This document shows, one piece after another, positions 1-64,000 of a stretch of 64,000 nt of DNA. The position numbers were made by a program, and so were the translations under genes. Below the pieces are notes generated by a model that was not told the DNA's origin, ran no database searches, and worked only from the letters and a program-made list of their open reading frames with translations. Source of the DNA: Dysidea avara (taxonomy: Eukaryota; Porifera; Demospongiae; Dictyoceratida; Dysideidae); contig NC_089274.1 of the NCBI RefSeq assembly GCF_963678975.1, forward strand, positions 6,622,001 to 6,686,000, given 5' to 3'. The stretch's first letter is position 1, and each line of letters begins with the position of its first letter.

Positions 1-99
1 TTTAAAATACTTAAATATTGGGACTCTCGTACACAATTTAGTAGTATGCGTGGGCGTTGGCGACCCTCAATGAGAGGCCTCATCTAGGCTGTAAGTGCA

Positions 100-1168
100 T
101 ATTGTACACCAACAATTAAGGACAGGTTGTACAAAGCAATGGTTAAGCCAATTATAGAGTATGCAGCTGTTGTCTGGGCACCTCATACTAAGAGGGATAT
201 TGATATGATTGAGAGAACACAACGACAAGCAGCTAGATTTGTGACCAGCAACTACTCCCGTTATGCTAGTGTCACGCAAATGCTTACAGACCTTAATTGG
301 CCTACACTTGCACCAGCGTTGAAACCGGGTCGGGTCATCCGGGTCACATTTTCTCCGGGTCATCCGGGTCTGACCCGGTTTACAATTTATCCGGGTCTGA
401 CCCGGATTGGATCACGTGAGAAACGAAATTGTTCGTTTGACGACGTGGAAACTTATAAACGCTATCGCGTAGCTCTTTCGTGAGCCACGCCCACTTATCG
501 CATTACCAACATACGCTCAGCCACGCTCATTTGTTAGTAAGTGTAGTATGTAGCACGAAATTGAGGGTATCTATGGTGAGGGGTAGCTATTGTCAGTAGG
601 TGAAGACCTTTTTTTTTTTTTTTTTTTTTGGTCTTCAACCTACAGCTAGGCTGAAGTTGCAATATTTACTCAACACGAATCGAACGCTGAAAATTTAGAC
701 TCGTTCGCTCGCTCGAGACTGGCCGAAACACGTCTCGGCTTTAATTAATCCGGGTCACATCCGGGTCAGTGGGTCATCCGGGTCAGCAGTAGTGACCCGG
801 TTTCAACGTTGACTTGCACGATGCAGAGATGAACTGAAAGCCATAATGATGTTTAAAATAATTAACCACCTTGTTGACATCCCAGTAAATCCGTTTCTGA
901 CACCCATATCCACTGTACATAGTACCAGAGGTCATAATATGAGATTTATGCAACCAATGACACGGATTGATTCTTATATGTACTCCTTTTTCCCTTCGGC
1001 AATCAAAATCTGGAATGATCTACCCCAAAATGTGATTGACTCCAATGATATTGATCAGTTCAAACAAAAACTAGCAATTATTTAATTTGTATACTTGTAT
1101 GTATGTTGTGACCTGTGCACTATACTCTAATAGAGGTCTGCACAGTATTACCAATAATAATAATATAT
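100..1168 (+). mobile_element. LINE 3' end, split by a nested hAT-like element
   Basis: Two open stretches read as the C-terminal part of a non-LTR retrotransposon polymerase. The first, about 100-313, contains KPIIEYAAVVWAPHTKRDID and IERTQRQAARFV, typical of the region after the RT catalytic core in CR1/Jockey-type LINEs. The second, about 820-1084, contains STRGHNMRF and SFFPSAIKIWNDLP and ends at a TAA. The reading is interrupted by an element at 314-811; joining the flanks restores the LINE. The 3' end carries a short AATAAT tail (1151-1168), exactly where homology with duplication copy 2 starts. The 5' part is missing, so this is a dead, 5'-truncated copy. The family assignment is from motif recognition only. 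Confidence 0.8.
314..811. mobile_element. Non-autonomous hAT-like element nested in the LINE
   Basis: The ends are inverted repeats: CAGCGTTGAAACCGGGTC on the left and its complement, with one mismatch, on the right. The element is flanked by an 8-bp direct repeat ACTTGCAC (306-313 and 812-819). An 8-bp target duplication and CAGNG-type ends are hallmarks of hAT transposons. Inside are several CCGGGTC(A/T) repeats near both ends and a T-tract at 609-629 flanked by GAAGACC and GGTCTTC. There is no transposase, so it needs help in trans. Its middle part resembles the cores of the elements at 21300, 38658 and 46948. Confidence 0.85.
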
Positions 1169-2157
1169 AGGTGCATTAAACGCCTTAACATCAATATAAG
1201 TCTTCTGATGTTTACATCCTGAAGCAGAAACATCTACATGAGGGGCCTCATCTGTACATCACTATACACTTCAGTTAGGACGGCAGCTGTGAAGTCTCTC
1301 AACTCATTATGCCAGAGAGTGGGGATTCCCCCTGTGGGGCAATTCATGGCATGGTGACAGTAAAACCCTGACCACAAACACAATTAGTATTATATTTTAT
1401 TACTGTGTGCAAGACCTCCAATCCAGTGGAATGCCAACCATAACATAAACTTTAAGGCATCCGGCCTTGTGTAAAGCAAAACCTTCTCCACAGGCAGGGA
1501 ACATGATGTAGCCAAGATGATGCACCCTTTTCACCAAGTAGGAGAGTACGTTGCAAATTAAAAGACAGCTAGCAGTCAAAGCACTTTGTTTCTGTTGTTT
1601 GATAGTAATGATCTCCAATTTATTATGGAGCTGAATATCACAAATTGATAAATTGAAGCTTAAGGATCGATTCCACTAAAGGAAGAGTCACCCGGCCTTC
1701 AGGGAGGCAGCAAGCACTATAAAAACAAGTAGCTAGTGAATACTAGCAAATACGTAGTGAACGTCACTGCAAATTCTTAGTGACGGTCACTAAAATGTAC
1801 AATGACATTCACTGTATTTGCCACATACTATAGCTAGCTAACACCTAAAAAGTGCAGTCAAAAAATAGCACCTCTAGCTAAGCTAGTGGTATAGCTAGCT
1901 AGAACCATAATTAAGCACTTCAGCTTTCTACAGTGATGAACCAAGCGATCAAACCTAACTTTGTATTAGGATTTACTACGCATTTACGATTGCCGATCAA
2001 AATATCAAGGCTCCTTTGACTCGAGGTGAAATCACTGAAAGATCATCAATCTCAGATCCCAGTCTACGCGCTACACCCGGCAGTGTGGTGCCCCTTGTGT
2101 ACATGACGCCGAGTCCAGCTGAGTTCTATGGGCGATCAACAATGTGAATGTGACAGC
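1169..2157. other. 5' flank of TRAF gene copy 1, no gene recognised
   Basis: Open frames here are short and not conserved with copy 2: the minus-strand frame at 1400-1618 is shifted in copy 2 by an 8-bp indel near 45488. I see no recognisable protein. Repeated TAGCTAGC stretches and small indels mark the comparison with copy 2. Confidence 0.5.
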
Positions 2158-2687
2158 CAGTGTTGGGAGTAACGCGCTACTTATGTAACGCGTTACGTAA
2201 TATTATTACTTTTGTGGTAACAAAGTAATATAACGAAATACGCTATAAAAACGGGTAATATAACGCAAGCTACTTTACTTACAAATGTAACGCGTTACCT
2301 AAGTAATATAGTTACTGTGACGAGTCTAATATTACGTAATATTATTACTACAAGTAACGAAGTTACTAATCTCGTTAGTTATCCTCTGAGAGATGCATGC
2401 CTAGCCACAGCGAAGTAACGAGGCCTACTGAATGAAGCGTATTCACCAACTTCTTACTTATAACCAAAATTTGCATATTGTCCAACAACACTATCATGTC
2501 ACGTGATAAGGTGGTAGTTTCACACGTGACAGCTTAAGGCTGTGGACACAAAGTAATATAATATGTAATATTATTACAGTTACTTTATTTTATGGGTAAT
2601 ATGTAACTGTATTAAACTAAATAGTTCAGTGCAAGTAATATGTAATATGTAACTAGTTACTTTTACAAAGTAACTTGCCCAACACTG
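2158..2687. mobile_element. hAT-like MITE, present only in duplication copy 1
   Basis: The ends are CAGTGTTGGG and CCCAACACTG, a widespread animal hAT terminus. It is flanked by an 8-bp duplication GTGACAGC (2150-2157 and 2688-2695). The inside is rich in GTAACG and GTAATATTATTAC blocks in both orientations and lacks coding capacity. In duplication copy 2 the corresponding site near 46435 has a single GTGACAGC and no element, so this insertion is younger than the duplication. It sits about 300 bp upstream of the TRAF start codon. Confidence 0.9.
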
Positions 2688-2987
2688 GTGACAGCATAGA
2701 TGGTGACAGTATATCAGTTTACTTACCTCGGCATGCGTGCGGTCACTATATAGACAACCCTAGAACACGCCCGCGCCCACATGATTAGTTTCAGTCATGA
2801 TAGGAATTCAGTTTAGTTCCAGTTTGTCTAATTTTAGAAGTGTGTGTCATTCACGCGAGGTATTTATACAGAAATCCGGCAGCAGCGCTGACTAAACGAG
2901 CCTCAGCTAGTGTGCTACATATCTACTCTTGAACTATAGCTATATACCGAAGAAGCTTACAGATTTCAAGTTAGCAAACGGTAAACT

Positions 2988-5900
2988 ATGATATCGACAA
3001 TCAGCTCACTCCCAACATCAGAGGAGAAATTTCAATGTGCAGTGTGTCACTACCTTCTCGATGGACCCTTGCAGTTTCCCTGCGGCCATAGAATTTGCAC
3101 TCCATGTGTTGGGAGGCTTAAACAACAAGGGTATGTTGACTACAGTGTCTATTATCAATTCACATGCACGCCCGCGTGCCTGACTGTGTGCGGATGTGTG
3201 AGCTAACTACGGTAGGTACTATAGTCAGCTGATTAATTATATCCGTGTATAGGCTGCATACTTCATTGTTGCTTCCGCATTTATATATGTGGCTAGTTCA
3301 ACTCTATAGTTTACTGCTGGCTTTTATAGTACGTATAGCTAGATCAATCTTGTTTAATATGGCTAAAATGTAGTATAGCTATATACACATCCTCTGATAC
3401 AGGAATTTTCATGCAATAATGTTTTCATGCAAGGTATATTGTACACTGCAGCTTTGAATTAGACCACTCCAAATAAATTCTCTGTTTCCCATCCACCCCC
3501 CGCATTTTCAGTTCTCATTATTCCATATTCTTCCATTATTTTCCGATTGTTCTTGCATACTTTACAGGCTCAGTAAAAGCCATCTTGTAACAGTGTCAGC
3601 TCACATGTCAGCATCCAGTGCTATCAAGTCAGCATAAATTCACGTGTGTTATTTTTGCAACTTAAAAGGGAAGGTACAAACTTTATCATGTTTTTATGCA
3701 ACTTTTTATGGTTATGCCAGGCAGATAATGAAATGAACCGCCCACCCACATGCAAATATGCCTGAGTTCAGGATGGGAAACAGAGAATTTATTTGGAGTG
3801 GCCTTAAACTATAGCTTCCTTCAAAACAAATGTAGTTTATTATTATTATTATTATTATTAACACTTTACAGTGACCAGCACTGAAGGTCTACAACAACAT
3901 GTGCTGCAGCCTTAGGATTACCTAACCTAGTTTCAAGGACTTAGACTTAATGACTTATACAGTAGCTGGAAAGGTGTAACAGAAAAGGGGCCAAAGTAAG
4001 GAAAAAAATCCCTCCAACCCCAGGAATCGAACTGCAGGTCACCCAATGTCTAGTCGGGGCCACACTTTTGCATATTAAACAGTGAGCAATTAGTGGCAGT
4101 TTTATATTTTGTTAGTGCATGTTATGTACATCAAGAGGAACCTCCCCAGCTAGGAGTTGTTGTTTTTTTTAGCCAAATGATTAAATTAGTCATGCAGTTT
4201 TTAAAATTAAAGTTCACCATTCTACTGATTTCTACCAATTTCAGAGCATGCTGCACCTTAAGAGAAAGTAATTTATGTAAAGTTTCTCGTCTTCCAGTTG
4301 ATTGTCATGGGTTTGTCGGTTCAGAGTCTGCACCGGTATGAGATGTGTTTCATCAGTGGATCTGTGCTATGACTGAAAACACATGCACTGGCAGTATTTT
4401 GCAAAATGCTTTATGAGTGTTCTTGATACATGTAGATGTACTGTATGACAACTATACATGTAGTTGTTGATATTTAAATTCTTTTTTACAATGTACATTT
4501 GTGCAAACAATTATTATACTATTTCTGTATACACAGTGTTCAGATGTTCTTCTGTGAAATATGCAAGGAAATGATGGCGTTTATAGATGTAAGTCAATTT
4601 TGACTTTTTGTGTTTATTATCATACCAGACTTTGTCTATTTAACACAGTATAAGTGTGTCCGCACCTCTGTTGTTATTTTGTGTGCTTGCAATAGCATAA
4701 TGATATGATTACAAAACATTCATAATGTGATCTATACTCAGTGGCGTAGCCAGGAAAAATTTTTCCCGAGGCAAAGTTTATACGTTGACCAAATTGGGGG
4801 TCTGCTTCTGACTCAACTGATTCACAAATACTTTTCAAGTATGGGTGGTACAGCATTTGCAGGTTGGATGGAGGAAACTGTTTCAGAAGACTCTGAACGT
4901 TTTTCTACATGTCATAAGTAATGCTCCAGCATAGTTAATGCTGCAGTATACCATGCTTCAATTATAAGACTAGTTTAATTACATGCAACACAACTTACTC
5001 CGGAGATATTTTGAGCAGTCAGGCCATCCATGGACTGCAACGAAGGTCATAGTCATGCGTACTACTTTTATTGATCTGATGTGATGTTTAAGTCAGAGAT
5101 AATTATCTCTTTCAAGTGATGTTCAACTGCATGTGCTAAGCATGTCAAGCTAGGGAGTCTGGGGGAATGTTCTCCCTCAAGGAAAATTTTACTTTGAAAT
5201 GGAATGTGGAGCGAGCTATTTTTTTGATTGTAATGGCTAATTCATGATCAATTAGCTCAATGTAATGCCATGTAGTTGACTCATTGGAGCTTTTGAAAAG
5301 TAATGTAAAGACAATTGACATAAATGTGAGAACAGTGGCTATAATCTGTATTGAATGCTCTATTAGAGTATATTACGATGACTGCTCTATTAGAGTATCT
5401 CGATCTTTTACAAATTCAAGCCACACGAAATAGAATCTATGGCTGTAGTACTAAGCAGGGCTGGAGCCTATGGTACCTTGATGGTGCTGGACCACTTTTC
5501 AGCTACTGGGGTACAGCAATGCTGTCTGTAACGTTTGAGTAGAAAATCCGGAGTGCCAAAACTCAGGCCTGCTCAGCCTGCTGTTGAGCATTTTTACCGA
5601 GGCAGTTGCCTTGGTTGCCTCAATGGTAGCTATGCCACTGATACTGATTTATGCTTATCCTTTATAGTGTTTTCATGACAAGGCGATATCTAAAGAAATT
5701 AATTGTCTGATGATTTCTTGTCCTCATTGTAACAACTGGACTGGTGAATATCATCATTATCAGGTTAGTGTATGGTTGGTACTGTCCAATAGACCTCGTA
5801 TGCTGAGTCAAAGCACACTGTGCACATTGTATCAACCAGCTAATAAGCCCACTCATGCATGCACTTAAAATTTTGTTACTATGCCCCTTGAGTAAACTAT

Positions 5901-8516
5901 ATAATTACTTTAACACTAATTTTACCTGTACACATTCTCCTGGCCCCTAGTTTTTTCTTTATAACTCAGGTTGCAGAAGCCTGAAGTATTAATTGTATAT
6001 GCATTGTAATGGAAATAGCATCTCATGTTAAACATGATAATGATCATCATCAATGGGCACTATCCCACAGCAAGGACCCACATGCAAGTACTTGACATCA
6101 AACTATTTGAATGCAAAGCCTCATAATTCTGTCACTGATAGTACTTTCTCATTCAGATATCTTACATGCATGTTATTATAAAAGAAAACAGCACAGAGCT
6201 ACTCATTTTCATTGATTTGCTAGTGCAATGATGTATGTATATAGTTATATAGTTATGGTATACCACACCTCAAAAGCTTATTTACTGTGCTTTACAGAAT
6301 CACATAAAGGAGGAGTGTCAACTAGTCAAGTTTTCATGTCCCAATGAAGGTTGTCATGAGGAGATCACAAGATCACAACTTGATGATCACTTACAACAGT
6401 GTCAGTATAGAAGACAATCATGTTATTGGTGTAAGGAAGAGGTCCGTTATGATCAACAGAAGGTATTTATATTATATTTACCACATTATGATGGATATTA
6501 TGAACTTGTTTGTTACAGGAACATGAAGGGAAATGTACTGGTATTCCAATCAAATGTCCCAGTGGATGCAATGGTTCTATTCCTAGGAGAGAAGTGAGTT
6601 GTATACACAGTAGATAAGCTGTACTGTGTAAAAAGTGAACTAGCTTCTATGCATGCTACAGTTTAAAATGAATGGCTTTTTATTACAATTTGAGTACTAC
6701 ATCTAATCATGTCAGTAAATAGAGCCTGATGAAGCTTAAGGTACAAATTAGAATTTCTGCAAAATTTATTCAGTATTGTGCATGTGAGGTATATAATTAG
6801 CATCAGAGTGTGCCTATTCATTTTTAAAATAATTGTATTGTGTGTAAGCATCATCTATTGTTATAACATATTAGAGGAATTCTGAATTGCTGGGCATAAG
6901 CATGCACTGGAATTGACTACCGAACAAAATTAAACTTTAAAGTTTCAACACTTTATGGTTGAACTTGTTGAGTGTCATTGTAGTCCTCGGGGTATAGACC
7001 TGTTACAAGTATAGTAGTCTCTCCTCCATTATCCAAACTAGGTGTGTTCGGATAATGGAAAAGTTTGAGCCCATACTTATTATACAGAGCTCAGTTAAAA
7101 TACTCTAATAGAACATACACTTTAGGCAAATACTCTAATAGAACAACAGTTTGGATAACAGAATGGATAATGGAGAGACCACTGTATATGTATTGTACAT
7201 ATGTTCCTTACTGTATATTTCAACAATGATCTGTTTACTTCCTAATTACAAGTGGCACTCAGCACATTAAATCATAAAGTGTTAGAATTCAAAATGTCGA
7301 GTTCAGTATACTAGTAGTCGTGTCTATCATTCAACAGTTACAGCAATAGTAAATCTTTGTCCCATTTTCCTAAATAAAGATCAGTCATAAGTATTTAATG
7401 AAGAAGTTCATATACTTCAAGGTATGTACTTGAGATGAATGGCTGGTGTGCATTATAAAAGTTCGATAAAAGGTAATCAAAGTTTAATATACATAGCAGA
7501 AGCTGGGTTGTAGTCAGTGAATATAAGGTGTACTCTATCAGATGTTATTATGGTACATATAGCTATGCTATATTTTAATGTGTTGCTTCTTGTAATTTCA
7601 GATGGATCTCCATTTAGATCCTAACAATGAACGTGGTTGTCCACTGGTCAGCAAACAAAGATGTCTTTTCGCCTTTGTGGGCTGTCAGTTTGAAGCAAGT
7701 GGCATGCAATTGGAAACGCACTTGAAGAAATATGTGAAATATCATCTGTTGATGGTGGGCCAGTATTTGTATGATTTCCATCAAAAGAAACAAACTAGTG
7801 GCAGGATCACTGGCAAAGATTATGAAGAAATGAAGCAACTTTTGTACAATGAGATGGATAAAGCTAATAAGAAGTTAGACACATTTACTGACAATGACAG
7901 AGAATTGGCTTCACAAATCGCCGAATTTCAGGGCAAGCAGAATAACATTGGTTTCCAATTAACTGGAGTGGAGGATCTTTTAACATCACTACAAGCTAGT
8001 ATTATTGAGATCAACCATACTTATGAGGAAGTGTCTCTCACCTTACAAACACTTCAAGCTACTTCATATGATGGTCACTACATATGGAAGATACCAGATA
8101 TCACCAGACGTAGGAGGGATGCTCTACTAGGAAAGACTGTCAGTTTATATTCAGCACCATTTTACACCAGCAGGTTTGGCTACAGACTGTGTCTACGTGT
8201 GTATTTAGATGGTGATGGTAGTGGCAAGGGACGTTACATGTCTTACTTCCTCACCATCATGAAGGGAGAATATGATGCTTTACTAGAATGGCCATTTCAG
8301 CATTTGGTAACAATGACATTAGTGAACCAGAAAGGCAACAACAATATTATACAGTCATTCAGACCCAACCCAACCAGTACTAGTTTTCATCGACCAAAAT
8401 CAGACATGAATGTGGCATCTGGTTGTCCTAAATTTGCTCCAATATCAATACTGGATAATCCTGAATTTGTTGTTGATGATGTGGCATTCTTCAAGTGCGA
8501 CATAAAAATAGAATGA
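2988..8516 (+). CDS. TRAF-like adaptor / RING E3 ligase, six exons (copy 1)
   Basis: Exons 2988-3130, 4537-4588, 5668-5763, 6298-6462, 6519-6593 and 7602-8516 join in frame with GT-AG introns to give 481 residues, the usual TRAF size. Exons 1-2 form a C3HC4 RING: Cys17, Cys20, Cys32, His34, Cys37, Cys40, Cys54, Cys57. Exons 3-6 carry Cys/His pairs of TRAF-type zinc fingers (for example SCPHC at 82-86 and SCPNEGC at 110-116). A coiled coil follows at about 252-327, then a MATH/TRAF-C domain at about 332-478 with YDGHYIWKI, SLYSAPFYTS, YLDGDGSGKGR and FRPNPTSTSFHRP. By family knowledge it would trimerise and bind receptor tails in the cytoplasm, with the RING acting in ubiquitination. The MATH domain resembles the TRAF2/3/5 type more than TRAF6. 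No lesion is visible. Exon limits are inferred from splice sites and from agreement with its paralogues. Confidence 0.9.
3839..4065 (-). mobile_element. tRNA-derived SINE in intron 1, copy 1 only
   Basis: Read on the minus strand, the head starts near 4065 and contains AGTTCGATTCC (4023-4033), a good Pol III B box. The tail is a run of TAA triplets (3839-3860). Duplication copy 2 lacks the whole block (near 47960), where GTAGTTTTGCAT is uninterrupted. The A box is less clear. The target duplication is masked by a T-run at the junction. Confidence 0.7.
4739..5640. mobile_element. Non-autonomous element in intron 2, shared by both copies
   Basis: The ends are CAGTGGCGTAGCCAGG and CTATGCCACTG, with GAGGCAA- and TGCCTC-like subterminal parts. 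The direct repeat next to the ends is only ATACT (5 bp), so a hAT origin is likely from the ends but not proven by the target site. It contains two CTCTATTAGAGTAT motifs at about 5358-5402. The counterpart in copy 2 is at 48630-49541, so it inserted before the duplication. There is no transposase. Confidence 0.7.
7011..7186. mobile_element. Small MITE in intron 5, pogo/Tigger-like ends
   Basis: The right end reads GGATAATGGAGAGACCACTG and the left end is its inverted, slightly diverged version. TA dinucleotides lie at both borders. Inside are two ACTCTAATAGAACA sites. It is also present at 50892-51074. The superfamily is inferred from the end sequence only. Confidence 0.55.
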
Positions 8517-8722
8517 GTAATATCTTTACTTTTGTACATACTGTATGTTAACTTTATAACCTTGGTGTTTTCTTTATCTAAAAATTAATATTAGTCACTC
8601 TACTTATCTGTAAACTTAACCCACGCATGTGTAATGATCAGATCATTAGTTTACAAGTGTAATATAATGAGAAGCCAATGGCCTATTAACTTAGTTAATT
8701 AATATTGTAATTTTTCTTGTCC

Positions 8723-8728
8723 AATAAA
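8723..8728 (+). promoter_or_regulatory. Poly(A) signal of TRAF copy 1
   Basis: AATAAA lies about 207 bp after the stop codon and directly before the MITE at 8732. The same arrangement is seen in copy 2 (52615-52620). Confidence 0.5.
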
Positions 8729-8731
8729 TAA

Positions 8732-8969
8732 ATGACCGGATTTGCGAAAAAGGGGTCTTCCACACACATCCACTTCTATGAACTTGAAAGACCATAACGT
8801 AATGTTCAAGAAAGATACAAACCTGAAATTTTCGCCATCCATTAACCTATGTTGGTGCTCACGTCTGACCAAATTTCAAGTCAATAACATTTTCCAATCT
8901 CCAGTTATTAATTGTCAAAGTTCGTAAATTGGATGTGTGTGGAAGACCCCTTTTCGCAAATCCAGTCAC
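8732..8969. mobile_element. MITE with long inverted ends (GACCGGATTTGCG family)
   Basis: The ends are inverted repeats of about 40 bp: GACCGGATTTGCGAAAAAGG on the left and its complement near 8967, followed inward by TCTTCCACACACATCC. Related copies lie at 18521-18759, 52625-52860 (duplicate of this one) and, diverged, at 58994-59225. There is no coding capacity. Confidence 0.85.
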
Positions 8970-11858
8970 AAAGTAATATTGAATAGTCAGGCGTATTTAT
9001 GATATTTAATAATGATTGCATGCACATCCTCAAGTAATGGTACACTATTATACCTTATATTCTCAAGAAGATTACACAGAATTGAGGGTGTGGGTGTGTA
9101 TATTTGGCGAATCAGCACACAAAGCATGTTGGCAGATAAAGGTTTGGTGAATATGCCATGCAGCCAATATCGAATGTAGCTATTTAACAAATTTGCTTTG
9201 ATTAGCCAAACTTAAGTCATGCCATGCAAGCATTTGTCATTTACAATAGTGCAAAAGTTTAATGTGAGAAAAGTTTGATGAAGTTGATGATTCGCATTGA
9301 AATCTTCCCTCACAAAAAAATCACATTAAGTGTAAATATTCTTATTTGTAGGATTTCATCAAAAATTTTATGTTATATAGCTAATTATGGGTATACTGAT
9401 GATAGCATTTGATAACACACTGAATCGCTCTCAAGTTCAGCTTCAAAGGTATATAACTTCTCAAGAATACTCCTGTTCCCAGACCCTCTTAGATTGGCAT
9501 GCAGTATATTTCTTACATTAAGGTATACATTTCTTCTTTTCTACATAATGCTATGCAACTGGGCCTGGGAGTATGGCATCAGGATTGGAAATATCACAAT
9601 TTCTGGAGTTGTCTATTAAATTACACAAGAGAAAGTGCAAAGCTTGTAAGCTATATGCCCTCCCTTCTCTCCTGATATTTCACACGGACAAAATGATGCC
9701 AAGGAGGGGACACGTTAATTTGTATCATTTTAATAGCTACAATTGACTGGTGAACTTGTGCAAATTTGATGGGAGTGGAGGCCCAACAGAATATGTATTT
9801 GTTGCAGACCTGACAGATTAAAACGATTTCTAAAATGTTACTGTGTATGTATATAGTCAAAAGCAAATTCCACCACACTGATCTTTCACTTTATTGCTAG
9901 TGGCATATATTACCAAATTTAGCTAGATCTTTAGTGATGGGTGGGAACACTTATCCAGTGCATGGTTTCCAACATCCAATGCAATTAACTATAGCACAAA
10001 AGTGGACACTGCATACAGAATGTTTGTTTAAAAACCTGTTTGGAAGTGAATGTATATGGCTAGTTAATTCATTGGAGGTGGAATCAAGGGGGCCTGGTCA
10101 TGTTACAAAAATTTAGATGCTCTAATTTAACAGCCAACTACTCTAATAGAACAGTCACATTTTACGTCTCAAAACTGTAAGTAACATGGCTACTTACACT
10201 GTAATTTAGTCACTATAATTTACACAGTGAAAATAGTCAAAATACAATATCAGGATAAATTTGACTGCTCTATTAGAGTATCTTGATACATTGTGACAAA
10301 ATTTGTTGGTTTCAACCCACTTTACATTATGATATAGCAATTGCCAATTGCATGCAAACTTGTCTGCAATGTGCTCTAATGTGCATGATATAAACTGAAT
10401 AAACTGGGAACAAAAACTGCTGGTGGTTTTACATAATAGAAATTGCATATGTGCTATAATTACCAGCTGTGGTATCATAGATATGTCACAATATAGTTGT
10501 GACAATAATTCCATAACCTATATAGTTTAGTTTGTGATTGCAAGCTGGCTTGAAACTGAACATCGAGAAATATGATATATATATGTGTGTGCTATTTACT
10601 ATCAAAATGGTGACTTCGGTTGATATATAGCCAGTTTTTTTTACAGCTATGTATATACTTGTAGCACAAGTTATGTTCTGAAATCTAATATATGTATGTA
10701 TACATGGTATAAATTGCCCATGACGTAATAACAATTTCCAAGACTTCAACCAGATCTTTTATCCACCATACACTACAGCAAACTCATACCAGACAGTTCA
10801 ATGACAATTGCACTATTTTGTAGACTACATCATTTGCAGTATACAAATACCAGTGCTTTTAGCAGTCATCACCACGGCTACCCTCAGGTTGTGATTAAAT
10901 AGAATGTCAATGTTAGTCAATATTTAAATAAAAGTTTCACAGCCTCACTGTAAATTAAAATTTTACTCCATGCAGGTGTAGGTATAGGAGGTAGCATGGA
11001 GCTATATTATTTGTATTTTTTGTGTGAGAAAAACCAGCATAGGTGTGCTCAGATAGCTGAAAGAGTAATTGAGACATATGTGATCTCCAGGAGGTAACTG
11101 ATATATTTAAGCATCTTCTTTAATGATGAAAAAGCATCTGTAGGATAACATGCATTGGCATTTTAGACAAAACTATAAGAGGCTTTTTTGGGAGGAGGGT
11201 GGCTTTAGCACCACTCTCTCAATTTTTACTATAATAATGGTAGGAAGCTACAGCTGAGCATAACTGCATAAGAGCAAGAGGAAAGGCTAAGCTCTTGTAA
11301 TAATCAATGAGAGAGCCAGTAAACTATTTTGGAGTAAGGATTAAAAATATGAAAATCAAAAATGTCTAATATAACAGTAACTGCTCTAATAGAATATCCA
11401 AAAGATTTTCTTTAAAGCTCAAAGGAAAATAAGTTTAAATATAACCTCTTCTTCTTGACCTCTAATCTACAATATTACCTCACTATTGTGCCAAATATCC
11501 TGCCACCCCAAAGTTGAAAATTATGCAACATATTAGCTAACCCAATTCCCTTATTAGTACTCAAAAAACTACTTGCTTTGACAAGTATTAGCTGCTATTA
11601 TTTAGCTGTTATATATGGAAGATACAATTATTATTGCAATAGCTATTATTATTACTGTTATTAGCATTGGCAGTTTTAGCTACAGTGTCATTGTAGCTCA
11701 TTAAACAGCTAAACTTTTATAAAAGTTAGCTTTTACAGTATCCTACAAAAACATTCTATGATTAAAAGCATTTATGGCATACAAGCTTGCACAACTATAA
11801 GCTGTCAATCAAAGTGTAAAGTGATTGCTTTATTAGATTATTTTATAAATAGAACTTT

Positions 11859-11899
<41 letters not shown>

Positions 11900-13010
11900 T
11901 TTGCTTTATACAACAGCCGAGGCAGACAACCAATGACATCACAGCCATCTAGTTAGTCAAAAATGGGCTTCACATGTACGAAATCAGTACAGCAGCACAC
12001 TATGTATACCGTTATACAGTGAAACCTGAGTTGTGTATTTAATATGCAGTTGTGTTCATTTTTTAAGTGTCCACATAAACTGGTTCCACATACCACATAT
12101 ATGTATATGAAAGCATGCAAATTGTTACAGTGTGGATGCATACACTGCAGCTGGCAATATGGCACTGTAGTTGTCTTCATTTAGTAGTTCCAACAAATAG
12201 CTAATAGTCTAGCTGCAAGACTTGCATAAATAGTGAAATGATAGTCAGTAAATAAATTCGCATACAATCCTCCTAGAATCACCCCTAGTCCAGCGCTCAT
12301 GTGGATGTTGACTACATTTAACACGTGGTAGTGGTAGTACTATGTGGTGGTCATAACTAGTGGAGGACACTGGTAGACCCTCAGAATTGTAGCTCTATAA
12401 TTGTATTATGTAATTTTCAATTAGTATGCAAGCTTTCCACACATTTTGTGCATAGCTACAATTATAGCATGACATGACAACGTAAACTGCATGCATGTGA
12501 CCGTGTTACTTGTGGTCTCATAGTCTCGTCTGCCAACCTGTATTTTTTTTCTTTTATTATTGTGGGGCACTAAAGGTTATCTCGTGATGATCGGATGTTA
12601 TACATGATTTATTCTTTTACAATTCTATAAACAAGAATGACACAAGTCTTAGATCATTGTTCTTGTAGATTGTCCCATCTGAGTTGATACAACTGTGGTG
12701 ACACTGGGGTTATATGTACTAGTGACAAATCATGCAGCACTGTGCTGAACCATTTCAACCAATTGGATATCTTTCTGGCTCCATATACTGACTGTAGGAG
12801 CAAATTCTAGTTTAGGGACATACATATCACAGTTTGGGAGGCTCACGCTGCTTATAGACATTGGTAATACATAGAGTATGGTTCGTCCAGGAGTTAACTA
12901 TGTTATTTCACCAACTGACTTTAGAATACAGTTTTCAAGTTTGTATGATAGACACTTGATTGATGGCTTCTGCCATCCGACATGGACGATATAACACTTA
13001 GCTATAACTT
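8970..13010. other. 3' flank of TRAF copy 1, no gene recognised
   Basis: This stretch has no open frame that looks like a protein. It contains scattered CTCTAATAG motifs (10138, 10264, 11384) and a CA repeat. It is conserved in copy 2 at 52861-57347, apart from an insertion there at 53056-53509. Confidence 0.6.
11863..11897. repeat. CA microsatellite
   Basis: An uninterrupted CA run. In duplication copy 2 (about 56208-56240) the run is broken by CGCACATA, so it has changed since the duplication. Confidence 0.9.
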
Positions 13011-14282
13011 TTCTCAATTGCTAAGGAATGTGAGATTACACTGCCTGTAAAACTATGATGGTAGTGTTAAGTATAACCAAGACTGTGCTTTGTGGGACAC
13101 CATAGATACCTTGAAATAATTTCTAGGTTGGCTTGGCAGCAATCAGTTACCTTATCAAAATACAATTCAAAATAATCCTCTGCTACTATTCCCAGACAAC
13201 ATCAATGATGACAGTTGGAATGCAGTGAAGAACTAGTTAGAGCTGCAGTTTTTCTGTTAGTAGTTGTAGTTATAGTAACCAGCTAACTATTGCATGGTTT
13301 TCAGTGTTATATATGCTTCATCTTTCTATTTTTAGTTTACTTTTGCTCAAGACACTTTTTGACCTACGTAACACATGTAAAACTGTGCTTATAGTGTGAT
13401 CACAGATTATAATTAGCTACACTGGTAGCTGTGCATGTCTATATTATTATTATTGGGGTGGGCTTTAGCGAACCCCATCATATGTGAGGATAGCTGTGAT
13501 GAATCATATTATACTTACTTATTCTTTGTGCTTGCTTGATTGCCTTGAATGTACTGTGCTCCTTATAAGGGATAAAACTATATTATCATCGTAGACCAAA
13601 TATTACAACCCTACAATAACCCACCTAAGTGTGATCTTTAATATATATATATACATCTCAACCACTATGCCATCTATTTAATACAACCACATGAATCCAC
13701 TAGTGATATCTAGCAATTATACATATTATCAAGAGTTTATAATGGTGTAGGGCCATTATAAACTCTTGATATTATATACGCTGGTACATGTAACTCTGGC
13801 CTGTCAACCTGAGATGCTGACTGATTTATCATGCATACATGCCATCCTGTGTGTTGATATAATTTGATATGCTCAAAATATATTGTCACTCAGTAATTTT
13901 TGCGCCAAACTCTCAAATTAAATGAGCTATTGCATGGCTTCATGTTATGGTTGCAAACTATTTGCAGTTGAGAATACTACATTGTAGAATGTCTATAAAC
14001 TGTCAGTACTGAATAAGACATCACATATACCTAGCTGTATCCTTGCAAGCAAACAATACCATAAGGCTAGAAGAGATTGCTATAATAAAGTAGGCTTGTC
14101 CTTACAATGCCATGCATTCACCCATAGTCAAACTAAAAGTTTGGGATTCATCAGTAGGAGAGTCATGCAGATGTCTGTGGTGGCTTTCCAATGATAATCA
14201 TAATAATAATTTCTTAAGTGTACATACAAAAATAAAAATGTAGTATAAATACATAGCTATAAGTAATTAAATCTCTCTTCAT
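13011..14282. other. No gene seen; contains a short hairpin
   Basis: No convincing open frame. A perfect short inverted repeat, ATCAAGAGTTTATAATGG with a 6-base loop, occurs at about 13728-13770. Confidence 0.5.
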
Positions 14283-15180
14283 TCATTTAGTACAGTTTAC
14301 ATATATACATGATATCAAGACACACGGTAGTGTGTCGTGCGGCCCAAGAAGCCGGCGCGCAACCCCGTGAGTATATTGACAGGAAGAAAGAAAACGCAAT
14401 TTTCGCACCTCCGTAGCTCTGTGCTGCCTTGATGAAACAAGACAAATTTTGCTGTGTAGATTCCCTCCACCTTCACCACTCCACATTCCAAATTTGAGCG
14501 AAATCGCTTCAGGCATTCCTGAGATATGCGACTTCAAAAATTGGCTTAGTTTCTTCGTTTTTTTTCTTCTTATTTTTCTTCCTCTTTTCGCACACTTACA
14601 AAAACTGCTATAAAACGCGAACGCGTTATCCGATTGCCTTGAAATTTGGCACACAGAAGGGGGGTATAAAGGCGCATCTCGGTACCAACTTTGGCTGGAA
14701 TACCATAAACAGGCAAAGAGTTATGAGCGATTATGCACGAAAAATAACACCAATATGTTGTCACGCCTACAGGGTAAACCGCGTATGGGAAGAAGCTGAA
14801 AATCGGTGGGTGAATAGGTTAACTATTGAACCTCAAACCTTTTGTGGTTTGAAAGAAATCGAGCTAAAAACCAGGAAGATACAGCGAAAAAATCAACAGT
14901 GTGTAACAATTACGCAATTGAGATTAGCTAATTTTTAATTTTTTAATTTTATTATTATTATTATTATTATTATGCTTGCCACGCCTACCAGATAAACCAC
15001 TTGGGGTAATGCTTTGAAAATCGCTGTACAGATGGAGTTATCATCTTAGAAAGGCTCTTCAATGGTGTAGAAAAATCAGACTTAAAGCCACGGAGTTATA
15101 ACACGAAATCCAACTTCGTGTAGCAAGTGCGAGATCGAGATACTCTAATAGAGCAGTCATCCTAATAGAGCAGTCACCCT
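14283..15180. repeat. Probable dispersed repeat with overlapping open frames
   Basis: Open frames of 123 codons (minus, 14283-14654) and 99 codons (plus, 14639-14938) overlap head to head but match nothing I recognise. The block carries an ATT microsatellite (14949-14972). Its right end holds ACTCTAATAGAGCAGTC motifs just before the satellite. The higher GC content and the motif sharing suggest a transposon-derived repeat. This is a weak call. Confidence 0.35.
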
Positions 15181-18100
15181 GAACAGAATTCAAGAGATCA
15201 GTTAGAAATAAGTAACCTGTATAGAGATCAGCTACAAACAAATCACCCTGTAGAGAGTTCAGCTACAAACAATTCACCCTGTTCAGACATCAGTTAGAAG
15301 AAGTTTTCTTGTAGAGAGTTCAGTTACAAACAAATCACCCTGTTGAAAGATCAGCTAGAAGATGTCACCTTGTAGATAGTTCAGTTACAAAGAAACCACC
15401 ATGTAGAGAATTCAGCTACAAACTAGTGACCCTGTAGATACATCAGCTAGAAGAAGTTACCTTGTAGAGAGTTCAGCTACAAAGAAACCATTCTGTAAAG
15501 AGCTCAGCTGCAAACAAATCACCTATACAGAATTCAGCTACAAACAAATCACCCTGTAGAGAGATCAGCTAGAAGAAGTTACCTTGTAGATAGTTCAGCT
15601 ACAAACAAATCATCCTGTAGAGAGATCAGCTAGAAGAAGTTACCTTGTAGATAGTTCAGCTACAAACAATTCACCCTGTACAGAGCTCAGTTAAAAGAGG
15701 TTTCCTTGTAGAAAGTTCAGCTACAAACAAATCACCCTGTAGAGAGATAAGTAAGAAGAAGTTACCTTGTAGATCGTTCAGCTACAAACAATTCACTCTG
15801 TAAAGAGATCAGCTAGAAGAAGTTACCTTGTAAAGAGTTCAGCTACAAAGAAACCATCATGTAGAGAATTCAGCTGCAAACAAATCATGTATAGAGAGTT
15901 CAGCTACAAATAAATCTCCCTGTAGAGAGATCAGCTAGAAGAAGTTTCCTTGTAGAGAGTTCTGCTACAAACAAATCACCCTGTAGAAAGATCAGCTAGA
16001 AGAAATCACCTTGTAGAGAGTTCAGCTTCAAAGAAACAATCATGTGAGAGTTCAGGTACAAACAAATTGTCCTGTAGAGAGATCAGCTAGAAGAAGTTAC
16101 CTTGTAGAGAGTTCAGCTACAAAGAAATCATCATGTAGATAGTTCAGGTACAAACAAATCACCCTGTAGAAAGATCAGCTATAGAAGAAATCACCTTGTA
16201 GAGAGTTCAGCTACAAAGAATCTATCATGTAGAGAGTTCAACTACAAACAAATCACCCTGTAGAAAGATCAGCTATAGAAGAAATCACCTTGTAGAGAGT
16301 TCAGCTACAAAGAAACCATCATGTAGAGAGTTCAGCTACAAACAAATCGGCCTGTAGAGAGATCAGCTAGAAGAAATTACCTTGTAGAGAGTTCAGCTAC
16401 AAAGAAACCATCATGTAGAGAGTTCAGCTGCAAACAAATCACCTGTAGAGCGTTAAGCTACAAACAAATCTCCCTGTAGAGAGATCAGCTAGAAGAAGTC
16501 ACCTTGCAGGGAGTTCAGTTACAAAGAAATAAACCATGTAGAGAGTTCAGCTGCAAACAAATCACCTGTAGAGAGTTCAGCTACAAACAAGTCACCCTGT
16601 AGAGAGATCAGCTAGAAACAAGTCACCTTATAGAGAGTTCAGCTAGAAGAAGTCACATTGTAGAGCTACAAAGAAACTACCATGTGGAGTTCAGCTGCAA
16701 ACAAATCACCCTGTAGAGAGATCAGCTAGAAGAAGTTACCTTATAGGGAGTTCAGCTTTGAACAGATCACCCTGTAGAGAGTTCAGCTACAAACAAATCA
16801 CCCTGTAGAGAGTTCAGTTACAAAGAAACCACCATGTAGAGAGTTCAGCTGCAAAAAAAATCAATCACTCTGTAGAGAGTTCAGCTAGAAGAAGTCACCT
16901 TGTAGAGAGTTAAGCTGTAAATAAATCACCCTGTAGAGAATTCAGCTACAAACAAATCACCCTGTAGAAAGATCAGCTAGAAGAAGTTACCTTGTAGAGA
17001 GTTCAGCTACAAAGAAACCACCATGTAGAGAGTTCAGCTGCAAACAAATCACCTGTAGAGAATTCAGCTACAAACAAGTCACCCTGTAGAGAGATCAGCT
17101 AAAAACAAGTCACCCTGTAGAGAGTTCAGCTAGAAGAAGTCACATTGTAGAGAGTTCAGCTACAAAGAAACTACCACGTAGAGAGTTCAGCTGCAAACAA
17201 ATCATCCTGTAGAGAGTTCAGCTAGAAGAAGTCACCTTTTAGAGAGTTCAGCTACAAAGCAACCACCATGTAAAGAGTTCAGCTGCAAAAAACTCAATCA
17301 CCTTGTAGAAAGATCGGCTAGAAGAAGTTACCTTGTAGAGAGTTCAGCTGCAAACAAATCACCTGTAGAGAGTTCAGCTGCAAACAAATCACCTGTAGAG
17401 AGTTCAGCTAGAAACAAGTCACCCTGTAGAGAGTTCAGCTAGAAGAAGTCACATTGTAGAGAGTTCAGCTACAATGAAACTTCCATGTAGAGAGTTCAGC
17501 TGCAAACAAATCACCCTGTAGAGAACTCAGCTACAAACAAATATGCAGTGTAAAAAGATCAGCTAGAATAAGTTACCTTGTAGAGAGTTCAGCTACAACG
17601 AAACCACCATGTAGAGAGTTCAGCTACAAACAAATCACCTGTAGAGAGTTCAGCTACAAACAAGTCACCCTGTAGAGAGATCAGCTAGAAACAAGTCACC
17701 TTGTAGAGAGTTCAGCTAGAAGAAGTCACATTGTAGAGAGTTCAGCTACAAAGAAACCACCTGTAGAGAGTTCAGCTACAAACAAATCACCCTGTAGAGA
17801 GATCAGCTAGAAGAAGTTACCTTGTAGGGATTTCAGCTACAAACAAATCACCCTGTAGAGAGTTCAGCTACAAAGAAACCATTCTGTAAAGAGCTCAGCT
17901 GCAAACAAATCACTTGTACAGAATTCAGCTACAAACAAATCACCCTGTAGAGAGATCAGCAAGAAGAAATTACCTTGTAGATAGTTCAGTTACAAACAAA
18001 TCACCCTGTAGAAAGATCAGTTAGAAGAAGTTACCTTGGAGAAAGTTCAGCTACAAAGAAACCATTTTGTAAAGAGCTGAGCTGCAAACAAATCACCTGT

Positions 18101-18505
18101 ACAGAATTCAACTACGAACAAATCTCCCTGTAGAGAGATCAGCTAGAAGAAATTACCTTGTAGAGAGTTCAGCTACAAAGAAACCACCATGTAGAGAGTT
18201 CAGCTGCAAAGAAATCACCCTGTAGAAAATTCTGCCAGAAACAAATTGCCCTGTAGAAAGATCAGTTAGAAGAAGTTACCTTTTAGAGAGTTCAGCTACA
18301 AAGAAACCATTCTGTAAAGAGCTCAGCTGCAAACAAATCACCTATATATACAAAATTCAGCTACAAACACGTCACCCTGTAGAGAGATCAGCTAGAAGAA
18401 GTTACCTTGTAGATCGTTCAGCTACAAACAATTCACCCTGTAGAGAGAGTAATTAGAAGAAGTCACCTTGTAGAGTGTCCAGTTACAAAGAAACCACCAT
18501 GGAGA
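15181..18505. repeat. Satellite/minisatellite, units of about 31 bp
   Basis: Roughly a hundred tandem units share the core TGTAGAGAGTTCAGCTACAA, with a period of about 31 bp (for example successive CCCTGTAG at 16770 and 16801). Variant units alternate: AAACAAATCACCC, GAAGAAGTTACCT, AAGAAACCACCA and GCAAACAAATCACC after CAGCTA/CAGCTG. Groups of three to four variants recur in similar order, suggesting higher-order amplification. Some units are shortened (CACCTGTAG). There is no sustained reading frame. Confidence 0.95.
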
Positions 18506-18520
18506 TTTCTGTAATCAATA

Positions 18521-18759
18521 TATGTGACCGGATTTGCGAAAAGGGGTCTTCCACACACATCCAATTCTGTAAACGTTGGAGACCATAACTCAGTGTTCAA
18601 GTAACATATTAACCTGAAAATTTCACCATGTATTCAGCTATAGTGGTGCTCACCACTGCCCAAATATCAAGGCAATAGCTCTTTCCAATCCGAAGTTATC
18701 AATTGTCAAAGTTGGCAAATTGGATGTGTGTGGAAGACCCCTTTTCGCAAATGCGGTCA
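18521..18759. mobile_element. MITE of the GACCGGATTTGCG family
   Basis: It has inverted ends of about 40 bp like those at 8732-8969 and abuts the right edge of the satellite. The right end has one change (AATGCGGTC). TATGT lies outside both ends. Confidence 0.85.
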
Positions 18760-18909
18760 AATATGTATTATACAGTATATATAATTTGTACATTTTCTGA
18801 TAAAATATTTAAAGTACATCTACTTCATCTTTTCTTCTTCCTGTAGTAAAGAAAAAAACCTAGGTTAAAAAAGTCCCAAAGCTGGTATACAAATACAAAA
18901 AGAAATGAA

Positions 18910-19232
18910 ATCTAATCCAAAACAGCCAAGCTGTAAAAAAAAGTGTGCGGCCCTCAGAAAGGCTATGGTGAAAAAAGATGTGAAATCCAAGGTGGCGGCC
19001 AAGAAATGGCTGTGATGGTAGGTTAATGGTAAAAATTTTAATAATGACAATTCAGGTAAATTTTGTGAAGCGGCACAAAAATTCACCTGAATTGTCGTTA
19101 TTAAAATTTTTACCATTAACCTACCATCACAGCCATTTCTTGGCCGCCACCTTGGATTTCACATCTTTTTTCACCATAGCCTTTCTGAGGGCCGCACACT
19201 TTTTTTTACAGCTTGGCTGTTTTGGATTAGAT
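18910..19232. repeat. Long near-perfect hairpin (foldback element)
   Basis: The left arm 18910-19067 and right arm 19074-19232 are inverted copies with a 6-base centre, AAGCGG. Open frames appear on both strands because the arms mirror each other, so they are not genes. The few mismatches suggest recent formation or arm homogenisation. Confidence 0.9.
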
Positions 19233-19328
19233 AATATAATACTGCAATGATTCTTCATTGATGAATTTTATTTAGCTATATAATATACGTATATGCATTT
19301 CAAAATAATAAATATAAGAGTGCAGCTG

Positions 19329-19833
19329 TCATAGTTTAATGTCACACTTGAAGAATGCCACATCATCAACAACAAATTCAGGATTATCCAGTATTGATAG
19401 TGGAGCAAATTTAGGACAACCAGATGCCACATTCATGTCTGATTTTGGTCGATGAAAACTAGTACTGGTTGGGTTGGGCTGGAATGACTGTACAATATTG
19501 TTGTTGCCTTTCTGGTTCACTAATGTCATTGTCACCATGTGCTTAAAAGGCCATTCTAGTAAAGCATCATATTCTCCCTTCATGATGGTAAGGAAGTAAG
19601 ATATGTAACGTCCCTTGCCACTACCATCACCATCTAAATACACACGTAGACACAGTCTGTACCCAAACCTGCTGGTGTAAAATGGTGCTGAATATAAACT
19701 GACAGTCTTTCCTAGTAGAGCATCCCTCCTACGTCTGGTGATATCTGGTATCTTCCATATGTAGTGACCATCATATGAAGTAGCTTGAAGTGTTTGTAAG
19801 GTGAGAGACACTTCTTCATAAGTATGATTGATG
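19329..19833 (-). pseudogene. TRAF-like fragment, MATH domain only
   Basis: The minus-strand frame encodes a complete MATH/TRAF-C end (YDGHYIWKIPD through FVVDDVAFFKCDIKL and a stop). It begins abruptly at the codons for INHTYEEV, where similarity to the other TRAF exons stops at about 19833. No splice acceptor lies at the break, and no RING, zinc-finger or coiled-coil exon follows upstream. The reading frame itself has no lesion. It is probably a truncated duplicate, possibly maintained by gene conversion. An AATAAA on the minus strand lies near 19266. Confidence 0.8.
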
Positions 19834-21299
19834 CAGCAACAATGGCAAATCTTTGTTGCACACAGATTATGCAGTTAATAATTGTGGTCATTTTCAAGTG
19901 ACTGCATAAACCAGTTCCACATAGCTACTCCGCTATACGACTATTAAACTATAGCACTCACAAAAAGGCTGAAAGTCTGTACAGCAGGGAGTTGAAATCA
20001 TGATCTTGACATTGAAACTGGGCAAGTACCTAATTATAAGGAACCATGCACATGTGACCAGCTATAGCTGAGTAAAAGTTTGCCATATGAAATCCTATTT
20101 TGCTACTGTACACTGTACGTACTTAAAGTATATGCATGACTAATAAGGACACCTTGGGACTAGAGTTGACTTAATATTGTACTAAAAAGTATCTACATCG
20201 AGAAAAGATGTGGATTGTGTTGTATACTTATAGGTGTCCAAGTTTTCATGCACATTATACTATTATTAACTCTTGATAATACAGTGTGTATGTGCACACT
20301 ATTTTACAAATCAACGCAATTACAAATGAAGTTTGTACTGTAGCAAGTAGCTACTCTAAATTTTGTGTATAGTTTCTATTGTTCACTTATGGTATAAATA
20401 TAAAACATTAATGTGCTGTGTGGTTGTTTATGTCTGTCTGCTATGTCATTGTAAGTCCTTACTGAAAAGTCATGACTTTGCAAATCAACGATACATAGTG
20501 AAAAGTGTCTAAAAATATACACTTGTTGTATGATGTAAAATGCAATACACTCAGGCTATTTTTAGCAAAAGCCATATGCAGAATTTGTGTGGCCACCTGC
20601 ACTAACCACATCAAGGTAGTACTAAAATGACAGCAACCATATCAGTGCTACTGTACAATATACCAAAATCTATATAGTGATATGTATGGTATCAATGATG
20701 CTGGAATGCAAATAAAGCCATGTTATGTGTACACCACTATTGGCCTATCATTTGAATGAAGTCATCTATAACCACTTCCTGAGTCCATGCACTTCCTGAT
20801 AGTAACAGTAGTTGAGAGGTAGTTATGGCAGTTGTACTGACAGGTGTTATGATAGATGTTGATAAACCATTATAGGGAACCATCCATCATGCATGATATA
20901 GATGCGTAGGTTTGTTCGTACACATAGCAATTTTTAAAAAGCATTTTAAAATCACCAACTTAGTATTATCCATCCAGTTCAATTTCATACTACAACAAAA
21001 GGTCTATAGGTGAATTTAACGAACATCATGCAGTGTGCTAATTAACATTCCCAGCTATGTATATCAAAAACCATGCATGCCATCTGCTATTGTTTGCTAC
21101 AGTTGTACTGTAAGTTGAGTAGTATGTTCATGAACTCTTTGTGTACATCCTACAATATAAAGAATTATGAAACTGTGTATAAAGTACATAGCCTTGCATG
21201 TTCAGTTCGTGGAATTGCGGGATAATAGAATTGAGCATAATTAGCTACTAGCTATGACCTTCTTGAAAAAAAATGGTGGCTGACTATATATGCATGCAC
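19834..21299. other. No gene seen
   Basis: AT-rich sequence without a convincing open frame. A short stretch near 19885-19920 (CATAAACCAGTTCCACATA) resembles 12070-12095, a minor shared repeat. Confidence 0.5.
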
Positions 21300-21643
21300 C
21301 ATAGCGGCGGAAAGGGGGGGGCTAGGGGGCTAAAGCCCCCCCTCAAAATGATATCACACCGAAACTATCTTTCTTGGAGTGGAGCTGAAAACAGTGATAA
21401 AGATCGAGATACTCTAAGTCTAATAGAGCAGTCACTCTAATAAAGTAGTCAGTGTGTAGCGAGCTATGTAAGGATTTTTATGTAGTTTATCAGTTAGAAA
21501 TGGTAGCTGGTGAGGTGGAAAGCTCTTGTGAGTTGGTTGTGACCTTTTTTTTTTTTTTTTTTTTGGTCTCACCTTACCAAACTATAGAAATAAGTCTGGG
21601 TCAGCCCAGCCCCCCCTCATATCAACTACTTCCTCCGCCGCTG
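21300..21643. mobile_element. Non-autonomous hAT-like element (CAGCGGCGG ends)
   Basis: It is flanked by an 8-bp duplication GCATGCAC (21292-21299 and 21644-21651). The ends are CATAGCGGCGGAAAGG and, inverted, CAGCGGCGGAGGAAG. Inside are GGGGGG/CCCCCC stretches, a T-tract between GTGACC and GGTCTCACC, and CTAATAGAGCAGTC motifs. Its core resembles those at 314, 38658 and 46948 although the ends differ. Confidence 0.85.
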
Positions 21644-21931
21644 GCATGCACTATTACCTATCACATTTACCAATAGCCATAATAACCTTGAATGCATTTT
21701 GAATGTGTCACTGCACATATAAATAAAGTGGAAAATTATCCCTCTATCCCAAAACAAATTATGTTAAGTACATTCATAATACATGATGATGTTGACTGAC
21801 TATAGAATACAAAAATTTGTAATCGTTGATGCAAGTGATTTGTTGATAGTCCTGTAATTTGCCTATTGCATTCATATAAACATGTATAAAGAATAAAATT
21901 CTGGAAAAAATGATAGATAATACTGCATGAG

Positions 21932-23098
21932 CTAAAGCAGTGCCAATTTCCTTACATCGATATCACATTTGAAGAACGCCACATCAACAACAACAAATTC
22001 AGGATTATCCAGTATTGATAGTGGGGCAAATTTAGGACATGCAACCAGATGCCACATTCATGTCTGATTTTGGTCGATGAAAACTAGTACTGGTTGGGTT
22101 GGGTCTGAATGACTGTACAATATTGTTGTTGCCTTTCTGGTTCACTAATGTCATTGTCACCATATGCTGAAATGGCCATTCTAGTAAAGCATCATATTCT
22201 CCCTTCATGATGGTAAGGAAGTAAGATATGTAATGCCCCTTGCCACTACCATCACCATCTAAATAAACACGTAGACACAGTCTGTACCCAAACCTGCTGG
22301 TGTAAAATGGTGCTGAATATAAACTGACAGTCTTTCCTAGTAGAGCATCCCTCCTACGTCTGGTGATATCTGGTATCTTCCATATGTAGTGACCATCATA
22401 TGAAGTAGCTTGAAGTGTTTGTAAGGTGAGAGACACTTCCTCATAAGTATGGTTGATCTCATTAATACTAGCTTGCATGCAGGGTGGCTAGAAGGTCCTC
22501 AACTCCCGTCAGTCTGAAAGCAATATCTTTCTGCTTGCTTTGAACTTCACTGATTTGCAAGGCATTTTCTTTGTGCTTAGTACTGTCTATTTTTTCATGT
22601 ATTTTGTCTAATTCAGAATGCATCGATTAATTCTTCTAAAGTATTCAAACTACAAATACTGGTGATGCCATTTGGCCTCTGAGGTGAATGAGAGGATTGA
22701 TACTGTTTGGAGGATAAATATTTACAAATTAGGAGAATATGATCCTTCTGGGATTCGTCCATGTGCTTTGCTAATTCTTTATCATTTCTAGCAGCCTTAA
22801 ATTGACAGCCCAGAAAGTTGAAATTACACTCATCATCAATTTGCGATTTTGGAACCTCCTTATTACATCCTTCATAGGGACTTGATACCTTGACTAGTTG
22901 ACATCCCTCCTTCAAGTGTTTCTGCAAATATAGTCAAACATGTACCCTGTATGCACGATTCAACTTATGATATAATTTACTTGGTAATATCAAGAGTAAA
23001 TACTCTTGGTAATATCGATACTCTCCAGTCCAACTACACTGTGGACAGCTGACTACGCTGAAATCAATTTCCTTGGCTATTGCCTTGCCATGAAAGTA
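21932..23098 (-). pseudogene. TRAF-like pseudogene with three TGCA frameshifts
   Basis: Minus-strand exon 3 is at 23006-23098; the large final exon runs from 22921 down to about 21932. They encode zinc fingers (HLKEGCQLVKV, FNFLGCQFKA), a coiled coil (ENALQISEVQSKQKD, LTGVEDLL) and a MATH domain most like the first half of the chimeric gene at 25090. Three 4-bp TGCA insertions, at 22619-22622, 22474-22477 and 22040-22043, each shift the frame. The donor after exon 3 is also lost: CAG/GTGAGT is replaced by a local repeat of ATATTACCAAG. RING exons are not found upstream, where a retroelement relic lies. One in-frame codon is also missing near the end (VVDVAFF for VVDDVAFF). Confidence 0.85.
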
Positions 23099-23654
23099 CT
23101 ATAGCTAGATGGGAATTTATTTGGAGTAGCCTATTAAATTCCCCATACATGAATTAAATCTGTCTAAACAGCTATATAGCTACCTGTGGCCTATCTACCA
23201 ACAGAATATATTCCAGACATCACAATAATAATCAACTACAAACCAGATCAAGCCACATTCCCATCGCCGTGTGTACGCCGGTGATCTGTCACAGTGTACT
23301 GCCATTCAGTCCAGTTGCAAGTTACTTCGAGTGACCGGCACAGATAGTAAGTCAGCATTCATGAAATGCTGCATTGGTGTACTTCTTAGACAATGACCAC
23401 CTCGGGGAAAGTTAACGTGTCCATTCCTCAGCCCGTACCTGTGGTAGTCGGGAAGAAGAAACCATCATGATTGATGAAAATAATTATGTACAACAAACAT
23501 AAGTGTGAGCATGTAAATCCTCGGGCAACATGCGACCACAAATGGAACCAATGTGGACATGGCTAGGAAGAACAAAATACAGAAATAAATTATAAGCTAC
23601 AATATATACATAAGTACTTAACCTAATTAGTGTGCCACTCTTTACATTCCCTTG

Positions 23655-24790
23655 CTAGAAAATTCTTCTAGAAGCCATTATACTGGCAGAGGCAGCATCA
23701 TCTAAACATTTCTTGATGGTAGACTTTGATGTACTCACTTCAGGGTGAACAAAATTTAATAAATTAAGCAGATTCTTGATTGTAGATAGCTGGTAGTGGC
23801 CCAGTACTGATATCTCAAATGTTTTATAGTAATTAGGACAGTTACGGCAGTCAAATTCAGCTAGCAACTGAAGATGTTCAACTTTATTTTGTTTCCTATT
23901 TTGAGCAGCCTGAATATGTTGAGCAGAGTCCAGAGGGCAAGTTAATTCCAGTAAGGTGATAGTTGGGCTCTGGGAATTGTATATCACAATGTCTGGAGGG
24001 TAAGAAGTGATTAGAAGATCAATTGGGATTGTTGTTTTGGGGGACATCATCTGCATAAAAATTTGGTAAATCAGCATACACTTTGACGAATGGAGTATCT
24101 GCAGACCCCAGTAAGTGTTGATGCCAGAATGGAAAGAACTTGATTATGCCTGTATGTAAGTTTAAAGCACTAGGACAGCAGCTTAAAATATGAGCTCATG
24201 CAGTGTTGTGGGATGATTTGAGTCACAAAGTGAGCACTTTGCTTCACATTAAATTGACCACCGCTGTAAATTAACAGCAGTAGGCAGAGTATCAGATGCT
24301 ACACGTAGGAGGAAGGATAGTTGACCAGGGAACCAATGAAATGAAATGGACCAGGGTGGAAGGATAGTTGACCAGGGTGGAAACCTTCCAATAGCCGATT
24401 CCAAGTTTTACAGGAATCTTTCTAAATCAGCTCAACCTTCAAACTTGGACCGAACAGTCAGTGTCTGTAAATGACCATTACACTGAGTTGTAGTATAATC
24501 CCTCAACAGATGTTTAGCTTTGACATATAGGGATCGAGCTGATGGAAGTGCTGATAACCGTTTTTTAGCACTCGACAAGATGGAATAGTCATAATCTTCT
24601 ATTTGCATTGTAACATTGCCAAGCCGCAATTGGAGGCCAAGTTCCTGAAGTCGTAGGTCAGCGGAAGCACTGACACAAGCTAATAAACTTCTCTTGAGAC
24701 ATGGCTAATGCTTGGGCAACAAACCCCTGGATAGTATAATACAACACGAGTAGCACTTCTTCAGAAAACGACATTACATTGATAGCTAGG
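23655..24790 (-). mobile_element. Degraded non-LTR retroelement, C-terminal part
   Basis: The minus strand reads, with frameshifts, a Cys/His knuckle (KCSLCDSNHPTTLHEL near 24180-24240), then KVYADLP, then TSYPPDIVIYNS and LLELTCPLDSAQHIQAAQNR (frame 23655-24077). The PD...ELT arrangement looks like a PD-(D/E)XK restriction-like endonuclease tail of an R2/NeSL-type or related retroelement; this family placement is inference. Upstream parts (24432-24629, LSALPSARSLYVKAKH) lie in another frame. It sits where the 5' exons of the neighbouring TRAF pseudogene would be expected. Confidence 0.65.
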
Positions 24791-24977
24791 CGTGTAAGTT
24801 AAGCATGATAATAGATTCATGATCGCCATATCCTGCTACAAAGTACAAGTCATGACCTCACTCAAGAATATGATTTAGAAGCTGCTGCAAAAGAATCAGT
24901 GGTAAAAAAGCCAGTCATTGCAGAGAAACCTTATCAATTCTGCAATCTCAAGAATCTGATGAGGCGTGCCATTTTTG

Positions 24978-25030
24978 TGACGTCATTGTTTACGCATCCT
25001 AAAGTTCGCGAATTGGGTAGCTATAAATAG
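24978..25030 (+). promoter_or_regulatory. CRE and TATA box upstream of the chimeric TRAF gene
   Basis: A full palindromic CRE, TGACGTCA (24978-24985), lies 35 bp before CTATAAATAG (25021-25030), which is 59 bp before the ATG at 25090. The spacing fits a focused animal promoter with a CREB/ATF-type site. Function is inferred from motifs alone. Confidence 0.55.
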
Positions 25031-25089
25031 ATGTGTCCGGTCAGATTGCTTTCATCAAAATATTATTGCGAAACTTCTGAATCTCTCTA

Positions 25090-28000
25090 ATGACCACGGC
25101 TACAAGACATGCGGTAACACAAGCTCCGCTCGTCCAGTTGAATACAGTGGATGAGCGGCTACAATGTGTCCGTTGCGGCTTTTTACTAAATGGACCCCTA
25201 CAACTTCAATGCAGTCATCGAATATGTACTCCCTGTGCTATGAAACTGAAGCAGCAAAGGTATAGTTTATATAGGTAACAAATAGTTAGCCAATTGACAT
25301 GATCCTGTGTATGTCGTTGTAGTTCACCAACTTTCTACTGTGAAAAGTGTCAAGCAAACGTCGAATTTACTGGGGTAAGAGCACTCGTCGACGCTGCCGT
25401 ATATCGCTATGTATCAAAATTTCTTTCGTATACAGTACTTCCATGACAAGGCAATAGCCAAGGAAATTGATTTCTGCGTAGTTAGCTGTCCTCACTGTAG
25501 TTGGACTGGAGAGTATCGATATTACCAGGTGAGTCATCCGGGTGTTTCCATGCCATGGGTACATATTATATGTTTGACTATACTGCATGATATTTTAGAA
25601 ACACTTGAAGGAGGGATGTCAACTAATCAAGGTACAGTCAAGTCCTTATGGCGGAGGATGTAGCAAGGAGATTGCAAAATTGCAGCTTGATGATCAATGT
25701 ACTTTCAACTTTCTGGGCTGTCAGTTTAAGGCCAGAAATGATAAAGAATTAGCAAAGCACATGGACGAATCCCAGAAGGATCATATTCTCCTAATTTGTA
25801 AACATTTATCGTCCCAAAAGTCTCAATCCCCTCATTCACCTCAGAGGCTAAATGGCATCACCAGTATTAGTAGTCTTAATAATTTGAAAACTTTAGAAGA
25901 ATTAATGTATTCTGAATTTGACAAAATAAATGACAAAATGGACGGTACTCAGCACAAAGAAAATGCCTTGCAAATCAATGAAGTTCAAAGCAAGCAAAAA
26001 GATATTGCTTTCAGATTGACAGGAGTTGAGGATCTTCTAGCCACCCTACAAGCAAGCATCAATGAGATCAACCATACATGCGGTCATCGAATATGTACTC
26101 CATGTGCTATGAAACTAAAGCAACAAAGGTAATAACCAGCTTATTGAAACAAGTGATATAGTTGATCTTGTAGTTGTATATATAGCTACTATTTCAATAA
26201 AATTAATACTGAGCTAATTAGCTAACTGCTGCTGATCTTGTTTTACAGCTCTCAAACTCTGTTCTGCGACAAATGTCAGAGAAACATCGAATTCACAGTG
26301 GTGAGGAATTAAGCTAGTTTGATGTATAGTGCAACACATATAGCTCTGCATATACAGTACTTTCCTGACAAAGCAATAGCCAAAGAAATCGAATGCAGCG
26401 TAGTCAATTGTCCTCATTGCTACTGGACTGGAGAATTTCGATGCTATCAGGTAGCTATTTAGCTATAGACTAATAATTATATAGTCTATATGTATCATAA
26501 TAATACTATTATGTCATATCAAAGTGTACGTAGCTACTGAGTCTATGTATATATATGTAGCTACCAAGAGTAAATAATAAAGAAGAAAGTATCTATCCCA
26601 GTAGAAACCATCTTGCAAGATCCTGCAGGATCTGTGCATGTAAGTCTTGCAAGATTCTTGCAAAAGTCTTGCAAGATTTCTGTAAATCCTGCAGGATTCT
26701 GATTCTTGCAATAAAAAAGGACTTTTTCTTGCAAGAATCCTGCATGATCTTGTGAAATTTTCTGGCATAAATTTTCTGGCATACCTTTTCTTGCAAGATT
26801 TTACAAAACTATTCTTGCAAGAAAGTTTAATGCACTTCGGTTTCTTGCATGTCTTGCAAGACCATCATTAGCTTTACACATGCATGCATCGATCCTATAG
26901 CTGGCCACTTATAATTCGATAATCAATGAATATGAAAATATTTATTAGTAGCTGAACATAATCTTGTAAATGGACATGATCGACTCTTGCTCCAAGCTGT
27001 TGTATTTAACTCTTGATTGTTGTACAGAACTTGATTCCCAGCTATCGTAGAAAACAATATATTTAAGGAATGTTCCACCACTATATAGTTTGTTACCTAT
27101 CTTTATCCATTGAAAATATGTCACATACAGTTATCGTCAATGCTATTTCGGTTTTGAATTTCCCACTGCATGCTGTATTAGATAACCTGTAATACGCAGT
27201 TGCAATCATATATAAAACAGTATCAGTCACTACTTGGAGTTCATCATTTCATTGTTGAGGTCAACTGATTGGATGATTGCTTGCATTATCTTGTTTACAA
27301 ACTTATGTACAGTGTTAATGTTCTCAACTTTATGGATATTCTCAGTGACGTTGAGGCATCCATACTAATAAACATTTAAATGCTCACTTATGTCAACTAA
27401 ACATTATCTCCTAACAGGATAAAGCAGAGCAAGAGCCAACTTGGAAGTGGCAAGATGTAACCGCCTACTATGATGTGTATTGTATTGTAGCTATCCTTCT
27501 GTACGAAAAAATATTATTGTTCTATAGTGACTTGGTAACCTACAGTATAATATAGATACTAGTCACACCGGAATATGCCAATGATACAATTAAATTAGCT
27601 TACCAGATAATTTATAGCAAGACATCATTTTACTGCCTAGACGGCTCTGCATAGTGACGGAACTTCGGAGACGCATGTTCTCACACGTCGATAAATTCCC
27701 AGTTTCTTCGCCTTCACGCTAGAAAACTACGGCTGTAGTGTTGTAGGGTACCATCATGTAGCTTGCACCATAGCGGGCTGAAAGCGGACCGGCCACTACT
27801 CGCCGTAGCCGTCACAACTAGCTCGCACTAATACTGCACTTTTCCTCTCAGTCTTTAAACTTCCTTTGCCATGTCAAAATAAGGTGCCATACTACAAGTA
27901 ACGGTGACTTCCGCTAGAGCCGCTTTATGATGTAAGTCACGATGTCACAGTTCGGAAATAACTCCCACCTGAAGAAACCGGCCAGCAATCATTCAAAATA

Positions 28001-31000
28001 CGAGTAAAAACTTAAATGTCACTTTTTAGATCAAGAATTTCATTAATAAAATAATGCTTTCTTCACTACTCCACTCGACACTGTTGCTAAAGAAGCCGTT
28101 TCTATGGTAATATTCTTTACTCTAAATAACGCGCTTATTATAGAATATTGTATTTAATAATTTAAAATGTATTTCGGGATTTTTCTGCGACAGCTTATCC
28201 TTCTGGTGACTCTGTGACTTCTGTCAGGCTCTTAATTGGCATGGTGTTATCAGTCTTGTATAGCTATAAACACTGAAAGAAAGAAAAAAAACATGAATGA
28301 TGACAACTACCTGTACTGAAGCTACCTGTAAAATGTATTGCTGTAACATGCTGTTACTTGGATATCTTTGTACTCTCCATGAACTACTAGTGACTCAGTT
28401 GGCTCCAGGGGTAGCTACTAATCCAGAACTTTCCTCAATGCGGCAGATAGTGATCATACTATAGTACGTAAATCATTTTCCCCAAAGTATATAATTCTTT
28501 CAAGTGTATATAATTACAGTCAAGTAAGAAGTTTTGCAAGAATCTGTATAATCCTTGCAAGATTTTTATGTTCTTGCAAGAATAGAGTGATTCTTGCACT
28601 AGATAGCTATTCCTGCAGTCATATTTTCTTGCAAGATTTTAACTACTCTTGCAAGAATTTGACAAGAAATTCTTGCAATCATAATTTCTTGCAAGAACTT
28701 GCAGGATCTTGCAGGTTCTTGCAACTGAGATGGTTTCTACTGGGTATAGCTAACCTGTATTAGTCCATCAAAATGTAGTCTCGTCCCCAGCCTCCCACCC
28801 GCTTGATCACGCGAAGGGTCATCTGGTGACATTAGTCCAACTTCTTGGCTCAGGAAGTGCGTATTAATTTTTTATTCTTATATTATTGTATACTGTGCAG
28901 GAATCATGTATGATTATAATGCACAGGTGTAATTATAAAAGTGTCATAATCGTTACAAAACTCAGTGTATGTGGGAGCGTTAACAATGTCTGGGGTATCC
29001 TGGATTATTCCATAGTTTAATCACTGAAGGTAGCGATTTCCAACCAACCAATTTTTCACACATATTTTTGCTACTTAAATTACACACCTTCAATAAATGT
29101 TTCACAAGCTGCCATTTCAGTTAACGGTAGTCAGTGCTTCGTACTTCGTAATGCACTTTACTGGATTAAAATCCAAGCGGTATATTTATTGAAATATGTC
29201 AAAAGAAATAAAAATCCCCACATGCATGGGAATCCCATACAAATAATTGTGTACGTAATTCTAATTGGAAGAATACGGCACCAGTGGTTGCCAAAGTTTC
29301 CGAGTGTTTCCGCGTGAATCTGTGGCAGATGAGGACGAAGAAAGTGTTCCTGGGCAAACCGTAGCTATATGCTGATTTCGATTTTTCCGTTTTTTGATTG
29401 GAGGACGATTGACGTTGGATTCTGACGAAAATATGGCCCTTTTAAAGGTAAATCGCCATCTAACACTGTTCAGAATTAGCATTACAATCACCCTGGGCTT
29501 CAAGGCATCCCTCTGCATCGATGCAAGTATAGTTTGAAGGTGAACAGTTTGTTGTCTTGCACGGAATTGCAATATAAGGTTCAAGGTTGAGCATAATCTT
29601 TTCAAAAGTGGAGACTGGCATGTGATACCAACCTTAGATGGCTCCACACTTACCTGATTTTATATTCTGGTGTATTTACTGCTGTTTTGATCCATTTTAT
29701 AGCAGCTTCAGTGATTGTAATTTTGGTCAGAAACTATTTGTAATTTCTCTTTGTAGTATAGTGATATCATTGTGTTATATAATAATTATTATCCTTAGTG
29801 CTTACAATGTGACAAATAAAGCTGAACAGTGTCCAAACAAATCTATTTTAATAATAATATTGGTCTTACATTTTGTTATCTGATTGTCATGTTTTCGAAT
29901 GGTAATTGTGACTTGTGATGCCATTACTTACCATGTTATATAATATTACTGATTTTTCTAGTTAATTATCCCTGAAAATGCATTAGGTACCTGTGTATAC
30001 TTAGTATTACATAGTACACACAGTTTTATTTGTGAATCACTTGCTTTATTCATGTAATAATCTGAGTGGTCTGTCTACAAAGAAGTGGTCACTCTTGAGA
30101 GGTTTTACCTAGCTCATATGCTGTTCTCCATAAAATAGTTATGTGGTGAAAATTTCATGTCATTATTTTCCTATCAAGATTTATGACACTTTGAATATTG
30201 TGTTTTCATGGTGCCATGCGATTATGTAAAAAGCACTGATAATACTGTACACAAAAATCATCACACTGTCAACTTCTTTTGCTTATATCTTTTGATAGGA
30301 ACCACCAATTGGGGTGGGGTTTGCACTAAAATGACCCTGAAAGATAGCACAATATTTGTCATACCAATGAATTCATGGAATGTTAATTATTTAATTTAGT
30401 TGGAAATCTCTACTGAAGGGAAGAAGGAAAATTTAAAACTGTCCACTCTAGTATTTAGTTGATTAAAAATATAATAAAGTATACACCTGAAAAACTAGCT
30501 TAGTAGTGGTCTAAAGGTCTTCTTCACTGTTGATTGTTGTTCTAATGCACCTATCAATGTTATCCCCCACCTACCCCTTCCCAGGCATAGTGGGGGAAAT
30601 GGTGGGGATTTGACTTTTTGAAAAATCAAATTCTCCACCCATGGGGGAATGAAGTGGTCAAATCTCCATGTAGTATGGCTGTTAGGTACTTTAGGAAACA
30701 GGTCAATTCCTTTAGCTTGCAAGTTAAAACAAACGCCTAAAATTTCGAGCGGTCGAGTTTCAGATCAAATCAGGTCAAAATCCCCCACTAATTCCCTAGT
30801 AACCCCGGGAGGGGGGTAGTGGGGCTTAACATTGATAGGTGCATAAGTTGAATGTTAAGAAAATTTTCGTACTTAAAAGTTTTAATCAGCATTCATTAGT
30901 CACTCAAGACTAATCAAAATGAGCCTGTAACATTTTAACAATATTCATTTCAAAGAAGCCGAGTGAGTTTTGATAGAAGCCCTCTTCGCTCTTTTCACCC

Positions 31001-32244
31001 TTTGACACCTGCTTCTTTAAAATGAATATTGTTAAAATGTGGTCGTACAGGATGATTAGCACTGTGGACTTTAATTTACGGGTTCATTTTTGATGGACTA
31101 ATACCGAGTTATAGACACTTTCTTCTCCATTATTTACTCTTATATATACGTATATACAGGAACATTTCAGAGATGGGTGTCAACTAGTTGAGGCGTCATG
31201 TTCCAATGAACGATGTGGTGTAGGTGAGATCACAAGATCAAACCTTGATGATCATGTACCAGAACCAGCATCACTGCAAAATTCAAAATCTAGGATATCA
31301 TTAGTGATACAAGGAACCTGTTGTAACCAGCAAGAGGTATTATGGTACTGTGCAGTGTTCACAATAATCTATATACATTATTATTGTGTATAGGCTTGTG
31401 AATTCAATGTACCAATTACTTGCACTGATCAAACTGAAGAGGTGAACTTAATGAATAAGTTATTATGATTTTATGGGTGACATTATAGGCCATCAGTCCA
31501 CTTGATTGTACAATGAATAATCTGAGATCAACAAAAAAACCATGTCCCTTTAGCTTTTTAGGCTGCCTATACCAGGGATGTAGCAGAGAATTAGAAAAGC
31601 ACAAAGTTGAAAGGATGAACAACCACATGTCACTTGTCTGTACTTACTTTAATAACTTACCTCAAGAGCTTTTGTCTGCAAACTTAAGAAGCTGTGAAGA
31701 GCAATTGCAAAGTGAGGGTGTTGAAGATCCTTTTTCTACACAAGCTAGTATGTTCTGTACTTATGAAGAAGTGCAAACACTTCAAGCTACTTCATATGAT
31801 GGTCACTACATATGGAAGATACCAGATATCACCAGATGTAGGAGGGATGTTCTACCAGGAAAGACTGTCAGTTTATATTCAGCACCATTTTACACCAGCA
31901 GGTTTGGGTACAGACTGTGTCTATGTGTGTATTTAGATGGTGATGGTAGTGGCAAGGGACGTTACATATCTTACTTCCTTACCATCATGAAGGGAGAATA
32001 TGATGCTTTACTGGAATGGCCATTTCAGCATATGGCAACAATGACATTAGTAAACCAGAAAGGCAACAACAATATTGTACAGTCATTCAGACCCAACCCA
32101 ACCAGTACTAGTTTTCATCGACCAAAATCAGACATGAATGTGGCATTTGGTTGTCCTAAATTTGCTCCACTATCAATACTGGATAATCCTGAATTTGTTG
32201 TTGATGATGTGGTGTTCTTTAAATGTGTCATTAAGCAGTCATAA
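25090..32244 (+). CDS. Chimeric TRAF-like gene with one full and one half RING, nine exons
   Basis: Exons 25090-25259, 25323-25374, 25436-25528, 25599-26128, 26249-26300, 26358-26450, 31160-31336, 31394-31441 and 31489-32244 stay in frame and give 656 residues. The first half is RING (CVRCGFLL, CSHRICTPC, FYCEKC), zinc fingers (KHLKEGCQL, FNFLGCQFKA) and coiled coil. At about 26078, just where the MATH part should begin (INHT), the sequence jumps to the second half of another RING exon (CGHRICTPCAMKLKQQ), including its own donor. Then come LFCDKCQRN, zinc-finger exons, a shortened coil and one complete MATH domain (31780-32230). The first Cys-x2-Cys pair of the second RING is missing. This looks like a fusion of two tandem TRAF genes by unequal crossing-over. 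The 4.7 kb intron 6 contains a transposon. It may be a single gene or a dead upstream gene plus a partial downstream one; transcripts would decide. Confidence 0.7.
26597..28744. mobile_element. 2.15 kb DNA element with TTGCAAGA subterminal repeats
   Basis: Inverted ends CCCAGTAGAAACCATCT lie at both borders and TAT flanks each side (26594-26596 and 28745-28747). Within about 200-250 bp of both ends, TTGCAAGA/TCTTGCAA and CCTGCAGG-like blocks repeat many times, inverted between ends. The middle (26870-28520) has no transposase frame; 27640-27960 is less AT-rich and has CpG. It is a non-autonomous element of unknown superfamily lying in intron 6 of the chimeric TRAF gene. Confidence 0.75.
28745..29459. 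other. Intronic sequence, no feature seen
   Basis: AT-rich sequence between the 2.15 kb element and the small minus-strand frame. Nothing recognised. Confidence 0.4.
29460..29621 (-). CDS. Small Cys-rich open frame, unknown
   Basis: A 53-codon ATG frame carries six cysteines at regular spacing in its second half (Cys21, 26, 33, 39, 46, 53), with CKTTNCSPSNYTC followed by GDCNANSEQC and a stop. The spacing looks like an extracellular disulphide-rich end, but no signal peptide precedes it and the frame is closed just upstream by a TAA. It could be the last exon of an antisense gene, a relic, or chance. A longer overlapping frame (29261-29647) lacks an ATG start and shows low-complexity Ser and Lys/Arg runs. 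Confidence 0.2.
   Translation of the reverse strand: MPVSTFEKIMLNLEPYIAIPCKTTNCSPSNYTCIDAEGCLEAQGDCNANSEQC
29622..30545. other. Intronic sequence, no gene seen
   Basis: Short hydrophobic frames here (for example 29638-29883) are AT-rich by-products. Nothing recognised. Confidence 0.4.
30546..30843. mobile_element. MITE with TAA target duplication, PIF/Harbinger-like
   Basis: Inverted ends TGCACCTATCAATGTTA are flanked by TAA on both sides (30543-30545 and 30844-30846). CCCCCAC/GTGGGG blocks lie inside each end. The 3-bp TWA target site suggests PIF/Harbinger. There is no coding capacity. Confidence 0.75.
30931..31039. repeat. Short inverted repeat element
   Basis: CATTTTAACAATATTCATTT and its complement form arms of about 29 bp around a roughly 50-base middle containing GTGAGTTTTGATAGAAGCCC. 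It lies 120 bp before exon 7 of the chimeric TRAF gene. Confidence 0.7.
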
Positions 32245-32879
32245 TTAATATTGAGAATATGCAGCGCTATGACACTTTTATGCATTGCATTACACAAAGT
32301 AGTTATATGCATATATACATGCACATGCAGTACTATAACATTAATTTTAGAGAGTCATTGTGACCAAGATGTATTAATAAATGTGTGTATCTCATAATTA
32401 TTCTCTTTTCCATTTGTGTGTACCTTATTTCCATTTGTAAACTTACATATTTCAAAGCAACTGAATTTTATGTAAATATGGTTTGTCGTTTTGATTATGT
32501 GCATTATGAATACCTTCCATGAATGCATTTTGTTTATACTTTAGCTATACATACAGATTTTTGTGCATTCATGCCTAAATATGCATGCTTTTGATAATTT
32601 TCAGTTGATAGCTACTAGTTATTATATATAAGTATGGCTCATGGCAGTTTTTTGACACTATAATAATTATTAAGATGCATTCTGCATGCAGCTTAGTGTA
32701 TGAAAGAAAAATGAGTCTCAAAGCGGCAATCTTCCCAATGCAAATATTCAAACAGACATCCAAATGACCACATGTCAACTGCAAATGTGTACAGTGTTTC
32801 ATAAGGTCCTGATAGGGTGATGTGCATGGATACCTGTATAGTTAATACGCATATCAACCAACTACAACACTATAAACAC
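32245..32879. other. 3' flank of the chimeric TRAF gene
   Basis: AATAAA at 32376-32381, about 130 bp after the stop codon, is the likely poly(A) signal. Nothing else recognised. Confidence 0.5.
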
Positions 32880-33177
32880 AGGAGCCCGATATCCTTGTGT
32901 TCCTAGTGGCAGGATGGAGGCAAAACTTGATCATCTGGTCAGTATAGGCTCTTTTATACCAAGTCTTGGTACAATACCAGCAGAGTCAAAGTCTCCAAGT
33001 TTGACTTGAAACTTGAACTATAATTGTACTGTAATTGTAGTTCAAAGTTTCAAGTCAAACTTGGAGACTTTGACTCTGCTGGTACTGTACCAGGACTTGG
33101 TATAAAAGAGCCTACTGGCCAGATGATCAAGTTTTACCTCCATCCTGCCACTAGGAATACCAGGATATCGGGCTCCT
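32880..33177. repeat. Long foldback element, about 298 bp
   Basis: Ends AGGAGCCCGATATCC and GGATATCGGGCTCCT begin two arms of about 135-140 bp that mirror each other with few changes, around a short centre near 33030. No clear target duplication. Confidence 0.85.
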
Positions 33178-33772
33178 GAGCACCAGCACTTCATCTTGAC
33201 CATTATGTTGCTGGCTGCAAATTCATAACATATTGCATTGCAGTGGTTAAGTACTTACCTTTAAATTCTCTGTGGACATAACCATTTTCATGAAGATAAA
33301 TTAAAGCTAATAGATGATGATAGTAGATGCTAGATGAAAGGTGTTGAACCAATGCTGATCATGATAATTTATCCAGTTGACTTTATTCAATATCAAGTAG
33401 TTGCGATTATTTTCTAATATTGTTAGCTACCTGGTAGACCCTCAGAATTATTATTCTGTAAAGCATTATTATTATTATTATTATTACCTATGACATGTTT
33501 TGCATTTTAGATTGTTCAGGGGCATAGCCAGCCAATTGATGGTTGGGCATAACATCAACTTAACACACACAAGAAACACGCTCACTTTCATGCGAGACAT
33601 TATCAAAGAAAAATATGAAAAGTGTATGCACACAAGGCTTTCAGCTACCTATGCAATAGTGTAAAGAAACGCTGCTTGCATGCATGCAAACATTTAGCTA
33701 CTATATGCTATTCTATTAAACTTGTAGGGAAGGCATCCACCGACGATCATTATTATTATTATTATTATTATT
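33178..33772. other. No gene seen; ATT microsatellites
   Basis: Contains ATT repeats at about 33464-33486 and 33748-33773. The second abuts repeat unit A. Confidence 0.6.
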
Positions 33773-34921
33773 ACTAGGACCGCGTCACATATAACCAAGT
33801 ACATACACCAACGTGACAGCCCCCCGGTGAGGCTATTAGGTGGTGAATGCATTATCCCCAAATCAACTCAATATGTCACAGTAGTGACAGATATAACACT
33901 ATAGTGGCATCGTAACTAAAGGCCACCAGTAGCTAAGTGCCAGTACATCATTGGTGTGGTATAAATGGCACAGTGATGTGTACAAAGTATATGTATACAA
34001 AACATACAGGAGAGAACTATACATTATTGCAGTATTGCATGCAGCAATACATTATAGGCAACATCACCATGCAGATAAAAATTATTAGCCAATATACAGC
34101 AATGCATATCAACATCAACTAGAGCTAAGTAAGGTTCATCAGTGATGTAGCAATGGCACAGTGATGGGTGACACACCATAGTTATGCATACACAACTTTC
34201 AGGAGATAGCTACACAATGCTGTAGGCGTATGCAAGCCAGATGAACCAGATAAAGGAAGACAGCCAAGCCACTAGAGCCTAGTAGCTACGCCAGGTGAAG
34301 GCAAAAAAGATTAAGCACGTATTGAATTGCCTGACACCAACACAAAGAAAGTTCGCCATGCCAGCTGCACAAGACAAAATTGTTTACTTGTATTTTATAT
34401 GTAACTGTAAGCTTATTGTAAAGAGCGTGGCATATGTCAGTTTAATGTTTTCTTGTATTGTTTATTTACATGAATCAGTGAATCCACTGGCAGCTGGCAT
34501 GGAGACTTGAGATGTTACAAACATAAAAACTTACTTGTAATCTTCTTGTTTACACAAGTGGCTTCTGTAATCTTCTTGTTTACACAAGTGGCTTCTGGCT
34601 CTCCTGCACGGGCATCACTAATCTTCTTCGCGCAATATGTAAGTAATTAAGCAAGGGTGTGGTACTGGGCGTTATATAGAATTACACGTATGGTCAAGTC
34701 ATCAGCACAAACAGGAGCGACGATTATACGTTTGTGCCTTCATTCACAGGCGAATCTATCCCCGGTTAGTTCATGTCTCTAGGCCTCGTAGTTTTCTCAA
34801 ACATTAATTATTAATTATTTAATTATTTATTTATTTAATTATTTATTTATTTAATTATTTATTTATTTATTACGTAATTTTAACCGCGTTTCGTATTATT
34901 CTTAGTACTTGGTTATATAAT
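33773..34921. repeat. 1.1 kb repeat, copy A
   Basis: It starts ACTAGGACCGCGTCACATA and ends AGTACTTGGTTATATAA. Subterminal inverted parts (ATAACCAAGTAC and GTACTTGGTTAT) suggest a DNA element. It is preceded by an ATT run. The inside holds short frames repeated identically in copies B and C (for example 33937-34122 and 34295-34510); these are shared because the repeat is shared and show no known protein. It has a tandem TAATCTTCTTGTTTACACAA duplication and a TTTA-rich stretch near its right end. Confidence 0.85.
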
Positions 34922-34971
34922 GAACAACCGTACCTTAACAATTACTGATTATTATTATTATTATTATTATT

Positions 34972-36701
34972 ACTAGGACCGCGTCACATATAACCAAGTA
35001 CATACACCAACGTGACAGCCCCCCGGTGAGGCTATTAGGTGGTGAATGCATTATCCCCAAATCAACTCAATATGTCACAGTAGTGACAGATATAACACTA
35101 TAGTGGCATCGTAACTAAAGGCCACCAGTAGCTAAGTGCCAGTACATCATTGGTGTGGTATAAATGGCACAGTGATGTGTACAAAGTATATGTATACAAA
35201 ACATACAGGAAAGAACTATACATTATTGCAGTATTGTATGCAGCAATACATTATAGGCAACATCACCATGCAGATAAAAATTATTAGCCAATATACAGCA
35301 ATGCATATCAACATCAACTAGAGCTAAGTAAGGTTCATCAGTGATGTAGCAATGGCACAGTGATGGGTGACACACCATAGTTATGCATACACAACTTTCA
35401 GGAGATAGCTACACAATGCTGTAGGCGTATGCAAGCATAGGCGGATCTAGGAGACACTGTCAGGGGGGGCCAAGGGGGGGCAAGAAGTTTTAGTGCACAA
35501 CAGTGTTTATTCTACTATGAGCTATGGGGAAATTCTAGAACACAAGTTATATTCATTTGTATAACCTTATTCAGCATATAGCTGGATGAACGATGGACAT
35601 ACAGTTTGTAAAACTGTAGTTGGAGAAAATTTTAAAAATCAGACCTCCCAGGTTTGAATTTCAGAGCATTTTTGATAATGCTTAGCTTAAAAAATGTATG
35701 ATTTGCAATGCGTACAAAGATTGGTTAGCCTATCTGAGATAACCTGTTTGATGGTAAAGTGTATACCAAATCAAAATAAGGAGTAGCTAACATTGTTACG
35801 ATTTGTAACATTTGTAAATTGATGACATCAGAATTGCGACTATTCTATTAGAGTAGTGACTGCTCTATTAGAGTATCTCGATCTTTGCACAAAATTCAAA
35901 TTTATTTGCCTCACTTTCTTTAAGGTGTACAGTTTAACTATAAATGTTAGGCACATTTATAAGCATTGTCTTCTATTTGCCAATTGGCTTTCTATACTTC
36001 TAAATGCAGTGTGAATGCATGATTCTAGTTTCTGGTATACATATGGTACTGTAGGTCCAAGGGGGGCCAGAGAAGGGCCAGGGGGGGCACAGCACCCCTT
36101 GGCCCCCCCTCAGATCCGCCTATGTATGCAAGCCAGATGAACCAGATAAAGGAAGACAGCCAAGCCACTAGAGCCTAGTAGCTACGCCAGGTGAAGGCAA
36201 AAAAGATTAAGCACGTATTGAATTGCCTGACACCAACACAAAGAAAGTTCGCCATGCCAGCTGCACAAGACAAAATTGTTTACTTGTATTTTATATGTAA
36301 CTGTAAGCTTATTGTAAAGAGCGTGGCATATGTCAGTTTAATGTTTTCTTGTATTGTTTATTTACATGAATCAGTGAATCCACTGGCAGCTGGCATGGAG
36401 ACTTGAGATGTTACAAACATAAAAACTTACTTGTAATCTTCTTGTTTACACAAGTGGCTTCTGTAATCTTCTTGTTTACACAAGTGGCTTCTGGCTCTCC
36501 TGCACGGGCATCACTAATCTTCTTCGCGCAATATGTAAGTAATTAAGCAAGGGTGTGGTACTGGGCGTTATATAGAATTACACGTATAGTCAAGTCATCA
36601 GCACAAACAGGAGCGACGATTATACGTTTGTGCCTTCATTCACAGGCGAATCTATCCCCGGTTAGTTCATGTCTCTAGGCCTCGTAGTTTTCTCAAACAT
36701 T

Positions 36702-36738
<37 letters not shown>

Positions 36739-36790
36739 TTACGTAATTTTAACCGCGTTTCGTATTATTCTTAGTACTTGGTTATATAAT
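34972..36790. repeat. 1.1 kb repeat, copy B, interrupted by a hAT-like element
   Basis: It is nearly identical to copy A and lies 50 bp from it in the same orientation. It is interrupted at 35436-36124. It is followed directly by a diverged start of a further unit (ACTAGGACTGCATGGGTCAC, 36792 onward), so the elements seem to insert next to each other or to be tandem. Confidence 0.85.
35436..36124. mobile_element. hAT-like element inserted in repeat B
   Basis: It is flanked by an 8-bp duplication TATGCAAG (35428-35435 and 36125-36132); copies A and C give the empty site. The ends are CATAGGCGGATCT and AGATCCGCCTATG. G-runs and C-runs lie inside the ends. Two CTATTAGAGTA motifs occur at about 35846-35879. 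No transposase. Confidence 0.9.
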
Positions 36791-38657
36791 TACTAGGACT
36801 GCATGGGTCACACATAACCAAGTAAATTTGTTAATGTATATACTAAAGCAGTCATTTCCAATTTCAGACAAACAAGGGTACGGATAAATGAGGGTCGGAT
36901 AACTGAGGGTCTACTGTACTTAACCATTGTACAACAAAAAGTAGCACAACTTAATTCAATTTCACCGATGTCATTTTCAGCTATATACTGAATGGACAGA
37001 AGTGGAGCTATTCTCTATGAATAACTTGACTGTGTATGAAAATTAGGAGGCAATAAATAGAAGCAAGATCATGTGATGCAGTACATGATTACAAAAACTA
37101 CTCAGTATTGTGGAACAAATGATTGGCATTAACTCTTTCAGTAGTAGTGGGTTGGACAGTTTACATTTGGACATTTGGATTAAGTTATGTAGTATTCGGT
37201 GTGGTCCAAACTCAGAACAACCTAGAACAGAGAATAGAGTAAGGTATTTTAGACATTAGCACTCATCTAGTAATGTGGATACTGCTTAGTGATAGCTCAA
37301 ATGGTGTGTATACTTCTTCAATCAATAGTTGTTCTTTATTTCTAGGCTAGCAACTCTAGTGGAAGGGCATATTTATCATGTGAAAGAATATTTTAAAAAT
37401 CTCGTGCTTTTCAAGTTTCTTCTTATAGTTGGGTATAAACTATAAAGACGCATGCATGCAGACATATATATTGGTTATAATTAAGCAGACCAATAGCCAG
37501 TTAGGGCTGTAAGGTGATATTAGTCATCTTACATGCGGTAGTGTAGGAAAAGTATTGTACATAATGCATAACACATATATTATTTTTTGAAATGTTGTAT
37601 TGATGTCCATATGAAGATGGGCATGTGTCAGTATGTTGCATGGCTAAATATGACTTGCCCACCCAATGGCAAAGTCTGGCTACAACCTGAACAGCAGTGT
37701 TAAAATGAAAAACAGATGTCAAAAATTCTTTAGATTCCACTCTTTGCATTCCCATAGAACAATCATTAATTCAGTCTAACTTGTGAGTACCTGAGAAAGA
37801 AGTACCAATAGTTTGGCTTAGAAATTTAGTACAGTTAATGTTACAGATGTTAATAGTGTTTCTGTATAGTCTGGCAGTGCCTGCCTATTCACGTAGAGAG
37901 GAATAATTTGGTCACTCTAGAGTTGCAACAGTGGAATGTAATTAAACAGTGATGTCACAATGTCAGTAAGAATGGCACACCCAACATCCACCCAAAGTGA
38001 GCAGTTCTTGAAATAGATCAACGACCAAAGATATTTTTCCATATGGATTAACATAACCAAAGATTTCTTTCCATTACCAGTTTTACTACCTCCATCTTTT
38101 CTTTTAAAGAGCATCCAATTGACGGCTACAATCAGCTTCAGTTATATCACATCTTCACACAAACTCTTCACGCATCAAGTGGTAACTCCAAAACAAACAT
38201 AACATATACTTTGTAATTACTGTACCAGCAATGCAATCTGATTGGTGTTATCTGTTTTCAGTAACATACTACAAATTTTGAATGTTAGTGTGACCAGACC
38301 GTTACTCTATACAAAGGCTGACTAGTTTCTAGTCACTTAAAACTGTGTGAAGTACAAGTATACACAACACGATGACCAATAAAATGAAGGGGCAAATACT
38401 TTTATCAGGTTGAAATTAATTACAGACCTCTTCTGCCTTCGACGCTAGAGACACAGTCTAATGTAAAAGTCATCTTTACTGGAAATAAATGGGAAAATCC
38501 CATTTTTGTAGTAAAACAAGGAACAAATAAAAAATGAATGGAGATATTATGGCTGCTCTATTAAGATATATTATATCAAAACATCTATAGGGTGCTCTAT
38601 TTTAATATCTGACATGTTTGACATCTCTTATGCTATCTCTTGGACCCTTTTCCTACT
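36791..38657. other. No gene seen; fragment ends of mobile elements
   Basis: It begins with a diverged repeat-unit start. At about 36865-36920, on the minus strand, CAGTAGACCCTCAGTTATCC resembles a pogo/Tigger end. The rest has no convincing frame. Confidence 0.5.
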
Positions 38658-39017
38658 CAGGGGCGGATCCAGACTTATTAAAAGGGGGTTCCACTCTGGA
38701 ATTGCAACTTCAACTTGGCTGTAAGTTTAAACATAGATAATATATTATCTATGGGTATATATTATCTATGGTTTGAAGACCAAACAAACTAACACAAAAG
38801 GTCATCTGCTGACAATAGCTGCCCTTCACCATAGATACCCTCACCAACTATATTTCCTCCACACATAGCCTGCTACACTGCTCCCCTTAAGAATACTGTG
38901 ACTGCTCTATTAGATTATCTCGATCTTGACTGCTCTATTAGAGTATCTCGCGTAAGAGAGGCTTTTTCAAAAGGGGGGTTCCATGGAACCCTTTGAACCT
39001 CCCTGGATCCGCCCCTG
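38658..39017. mobile_element. Non-autonomous hAT-like element (CAGGGGCGGATCC ends)
   Basis: The ends CAGGGGCGGATCC and GGATCCGCCCCTG are perfect inverts, followed inward by AAAGGGGGTTCC and its counterpart. It has GAAGACC and GGTC around a short A-rich part, a CTGACAATAGCT stretch and two CTCTATTAGA(G/T)TATCTCG motifs. No exact 8-bp duplication is visible at the borders, so the flanks may have decayed. Confidence 0.8.
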
Positions 39018-39174
39018 TTACTTAATCTAAGCAGCTTACAACACTTTTCGAGCTGTACATTTTCTTGCTTCGTTTTTCGTCGCGTTTCTCCCTGGCTCTT
39101 TCAGTCGTGAAACACGCGACCCAATCTCGATCTTAACTTGTATAGAGTATGTATGGTAGCTACTTGAGCCAGTT

Positions 39175-39228
39175 ATGGCTTATCCACACCCAGCAAGTTC
39201 CCTCAAAGCATCGGCTGAAAGTTTTGAA
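39175..39228 (+). CDS. Possible orphan first exon, unknown gene
   Basis: An ATG in good context (AGTTATGGC) opens 18 codons (MAYPHPASSLKASAESFE) that end exactly at a good donor, GTACGT. The 5' side is CpG-richer than its surroundings (39060-39125), as at a promoter. No following exon was recognised before repeat C. It could be a captured or dead gene start, or chance. Confidence 0.2.
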
Positions 39229-39646
39229 GTACGTTTCTAACACCTAATTTAATGCGCAGCGCATATGTTCTGGTTACTATGGAACTACAATACAAACCGG
39301 GTTCTCGAACCGGTTATACGACTTCAATGTTTAGTTTTAGGCGCAGTGTATATAAAATGTTTGCCGAACACCCAAACAGGTTATGCAAGTGGCATTTCTC
39401 GTAACTAACGCGTCATGTGTTGAAACTGGTTACTAGGAACTGAATAGCCAGATGGCGTTATTTGGAAAACCTAACTAATGAATGAGGACCTTGTTTAACA
39501 AACTGTTTTATTGTTTTGACGTTCGGCTATCGTATAACCCGATGCCGGTAAGTTTTCATGCGTGTGCTGCGTAGTTTTGCCTGTACATTAATTATTTATG
39601 ACGTCATTTCTTATTATTCTTATTACTTGGTTATGTAATTATTATT

Positions 39647-40740
39647 ACTAGGACCGCGTCACATACAACCAAGTACATACACCAACGTGACAGCCCCCCC
39701 CCCCCCCGGTGAGGCTATTAGGTGGTGAATGCATTATCCCCAAATCAACTCAATATGTCACAGTAGTGACAGATATAACACTATAGTGGCATCGTAACTA
39801 AAGGCCACCAGTAGCTAAGTGCCAGTACATCATTGGTGTGGCATAAATGGCACAGTGATGTGTACAAAGTATATGTATACAAAACATACAGGAGAGAACT
39901 ATACATTATTGCAGTATTGTATGCAGCAATACATTATAGGCAACATCACCATGCAGATAAAAATTATTAGCCAATATACAGCAATGCATATCAACATCAA
40001 CTAGAGCTAAGTAAGGTTCATCAGTGATGTAGCAATGGCACAGTGATGGGTGGCACACTATAGTTATGCATACACAACTTTCAGGAGATAGCTACACAAT
40101 GCCGTAGGCGTATGCAAGCCAGATGAACCAGATAAAGGAAGACAGCAAAGCCACTAGAGCCTAGTAGCTATACGCCAGGTGAAGGCAAAAAAGATTAAGC
40201 ACGTATTGAATTGCCTGACACCAACACAAAGAAAGTTCGCCATGCCAGCTGCACAAGACAAAATTGTTTACTTGTATTTTATATGTAACTGTAAGCTTAT
40301 TGTAAAGAGCGTGGCATATGTCAGTTTAATGTTTTCTTGTATTGTTTATTTACGTGAATGAATCCACTGGCAGCTGGCATGGAGACTTGAGATGTTACAA
40401 ACATAAAAACTTACTTGTAATCTTCTTGTTTATACAAGTGGCTTCTGGCTCTCCTGCACGGGCATCACTAATCTTCTTCGCGCAATATGTAAGCAATTAA
40501 CCAAGGGTGTGGTACTGGGCGTTATAACTTATAGGATTACACGTATGGTCAAGTCATCACCACAAACAGGAGCGACGATTATACGTTTGTGCCTTCATTC
40601 ACAGGCGAATCTATCCCCGGTTAGTTCATGTCTCTAGGCCTCGTAGTTTTCTCAAACATTAATTATTAATTAATTATTTATTTATTTATGACGTAATTTT
40701 AACCGCGTTTCGTATTATTTTTAGTACTTGGTTGTATAAT
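39647..40740. repeat. 1.1 kb repeat, copy C
   Basis: Same start and end as copies A and B, with a longer C-run near 39696 and only one copy of the internal TAATCTTCTTGTTTA repeat. It is preceded at about 39590-39640 by sequence like the right end of another unit (TTATTACTTGGTTATGTAAT). Confidence 0.85.
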
Positions 40741-40782
40741 TATTAATGGACAAAAATTGCTTGGCAGTACAAGACTGTCAAG

Positions 40783-41215
40783 CTAGGCCGCAGGCCTTTG
40801 AGAGTGCCCATATCTTGTTGTTCTCCATAAATCATCAAGATTCTTCTTAAACAATGCAACGGTTGGTGCAGAAATAACATCTGCTGGAAGAGAATTCCAC
40901 AAATTAACTACTCTGTTGGTGAAAAAATTATGCCTCACTAGCAGCCGAGATCGAAATTTAAAGAGTTTACGGTGGTGACCTCTGGTGGTATCCGTATTAC
41001 TCAAAGTGAAAAATGAGTCTACAATACAGTGAATATAAACCAAGTCTCTCTAGACGATTTTCGTATGGTAAATCAAATAAACTAGGTAATAACTTGGTGG
41101 CACGTCTCTGTACTTTCTCTAGGAGATCAATATCTTTCGCCAAGTAAGGGCTCCAGACCTGGATGCAATACTCCAAGTGAGGTCTGACATACATTTTGTA
41201 CAAAAAAGCCAACAA
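40783..41215 (-). mobile_element. LINE 3' end fragment
   Basis: Two minus-strand frames, shifted against each other at about 41000-41040, read KMYVRPHLEYCIQVWSPYL, DIDLLEKVQRRATKLLP and then RGHHRKLFKFRSRLL and NRVVNLWNSLPADVISA. This is the C-terminal end of a CR1/Jockey-like RT. The 5' side is truncated near 41220. A broken copy of a different subfamily from the one at 100-1168. Confidence 0.85.
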
Positions 41216-41250
41216 GTCGACAGAAAAAAAAAAGTTTGAAGGACCTTCTT

Positions 41251-42486
41251 AGCAAACCAAGAACTTGCATAGCTTTTGCTGCAGCCTTACGACACTGTAG
41301 AGATCATCGTAGCCTAGCATCACGTGACATCAAACTGCTGAACCTACAAGAGCCAACTATGTAAACAGTTCATCACATATTTACTACAATCAACTGGCAG
41401 TATATACCACGCAAAATACAGATGATTCATATGCCTCAACTATTAATTACTGAAGTGACCAGTACTCTTCGTTATCAGCTATGTATTTTCAGCCCATTTC
41501 ACAGCATTACAAACAAAGAAGAGTAGAAGAATCGCCTCTGCAATCAATCCAGTCACCCTGGATATTTTTTCAGGAAAAAGAATCATCCAGTAATAATGCT
41601 TGTTTGAAGAAAAACATAAACAAATGCTACAATTAGAATCTACAAAACAAACTATAACTACAACAAAGAAGTACATTGACAGGGAAAAGGGAACAACAAC
41701 CACAACTACGGGGAAAAGGGAAAGTCATGACCACCACCTTGCAAAGCCCAATACCTTAAAATTATTCGAGCATTATTCATCCATAAACATACAGAAAGTT
41801 GTTGAAGTAAATTTCTTCTGGCCACTTTAGGTGCATGAAATACCACTACGGGTGGTGGTACAATCAGCAATAGAATGAAGAACTAAAGGTGTCCATATCC
41901 CAAAACTTTCCACAACTAGTAGAATGAAATGACCTCCCGCCTTCTCCACAATAGTGAGATGCTTTACATCCTTAGCCACCTCTCTAGCTGCAGCAACCAC
42001 TCCAGCACAGAAAACGGAGGAAGAAATATGAACAGGCTGAGTAGTGCTGTGGACAGAGACATCAAAATAGGCGGGATGACCAAGTTGATAATCCGGAAGC
42101 TATCGTGCTATTGTGAATCAACACCTCTCCCTAGCCATTGCCAAAAGGCACCTGTCAGGCTGAAGCGACATCAAACAGTGAAAATATCAAGCCCGTAGCC
42201 TTTTAGTCATTGCCCCAGACTGCTTGTATGGATTGCCACTGTGCTTGGGAAAAGCAGCCAGCAAAAGCAGACCACTCAAGTCTAGCTGATTTTAATAATG
42301 AAATTCGATAGTTTATTCACGTATATAGCTTTGTGTTCTTGGTGAAAATCAAATCTGCTGTCATGCTTGATAAGCCTGGCCAGTCACATATAGCAACATA
42401 TACAGTAGAGGTCTTATTATTGTTTACTGTGCAAAACCTCTTACAAAGAGTACGTACAAGCACAGATAATGAATCAACAAAATTAA
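41251..42486. other. No gene recognised
   Basis: Several short frames (41600-41830, 41929-42198) have biased composition or no recognisable motif. I cannot assign them. Confidence 0.4.
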
Positions 42487-42771
42487 TTATGTGATTAATT
42501 GATGTTCAGCTAGCCTTGCTTTAAATTGGTCTAAACTTGAACAGGTGATGAGGTCGTTGGGTAAATTGTTCCAGATCTTTATACTTGACGGAAAGAATGA
42601 GTTAAGATATGAGTTTGCACTTGTGTTTGGCTGTAACAGCCTCATTCGGTGGCCTTGTAAACAGTAGTTAGATGGAGCTGGTATGAGTATCGTCTTGCAC
42701 AGTAATAATAAAAAAGTAATATAATCATACGGTACAATAGTAGGGACCACAAAGGTTTGGGCATGGCCCAT
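42487..42771 (-). mobile_element. LINE 3' end fragment
   Basis: The minus strand reads GHRMRLLQPNTSANSYLNSF, FPSSIKIWNNLPNDL and DQFKARLAEHQ, closely matching the end of the LINE at 846-1084, so it is the same subfamily. Only about the last 80-90 codons remain, with a frame change upstream. Confidence 0.8.
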
Positions 42772-42918
42772 GAAAAAACATCACCCAAAAACCAGTCTCG
42801 CCTTTCCCTGACAACGATGAAGCAGTATTGGTTAAGTAAACCTAAGCTCAAACAACTCTTCAGATCAACCTGAACCCTTTTTAAAATTTTTTTTTAAATT
42901 ATTAAACAGATATTTCTA

Positions 42919-42967
42919 GTGACTGACTGACTGACTAAGTAACTGACTGACTGACTAACTGACTAAT
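42919..42967. repeat. GACT microsatellite
   Basis: Imperfect GACT/AACT tandem repeat. Confidence 0.8.
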
Positions 42968-43253
42968 GTCTTCAGACAAGCATAACTCATAAGGATACAG
43001 GCTTGATTTTTCACTGTTCGACGTCACACACGCCTATTGGCATACCACAGTACATAAAACGCAATCTTCATGGACTTACCGGTGTCCTCCTTTGTGTCCC
43101 ATTCATCTTCACTGATAGTGAAAGGTCACAGTGTCATAGTGGCTACTTTGATTGCAGAGGTGGTTTTCAATTAGTTCTTGATTTGTAATGGTTGAACATA
43201 GCTGATAATGAAGTGTAATGGAAACTTCACTGTTCAGACAATAATTGATCAAA

Positions 43254-43537
43254 CAAGTACACAAAAAATTTGGAATTTTCTGTTATAGTAGGGACCATAG
43301 TACATCAATAAAAGTACTGAAACAAGCTGGAATAGTGTATGATATTATATCACAGTAAAACAATAAGAAGTGTTATATCCCTACTGTGCTCAAGATACCA
43401 TAATGGAAATGCACAGTAGGGATACAAATATATAACACTTCTTATTGTTTAATATCGTGCACTACTCCAGCTTGTTTCAGTATATTTTATCAATGTGCTA
43501 TGGTCCCTACTCTAGTTGAAATTCTTTTGTGTACTTG
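43254..43537. repeat. Foldback element, about 284 bp
   Basis: Arms starting CAAGTACACAAAA and ending TTTTGTGTACTTG mirror each other over about 130 bp, including TAGTAGGGACCATAG and ATAAGAAGTGTTATAT, with scattered mismatches. The inner part has a second small invert, CAGTAGGGATA. Older than the hairpin at 18910. Confidence 0.8.
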
Positions 43538-43894
43538 TATAGTATGTATAGGGCTATAGTATTTGCACTCCACTAGGTTATTATCTCGACTTTATCAATT
43601 CTGTGTAATTACACTTCTTAAGACAATTTAGGCAGTACCTCTGCTACAGTATATCAGGTAAAGTGTGAAGATGTGCATCATTACTTCACTGCCATGTGAT
43701 CACTTATAATTGATATATTACAATTATGATCTCATTGTTACATAAATTATGCCTGGGTTAAAAGATAAGTTGCCGATATTTACGTAACTATAATAGACAG
43801 GAAAGAAACTAAATATGCATATGCATAGTTACAAAATTATAACATATAAAGTCTGTGCAAAGTAAGAACCACTCATCCTATTTTTATGTCACAT

Positions 43895-44425
43895 TTAACG
43901 AATGTCACACTTGAAGAATGCCACATCATCAACAACAAATTCAGGATTATCCAGTATTGATATTGGAGCAAATTTAGGACAACCAGTTGCCACATTCATG
44001 TCTGATTTTGGGTGATGAAAACTAGTACTGGTTGGGTTGGGTCTGAATGACTGTACAATATTGTTGTTGCTTTTCTGGTTCATTAATGCCATTGTCACCA
44101 TATGCTGAAATGGCCATTCTAGTAAAGCATCATATTCTCCCTTCATGATGGTAAGGAAGTAAGATATGTAACGTCCCTTGCCACTACCATCACCATCTAA
44201 ATACACATGTAGACACAGTCTGTACCCAAACTTGCTGGTGTAAAATGGTGCTGAATATAAACTGACAGTCTTTCCTAGTAGAGCATCCCTCCTACGTCTG
44301 GTGATATCTGGTATCTTCCATATGTAGTGACCATCATATGAAGTAGCTTGAAGTGTTTGTATACATTTTTGTTTGCTGACCAGTGGACAACCACGTTCAT
44401 TGTTAGGATCCAAATGGAGATCCAT
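43895..44425 (-). pseudogene. Truncated TRAF-like final exon with in-frame coil deletion
   Basis: The minus-strand frame starts like the last exon of the intact genes (MDLHLDPNNERGCPLVSKQ) after a CAG acceptor, then jumps in frame from the first zinc-finger Cys to IQTLQATSYDGHYIWKIPD. About 130 residues covering the last finger and the coiled coil are deleted. The MATH domain is complete to its stop. The intron upstream (44426 to about 44890) matches the intron before exon 6 of the intact gene (about 6930-7600), then homology ends. No upstream exons exist, so it is a partial inverted duplicate; whether it is expressed is open. Confidence 0.85.
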
Positions 44426-44890
44426 CTGAAATTAAAAGCAACGCATTAGAACATAGCTATATACCTTAGTACACCATATTAATACTGACTACAACCCAGC
44501 TTCTATGCAGCTACGTATATTTGATTACCTTTGATAATGCACTCCAGCAATTCATCTCAAGTACCTTGATGTGGATGAACTTCACTATAAGCCTGCATGA
44601 CTGACTTTTATTTTAGGAGAATGGGTCCAGCAGAACAAAGATTTGCTGTAACTGTTCAATGATAGACATGACTACTAGTATACTGAACTTGATATTATGT
44701 AGTCTAACACTTTATGGATTAATGTGCTGAGTGCTACTTGTAGTAGTACATGAGAAAACAAACTTAATATATAGCAAGAAACACTGTGCATAATACTATA
44801 TACAGGCAACAGATCTAGATCCAGGACTACAATGACTTTTAACAAGTTCAACTATAAAGTGTTGAAACTTTAAAATTCAATTACGTATGT

Positions 44891-45199
44891 CCAGTAGTCA
44901 AACCCATGGCATCAGGGGTTCAATCCCCATACTAGGAGCAGCCAGCTACAGTTTCCTCTCTTACAGTGATGTCATGGCTGCATTTACTCTGCTATTATGT
45001 GCTTGAGAGGAGCTAGATCACATCAGGGCTGTCCACCAAACTATATGACAACTCCTTGTTCTGAAGAGAGACAAGGAATACAAGTCTTCGGCAGCATACC
45101 ACCAAAATTACTGTTGAAATACAAGTTGGGTAAAAGAGCCCATCTAAATCATACTTCTGTCGTTTCTCACATTCAAAACATCAATAAAGTGAGAACACT
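44891..45199. other. Unassigned stretch before duplication copy 2
   Basis: GGGGTTCAATCCCC at about 44917-44930 resembles a tRNA B box, so a SINE remnant is possible; no A box is clear. Nothing else recognised. Confidence 0.25.
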
Positions 45200-45993
45200 A
45201 GGTGCATTAAACACCTTAACATCAATAAAAGTCTTCTGATGTTTACATCCTGAAGCAGAAACATCTACATGAGGGGCCTCATCTGTACATCACTATACAC
45301 TTCAGTTAGGACGGCAGCTGTGAAGTCTCTCAACTCATTATGCCAGAGAGTGGGGATTCCCCCTGTGGGGCAATTCATGGCATGGTGACAGTAAAACCCT
45401 GACTACAAACACAATTAGTATTATATTTTATTACTATGTGCAAGACCTCCAATCCAGTGGAAAGCCAACCATAACATAAGCTTTTAAGGCATCCCTAAAA
45501 ACGGCCTTGTGTAAAGCAAAACCTTCTCCACAGGCAGGGAACATGATGTAGCCAAGATGATGCACCCTTTTCACCAAGTAGGAGAGTACGTTTCAAATTA
45601 AAAGACAGCTAGCAGTCAAAGCACTTTGTTTCTGTTGTTTGATAGTAATGATCTCCAATTTATTATGGAGCTGAATATCACAAATTGATAAATTGAAGCT
45701 TAAGGATCGATTCCACTAAAGGAAGAGTCACCCGGCCTTCAGGGAGGCAGCAAGCACTGTAAAAATAAGTAGCTAGTGAATACTAGCAAATACGTAGTGA
45801 ACGTCACTGCAAATTCTTAGTGACGGTCAATAAAATGTACAGTGACATTCACTGTATTTGCCACATACTATAGCTAGCTAACACCTAAAAAGTGCAGTCA
45901 AAAAATAGCACCTCTAGCTAAGTGGTATAGCTAGCTAGTACCATAATTAAGTACTTCAGCTTTCTACAGTGATGAGCCAAGCAATCAAACCTA

Positions 45994-46240
45994 GAGAGAA
46001 TAAACGTCTTAATGATTAAGACAAAATATATATTACAAGCATACAGGGGCCTAGACACAGGGGTACCATGTGCTGATGGATCAGTACAGGAGTCCTGGCA
46101 AGACTTACATTAACTAAAAGTAAATTAAATTACAATACACCAAAAAAAAAAAAAAATCTATATCTACATATATGTAATACTTAAAATTTACCTAAGGTGG
46201 TCTAAAAGATCCCAGCCCGGGGAGGCTCTAGAATTAGACT
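45994..46240. mobile_element. Unclassified insertion, copy 2 only
   Basis: About 247 bp replaces 8-10 bp of copy 1 (near 1955-1965). It holds an A-run at about 46142-46156 and GAATAAACGTCTTAATGATT near its left end. No target duplication or coding frame is evident. Confidence 0.5.
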
Positions 46241-46718
46241 ATTAGGATTTACTACGCATTTACGATTGCCGATCAAAATATCAAGGCTCCTTTGACTCGA
46301 GGTGAAATCACTGAAAGATCATCAATCTCAGATCCCAGTCTACGCGCTACACCCGGCAGTGTGGTGCCCCTTGTGTACATGCATGACGCCGAGTCCAGCT
46401 GAGTTCTATGGGCGATCAACAATGTGAATGTGACAGCAAAGATGGTGACAGTATATCAGTTTACTTACCTCGGCATGCGTGCGGTCACTATAGACAACCC
46501 TAGAACACGCCCGCGCCCACATGATTAGTTTCAGTCATAGGAATTCAGTTTAGTTCCAGTTTGTCTAATTTTAGAAGTGTGTGTCATTCACGCGAGGTAT
46601 TTATACAGAAAGCCGGCAGCACCGCTGACTAAACGAGCCTCAGCTAGTGTGCTACATATCTACTCTTGAACTATATACCGAAGAAGCTTACAGATTTCAA
46701 GTTAGCAAACGGTAAACT

Positions 46719-49700
46719 ATGATATCGACAATCAGCTCACTCCCAACATCAGAGGAGAAATTTCAATGTGCAGTGTGTCACTACCTTCTCGATGGACCCT
46801 TGCAGTTTCCCTGCGGCCATAGAATTTGCACTCCATGTGCTGGGAGGCTTAAACAACAAGGGTATGTTGGCTACAGTGTCTATTATCAATTCACATGCAC
46901 GCCCGCGTGCCTGACTGTGTGCGGATGTGTGAGCTAACTACGGTAGGCAGGGCCGCCCAGAGGAATTAAGGGGCCCAGGGCAAAGAGTTAAAGTGGGGCC
47001 CTTGACCCAAGTTGTAAGGTTAAGACCAAAAAAAAAAAAAAAAAGGTCACAACCTGCTGGCAATGACAATAACTACCCATCACCAACCATATCTCCTTAT
47101 CTATAAACTTGCTACACTGCTCCTCTGAAGAATACTGTGACTGCTCTATTAGAGTATTTAGATCTGACTGCTCTATTAGAGTATATCGATCTTTTAAACA
47201 GGTATTCAGGGGGCCCTTCATGGGGCCTCCTGGGGCCCCTTTCAGGCTGGGGCCCGGGGCAAAATGCCCCAGTTGCCCCCCCCTGTGGGCGGCCCTGACG
47301 GTAGGTACTATAGTCAGCTGATTAATTATATCCGTGTACAGGCTGCATACTTCATTGTTGCTTCCGCATTTATATATGTGGCTAGTTCAACTCTATAGTT
47401 TACTGCTGGCTTTTATAGTACGTAGCTAGATCAATCTTGTTTAATATGGCTAAAATGTAGTAGCTATACACATCCTCTGATACAGGAATTTTCATGCAAT
47501 AATGTTTTCATGCAAGGTATATTGTACACTGCAGCTTTGAATTAGACCACTCCAAATAAATTCTCTGTTTCCCATCCATCCCCCGCATTTTCAGTTCTCA
47601 TTATTCCATATTCTTCCAGTATTTTTCCATTATTTTCCGATTGTTCTTGCATACTTTACAGGCTCAGTAAAAGCCATCTTGTAACAGTGTCAGCTCACAT
47701 GTCAGCATCCAGTGCTATCAAGTCAGCATAAATTCACATGTGTTATTTTTGCAACTTAAAAGGGAAGGTACAAGCTTTATCATGTTTTTATGCAACTTTT
47801 TATGGTTATGCCAGGCAGCTAATGGCTTGAAAATCTGCCAATCTTATAATGGAAATGAACCGCCCACCCACATGCAAATATGCCTGAGTTCAGGATGGGA
47901 AACAGAGAATTTATTTGGAGTGGCCTTAAATTATAGCTTCCTTCAAAACAAATGTAGTTTTGCATATTAAACAGTGAGCAATTAGTGGCAGTTTTATATT
48001 TTGTTAGTGCATGTTATGTACATTAAGAGGAACCTCCCCAGCTAGGAGTTGTTGTTGTTTTAGCCAAATGATTAAATTAGTCATGCAGTTTTTAAAATTA
48101 AAGTTCACCATTCTACTGATTTCTACCAATTTCAGAGCATGCTGCACCTTAAGAGAAAGTAATTTATGTAAAGTTTCTCGTCTTCCAGTTGAGTGTCATG
48201 GGTTTGTCGGTTCAGAGTCTGCACCGGTATGAGATGTGTTTCATCAGTGGATCTGTGCTATGACTGAAAACACATGCACTGGCAGTATTTTGCAAAATGC
48301 TTTATGCGTATTCTTGATACATGTAGATGTACTGTATGACAACTATACATGTAGTTGTTGATATTTAAATTCTTTTTTACAATGTACATTTGTGCAAACA
48401 ATTATTATAATATTTCTGTATACACAGTGCTCAGATGTTCTTCTGTGAAATATGCAAGGAAATGATGGCGTTTATAGATGTAAGTCAATTTTGACTTTTT
48501 GTGTTTATTATCATACCAGACTTTGTCTATTTAACACAGTATAAGTGTGTCCGCACCTCTGTTGTTATTTTGTGTGCTTGCAATAGCATAATGATATGAT
48601 TGCAAAACATTCATAATGTGATCTATACTCAGTGGTGTAGCCAGGAAAAAATTTTTCCCGAGGCAAAGTTTATACGTTGACCAAATTGGGGGTCTGCTTC
48701 TGACTCAACTGATTCACAAATACTTTTCAAGTATGGGTGGTACAGCATTTGCAGGTTGGATGGAGGAAACTGTTTCAGAAGACTCTGAACGTTTTTCTAC
48801 ATGTCATAAGTAATGCTCCAGCATAGTTAATGCTGCAGTATACCATGCTTCAATTATAAGACTAGTTTAATTACATGCAACACAACTTACTCCGGAGATA
48901 TTTTGAGCAGTCAGGCCATCCATGGACTGCAACGAAGGTCATAGTCATGCGTACTACTTTTTATTGATCTGATGTGATGTTTAAGTCAGAGATAATTATC
49001 TCTTTCAAGTGATGTTCAACTGCATGTGCTAAGCATGTCAAGCTAGGGAGTCTGGGGGAATGTTCTCCCTCAAGGAAAATTTTACTTTGAAATGGAATGT
49101 GGAGCGAGCTATTTTTTTGATTGTAATGGCTAATTCATGATCAATTAGCTCAATGTAATGCCATGTAGTTGACTCATTGGAGCTTTTGAAAAGTAATGTA
49201 AAGCCAATTGACATAAATGTAAATGATCAAGCAGTGTAATGAGAACAGTGGCTATAATCTGTATTGAATGCTCTATTAGAGTATATTACGATGACTGCTC
49301 TATTAGAGTATCTCGATCTTTTACAAATTCAAGCCACACAAAATAGAATCTATGGCTGTAGTACTAAGCAGGGTTGGAGCCTATGGTACCTTGATGGTGC
49401 TGGACCACTTTTCAGCTACTGGGGTACAGCAATGCTGTCTGTAACGTTTGAGTAGAAAATCCAGAGTGCCAAAACTCAGGCCTACTCAGCCTGCTATTGA
49501 GCATTTTTACCGAGACTGCCTCAATGGTAGCTACACCACTGATACTGATTTATGCTTATCCTTTATAGTGTTTTCATGACAAGGCGATATCTAAAGAAAT
49601 TAATCGTCTGATGATTTCTTGTCCTCATTGTAACAACTGGACTGGTGAATATCATCATTATCAGGTTAGTGTATGGTTGGTACTGTCCAATAGACCTCGT

Positions 49701-52404
49701 ATGCTGAGTCAAAGCACACTGTGCACATTGTATCAACCAGCTACTAAGCCCACTCATGCATGCACTTAAAATTTTGTTACTATGCCCCTTGAGTAAACTA
49801 TATAATTACTTTAACACTAATTTTACCTGTACACATTCTCCTGGCCCCTAGTTTTTTCTTTATAACTCAGGTTGCAGAAGCCTGAAGTATCAATTGTATA
49901 TGCATTGTAATGGAAATAGCATCTCATGTTAAACATGATAATGATCATCATCAATGAGCACTATCCCACAGCAAGGACCCACATGCAAGTACTTGACATC
50001 AAACTATTTGAATGCAAAGCCTCATAATTCTGGCACTGATAGTACTTTCTCATTCAGATATCTTACATGCATGTTATTATAAAAGAAAACAGCACAGAGC
50101 TACTCATTTTCATTGATTTGCTAGTGCAATGATGTATGTATATAATTATGTAGTTATGGTATACCACACCTCAAAAGCTTATTTACTGTGCTTTACAGAA
50201 TCACATAAAGGAGGAGTGTCAACTAGTCAAGTTTTCATGTCCCAATGAAGGTTGTCATGAGGAGATCACAAGATCACAACTTGATGATCACTTACAACAG
50301 TGTCAGTATAGAAGACAATCATGTTATTGGTGTAAGGAAGAGGTCCGTTATGATCAACAGAAGGTATTTATATTATATTTACCACATTATGATGGATATT
50401 ATGAACTTGTTTGTTACAGGAACATGAAGGGAAATGTACTGGTATTCCAATCAAATGTCCCAGTGGATGCAATGGTTCTATTCCTAGGAGAGAAGTGAGC
50501 TGTACTGTGTAAAAAGTGAACTAGCTTCTATGCATGCTACAGTTTAAAATGAATGGCTTTTTATTACAATTTGAGTACTACATCTAATCATGTCAGTAAA
50601 TAGAGCCTGATGAAGCTTAAGGTACAAATTAGAATTTCTGCAAAATTTATTCAGTATTGTGCATGTGAGGTATATAATTAACATCAGAGTGTGCCTATTC
50701 AGTTTAAAAATAATTGTATTGTGTGTAAGCATCGTCTCTTGATATAACATATTAGAGGAATTCTGAATTGCTGGGCATAAGTATGCACTGGAATTGACTA
50801 CCGAACAAAATTAAACTTTAAAGTTTCAACACTTTATGGTTGAACTTGTTAAGTGTCATTGTAGTCCTCGGGGTATAGAGCTGTTGCAAGTATAGTAGTC
50901 CCTCCATTATCCAAACTAGGTGTGTTCGGATAATGGAAAAGTTTGAATAAACAAAGCCCATACATTTATATACAGAGCTCAGTTAAAATACTCTAATAGA
51001 ACATACACTTTAGGCAAATACTCTAATAGAACAACAGTTTGGATAACAGAATGGATAATGGAGAGACCACTGTATATGTATTGTACATATGTTCCTTACT
51101 GTATATTTCAACAATGATCTGTTTACTTCCTAATTACAAATAGCACTCAGCACATTAAGTCATAAAGTGTTAGAATTCAAAATGTCGAGTTCAGTATACT
51201 AGTAGTCGTGTCTATCATTCAACAGTTACAGCAATAGTAAATCTTTGTCCCATTTTCCTAAATAAAGATCAGTCATAAGTATTTAATGAAGAAGTTCATA
51301 TACTTCAAGGTATGTACTTGAGATGAATGGCTGGTGTGCATTATAAAAGTTCGATAAAAGGTAATCAAAGTTTAATATACATAGCAGAAGCTGGGTTGTA
51401 GTCAGTGAATATAAGGTGTACTCTATCAGATGTTATTATGATACATATAGCTATGCTATATTTTAATGTGTTGCTTCTTGTAATTTCAGATGGATCTCCA
51501 TTTAGATCCTAACAATGAACGTGGTTGTCCACTGGTCAGCAAACAAAGATGTCTTTTCGCCTTTGTGGGCTGTCAGTTTGAAGCAAGTGGCATGCAATTA
51601 GAAATGCACTTGAAGAAATATGTGAAACATCATCTGTTGATGGTGGGCCAGTATTTGTATGATTTCCATCAAAAGAAACAAACTAGTGGCAGGATCACTG
51701 GCAAAGATTATGAAGAAATGAAGCAACTTTTGTACAATGAGATGGATAAAGCTAATAAAAAGTTAGACACATTTACTGACAATGACAGAGAATTGGCTTC
51801 ACAAATCACCGAATTTCAGGGCAAGCAGAATAACATTGGTTTCCAATTAACTGGAGTTGAGGATCTTTTAACATCACTACAAGCTAGTATTATTGAGATC
51901 AACCATACTTATGAGGAAGTGTCTCTCACCTTACAAACACTTCAAGCTACTTCATATGATGGTCACTACATATGGAAGATACCAGATATCACCAGACGTA
52001 GGAGGGATGCTCTACTAGGAAAGACTGTCAGTTTATATTCAGCACCATTTTACACTAGCAGGTTTGGGTACAGACTGTGTCTACGTGTGTATTTAGATGG
52101 TGATGGTAGTGGCAAGGGACGTTACATGTCTTACTTCCTCACCATCATGAAGGGAGAATATGATGCTTTACTGGAATGGCCATTTCAGCATATGGTGACA
52201 ATGACATTAGTGAACCAGAAAGGCAACAACAATATTATACAGTCATTCAGACCCAACCCAACCAGTACTAGTTTTCATCGACCAAAATCAGACATGAATG
52301 TGGCATCTGGTTGTCCTAAATTTGCTCCAATATCAATACTGGATAATCCTGAATTTGTTGTTGATGATGTGGCATTCTTCAAGTGTGACATAAAAATAGA
52401 ATGA
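46719..52404 (+). CDS. TRAF-like adaptor / RING E3 ligase, six exons (copy 2)
   Basis: Exons 46719-46861, 48428-48479, 49569-49664, 50199-50363, 50420-50494 and 51490-52404 join in frame to 481 residues, with the same splice phases as copy 1. The RING ligands (Cys17/20/32/37/40/54/57, His34), zinc-finger Cys/His residues, coiled coil and MATH domain are all kept. A handful of residue changes separate it from copy 1, for example Val41Ala next to the RING, Cys78Arg in the linker finger (a non-ligand position by my reading) and Thr/Met in the last finger region. Frame and splice sites are intact in both copies although the introns have gained or lost several elements, which suggests both remain under selection or the duplication is young. 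Confidence 0.9.
46948..47297. mobile_element. Non-autonomous hAT-like element in intron 1, copy 2 only
   Basis: The ends CAGGGCCGCCCA and TGGGCGGCCCTG are perfect inverts, flanked by an 8-bp duplication ACGGTAGG (46940-46947 and 47298-47305). Copy 1 shows the empty site at about 3210. The inside has an A-tract between AAGACC and GGTCAC and two CTCTATTAGAGTAT motifs (47140-47190). Confidence 0.95.
48630..49541. mobile_element. Non-autonomous element in intron 2, counterpart of 4739-5640
   Basis: Same ends and motifs as in copy 1, with small differences (CAGTGGTGTAG left end, CTACACCACTG right end, a 22-bp gain near 49222). Inherited with the duplication. Confidence 0.7.
50892..51074. mobile_element. 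Small MITE, counterpart of 7011-7186
   Basis: Same inverted ends and two ACTCTAATAGAACA sites. Inherited with the duplication. Confidence 0.55.
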
Positions 52405-52614
52405 GTAATATCTTTACTTTTGTACATACTGTATGTTAACTTTATAACCTTGCATGGTGTTTTCTTTATCTAAAAATTAATATTAGTCACTCTACTGATC
52501 TGTAAACTTAACCCACGCATGTGTAATGATCAGATCATTAGTTTACAAGTGTAATATAATGAGAAGCCAATGGCCTATTAACTTAGTTAATTAATATTGT
52601 AATTTTTCTTGTCC

Positions 52615-52620
52615 AATAAA
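52615..52620 (+). promoter_or_regulatory. Poly(A) signal of TRAF copy 2
   Basis: AATAAA about 210 bp after the stop codon and just before the MITE, as in copy 1. Confidence 0.5.
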
Positions 52621-52624
52621 TAAA

Positions 52625-52860
52625 TGACCGGATTTGTGAAAAAGGGGTCTTCCACACACATCCACTTCTATGAACTTGAAAGACCATAACGTAATGTTCA
52701 AGAAAGATACAAACCTGAAATTTTCTCCTTCCATTAACCCATGTTGGTGCTCACTTCCGACCAAATTTCAAGTTAATAACATTTTCCAATCTCCAGTTAT
52801 TAATTGTCAAAGTTCGTAAATTGGATGTGTGTGGAAGACCCCTTTTCGCAAATCCAGTCA
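52625..52860. mobile_element. MITE of the GACCGGATTTGCG family, copy 2
   Basis: Counterpart of 8732-8969, with inverted ends of about 40 bp and a few base changes. Confidence 0.85.
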
Positions 52861-53055
52861 CAAAAATAATATTGAATAGTCAGGCGTATTTATGATATTT
52901 AATAATGATTGCATGCACATCCTCAAGTAATGGTACACTATTATACCTTATATTCTCAAGAAGATTACACAGAATTGAGGATGTGGGTGTATATATTTGG
53001 CGAATCAGCACACAAAGCATGTTGGCAGATAAAAGTTTGGTGAATATGCCATGGA

Positions 53056-53509
53056 TAGGCATGAGGCTATTATGCTCCAAAAATTGAGCATTATGCTTTT
53101 GAGCAGTGCTCAAAAAATCACCTATTATGCTTTTGAGAATTGCCCATGCATTATTCCCAAAATTATGCCACCATAATTGGCTAATATAATGCCAGTTTAT
53201 TGCTGTATCAGACCATTTTCATTGATGTTTAAGCTTCAAATAGTCTTGAATTCTTTAGCTGGTTGCTGTATTAGAGAATTTCATTTCAATATGACTGCTT
53301 TATTAGAGTAAATAATATTCAATGACTGTTCTATTAGAGTTTCTGACTGCTCTATTAGAGTATCTCGATCTTTTTTAACGGAATTGTGCAATCTGCAGAT
53401 TTTCCTACTGTTAAAGCTTTATAATCACCTCAAAATGCTAGCATAATTCCTGATTTCCACACATACCTATTATGCCCGAAATTATGCCAGCATAATCGCC
53501 GCATCCCTA
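53056..53509. mobile_element. hAT-like element, copy 2 only
   Basis: It is flanked by an 8-bp duplication GCCATGGA (53048-53055 and 53510-53517); copy 1 has a single GCCATGCA at about 9155. The ends TAGGCATGAGGCTATTATGC and, inverted, TAGGGATGCGGCGATTATGC match. ATTATGC repeats occur in both orientations. Three tandem CTATTAGAGT motifs followed by ATCTCGATC lie at about 53288-53370. Confidence 0.9.
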
Positions 53510-56500
53510 GCCATGGAGCCAATATCGAATATAGCTATTTAACAAATTTGCTTCGATTCGCCAAACTTAAGGATTTGTCATTTACATAGTGCAAAAATTT
53601 AATGTGAGAAAAGTTTGATGAAGTTGATGATTTGCATTGAAATCTTCCCTAACAAAAAAATCACATTAAGTGTAAATATTCTGTTATTTGTAGGATTTCA
53701 TCAAAATTTTATGTTATACTGTATAGCTAATTATGGGTATATGATAGCATTTGATAACATACTGAATCGCTCTCAAGTTCAGCTTCAAAGGTATATAACT
53801 TCTCAAAAATATTCCTGTTCCCAGACCCTCTTAGATTGGCATGCAGTGTATTTCTCACACTAAGGTATACATTTCTTTCTTTCTACATAATGCTATGCAA
53901 CTGGGCCTGGGAGTATGGCATCAGGATTGGAAACATCACAATTTCTGGAGTTGTCTATTAAATTACACAAGAAAGTGCAAAGCTTGTAAGCTATATGCCC
54001 TCCCTTCTCTCCTGATATTTCACACGGACAAAATGATGCCAAGGAGGGGACACGTTAATTTGTATCATTTTAATAGCTACAATTGACTGGTGAACTTGTG
54101 CAAATCTGATGGGAGTGGAGGTACAACAGAATATGTATTTGTTGCAGACCTGACAGATTAAAACGATTTCTAAAATGTTACTGTATATGTATATAGTCAA
54201 AAGCAAATTCCACCCCACTGATCTTTCACTTTATTGCTAGTGGCATATATTACCAAGATCTTTAGTGATGGGTGGGAACACTTATCCACTGCATGGTTTC
54301 CAACATCCAATGCGATTAACTATAGCACAAAAGTGGACACTGCATACAGAATGTTAGTTTAAAAACCTGTTTGGAAGTGAATGTATATGGCTAGTTAATT
54401 CATTGGAGGTGGAATCAAGGGGGCCCGGTCATGTTACAAAAATTTAGCTGCTCTAATTTAACAGCCAACTACTCTAATAGAACAGTCACATTTTTACGTC
54501 TCAAAATTGTAAGTAACATGGCTACTTACACTGTAATTTAGTCACTATAATTTACACAGTGAAAATAGTCAAAATACAATATCGGATAAATTTGACTGCT
54601 CTATTAGAGTATCTTGATACATTGTGACAAAATTTGTTGGTTTCAACCCACTTTACATTGTGATATAGCAATTGCCAATTGCATGCAAACTTGTCTGCAA
54701 TGTGCTCTAATGTGCATGATATAAACTGAATAAACTGGGAACAAAAACTGCTGGTGGTTTTACATAATAGAAATTGCATATGTGCTATAATTACCAGCTG
54801 TGGTATCATAGATATTTCACAATATAGTTGTGACAATAATTCCATAACCTATATAGTTTAGTTTGTGGAGTAGAAATTTGATTGCAAGCTGGCTTGAAAC
54901 TGAACATCGAGAAATATGATATATATGTGTGTGTGCTATTTACTATCAAAATGGTGATTTCCGTTGATATATAGTCAGTTTTTTTTACAGCTATGTATAT
55001 ACTTGTAGCACAAGTTATGTTCTGAAATCTAATATATGTATGTATACATGGTATAAATTGCCCATGACGTAATAACAATTTCCAAGACTTCAACCAGATC
55101 TTTTATCCACCATACACTACAGAAAACTCATACCAGACAGTTCAATAACAATTGCACTACTTTGTAGACTACATCATTTGCAGTATACAAATACCAGTGC
55201 TTTTAGCAGTCATCACCACGGCTATACCCTCAGGTTGTGATTAAATAGAATGTCAATGTTAGTCAATATTTAAATAAAAGTTTCACAGCCTCACTGTAAA
55301 TTAAAATTTTACTCCATGCAGGTGTAGGTATAGGAGGTAGCATGGAGCTATATTATTTGTATTTTCGTGTGAGAAAAACCAGCATAGGTGTGTTCAGATA
55401 GCTGAAAGAGTAATTGAGACATATGTGATCTCCAGGAGGTAACTGATATATTTAAGCATCTTCTTTAATGATGAGAAAGCATCTGTAGGATAACATGCGT
55501 TGGCATTTTAGACAAAACTATAAGAGGCTTTTTCGGGAGGGGGGTGGCTTTAGCACCCCTCTCTCAATTTTTACTATGATCAGGGTAGGAAGCTACAGCT
55601 GAGCATAACTGCATAAGAGCAAGAGGAAAGGCTAAGCTCTTGTAATAATCAATGAGAGAGCCAGTAAACTATTTTGGAGTAAGGATTAAAAATATGAAAA
55701 TCAAAAATGTCTAATATAACAGTAACTGCTCTAATAGAATATCCAAAAGATTTTCTTTAAAGCTCAAAGGAAAATAAGTTTAAATATAACCTCTTCTTCT
55801 TGACCTCTAATCTACAATATTACCTCACCATTGTGCCAAATATCCTGCCACCCCAAAGTTGAAAATTATGCAACATATTAGCTGACCCAATTTCCTTATT
55901 AGTACTCAAAAAACTACTTGCTTTGACAAGTATTAGCTGCTATTATTTAGCTGTTATATATGAAAGATACAATTATTATTGCAATAGCTATTATTATTAC
56001 TGTTATTAGCATTGGCAGTTTTAGCTACAATGTCATTGTAGCTCATTAAACAGCTAAACTTTTATAAAAGTTAGCTTTTACAGTATCCTACAAAAACATT
56101 CTATGATTAAAAGCATTTATGGCATACAAGCTTGCACAACTATAAGCTGTCAATCGAAGTGTAAAGTGATTGCTTTATTAGATTATTTTATAAATAGAAC
56201 TTTACATACACACACACACACACACACACACGCACATACACAATTTTGCTTCATACACCAGCCAAGGCAGACAACCAATGGCATCACAGCCATCTAGTTA
56301 GTCAAAAATGGGCTTCACATGTACGAAATCAGTACAGCAGCACACTATGTATACCGTTATACAGTGAAACCTGACTTGTGTATTTAATATGCAGTTGTGT
56401 TCATTTTTTAAGTGTCCACATAAACTGGTTCCACATACGACATATATGTATATGAAAGCATGCAGATTGTTACAGTGTGGGTACATACACTGCAGCTGGC

Positions 56501-57347
56501 AATATGGCACTGTAGTTGTCTTCATTTAGTAGTTCCAACAAATAGCTAATAGTCTAGCTGCAAGACTTGCATAAATAGTGAAATGATAGTCAGTAAATAA
56601 TTTCGCATACAATCCTCCTAGAATCACCCCTAGTCCAGCACTCATGTGGATGTTGACTACATTTAACACGTAGTAGTGGTAGTACTATGTAGTGGCCATA
56701 ACTAGTGGAGGACACTGGTAGACCCTCAGAATTGTAGCTCTATAATTGTATTATGTAATTTTCAATTAGTATGCAAGCTTTCCACACATTTTGTGCATAG
56801 CTACAATTATAGTATGACATGGCAACGTAAACTGCATGCATGTGACCATGTTACTTGTGGTCTCATAGTCTCGTCTGCCAACCTGTATTTCTTCTTTTAT
56901 CATTGTGGGGCACTAAAGGTTATCTCGTGATGATTGGATGTTATACATGATTTATTCTTTTACAATTCTATAAACAAGAATGACACAAGTCTTAGATCAT
57001 TGTTCTTATAGATTGTCCCATCTGAGTTGATACAATTGTGGTGACACTGGGGTTATATGTACTAGCATGCTGTATGGCACTGAACCATTTCAACCATTTG
57101 GATATCTTTCTGGCTCCATACTGACTGTAGGAGAAAATTCTAGTTTAGGGGCATGCATATCACAGTTTTGGAGGCCCACGCTGCTGATAGATATTGCATG
57201 GTAATACATAGAGTATGGTTTGTTCAGGAGTTAACTATGTTATTTCATCAACTGACTTTAGAATACAGTTTTCAAGTTTGTATGATAGACACTTGATTGA
57301 TGGCTTCTGCCATCCGACATGGACGATATAACACTTAGCTATAACTT
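53510..57347. other. 3' flank of TRAF copy 2, no gene recognised
   Basis: Co-linear with 9160-13010. It contains CTCTAATAG motifs (54474, 54597, 55727) and the interrupted CA repeat. Confidence 0.6.
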
Positions 57348-58993
57348 ATCTGAGGTTACTTACTGTGTGATATGTGGTACAGTTGAACATGATGAAATAC
57401 ATCAATGATTGATGTCATAGATATTAGTTGACCTTTCTTTTTTTCTTCTAGCAGATACTGTAGATACAGTAATTATTATAATATATATGACCATGCACTA
57501 TTACTTAACTTCTATCCCACTGGAGCCCTACATCAAAGTAAAAAGTAGGAGTATATGATAGTTAAACCCCAGCTGGAATGGAAGTTAAACTCTAGTAGGT
57601 CAGAATCCTTAAATATGAATGACACATATGTATGCATTCTTATTATGATACCTGCAATGGAAAGGACGCTGGCAATGATGTGTATTATTGCTTAACTCGC
57701 CTGTCATTCTTTGCATGTCATTGCCAATGGAGTGGACGTGTGGGCATGTTAGGCCACATCATGATTGTTTAGTGTCACATACTAATAATGCATGGAGATT
57801 GCGTATACTCAATGGGCTGAACTATGGAATGTTTGATGCAGTGAGATTTAACACCTAAGACATCACTGCTATTCTTTAGAGACCTCTTTTTAAAGTGCAT
57901 TATTACAAATGTATTCATAACACAACAATTTTCAGTGTGCATGTGCTACCTAAATTCAAAAACTAGTTCAAATCAATCCTCAATTCCTCTAGTGTAGCTA
58001 GAGGTGTGTTCTGATCATATTAGTCGCTAAGCAAACCCTGCTTCTTGGAAGGTGTGTTTTGCATGCAAAATATTTTGTCACATGATGGCACACACAGCAT
58101 ACCATCTAAACTCCATCAATGAACAAACTGACTAAAAATAGAAATGATTCAAGTAAGACATATAACCATGTGACATTGTTAAACTGCATATAGTTTACAT
58201 TATTGCCACACCTTTCAACATTCATGTAAACCGCACATAAGCTGTATATGTACATAGTGGCAGTTGATAAATGATACCACACAACCACACAATTAGTTAT
58301 ACAAATGCCTCTTACATATAGTTATAAGTAATTATAACCTAGTGAAATCAGCAATACTGTAGCTGATATAATGAAGATTCCATACATGTAGTGCCACTGT
58401 TATCAAGCAATGGCAAACTAGCTATAACTTTGCATGAGGTCAAAATTATTGATCACAAAACCTATATCTCCTATTTACATTAATAATTGGTTAACGCACA
58501 TAAGTAATAAATAAGTAAATCACTAGGTAATTAACTAAGTGAAGTGATCATTGGTGTACAACTGTCAAAAATTGCTCTAGAGTTGGTGTGCTGACACTCC
58601 ATTGAGAAATCATCATTAGAAAAATCTGAACTTATAGTTATCAACTGCATAATTTAACAAATATTTTGTTGCGTGTTCTCGTGATGATAGCTCATGACTT
58701 TGGAATTAAATCACCTATTGACTTCAAATAAAAGTACTGACAAGATGTTTCTTTCAGCAAGACTTTTAATTTGAAACCATTGCAATGCCTGGGAAAGATG
58801 ATGAATTTTCAATGCAAAACTACCTGATTAGAGGTCACCAAAGGTCAAATCTGTAATGGAACTACATCAAAAAAATAAATGTCACCGCCAAGGAATGTAA
58901 TTTATGTGGAAAGTTTCATGATTGTATCACAAATGACACATTATTTGCACTATGTACTAGGAAGCAAAACATCTATTAATCCATTTGTAATTT
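57348..58993. other. No gene seen
   Basis: AT-rich sequence right of the duplication edge, with no convincing open frame or repeat. Confidence 0.5.
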
Positions 58994-59225
58994 TATATGT
59001 GACCAGACTTGACAAAACCAGGCTTCCACACATATCCAATGCTTTAACTTTAAACAACTGTAACTTGACCACTCAGTATGCTATTGGCCTAATAGCTATT
59101 TTCACACATTGCTTCGATAGCAATATAAAATAGCAGGTCAAAATTTCAAAGTGATGGCATACTCTTCAAAATCACAATTTTGGATGTGTATGGAAGCCTG
59201 GTTTTGCCAAATCCAGTCACATATA
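58994..59225. mobile_element. Diverged MITE of the GACCGGATTTGCG family
   Basis: The ends TATATGTGACCAGACTTG and CCAGTCACATATA are inverted, with CTTCCACACATATCCAA inside. They differ from the other members by several changes (CAAAACCAGG for CGAAAAGGGG), so this is a separate subfamily. Confidence 0.75.
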
Positions 59226-60802
59226 AAGCAATGATTATCACATTTTTTCTTCAGACTGTTCCTGTTCCACTGTAGAGTCAGTTGACACTAATCTTATTAG
59301 CCATGATTCTGTACTTAATACTAGCATCCTCAAAAAAATTCTGCAGCTATTAGTTTTATTCAGTTTTCCGATCATTAACATTTGTTCACTGAAAATTTTC
59401 AAACTGTGTTCAGAGTCTTTAAATGTAATGTAAAGTTCATTGGGTGGGCATCTATGCATATCCCAATCTATATTACAATGTTTATATGTATTTGTAGGAT
59501 TACAGGTTCAGGATATTACTTGCATAATTCATTATCCTGCACAAGGTATAGCTTGCTAATAATTATATGGTATACCATAGAATATCAGAAATAATAAAGT
59601 TGTGAATGTGTGTGTCCACATGTCTATGTCACATATACCACACAATTAATAACCTATAATTATGTCAAGATTGTGGTTAAATGGTTGCCCACCAAATGAA
59701 TTGAGTTAGTAGCACATCATGTCCTAAATTTAGAAGTGTCTGATCAAACAACATGTATACAGCAGAGAATTCAGTTGAAATGAACAAGTACATTTAATCG
59801 ATCTTTAAAGATACATTAATCCATGTATGTAAGCCAATATTTAGCTACTCTTTTCTTAATTGTACATGTGTTTATACTTGTTCACAGGGAACAACATAGG
59901 TCAGATTTGTACTAGTTTCTTGTATGAAATTATGTGTAGGTTGGAGTGGAAGGTACCACAAATTAATGTTGTAATTAATTACATATTGCCAATAGGCTAT
60001 AGTATTATACATGAACTCCCAATATTTTGTGTATGCAATAAGTATCAAACAGTAGTATAATATGTTTGTTGCCATGGGTACTAATTATGATCAGCTGATT
60101 AATGATCAAAAGTTAGACAGCCAGCATTCCATTGGTATCTCTGTGTAAATGTTGAAGCTGCATGCTAGTGTACCACAATAACCACGTTGCATGTTGGCTC
60201 CTTATAATTAGATGACCTCTTTCATGCTATTATTATAGAGACAATGAACTGTCATTCAAACATAATAAATTGCCGACCACTTAATTGTAGAGGTGGCTGT
60301 TAATAACATCTTAGATGCAGAACAGTATCTTGATCTGTACATGTGTATATACTTTTCAGCCACTAATCACCATAACAAAAATCGTATCCACTGATGATGC
60401 ATTCATTATATACAAATGTTACACAATTTTCTATATACTCCTTACACTCTTTATTCATATACAACATTGTACGTGAATAAATTTATCATAATGTATTAGT
60501 TACACATACATGTTCAGTTTATACAATTCAGTTTTTACAATTCTATCATATCCTGCATGTACATGTATATTAATTTATCATTTTATCATGTGCTAAAAAA
60601 CTATATACAAATAAATAAATAAATTTTCGACTATGTTTGCTTAATGTCACTATACAGTTACAAAGTTTACTCCTATACATACAAAATTCCTAACAGCATG
60701 CATGGGGGCAGGTATGGGGAAGAATACAAAATAGTAACAATACCTAATGGAAATACTGTTTAAAATCAGCTACAGTTTACGTGGCATAGCATATAGATGG
60801 CA
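59226..60802. other. No gene seen
   Basis: AT-rich sequence with short frames of no recognisable content. It includes the 3' flank of the minus-strand TRAF gene. Confidence 0.5.
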
Positions 60803-63429
60803 TTAGCTATTTTCCATAATGTCACATTTAAAAAATACTACATCATCCACAACAAATTCAGGGTTATCGAGTATTGATAGTGGAGCAAATTTAGGACAAC
60901 CAGTTGCCACATTCATGTCTGATTTTGGACGATGAAAACTAGTACTGGTTGGGTTGGGTCTGAATGACTGTACAATATTGTTGTTGCCTTTCTGGTTCAC
61001 TAATGTCATTGTCACCATATGCTGAAATGGCCATTCTAGTAAAGCATCATATTCTCCCTTCATGATGGTAAGGAAGTAAGATATGTAACGTCCCTTGCCA
61101 CTACCATCACCATCTAAATACACACGTAGACACAGTCTGTAGCCAAACCTGCTGGTGTAAAATGGTGCTGAATATAAACTGACAGTCTTTCCTAGTAGAG
61201 CATCCCTTCTACGTCTGGTGATATCTGGTATCTTCCATATGTAGTGACCATCATATGAAGTAGCTTGAAGTGTTTGTAAGGTGAGAGACACTTCTTCATT
61301 ATTGTGATTAATCTCGTTAACACTAGCTTGCAGGGATGTTAATAGATCCTCAACTCCAGTTAATTGGAAACTATTTTTATTTTGGTTGCTTTGTAATTCA
61401 GTAATTTGTGATGCTTCTTCTTTATGCTTATCATTAATTGTCTCTAAATGTTTATTAGCTTTATCAACTTCACTATGCAGTAGATTCTTCATGGCCTCAT
61501 AGCCTTTGGATGTGACACTCTTTTGTTTCTGATGGGATTCTAATAAAAAGTGACTGACCAATGACAAGTGGTGTTGTACACTCCTCTCCAAATGTGCTTC
61601 TAATTCCAAACTACCAGCTAAAAACCGGCAACCTAAAGATGCAAACAGACATTCTTGTGTGTTGATCTTTCCTTTAGCCAAAGAGCAACCAATCTGATTG
61701 TTTGGATCTAAATGTAGGTCCGTCTGTAAAGTTATAGCACAATTAATAACTCTGACTACACAGGGTTGTAAATAGCACTGTAACATGTATAGTTGTATTC
61801 TATTAATCATTCACACATAGCTATAAGAGTAGTAATTGGTCAGGTTTATGCTATTAAGCATTATCTGTGCATGGACTGATTAAAGATTCATATACGTACT
61901 TCTAGTCAATCTGTATGCAAATATACCTGAACAGCTAATGACGTTCTCTTGTTCTGTTATTATTAAAGCTATGATGTGCATATAAGGCAATCTTTATTCT
62001 TTACTTTTTGCACAATTTAGCTATACTCAAGAAATTTTATAAGTATGTAACTTACTTCACTCCTAGAAACAGTATTGTTACATCCATTGGGGCATTTTAC
62101 TGGAACACCATTACATTTTGCTCCATGCTCCTGTTACAAACATTTGTTAATATTTATCAAAATTTTATGATGATTATATATTATTACCTTCTGTTGATCA
62201 TAAGGAACCTCTTCTTTACACCACTGATATGATTGCCTTCTATACTGACACTGTTGTAAATGATCATCAAGTTGTGATCTTTTGATCTCCTCACTACAAC
62301 CTTCATTGGGACATGATACCGTGACTAGTTGACACTCCTCCTTTATGTGATTCTGCATAAATACAATACGACAATAACACAAAAATTTGCTTTGCAGCAT
62401 GCAGCTTGTGCCACAACATAAACAACAGTGAAAATTACATATTTTACTGATTCATTGATGTGTATTATGGCATAGTACGATGTGCAGGTATGTGCATGCT
62501 CACATAGGCACTTTCCATAATCTGTATGTGCAATACTATAGGTGTTTATCACGAGATTTACTGTATTAAACTTGGGATCAAATAAATGCTGGGTCCTAAC
62601 CAGGGGACACTAAGGTCAATCATAAGATTACAATGTCTTAATTTGCCTTACTACAACTAATGAAACTCGTGAATCAACAGCAGCTCCTACTAGGAGCAAC
62701 AAGATTTTTCAGCTGTAGGTCCCATAAGTAGATTACAATATATAATGCCCTAGTGTTTATTCAGATATATATATGGTAGGGTAATCTATCTAGGCAATAG
62801 AATTTGAAATGATTGTTATAGGATTATTTGTAGTCTTTTTGTTTTACCAAAATTAGGGATGGAAGAAAGTATAAGGTCAGAATAAAATGGAATTTGCCAG
62901 GAGCTTGAGTGTGTAATCTTGTTATTTGTTATACCCGGCAAAGTATATATTACTAACAACAAATATTTTGCAAAAAAATAATGGATTATATTATACCATT
63001 ATAGCTGGCACATTTTAGCCTAAGAAGAAATACCACTATAGTCATAGCTTTACATGGCTTTACATAATGTTTATCACATTATCAATTATAATTCTGATCA
63101 TGGCAACTGTGACAACCGTACACTAACCTGATAATGATGATATTCACCAGTCCAATTATTGCAATGAGGACAAGACACCCTCAGGTAGTTAATTTCTTTA
63201 GATATTGCCTTGTCATGAAAGTACTAGAAACAAATATATTCAGCTAAATAGTACATATAGTTACACATTTGCATGCACACAATCTATTGCTTGTAACTGC
63301 ACACTTATTAAGTTGTGATAATTATTCTCACGTGCTGCTAACAAAATGTACATGTTTGTAACGGCTTCACAACTTACATGTATGAATGCCACTGTGTCAT
63401 GACACATTTCACAGAAGAAGGCCTGAGCA
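60803..63429 (-). CDS. TRAF-like gene, exons 2-6, 5' end beyond the window
   Basis: Minus-strand exons 63378-63429, 63128-63223, 62188-62352, 62056-62130 and 60803-61723 have the same lengths and phases as exons 2-5 of the intact genes, plus a final exon of 306 residues. Exon 2 supplies the last RING pair (FFCEMC). Exons 3-5 give zinc fingers (SCPHCNNWTGEYHHYQ, CPNEGCSEEIKRSQ, CPNGCNN). The last exon has a further finger (CLFASLGCRFLAG), a coiled coil and a complete MATH domain. The RING exon 1 was not found by 64000 and should lie further right. The coil region differs from the intact copies at roughly half the residues, whereas the MATH part is almost identical. No lesions seen. Confidence 0.85.
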
Positions 63430-63645
63430 CTGTACATACAAAACAAAACACATACAATCTATAGTAATTATTTTTCAACAAAATAACTAAATAATTATCC
63501 GCATTCACCAACAAGAAAATTTAATTCTAATCAACTATAGCTATGTTTTCTCAGCAAGCATTGCATCATACATAGCTATGACAAAAAATGTATACTTTAC
63601 ACATGTACATGCATGGTAGCTATTTAGGTTTCCCTGCTTTGCAAT

Positions 63646-63957
63646 AAATTCACAAGTGTGATGTTCATACTGATGGTATGACTCCTGCGGTCGCTTAGTG
63701 TGGTCATCATACTTCTGCGGTCGCTTAGTGTGGTCATCATACTTCTGAAGTATGATGATCACACTAAGCGACCGCAGGAGTCATACCATCAGTATGAACA
63801 TCACATTTGTGAATTAAAAGTATGATGATCACACTAAGCGACCGCAGGAGTCATACCATCAGTATGAACATCACATTTGTGAATTAAAAGTATGATGATC
63901 ACACTAAGCGACCGCAGGAGTCATACCATCAGTATGAACATCACACTTGTGAATTTA
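63646..63957. repeat. 70-bp tandem repeat with inverted left part
   Basis: Three direct units of 70 bp start at 63748, 63818 and 63888 (AAGTATGATGATCACACTAA onward, each with AGCGACCGCAGGAGTC). To the left, 63646-63744 is the inverted complement, with one 29-bp part (CTGCGGTCGCTTAGTGTGG...) doubled. The whole can fold into a long hairpin. It lies 5' of exon 2 of the minus-strand TRAF gene, so probably in its first intron. Confidence 0.9.
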
Positions 63958-64000
63958 CAGTGTGTGTTTATGCACAGCAGTAAGGTCAGTAAACATAAAA

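What the first reader, a model, noticed from the sequence alone, without database searches (positions are those of the whole stretch)
25090..32244. Nine-exon chimeric TRAF gene that stays in frame through a recombination junction
At about 26078 the coiled coil of one TRAF gene runs straight into the second half of a RING exon of another, with loss of the first MATH domain and of the first Cys pair of the second RING. All nine predicted exons keep matching splice phases and give one 656-residue frame ending in a single MATH domain. A fusion by unequal crossing-over between tandem TRAF genes would normally break the frame. If expressed, it is a TRAF with two RING/zinc-finger modules, the second incomplete, which is an unusual architecture.
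Basis: partly seen in the sequence, partly recalled or inferred. Interest (0 to 1): 0.8.

Follow-up and report, generated by a model that had tools for sequence, protein, structure and literature searches.

The report
In-frame fusion of two TRAF genes
Two neighbouring TRAF immune-adaptor genes in an animal genome, probably a sponge, have been joined by a deletion into one long reading frame, most likely a by-product of a recombination-prone gene cluster that is already losing its function rather than a new kind of adaptor.

Summary
Nine GT-AG exons (25090-32244) join in phase into 656 codons, and at 26077/26078 a TRAF coiled coil runs into the latter part of a RING (6 of 8 zinc ligands). In the neighbouring copy P4 the same coiled coil runs on into MATH, which shows what was lost.

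The inference is overstated. Exon phases are shared with the parent genes, so only one junction had to stay in frame (chance 1 in 3), and it shows no homology beyond about 3 bp.

Seven MATH copies lie in the window. Their MATH blocks are nearly alike (Ks 0.04-0.16, 21 pairs), while coiled coils of separate genes differ strongly (Ks 0.98-1.82, 5 pairs). The seam lies at the 5' edge of that block.

The fusion's MATH has 6 nonsynonymous and 1 synonymous private changes, against 1 and 9 in copies P1-P3 (p = 0.004). One removes the arginine matching TRAF2 Arg393, a receptor-peptide contact. Yet nothing breaks the frame, so if the gene is dead, it died recently.

Most likely: an end-joining fusion under relaxed constraint. 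Not excluded: a live two-module TRAF, exon choice giving single-RING TRAFs, or an assembly error. No reads, transcripts or second genome were available.

The parts
25090..25259 (+). E1: start codon and complete first part of RING1 (gene A), donor phase 2
25323..25374 (+). E2: last Cys pair of RING1 (52 nt)
25436..25528 (+). E3: Cys-rich exon (93 nt), homologous in P1-P4 and to E6
25599..26077 (+). E4, gene A part: degenerate TRAF zinc finger and coiled coil; closest copy P4
26077..26078 (+). Seam: gene A coiled coil (ATCAACCATAC) to gene B RING (ATGCGGTCATCG)
26078..26128 (+). E4, gene B part: RING2 without its first Cys pair, donor phase 2
26249..26300 (+). E5: last Cys pair of RING2 (52 nt)
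26358..26450 (+). E6: Cys-rich exon (93 nt)
31160..31336 (+). E7: TRAF zinc-finger exon; about the first 35 codons have homologues, the rest none
31394..31441 (+). E8: 48-nt exon, no homologue found in the window
31489..32244 (+). E9: last zinc finger, shortened pre-MATH region, MATH domain, stop
31774..32234 (+). Homogenised MATH block of the fusion gene
21959..23098 (-). P4: broken copy (frameshifts) closest to the gene A half; keeps coiled coil joined to MATH
3009..8516 (+). P1: TRAF copy (RING 3009-3128, 52-nt exon 4537-4588, 5671-5763, zinc finger from 6301, last exon to 8516)
46740..52404 (+). P2: near-identical copy of P1 in a direct segmental duplication (1168-13014 against 45199-57351)
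60803..63223 (-). P3: TRAF copy, reverse strand
19332..19832 (-). P5: MATH-only, 5'-truncated copy; similarity starts at the same coiled coil/MATH border as the seam
43895..44431 (-). P6: copy with the coiled coil deleted in frame

Best explanation
Two TRAF genes of one subfamily, A and B, stood head to tail. A double-strand break was mended by end joining: it removed A's MATH domain, the space between the genes and B's start codon and first RING Cys pair, and set A's coiled coil in frame with the rest of B's RING exon. The splice phases were inherited. The result is one of several recombination scars in a cluster whose MATH blocks are homogenised, presumably by gene conversion between copies. 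The fused gene has since been under relaxed constraint: its MATH has lost the arginine that meets receptor peptides in TRAF2, and its zinc fingers lack ligands. It is most likely a recently dying gene, or one whose full-length product no longer works as a normal TRAF adaptor. Shown: the open frame, the seam, the parentage, the homogenised block, the substitution counts. Inferred: end joining, gene conversion as the cause, relaxed constraint after the fusion, loss of receptor binding.
For: Seam and parentage. No homology beyond about 3 bp at the seam, and the nearest similarity would give a frameshift. P1/P3 identity 57-85% over the coiled-coil windows 7716-8015, 85-100% over the MATH windows, 38-53% after the stop; Ks coiled coil 1.24 against MATH 0.149 for P1/P3, and MATH Ks 0.044-0.161 over all 21 pairs of 7 copies. 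Seam at P1-equivalent about 8020, P5 truncation at about 8010, P6 deletion edge at about 8043. Fusion MATH private changes 6 nonsynonymous to 1 synonymous, all 7 transitions, 2 at CpG; P1+P2+P3 1 to 9, Fisher p = 0.0037; P1-P5 5 to 16, p = 0.0069. Query residue 56 (Cys) aligns to chain position 60 of TRAF2 1ca4 (Arg); passages of PMC12457700 name Arg393 and Tyr395 as contacts of the peptide's Glu; that position 60 is residue 393 rests on recalled numbering.
Against: No frame-breaking lesion in 1971 nt. With private divergence 1.5% (7 of 458 nt) taken as neutral, a simple model gives P(no lesion) 0.002-0.02 (0.13-0.27 at 0.5%, 0.017-0.07 at 1%), and its indel rates (0.1-0.2 per substitution) are at or below most of those measured in the P1/P2 duplication (0.17-0.41). 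Indels between A's E4 and P4 include three of 3 nt, which speaks for frame constraint on A at least before the fusion. Across the older divergence A and B shared strong constraint (Ka/Ks 0.10). The private-change test rests on 7 changes; private variants may have come by conversion from a copy outside the window; P4, a frameshifted copy, shows only 2 to 3, so the test is weak; it does not separate relaxed from positive selection. The P1/P3 zinc-finger exon also has low Ks (0.194), so homogenisation may reach beyond MATH or rates may differ between regions.
Confidence: 0.5

Rival explanations
1. A live new gene: a two-module TRAF with RING-ZF-coiled coil-halfRING-ZF-MATH, kept by selection, perhaps as a decoy adaptor that no longer binds the usual receptor motif.
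For: Open frame and eight usable introns; chance of no lesion under neutrality low if the fusion is older than about 1% divergence; three 3-nt indels between A and P4.
Against: 6 to 1 private changes in its MATH, half RING below Pfam's cut-off, missing zinc ligands, coiled coil no longer next to MATH, no expression evidence.
Confidence: 0.15
2. A gene saved by exon choice: because the fused exon E4 ends with the same donor phase (2) as E1, and E3 and E6 both end in phase 0, splicing E1 to E5 or E3 to E7 drops the fused exon and yields a single complete RING with zinc fingers and MATH; the duplicated exons would act as alternative cassettes.
For: Both joins give 431 codons in frame with a complete C3HC4 RING at residue 26.
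Against: Follows automatically from the shared exon layout, so it is not independent evidence; the products would have only the short pre-MATH region of E9; no transcripts seen.
Confidence: 0.1
3. Two transcripts: the A half ends in intron 4 and makes a RING-ZF-coiled-coil protein without MATH; the B half is silent or starts internally.
For: Reading past E4 meets two stops at once (KQQR**), and an AATAAA lies at 26196.
Against: AATAAA/ATTAAA motifs are common here (14 in 25600-32700); the E4 donor is a usable GTAATA.
Confidence: 0.15
4. Assembly error: two distinct loci or haplotypes wrongly joined at 26077/26078.
For: The window is rich in near-identical copies (P1/P2 duplication with 1.3-2.4% mismatches over its two long stretches), which favours misassembly in general.
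Against: The seam itself lies in no long exact repeat and at no N; an overlap-based join would need more shared sequence. That is inference: no reads were available.
Confidence: 0.1

Closest known systems
TRAF family adaptors (TRAF1/2/3/5 type)
   Same: MATH domain matches TRAF1, TRAF2, TRAF3 and TRAF5 structures best; RING1 matches the TRAF3 RING (2ecy) and the stretch 20-116 matches TRAF2 3knv.
   Different: Second, incomplete RING/zinc-finger module between coiled coil and MATH; coiled coil not next to MATH; arginine matching TRAF2 Arg393 changed to Cys.
Copy P4 in the same window (21959-23098, reverse)
   Same: 84% identical over E3-E4; same exon layout.
   Different: Keeps coiled coil joined to MATH but is broken by frameshifts.
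Gene families under interlocus gene conversion with chimeric members (general knowledge; search listings only)
   Same: Block of high identity with sharp edges inside otherwise diverged tandem copies; fusion and truncated copies in the same cluster.
   Different: I saw no paper describing this for TRAF genes; searches were few and the listings capped.

Membership tests
TRAF adaptor family | C-terminal MATH (TRAF-C) domain | tested here: met
   Pfam MATH_2 E 6.4e-36, TRAF-mep_MATH E 2.4e-42; TRAF structures
TRAF adaptor family | N-terminal RING (absent in TRAF1, recalled) | tested here: met
   C3HC4 spacing complete in RING1; 2ecy E 1.2e-5; below Pfam's cut-off
TRAF adaptor family | TRAF-type zinc fingers | tested here: inconclusive
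   No zf-TRAF model among the hits at E up to 0.1; homology to the Cys-rich exons of P1-P4; ligands missing
TRAF adaptor family | Coiled coil directly before MATH | tested here: not met
   In the full-length model the long coiled coil of E4 is followed by the second RING; E9 keeps only a shortened region. Helices predicted in E4 at low confidence (mean pLDDT 50.5)
TRAF adaptor family | Receptor-peptide contact arginine (TRAF2 Arg393) | tested here: not met
   Cys at that position; role of Arg393 from passages of PMC12457700; numbering recalled
Pseudogene | Disabled frame or splice sites | tested here: not met
   656 codons open, all introns GT-AG
Pseudogene | Loss of protein-level constraint | tested here: inconclusive
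   MATH private changes 6 to 1, not distinguishable from neutral (one-sided p 0.87), but few changes
Expressed fusion gene | Transcript joining both halves | not testable with these tools
   No RNA data

The most novel reading that the evidence does not exclude
A living TRAF gene built from two parents whose doubled RING/zinc-finger exons, all in compatible phases, let one locus make both a two-module TRAF and, by skipping the fused exon, single-RING TRAFs, with a MATH domain freed from the usual receptor motif.
Probability: 0.13. Interest if true: 0.65.

Novelty: new variant of a known kind. Interest (0 to 1): 0.36.

Why it matters
If expressed, it would be a TRAF with an architecture for which I found no record (few, capped searches), and a natural test of whether an adaptor tolerates a second, incomplete RING module. 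Even if dying, the cluster shows in one window how a signalling-adaptor family is kept alike in its receptor-binding domain while the rest diverges, and how breaks gather at the border of the homogenised block. The number of breaks is small, so that border effect is a lead, not a result.

Tried and rejected
Rejected: chance alignment of unrelated exons (exons except E8 and the end of E7 have homologues in the window). Rejected: a classical homologous crossover at the seam (no shared stretch beyond about 3 bp). Considered and dropped: that P5 is the MATH piece cut out of gene A. Its downstream flank resembles that of P1 (18525-18759 against 8733-8968), and P4, the copy nearest to A, showed no such match.

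AlphaFold models were too poor to use (E9 mean pLDDT 36.0; E4 50.5), so no fold search was made. Paper searches gave listings with the starts of abstracts; one paper was read in passages only (PMC12457700). The search for TRAF2 with R393 and S467 gave 0 papers.

Mistakes on the way: exon ends were off by one or two and for E8; corrected. The script output that should have shown the two arms of the intron element joined was cut by my own print, so that claim rests.

Full report
What is there. The finding's exon model was rebuilt from the sequence: nine exons, eight GT-AG introns, matching phases, 656 codons, no internal stop, no N in the window. The seam is at 26077/26078. To its left, 25431-26077 is 83.8% identical to the reverse-strand copy 23103-22447; to its right, 26078-26131 is 92.6% identical to gene A's own RING exon 25209-25262. 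E5 and E6 repeat E2 and E3 with the same lengths, 52 and 93 nt, and P1 has a 52-nt candidate exon at the same place (4537-4588). So B was a TRAF of the same layout as A. In P4, the copy nearest to A, the coiled coil runs on into MATH: that is what A lost. B lost its start and the first Cys pair of its RING; 6 of 8 ligands remain.

Is it more than chance? Yes as a gene fusion: exons other than E8 and about the last 24 codons of E7 have homologues in the window, and the MATH matches TRAF structures at about 1e-48. Both parents were spliced genes with the same phases, so only the seam could break the frame, with 1 chance in 3 to keep it. At the seam the parents' sequences (P4 for A: ATCAACCATACTTATGAGG; A's RING exon standing in for B: CTTCAATGCAGTCATCG) share no more than about 3 bp, and crossing over at the nearest similarity would have shifted the frame. 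End joining is the simplest cause (inference; B's true parent sequence is not known).

The cluster. Seven MATH copies lie in the window, three on the + strand and four on the - strand. Their MATH blocks are nearly alike (Ks 0.044-0.161 over 21 pairs), while coiled coils of separate genes are far apart (Ks 0.98-1.82 over 5 pairs; P1/P2, a recent duplicate, 0.061; A/P4 0.192). In windows of 60 nt P1/P3 identity is 57-74% up to position 7955, 85% in the next window, 85-100% through MATH and 38-53% in the four full windows from the stop codon on. Gene conversion is the natural reading. Against a simple version of it, the P1/P3 zinc-finger exon also has a low Ks (0.194). The 5' edge of the block is where copies tend to be broken: the fusion's seam (P1-equivalent about 8020), the truncation of P5 (about 8010), the deletion in P6 (about 8043), and a 4-nt frameshifting difference in P4 a few codons upstream. 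This was noticed afterwards and the numbers are small.

Is the fusion alive? For: no lesion in 1971 nt. A simple neutral model gives 0.13-0.27 for an unbroken frame at 0.5% divergence, 0.017-0.07 at 1% and 0.002-0.02 at 1.5%. Three indels of 3 nt separate A's E4 from P4. A against B shows Ka/Ks 0.10 over half RING, E2/E5 and E3/E6, but most of that divergence must predate the fusion. Against: among the 7 MATH copies the fusion has 6 nonsynonymous and 1 synonymous private changes; P1 1/1, P2 0/1, P3 0/7, P4 2/3, P5 2/4 (three of its six in one codon), P6 7/1. The fusion differs from P1-P3 together (p = 0.0037) and from P1-P5 (p = 0.0069) and is not distinguishable from neutral (one-sided p 0.87). 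All seven changes are transitions and two are CpG losses; the window's CpG observed/expected ratio is 0.38, and the fusion and P6 have 2 CpG in the block against 4-5 in the others. One change turns the arginine aligned to position 60 of TRAF2 chain 1ca4 into Cys. By recalled numbering this is Arg393, which passages of PMC12457700 name with Tyr395 as contact of the peptide's Glu. P6 has lost the same arginine (to His). Another, Ser to Phe, falls at the position I recall as TRAF2 Ser467; I found no paper for it. Gene A's first zinc finger had already lost ligands before P4 and A parted (alignment), and B's E7/E8 lack some too.

Verdict. The best-supported account is an end-joining fusion of two neighbouring TRAF copies in a recombining cluster, recent or constrained long enough to keep its frame, and now relaxed at least in its MATH. 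A live two-module TRAF cannot be excluded. An attractive variant is that the inherited phases let E1 splice to E5, or E3 to E7, giving 431-codon single-RING TRAFs; this follows from the layout and is not evidence by itself. Assembly error is unlikely from the sequence alone but untested. Nothing in other collections helped, and no transcript or second genome was available.

Noticed in passing
26550-31156: The 4.7-kb intron 6 seems to be made of nested mobile elements: inverted arms 26550-26596/31111-31156 (83%, 47 nt) and 28751-28773/31088-31111 (92%, 24 nt), with an element 26593-28749 (inverted ends, 81%) inside the left arm. This explains the intron's length without missing exons.
   Followed up: partly
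30545-30844 and 30930-31040: Two short elements with inverted ends (79% over 73 nt, and 97% over 30 nt), without further copies in the window at E 1e-5.
   Followed up: partly
1168-13014 and 45199-57351: Direct segmental duplication in several pieces (blastn identity 91-98%; 1.3% and 2.4% mismatches over the two longest), 44 kb apart; could also be two haplotypes joined by the assembler.
   Followed up: partly
15216-18505: 3.3-kb minisatellite, 31-bp unit, about 107 copies.
   Followed up: no
33749-36792 and 39620-40742: Group of repeats up to 99.6% identical.
   Followed up: no
32879-33178 and 18910-19232: Near-perfect self-inverted repeats of about 300 bp (92% and 97%).
   Followed up: no
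43895-44431: P6: another in-frame deletion fusion (zinc finger straight into MATH), with 7 nonsynonymous to 1 synonymous private changes.
   Followed up: partly
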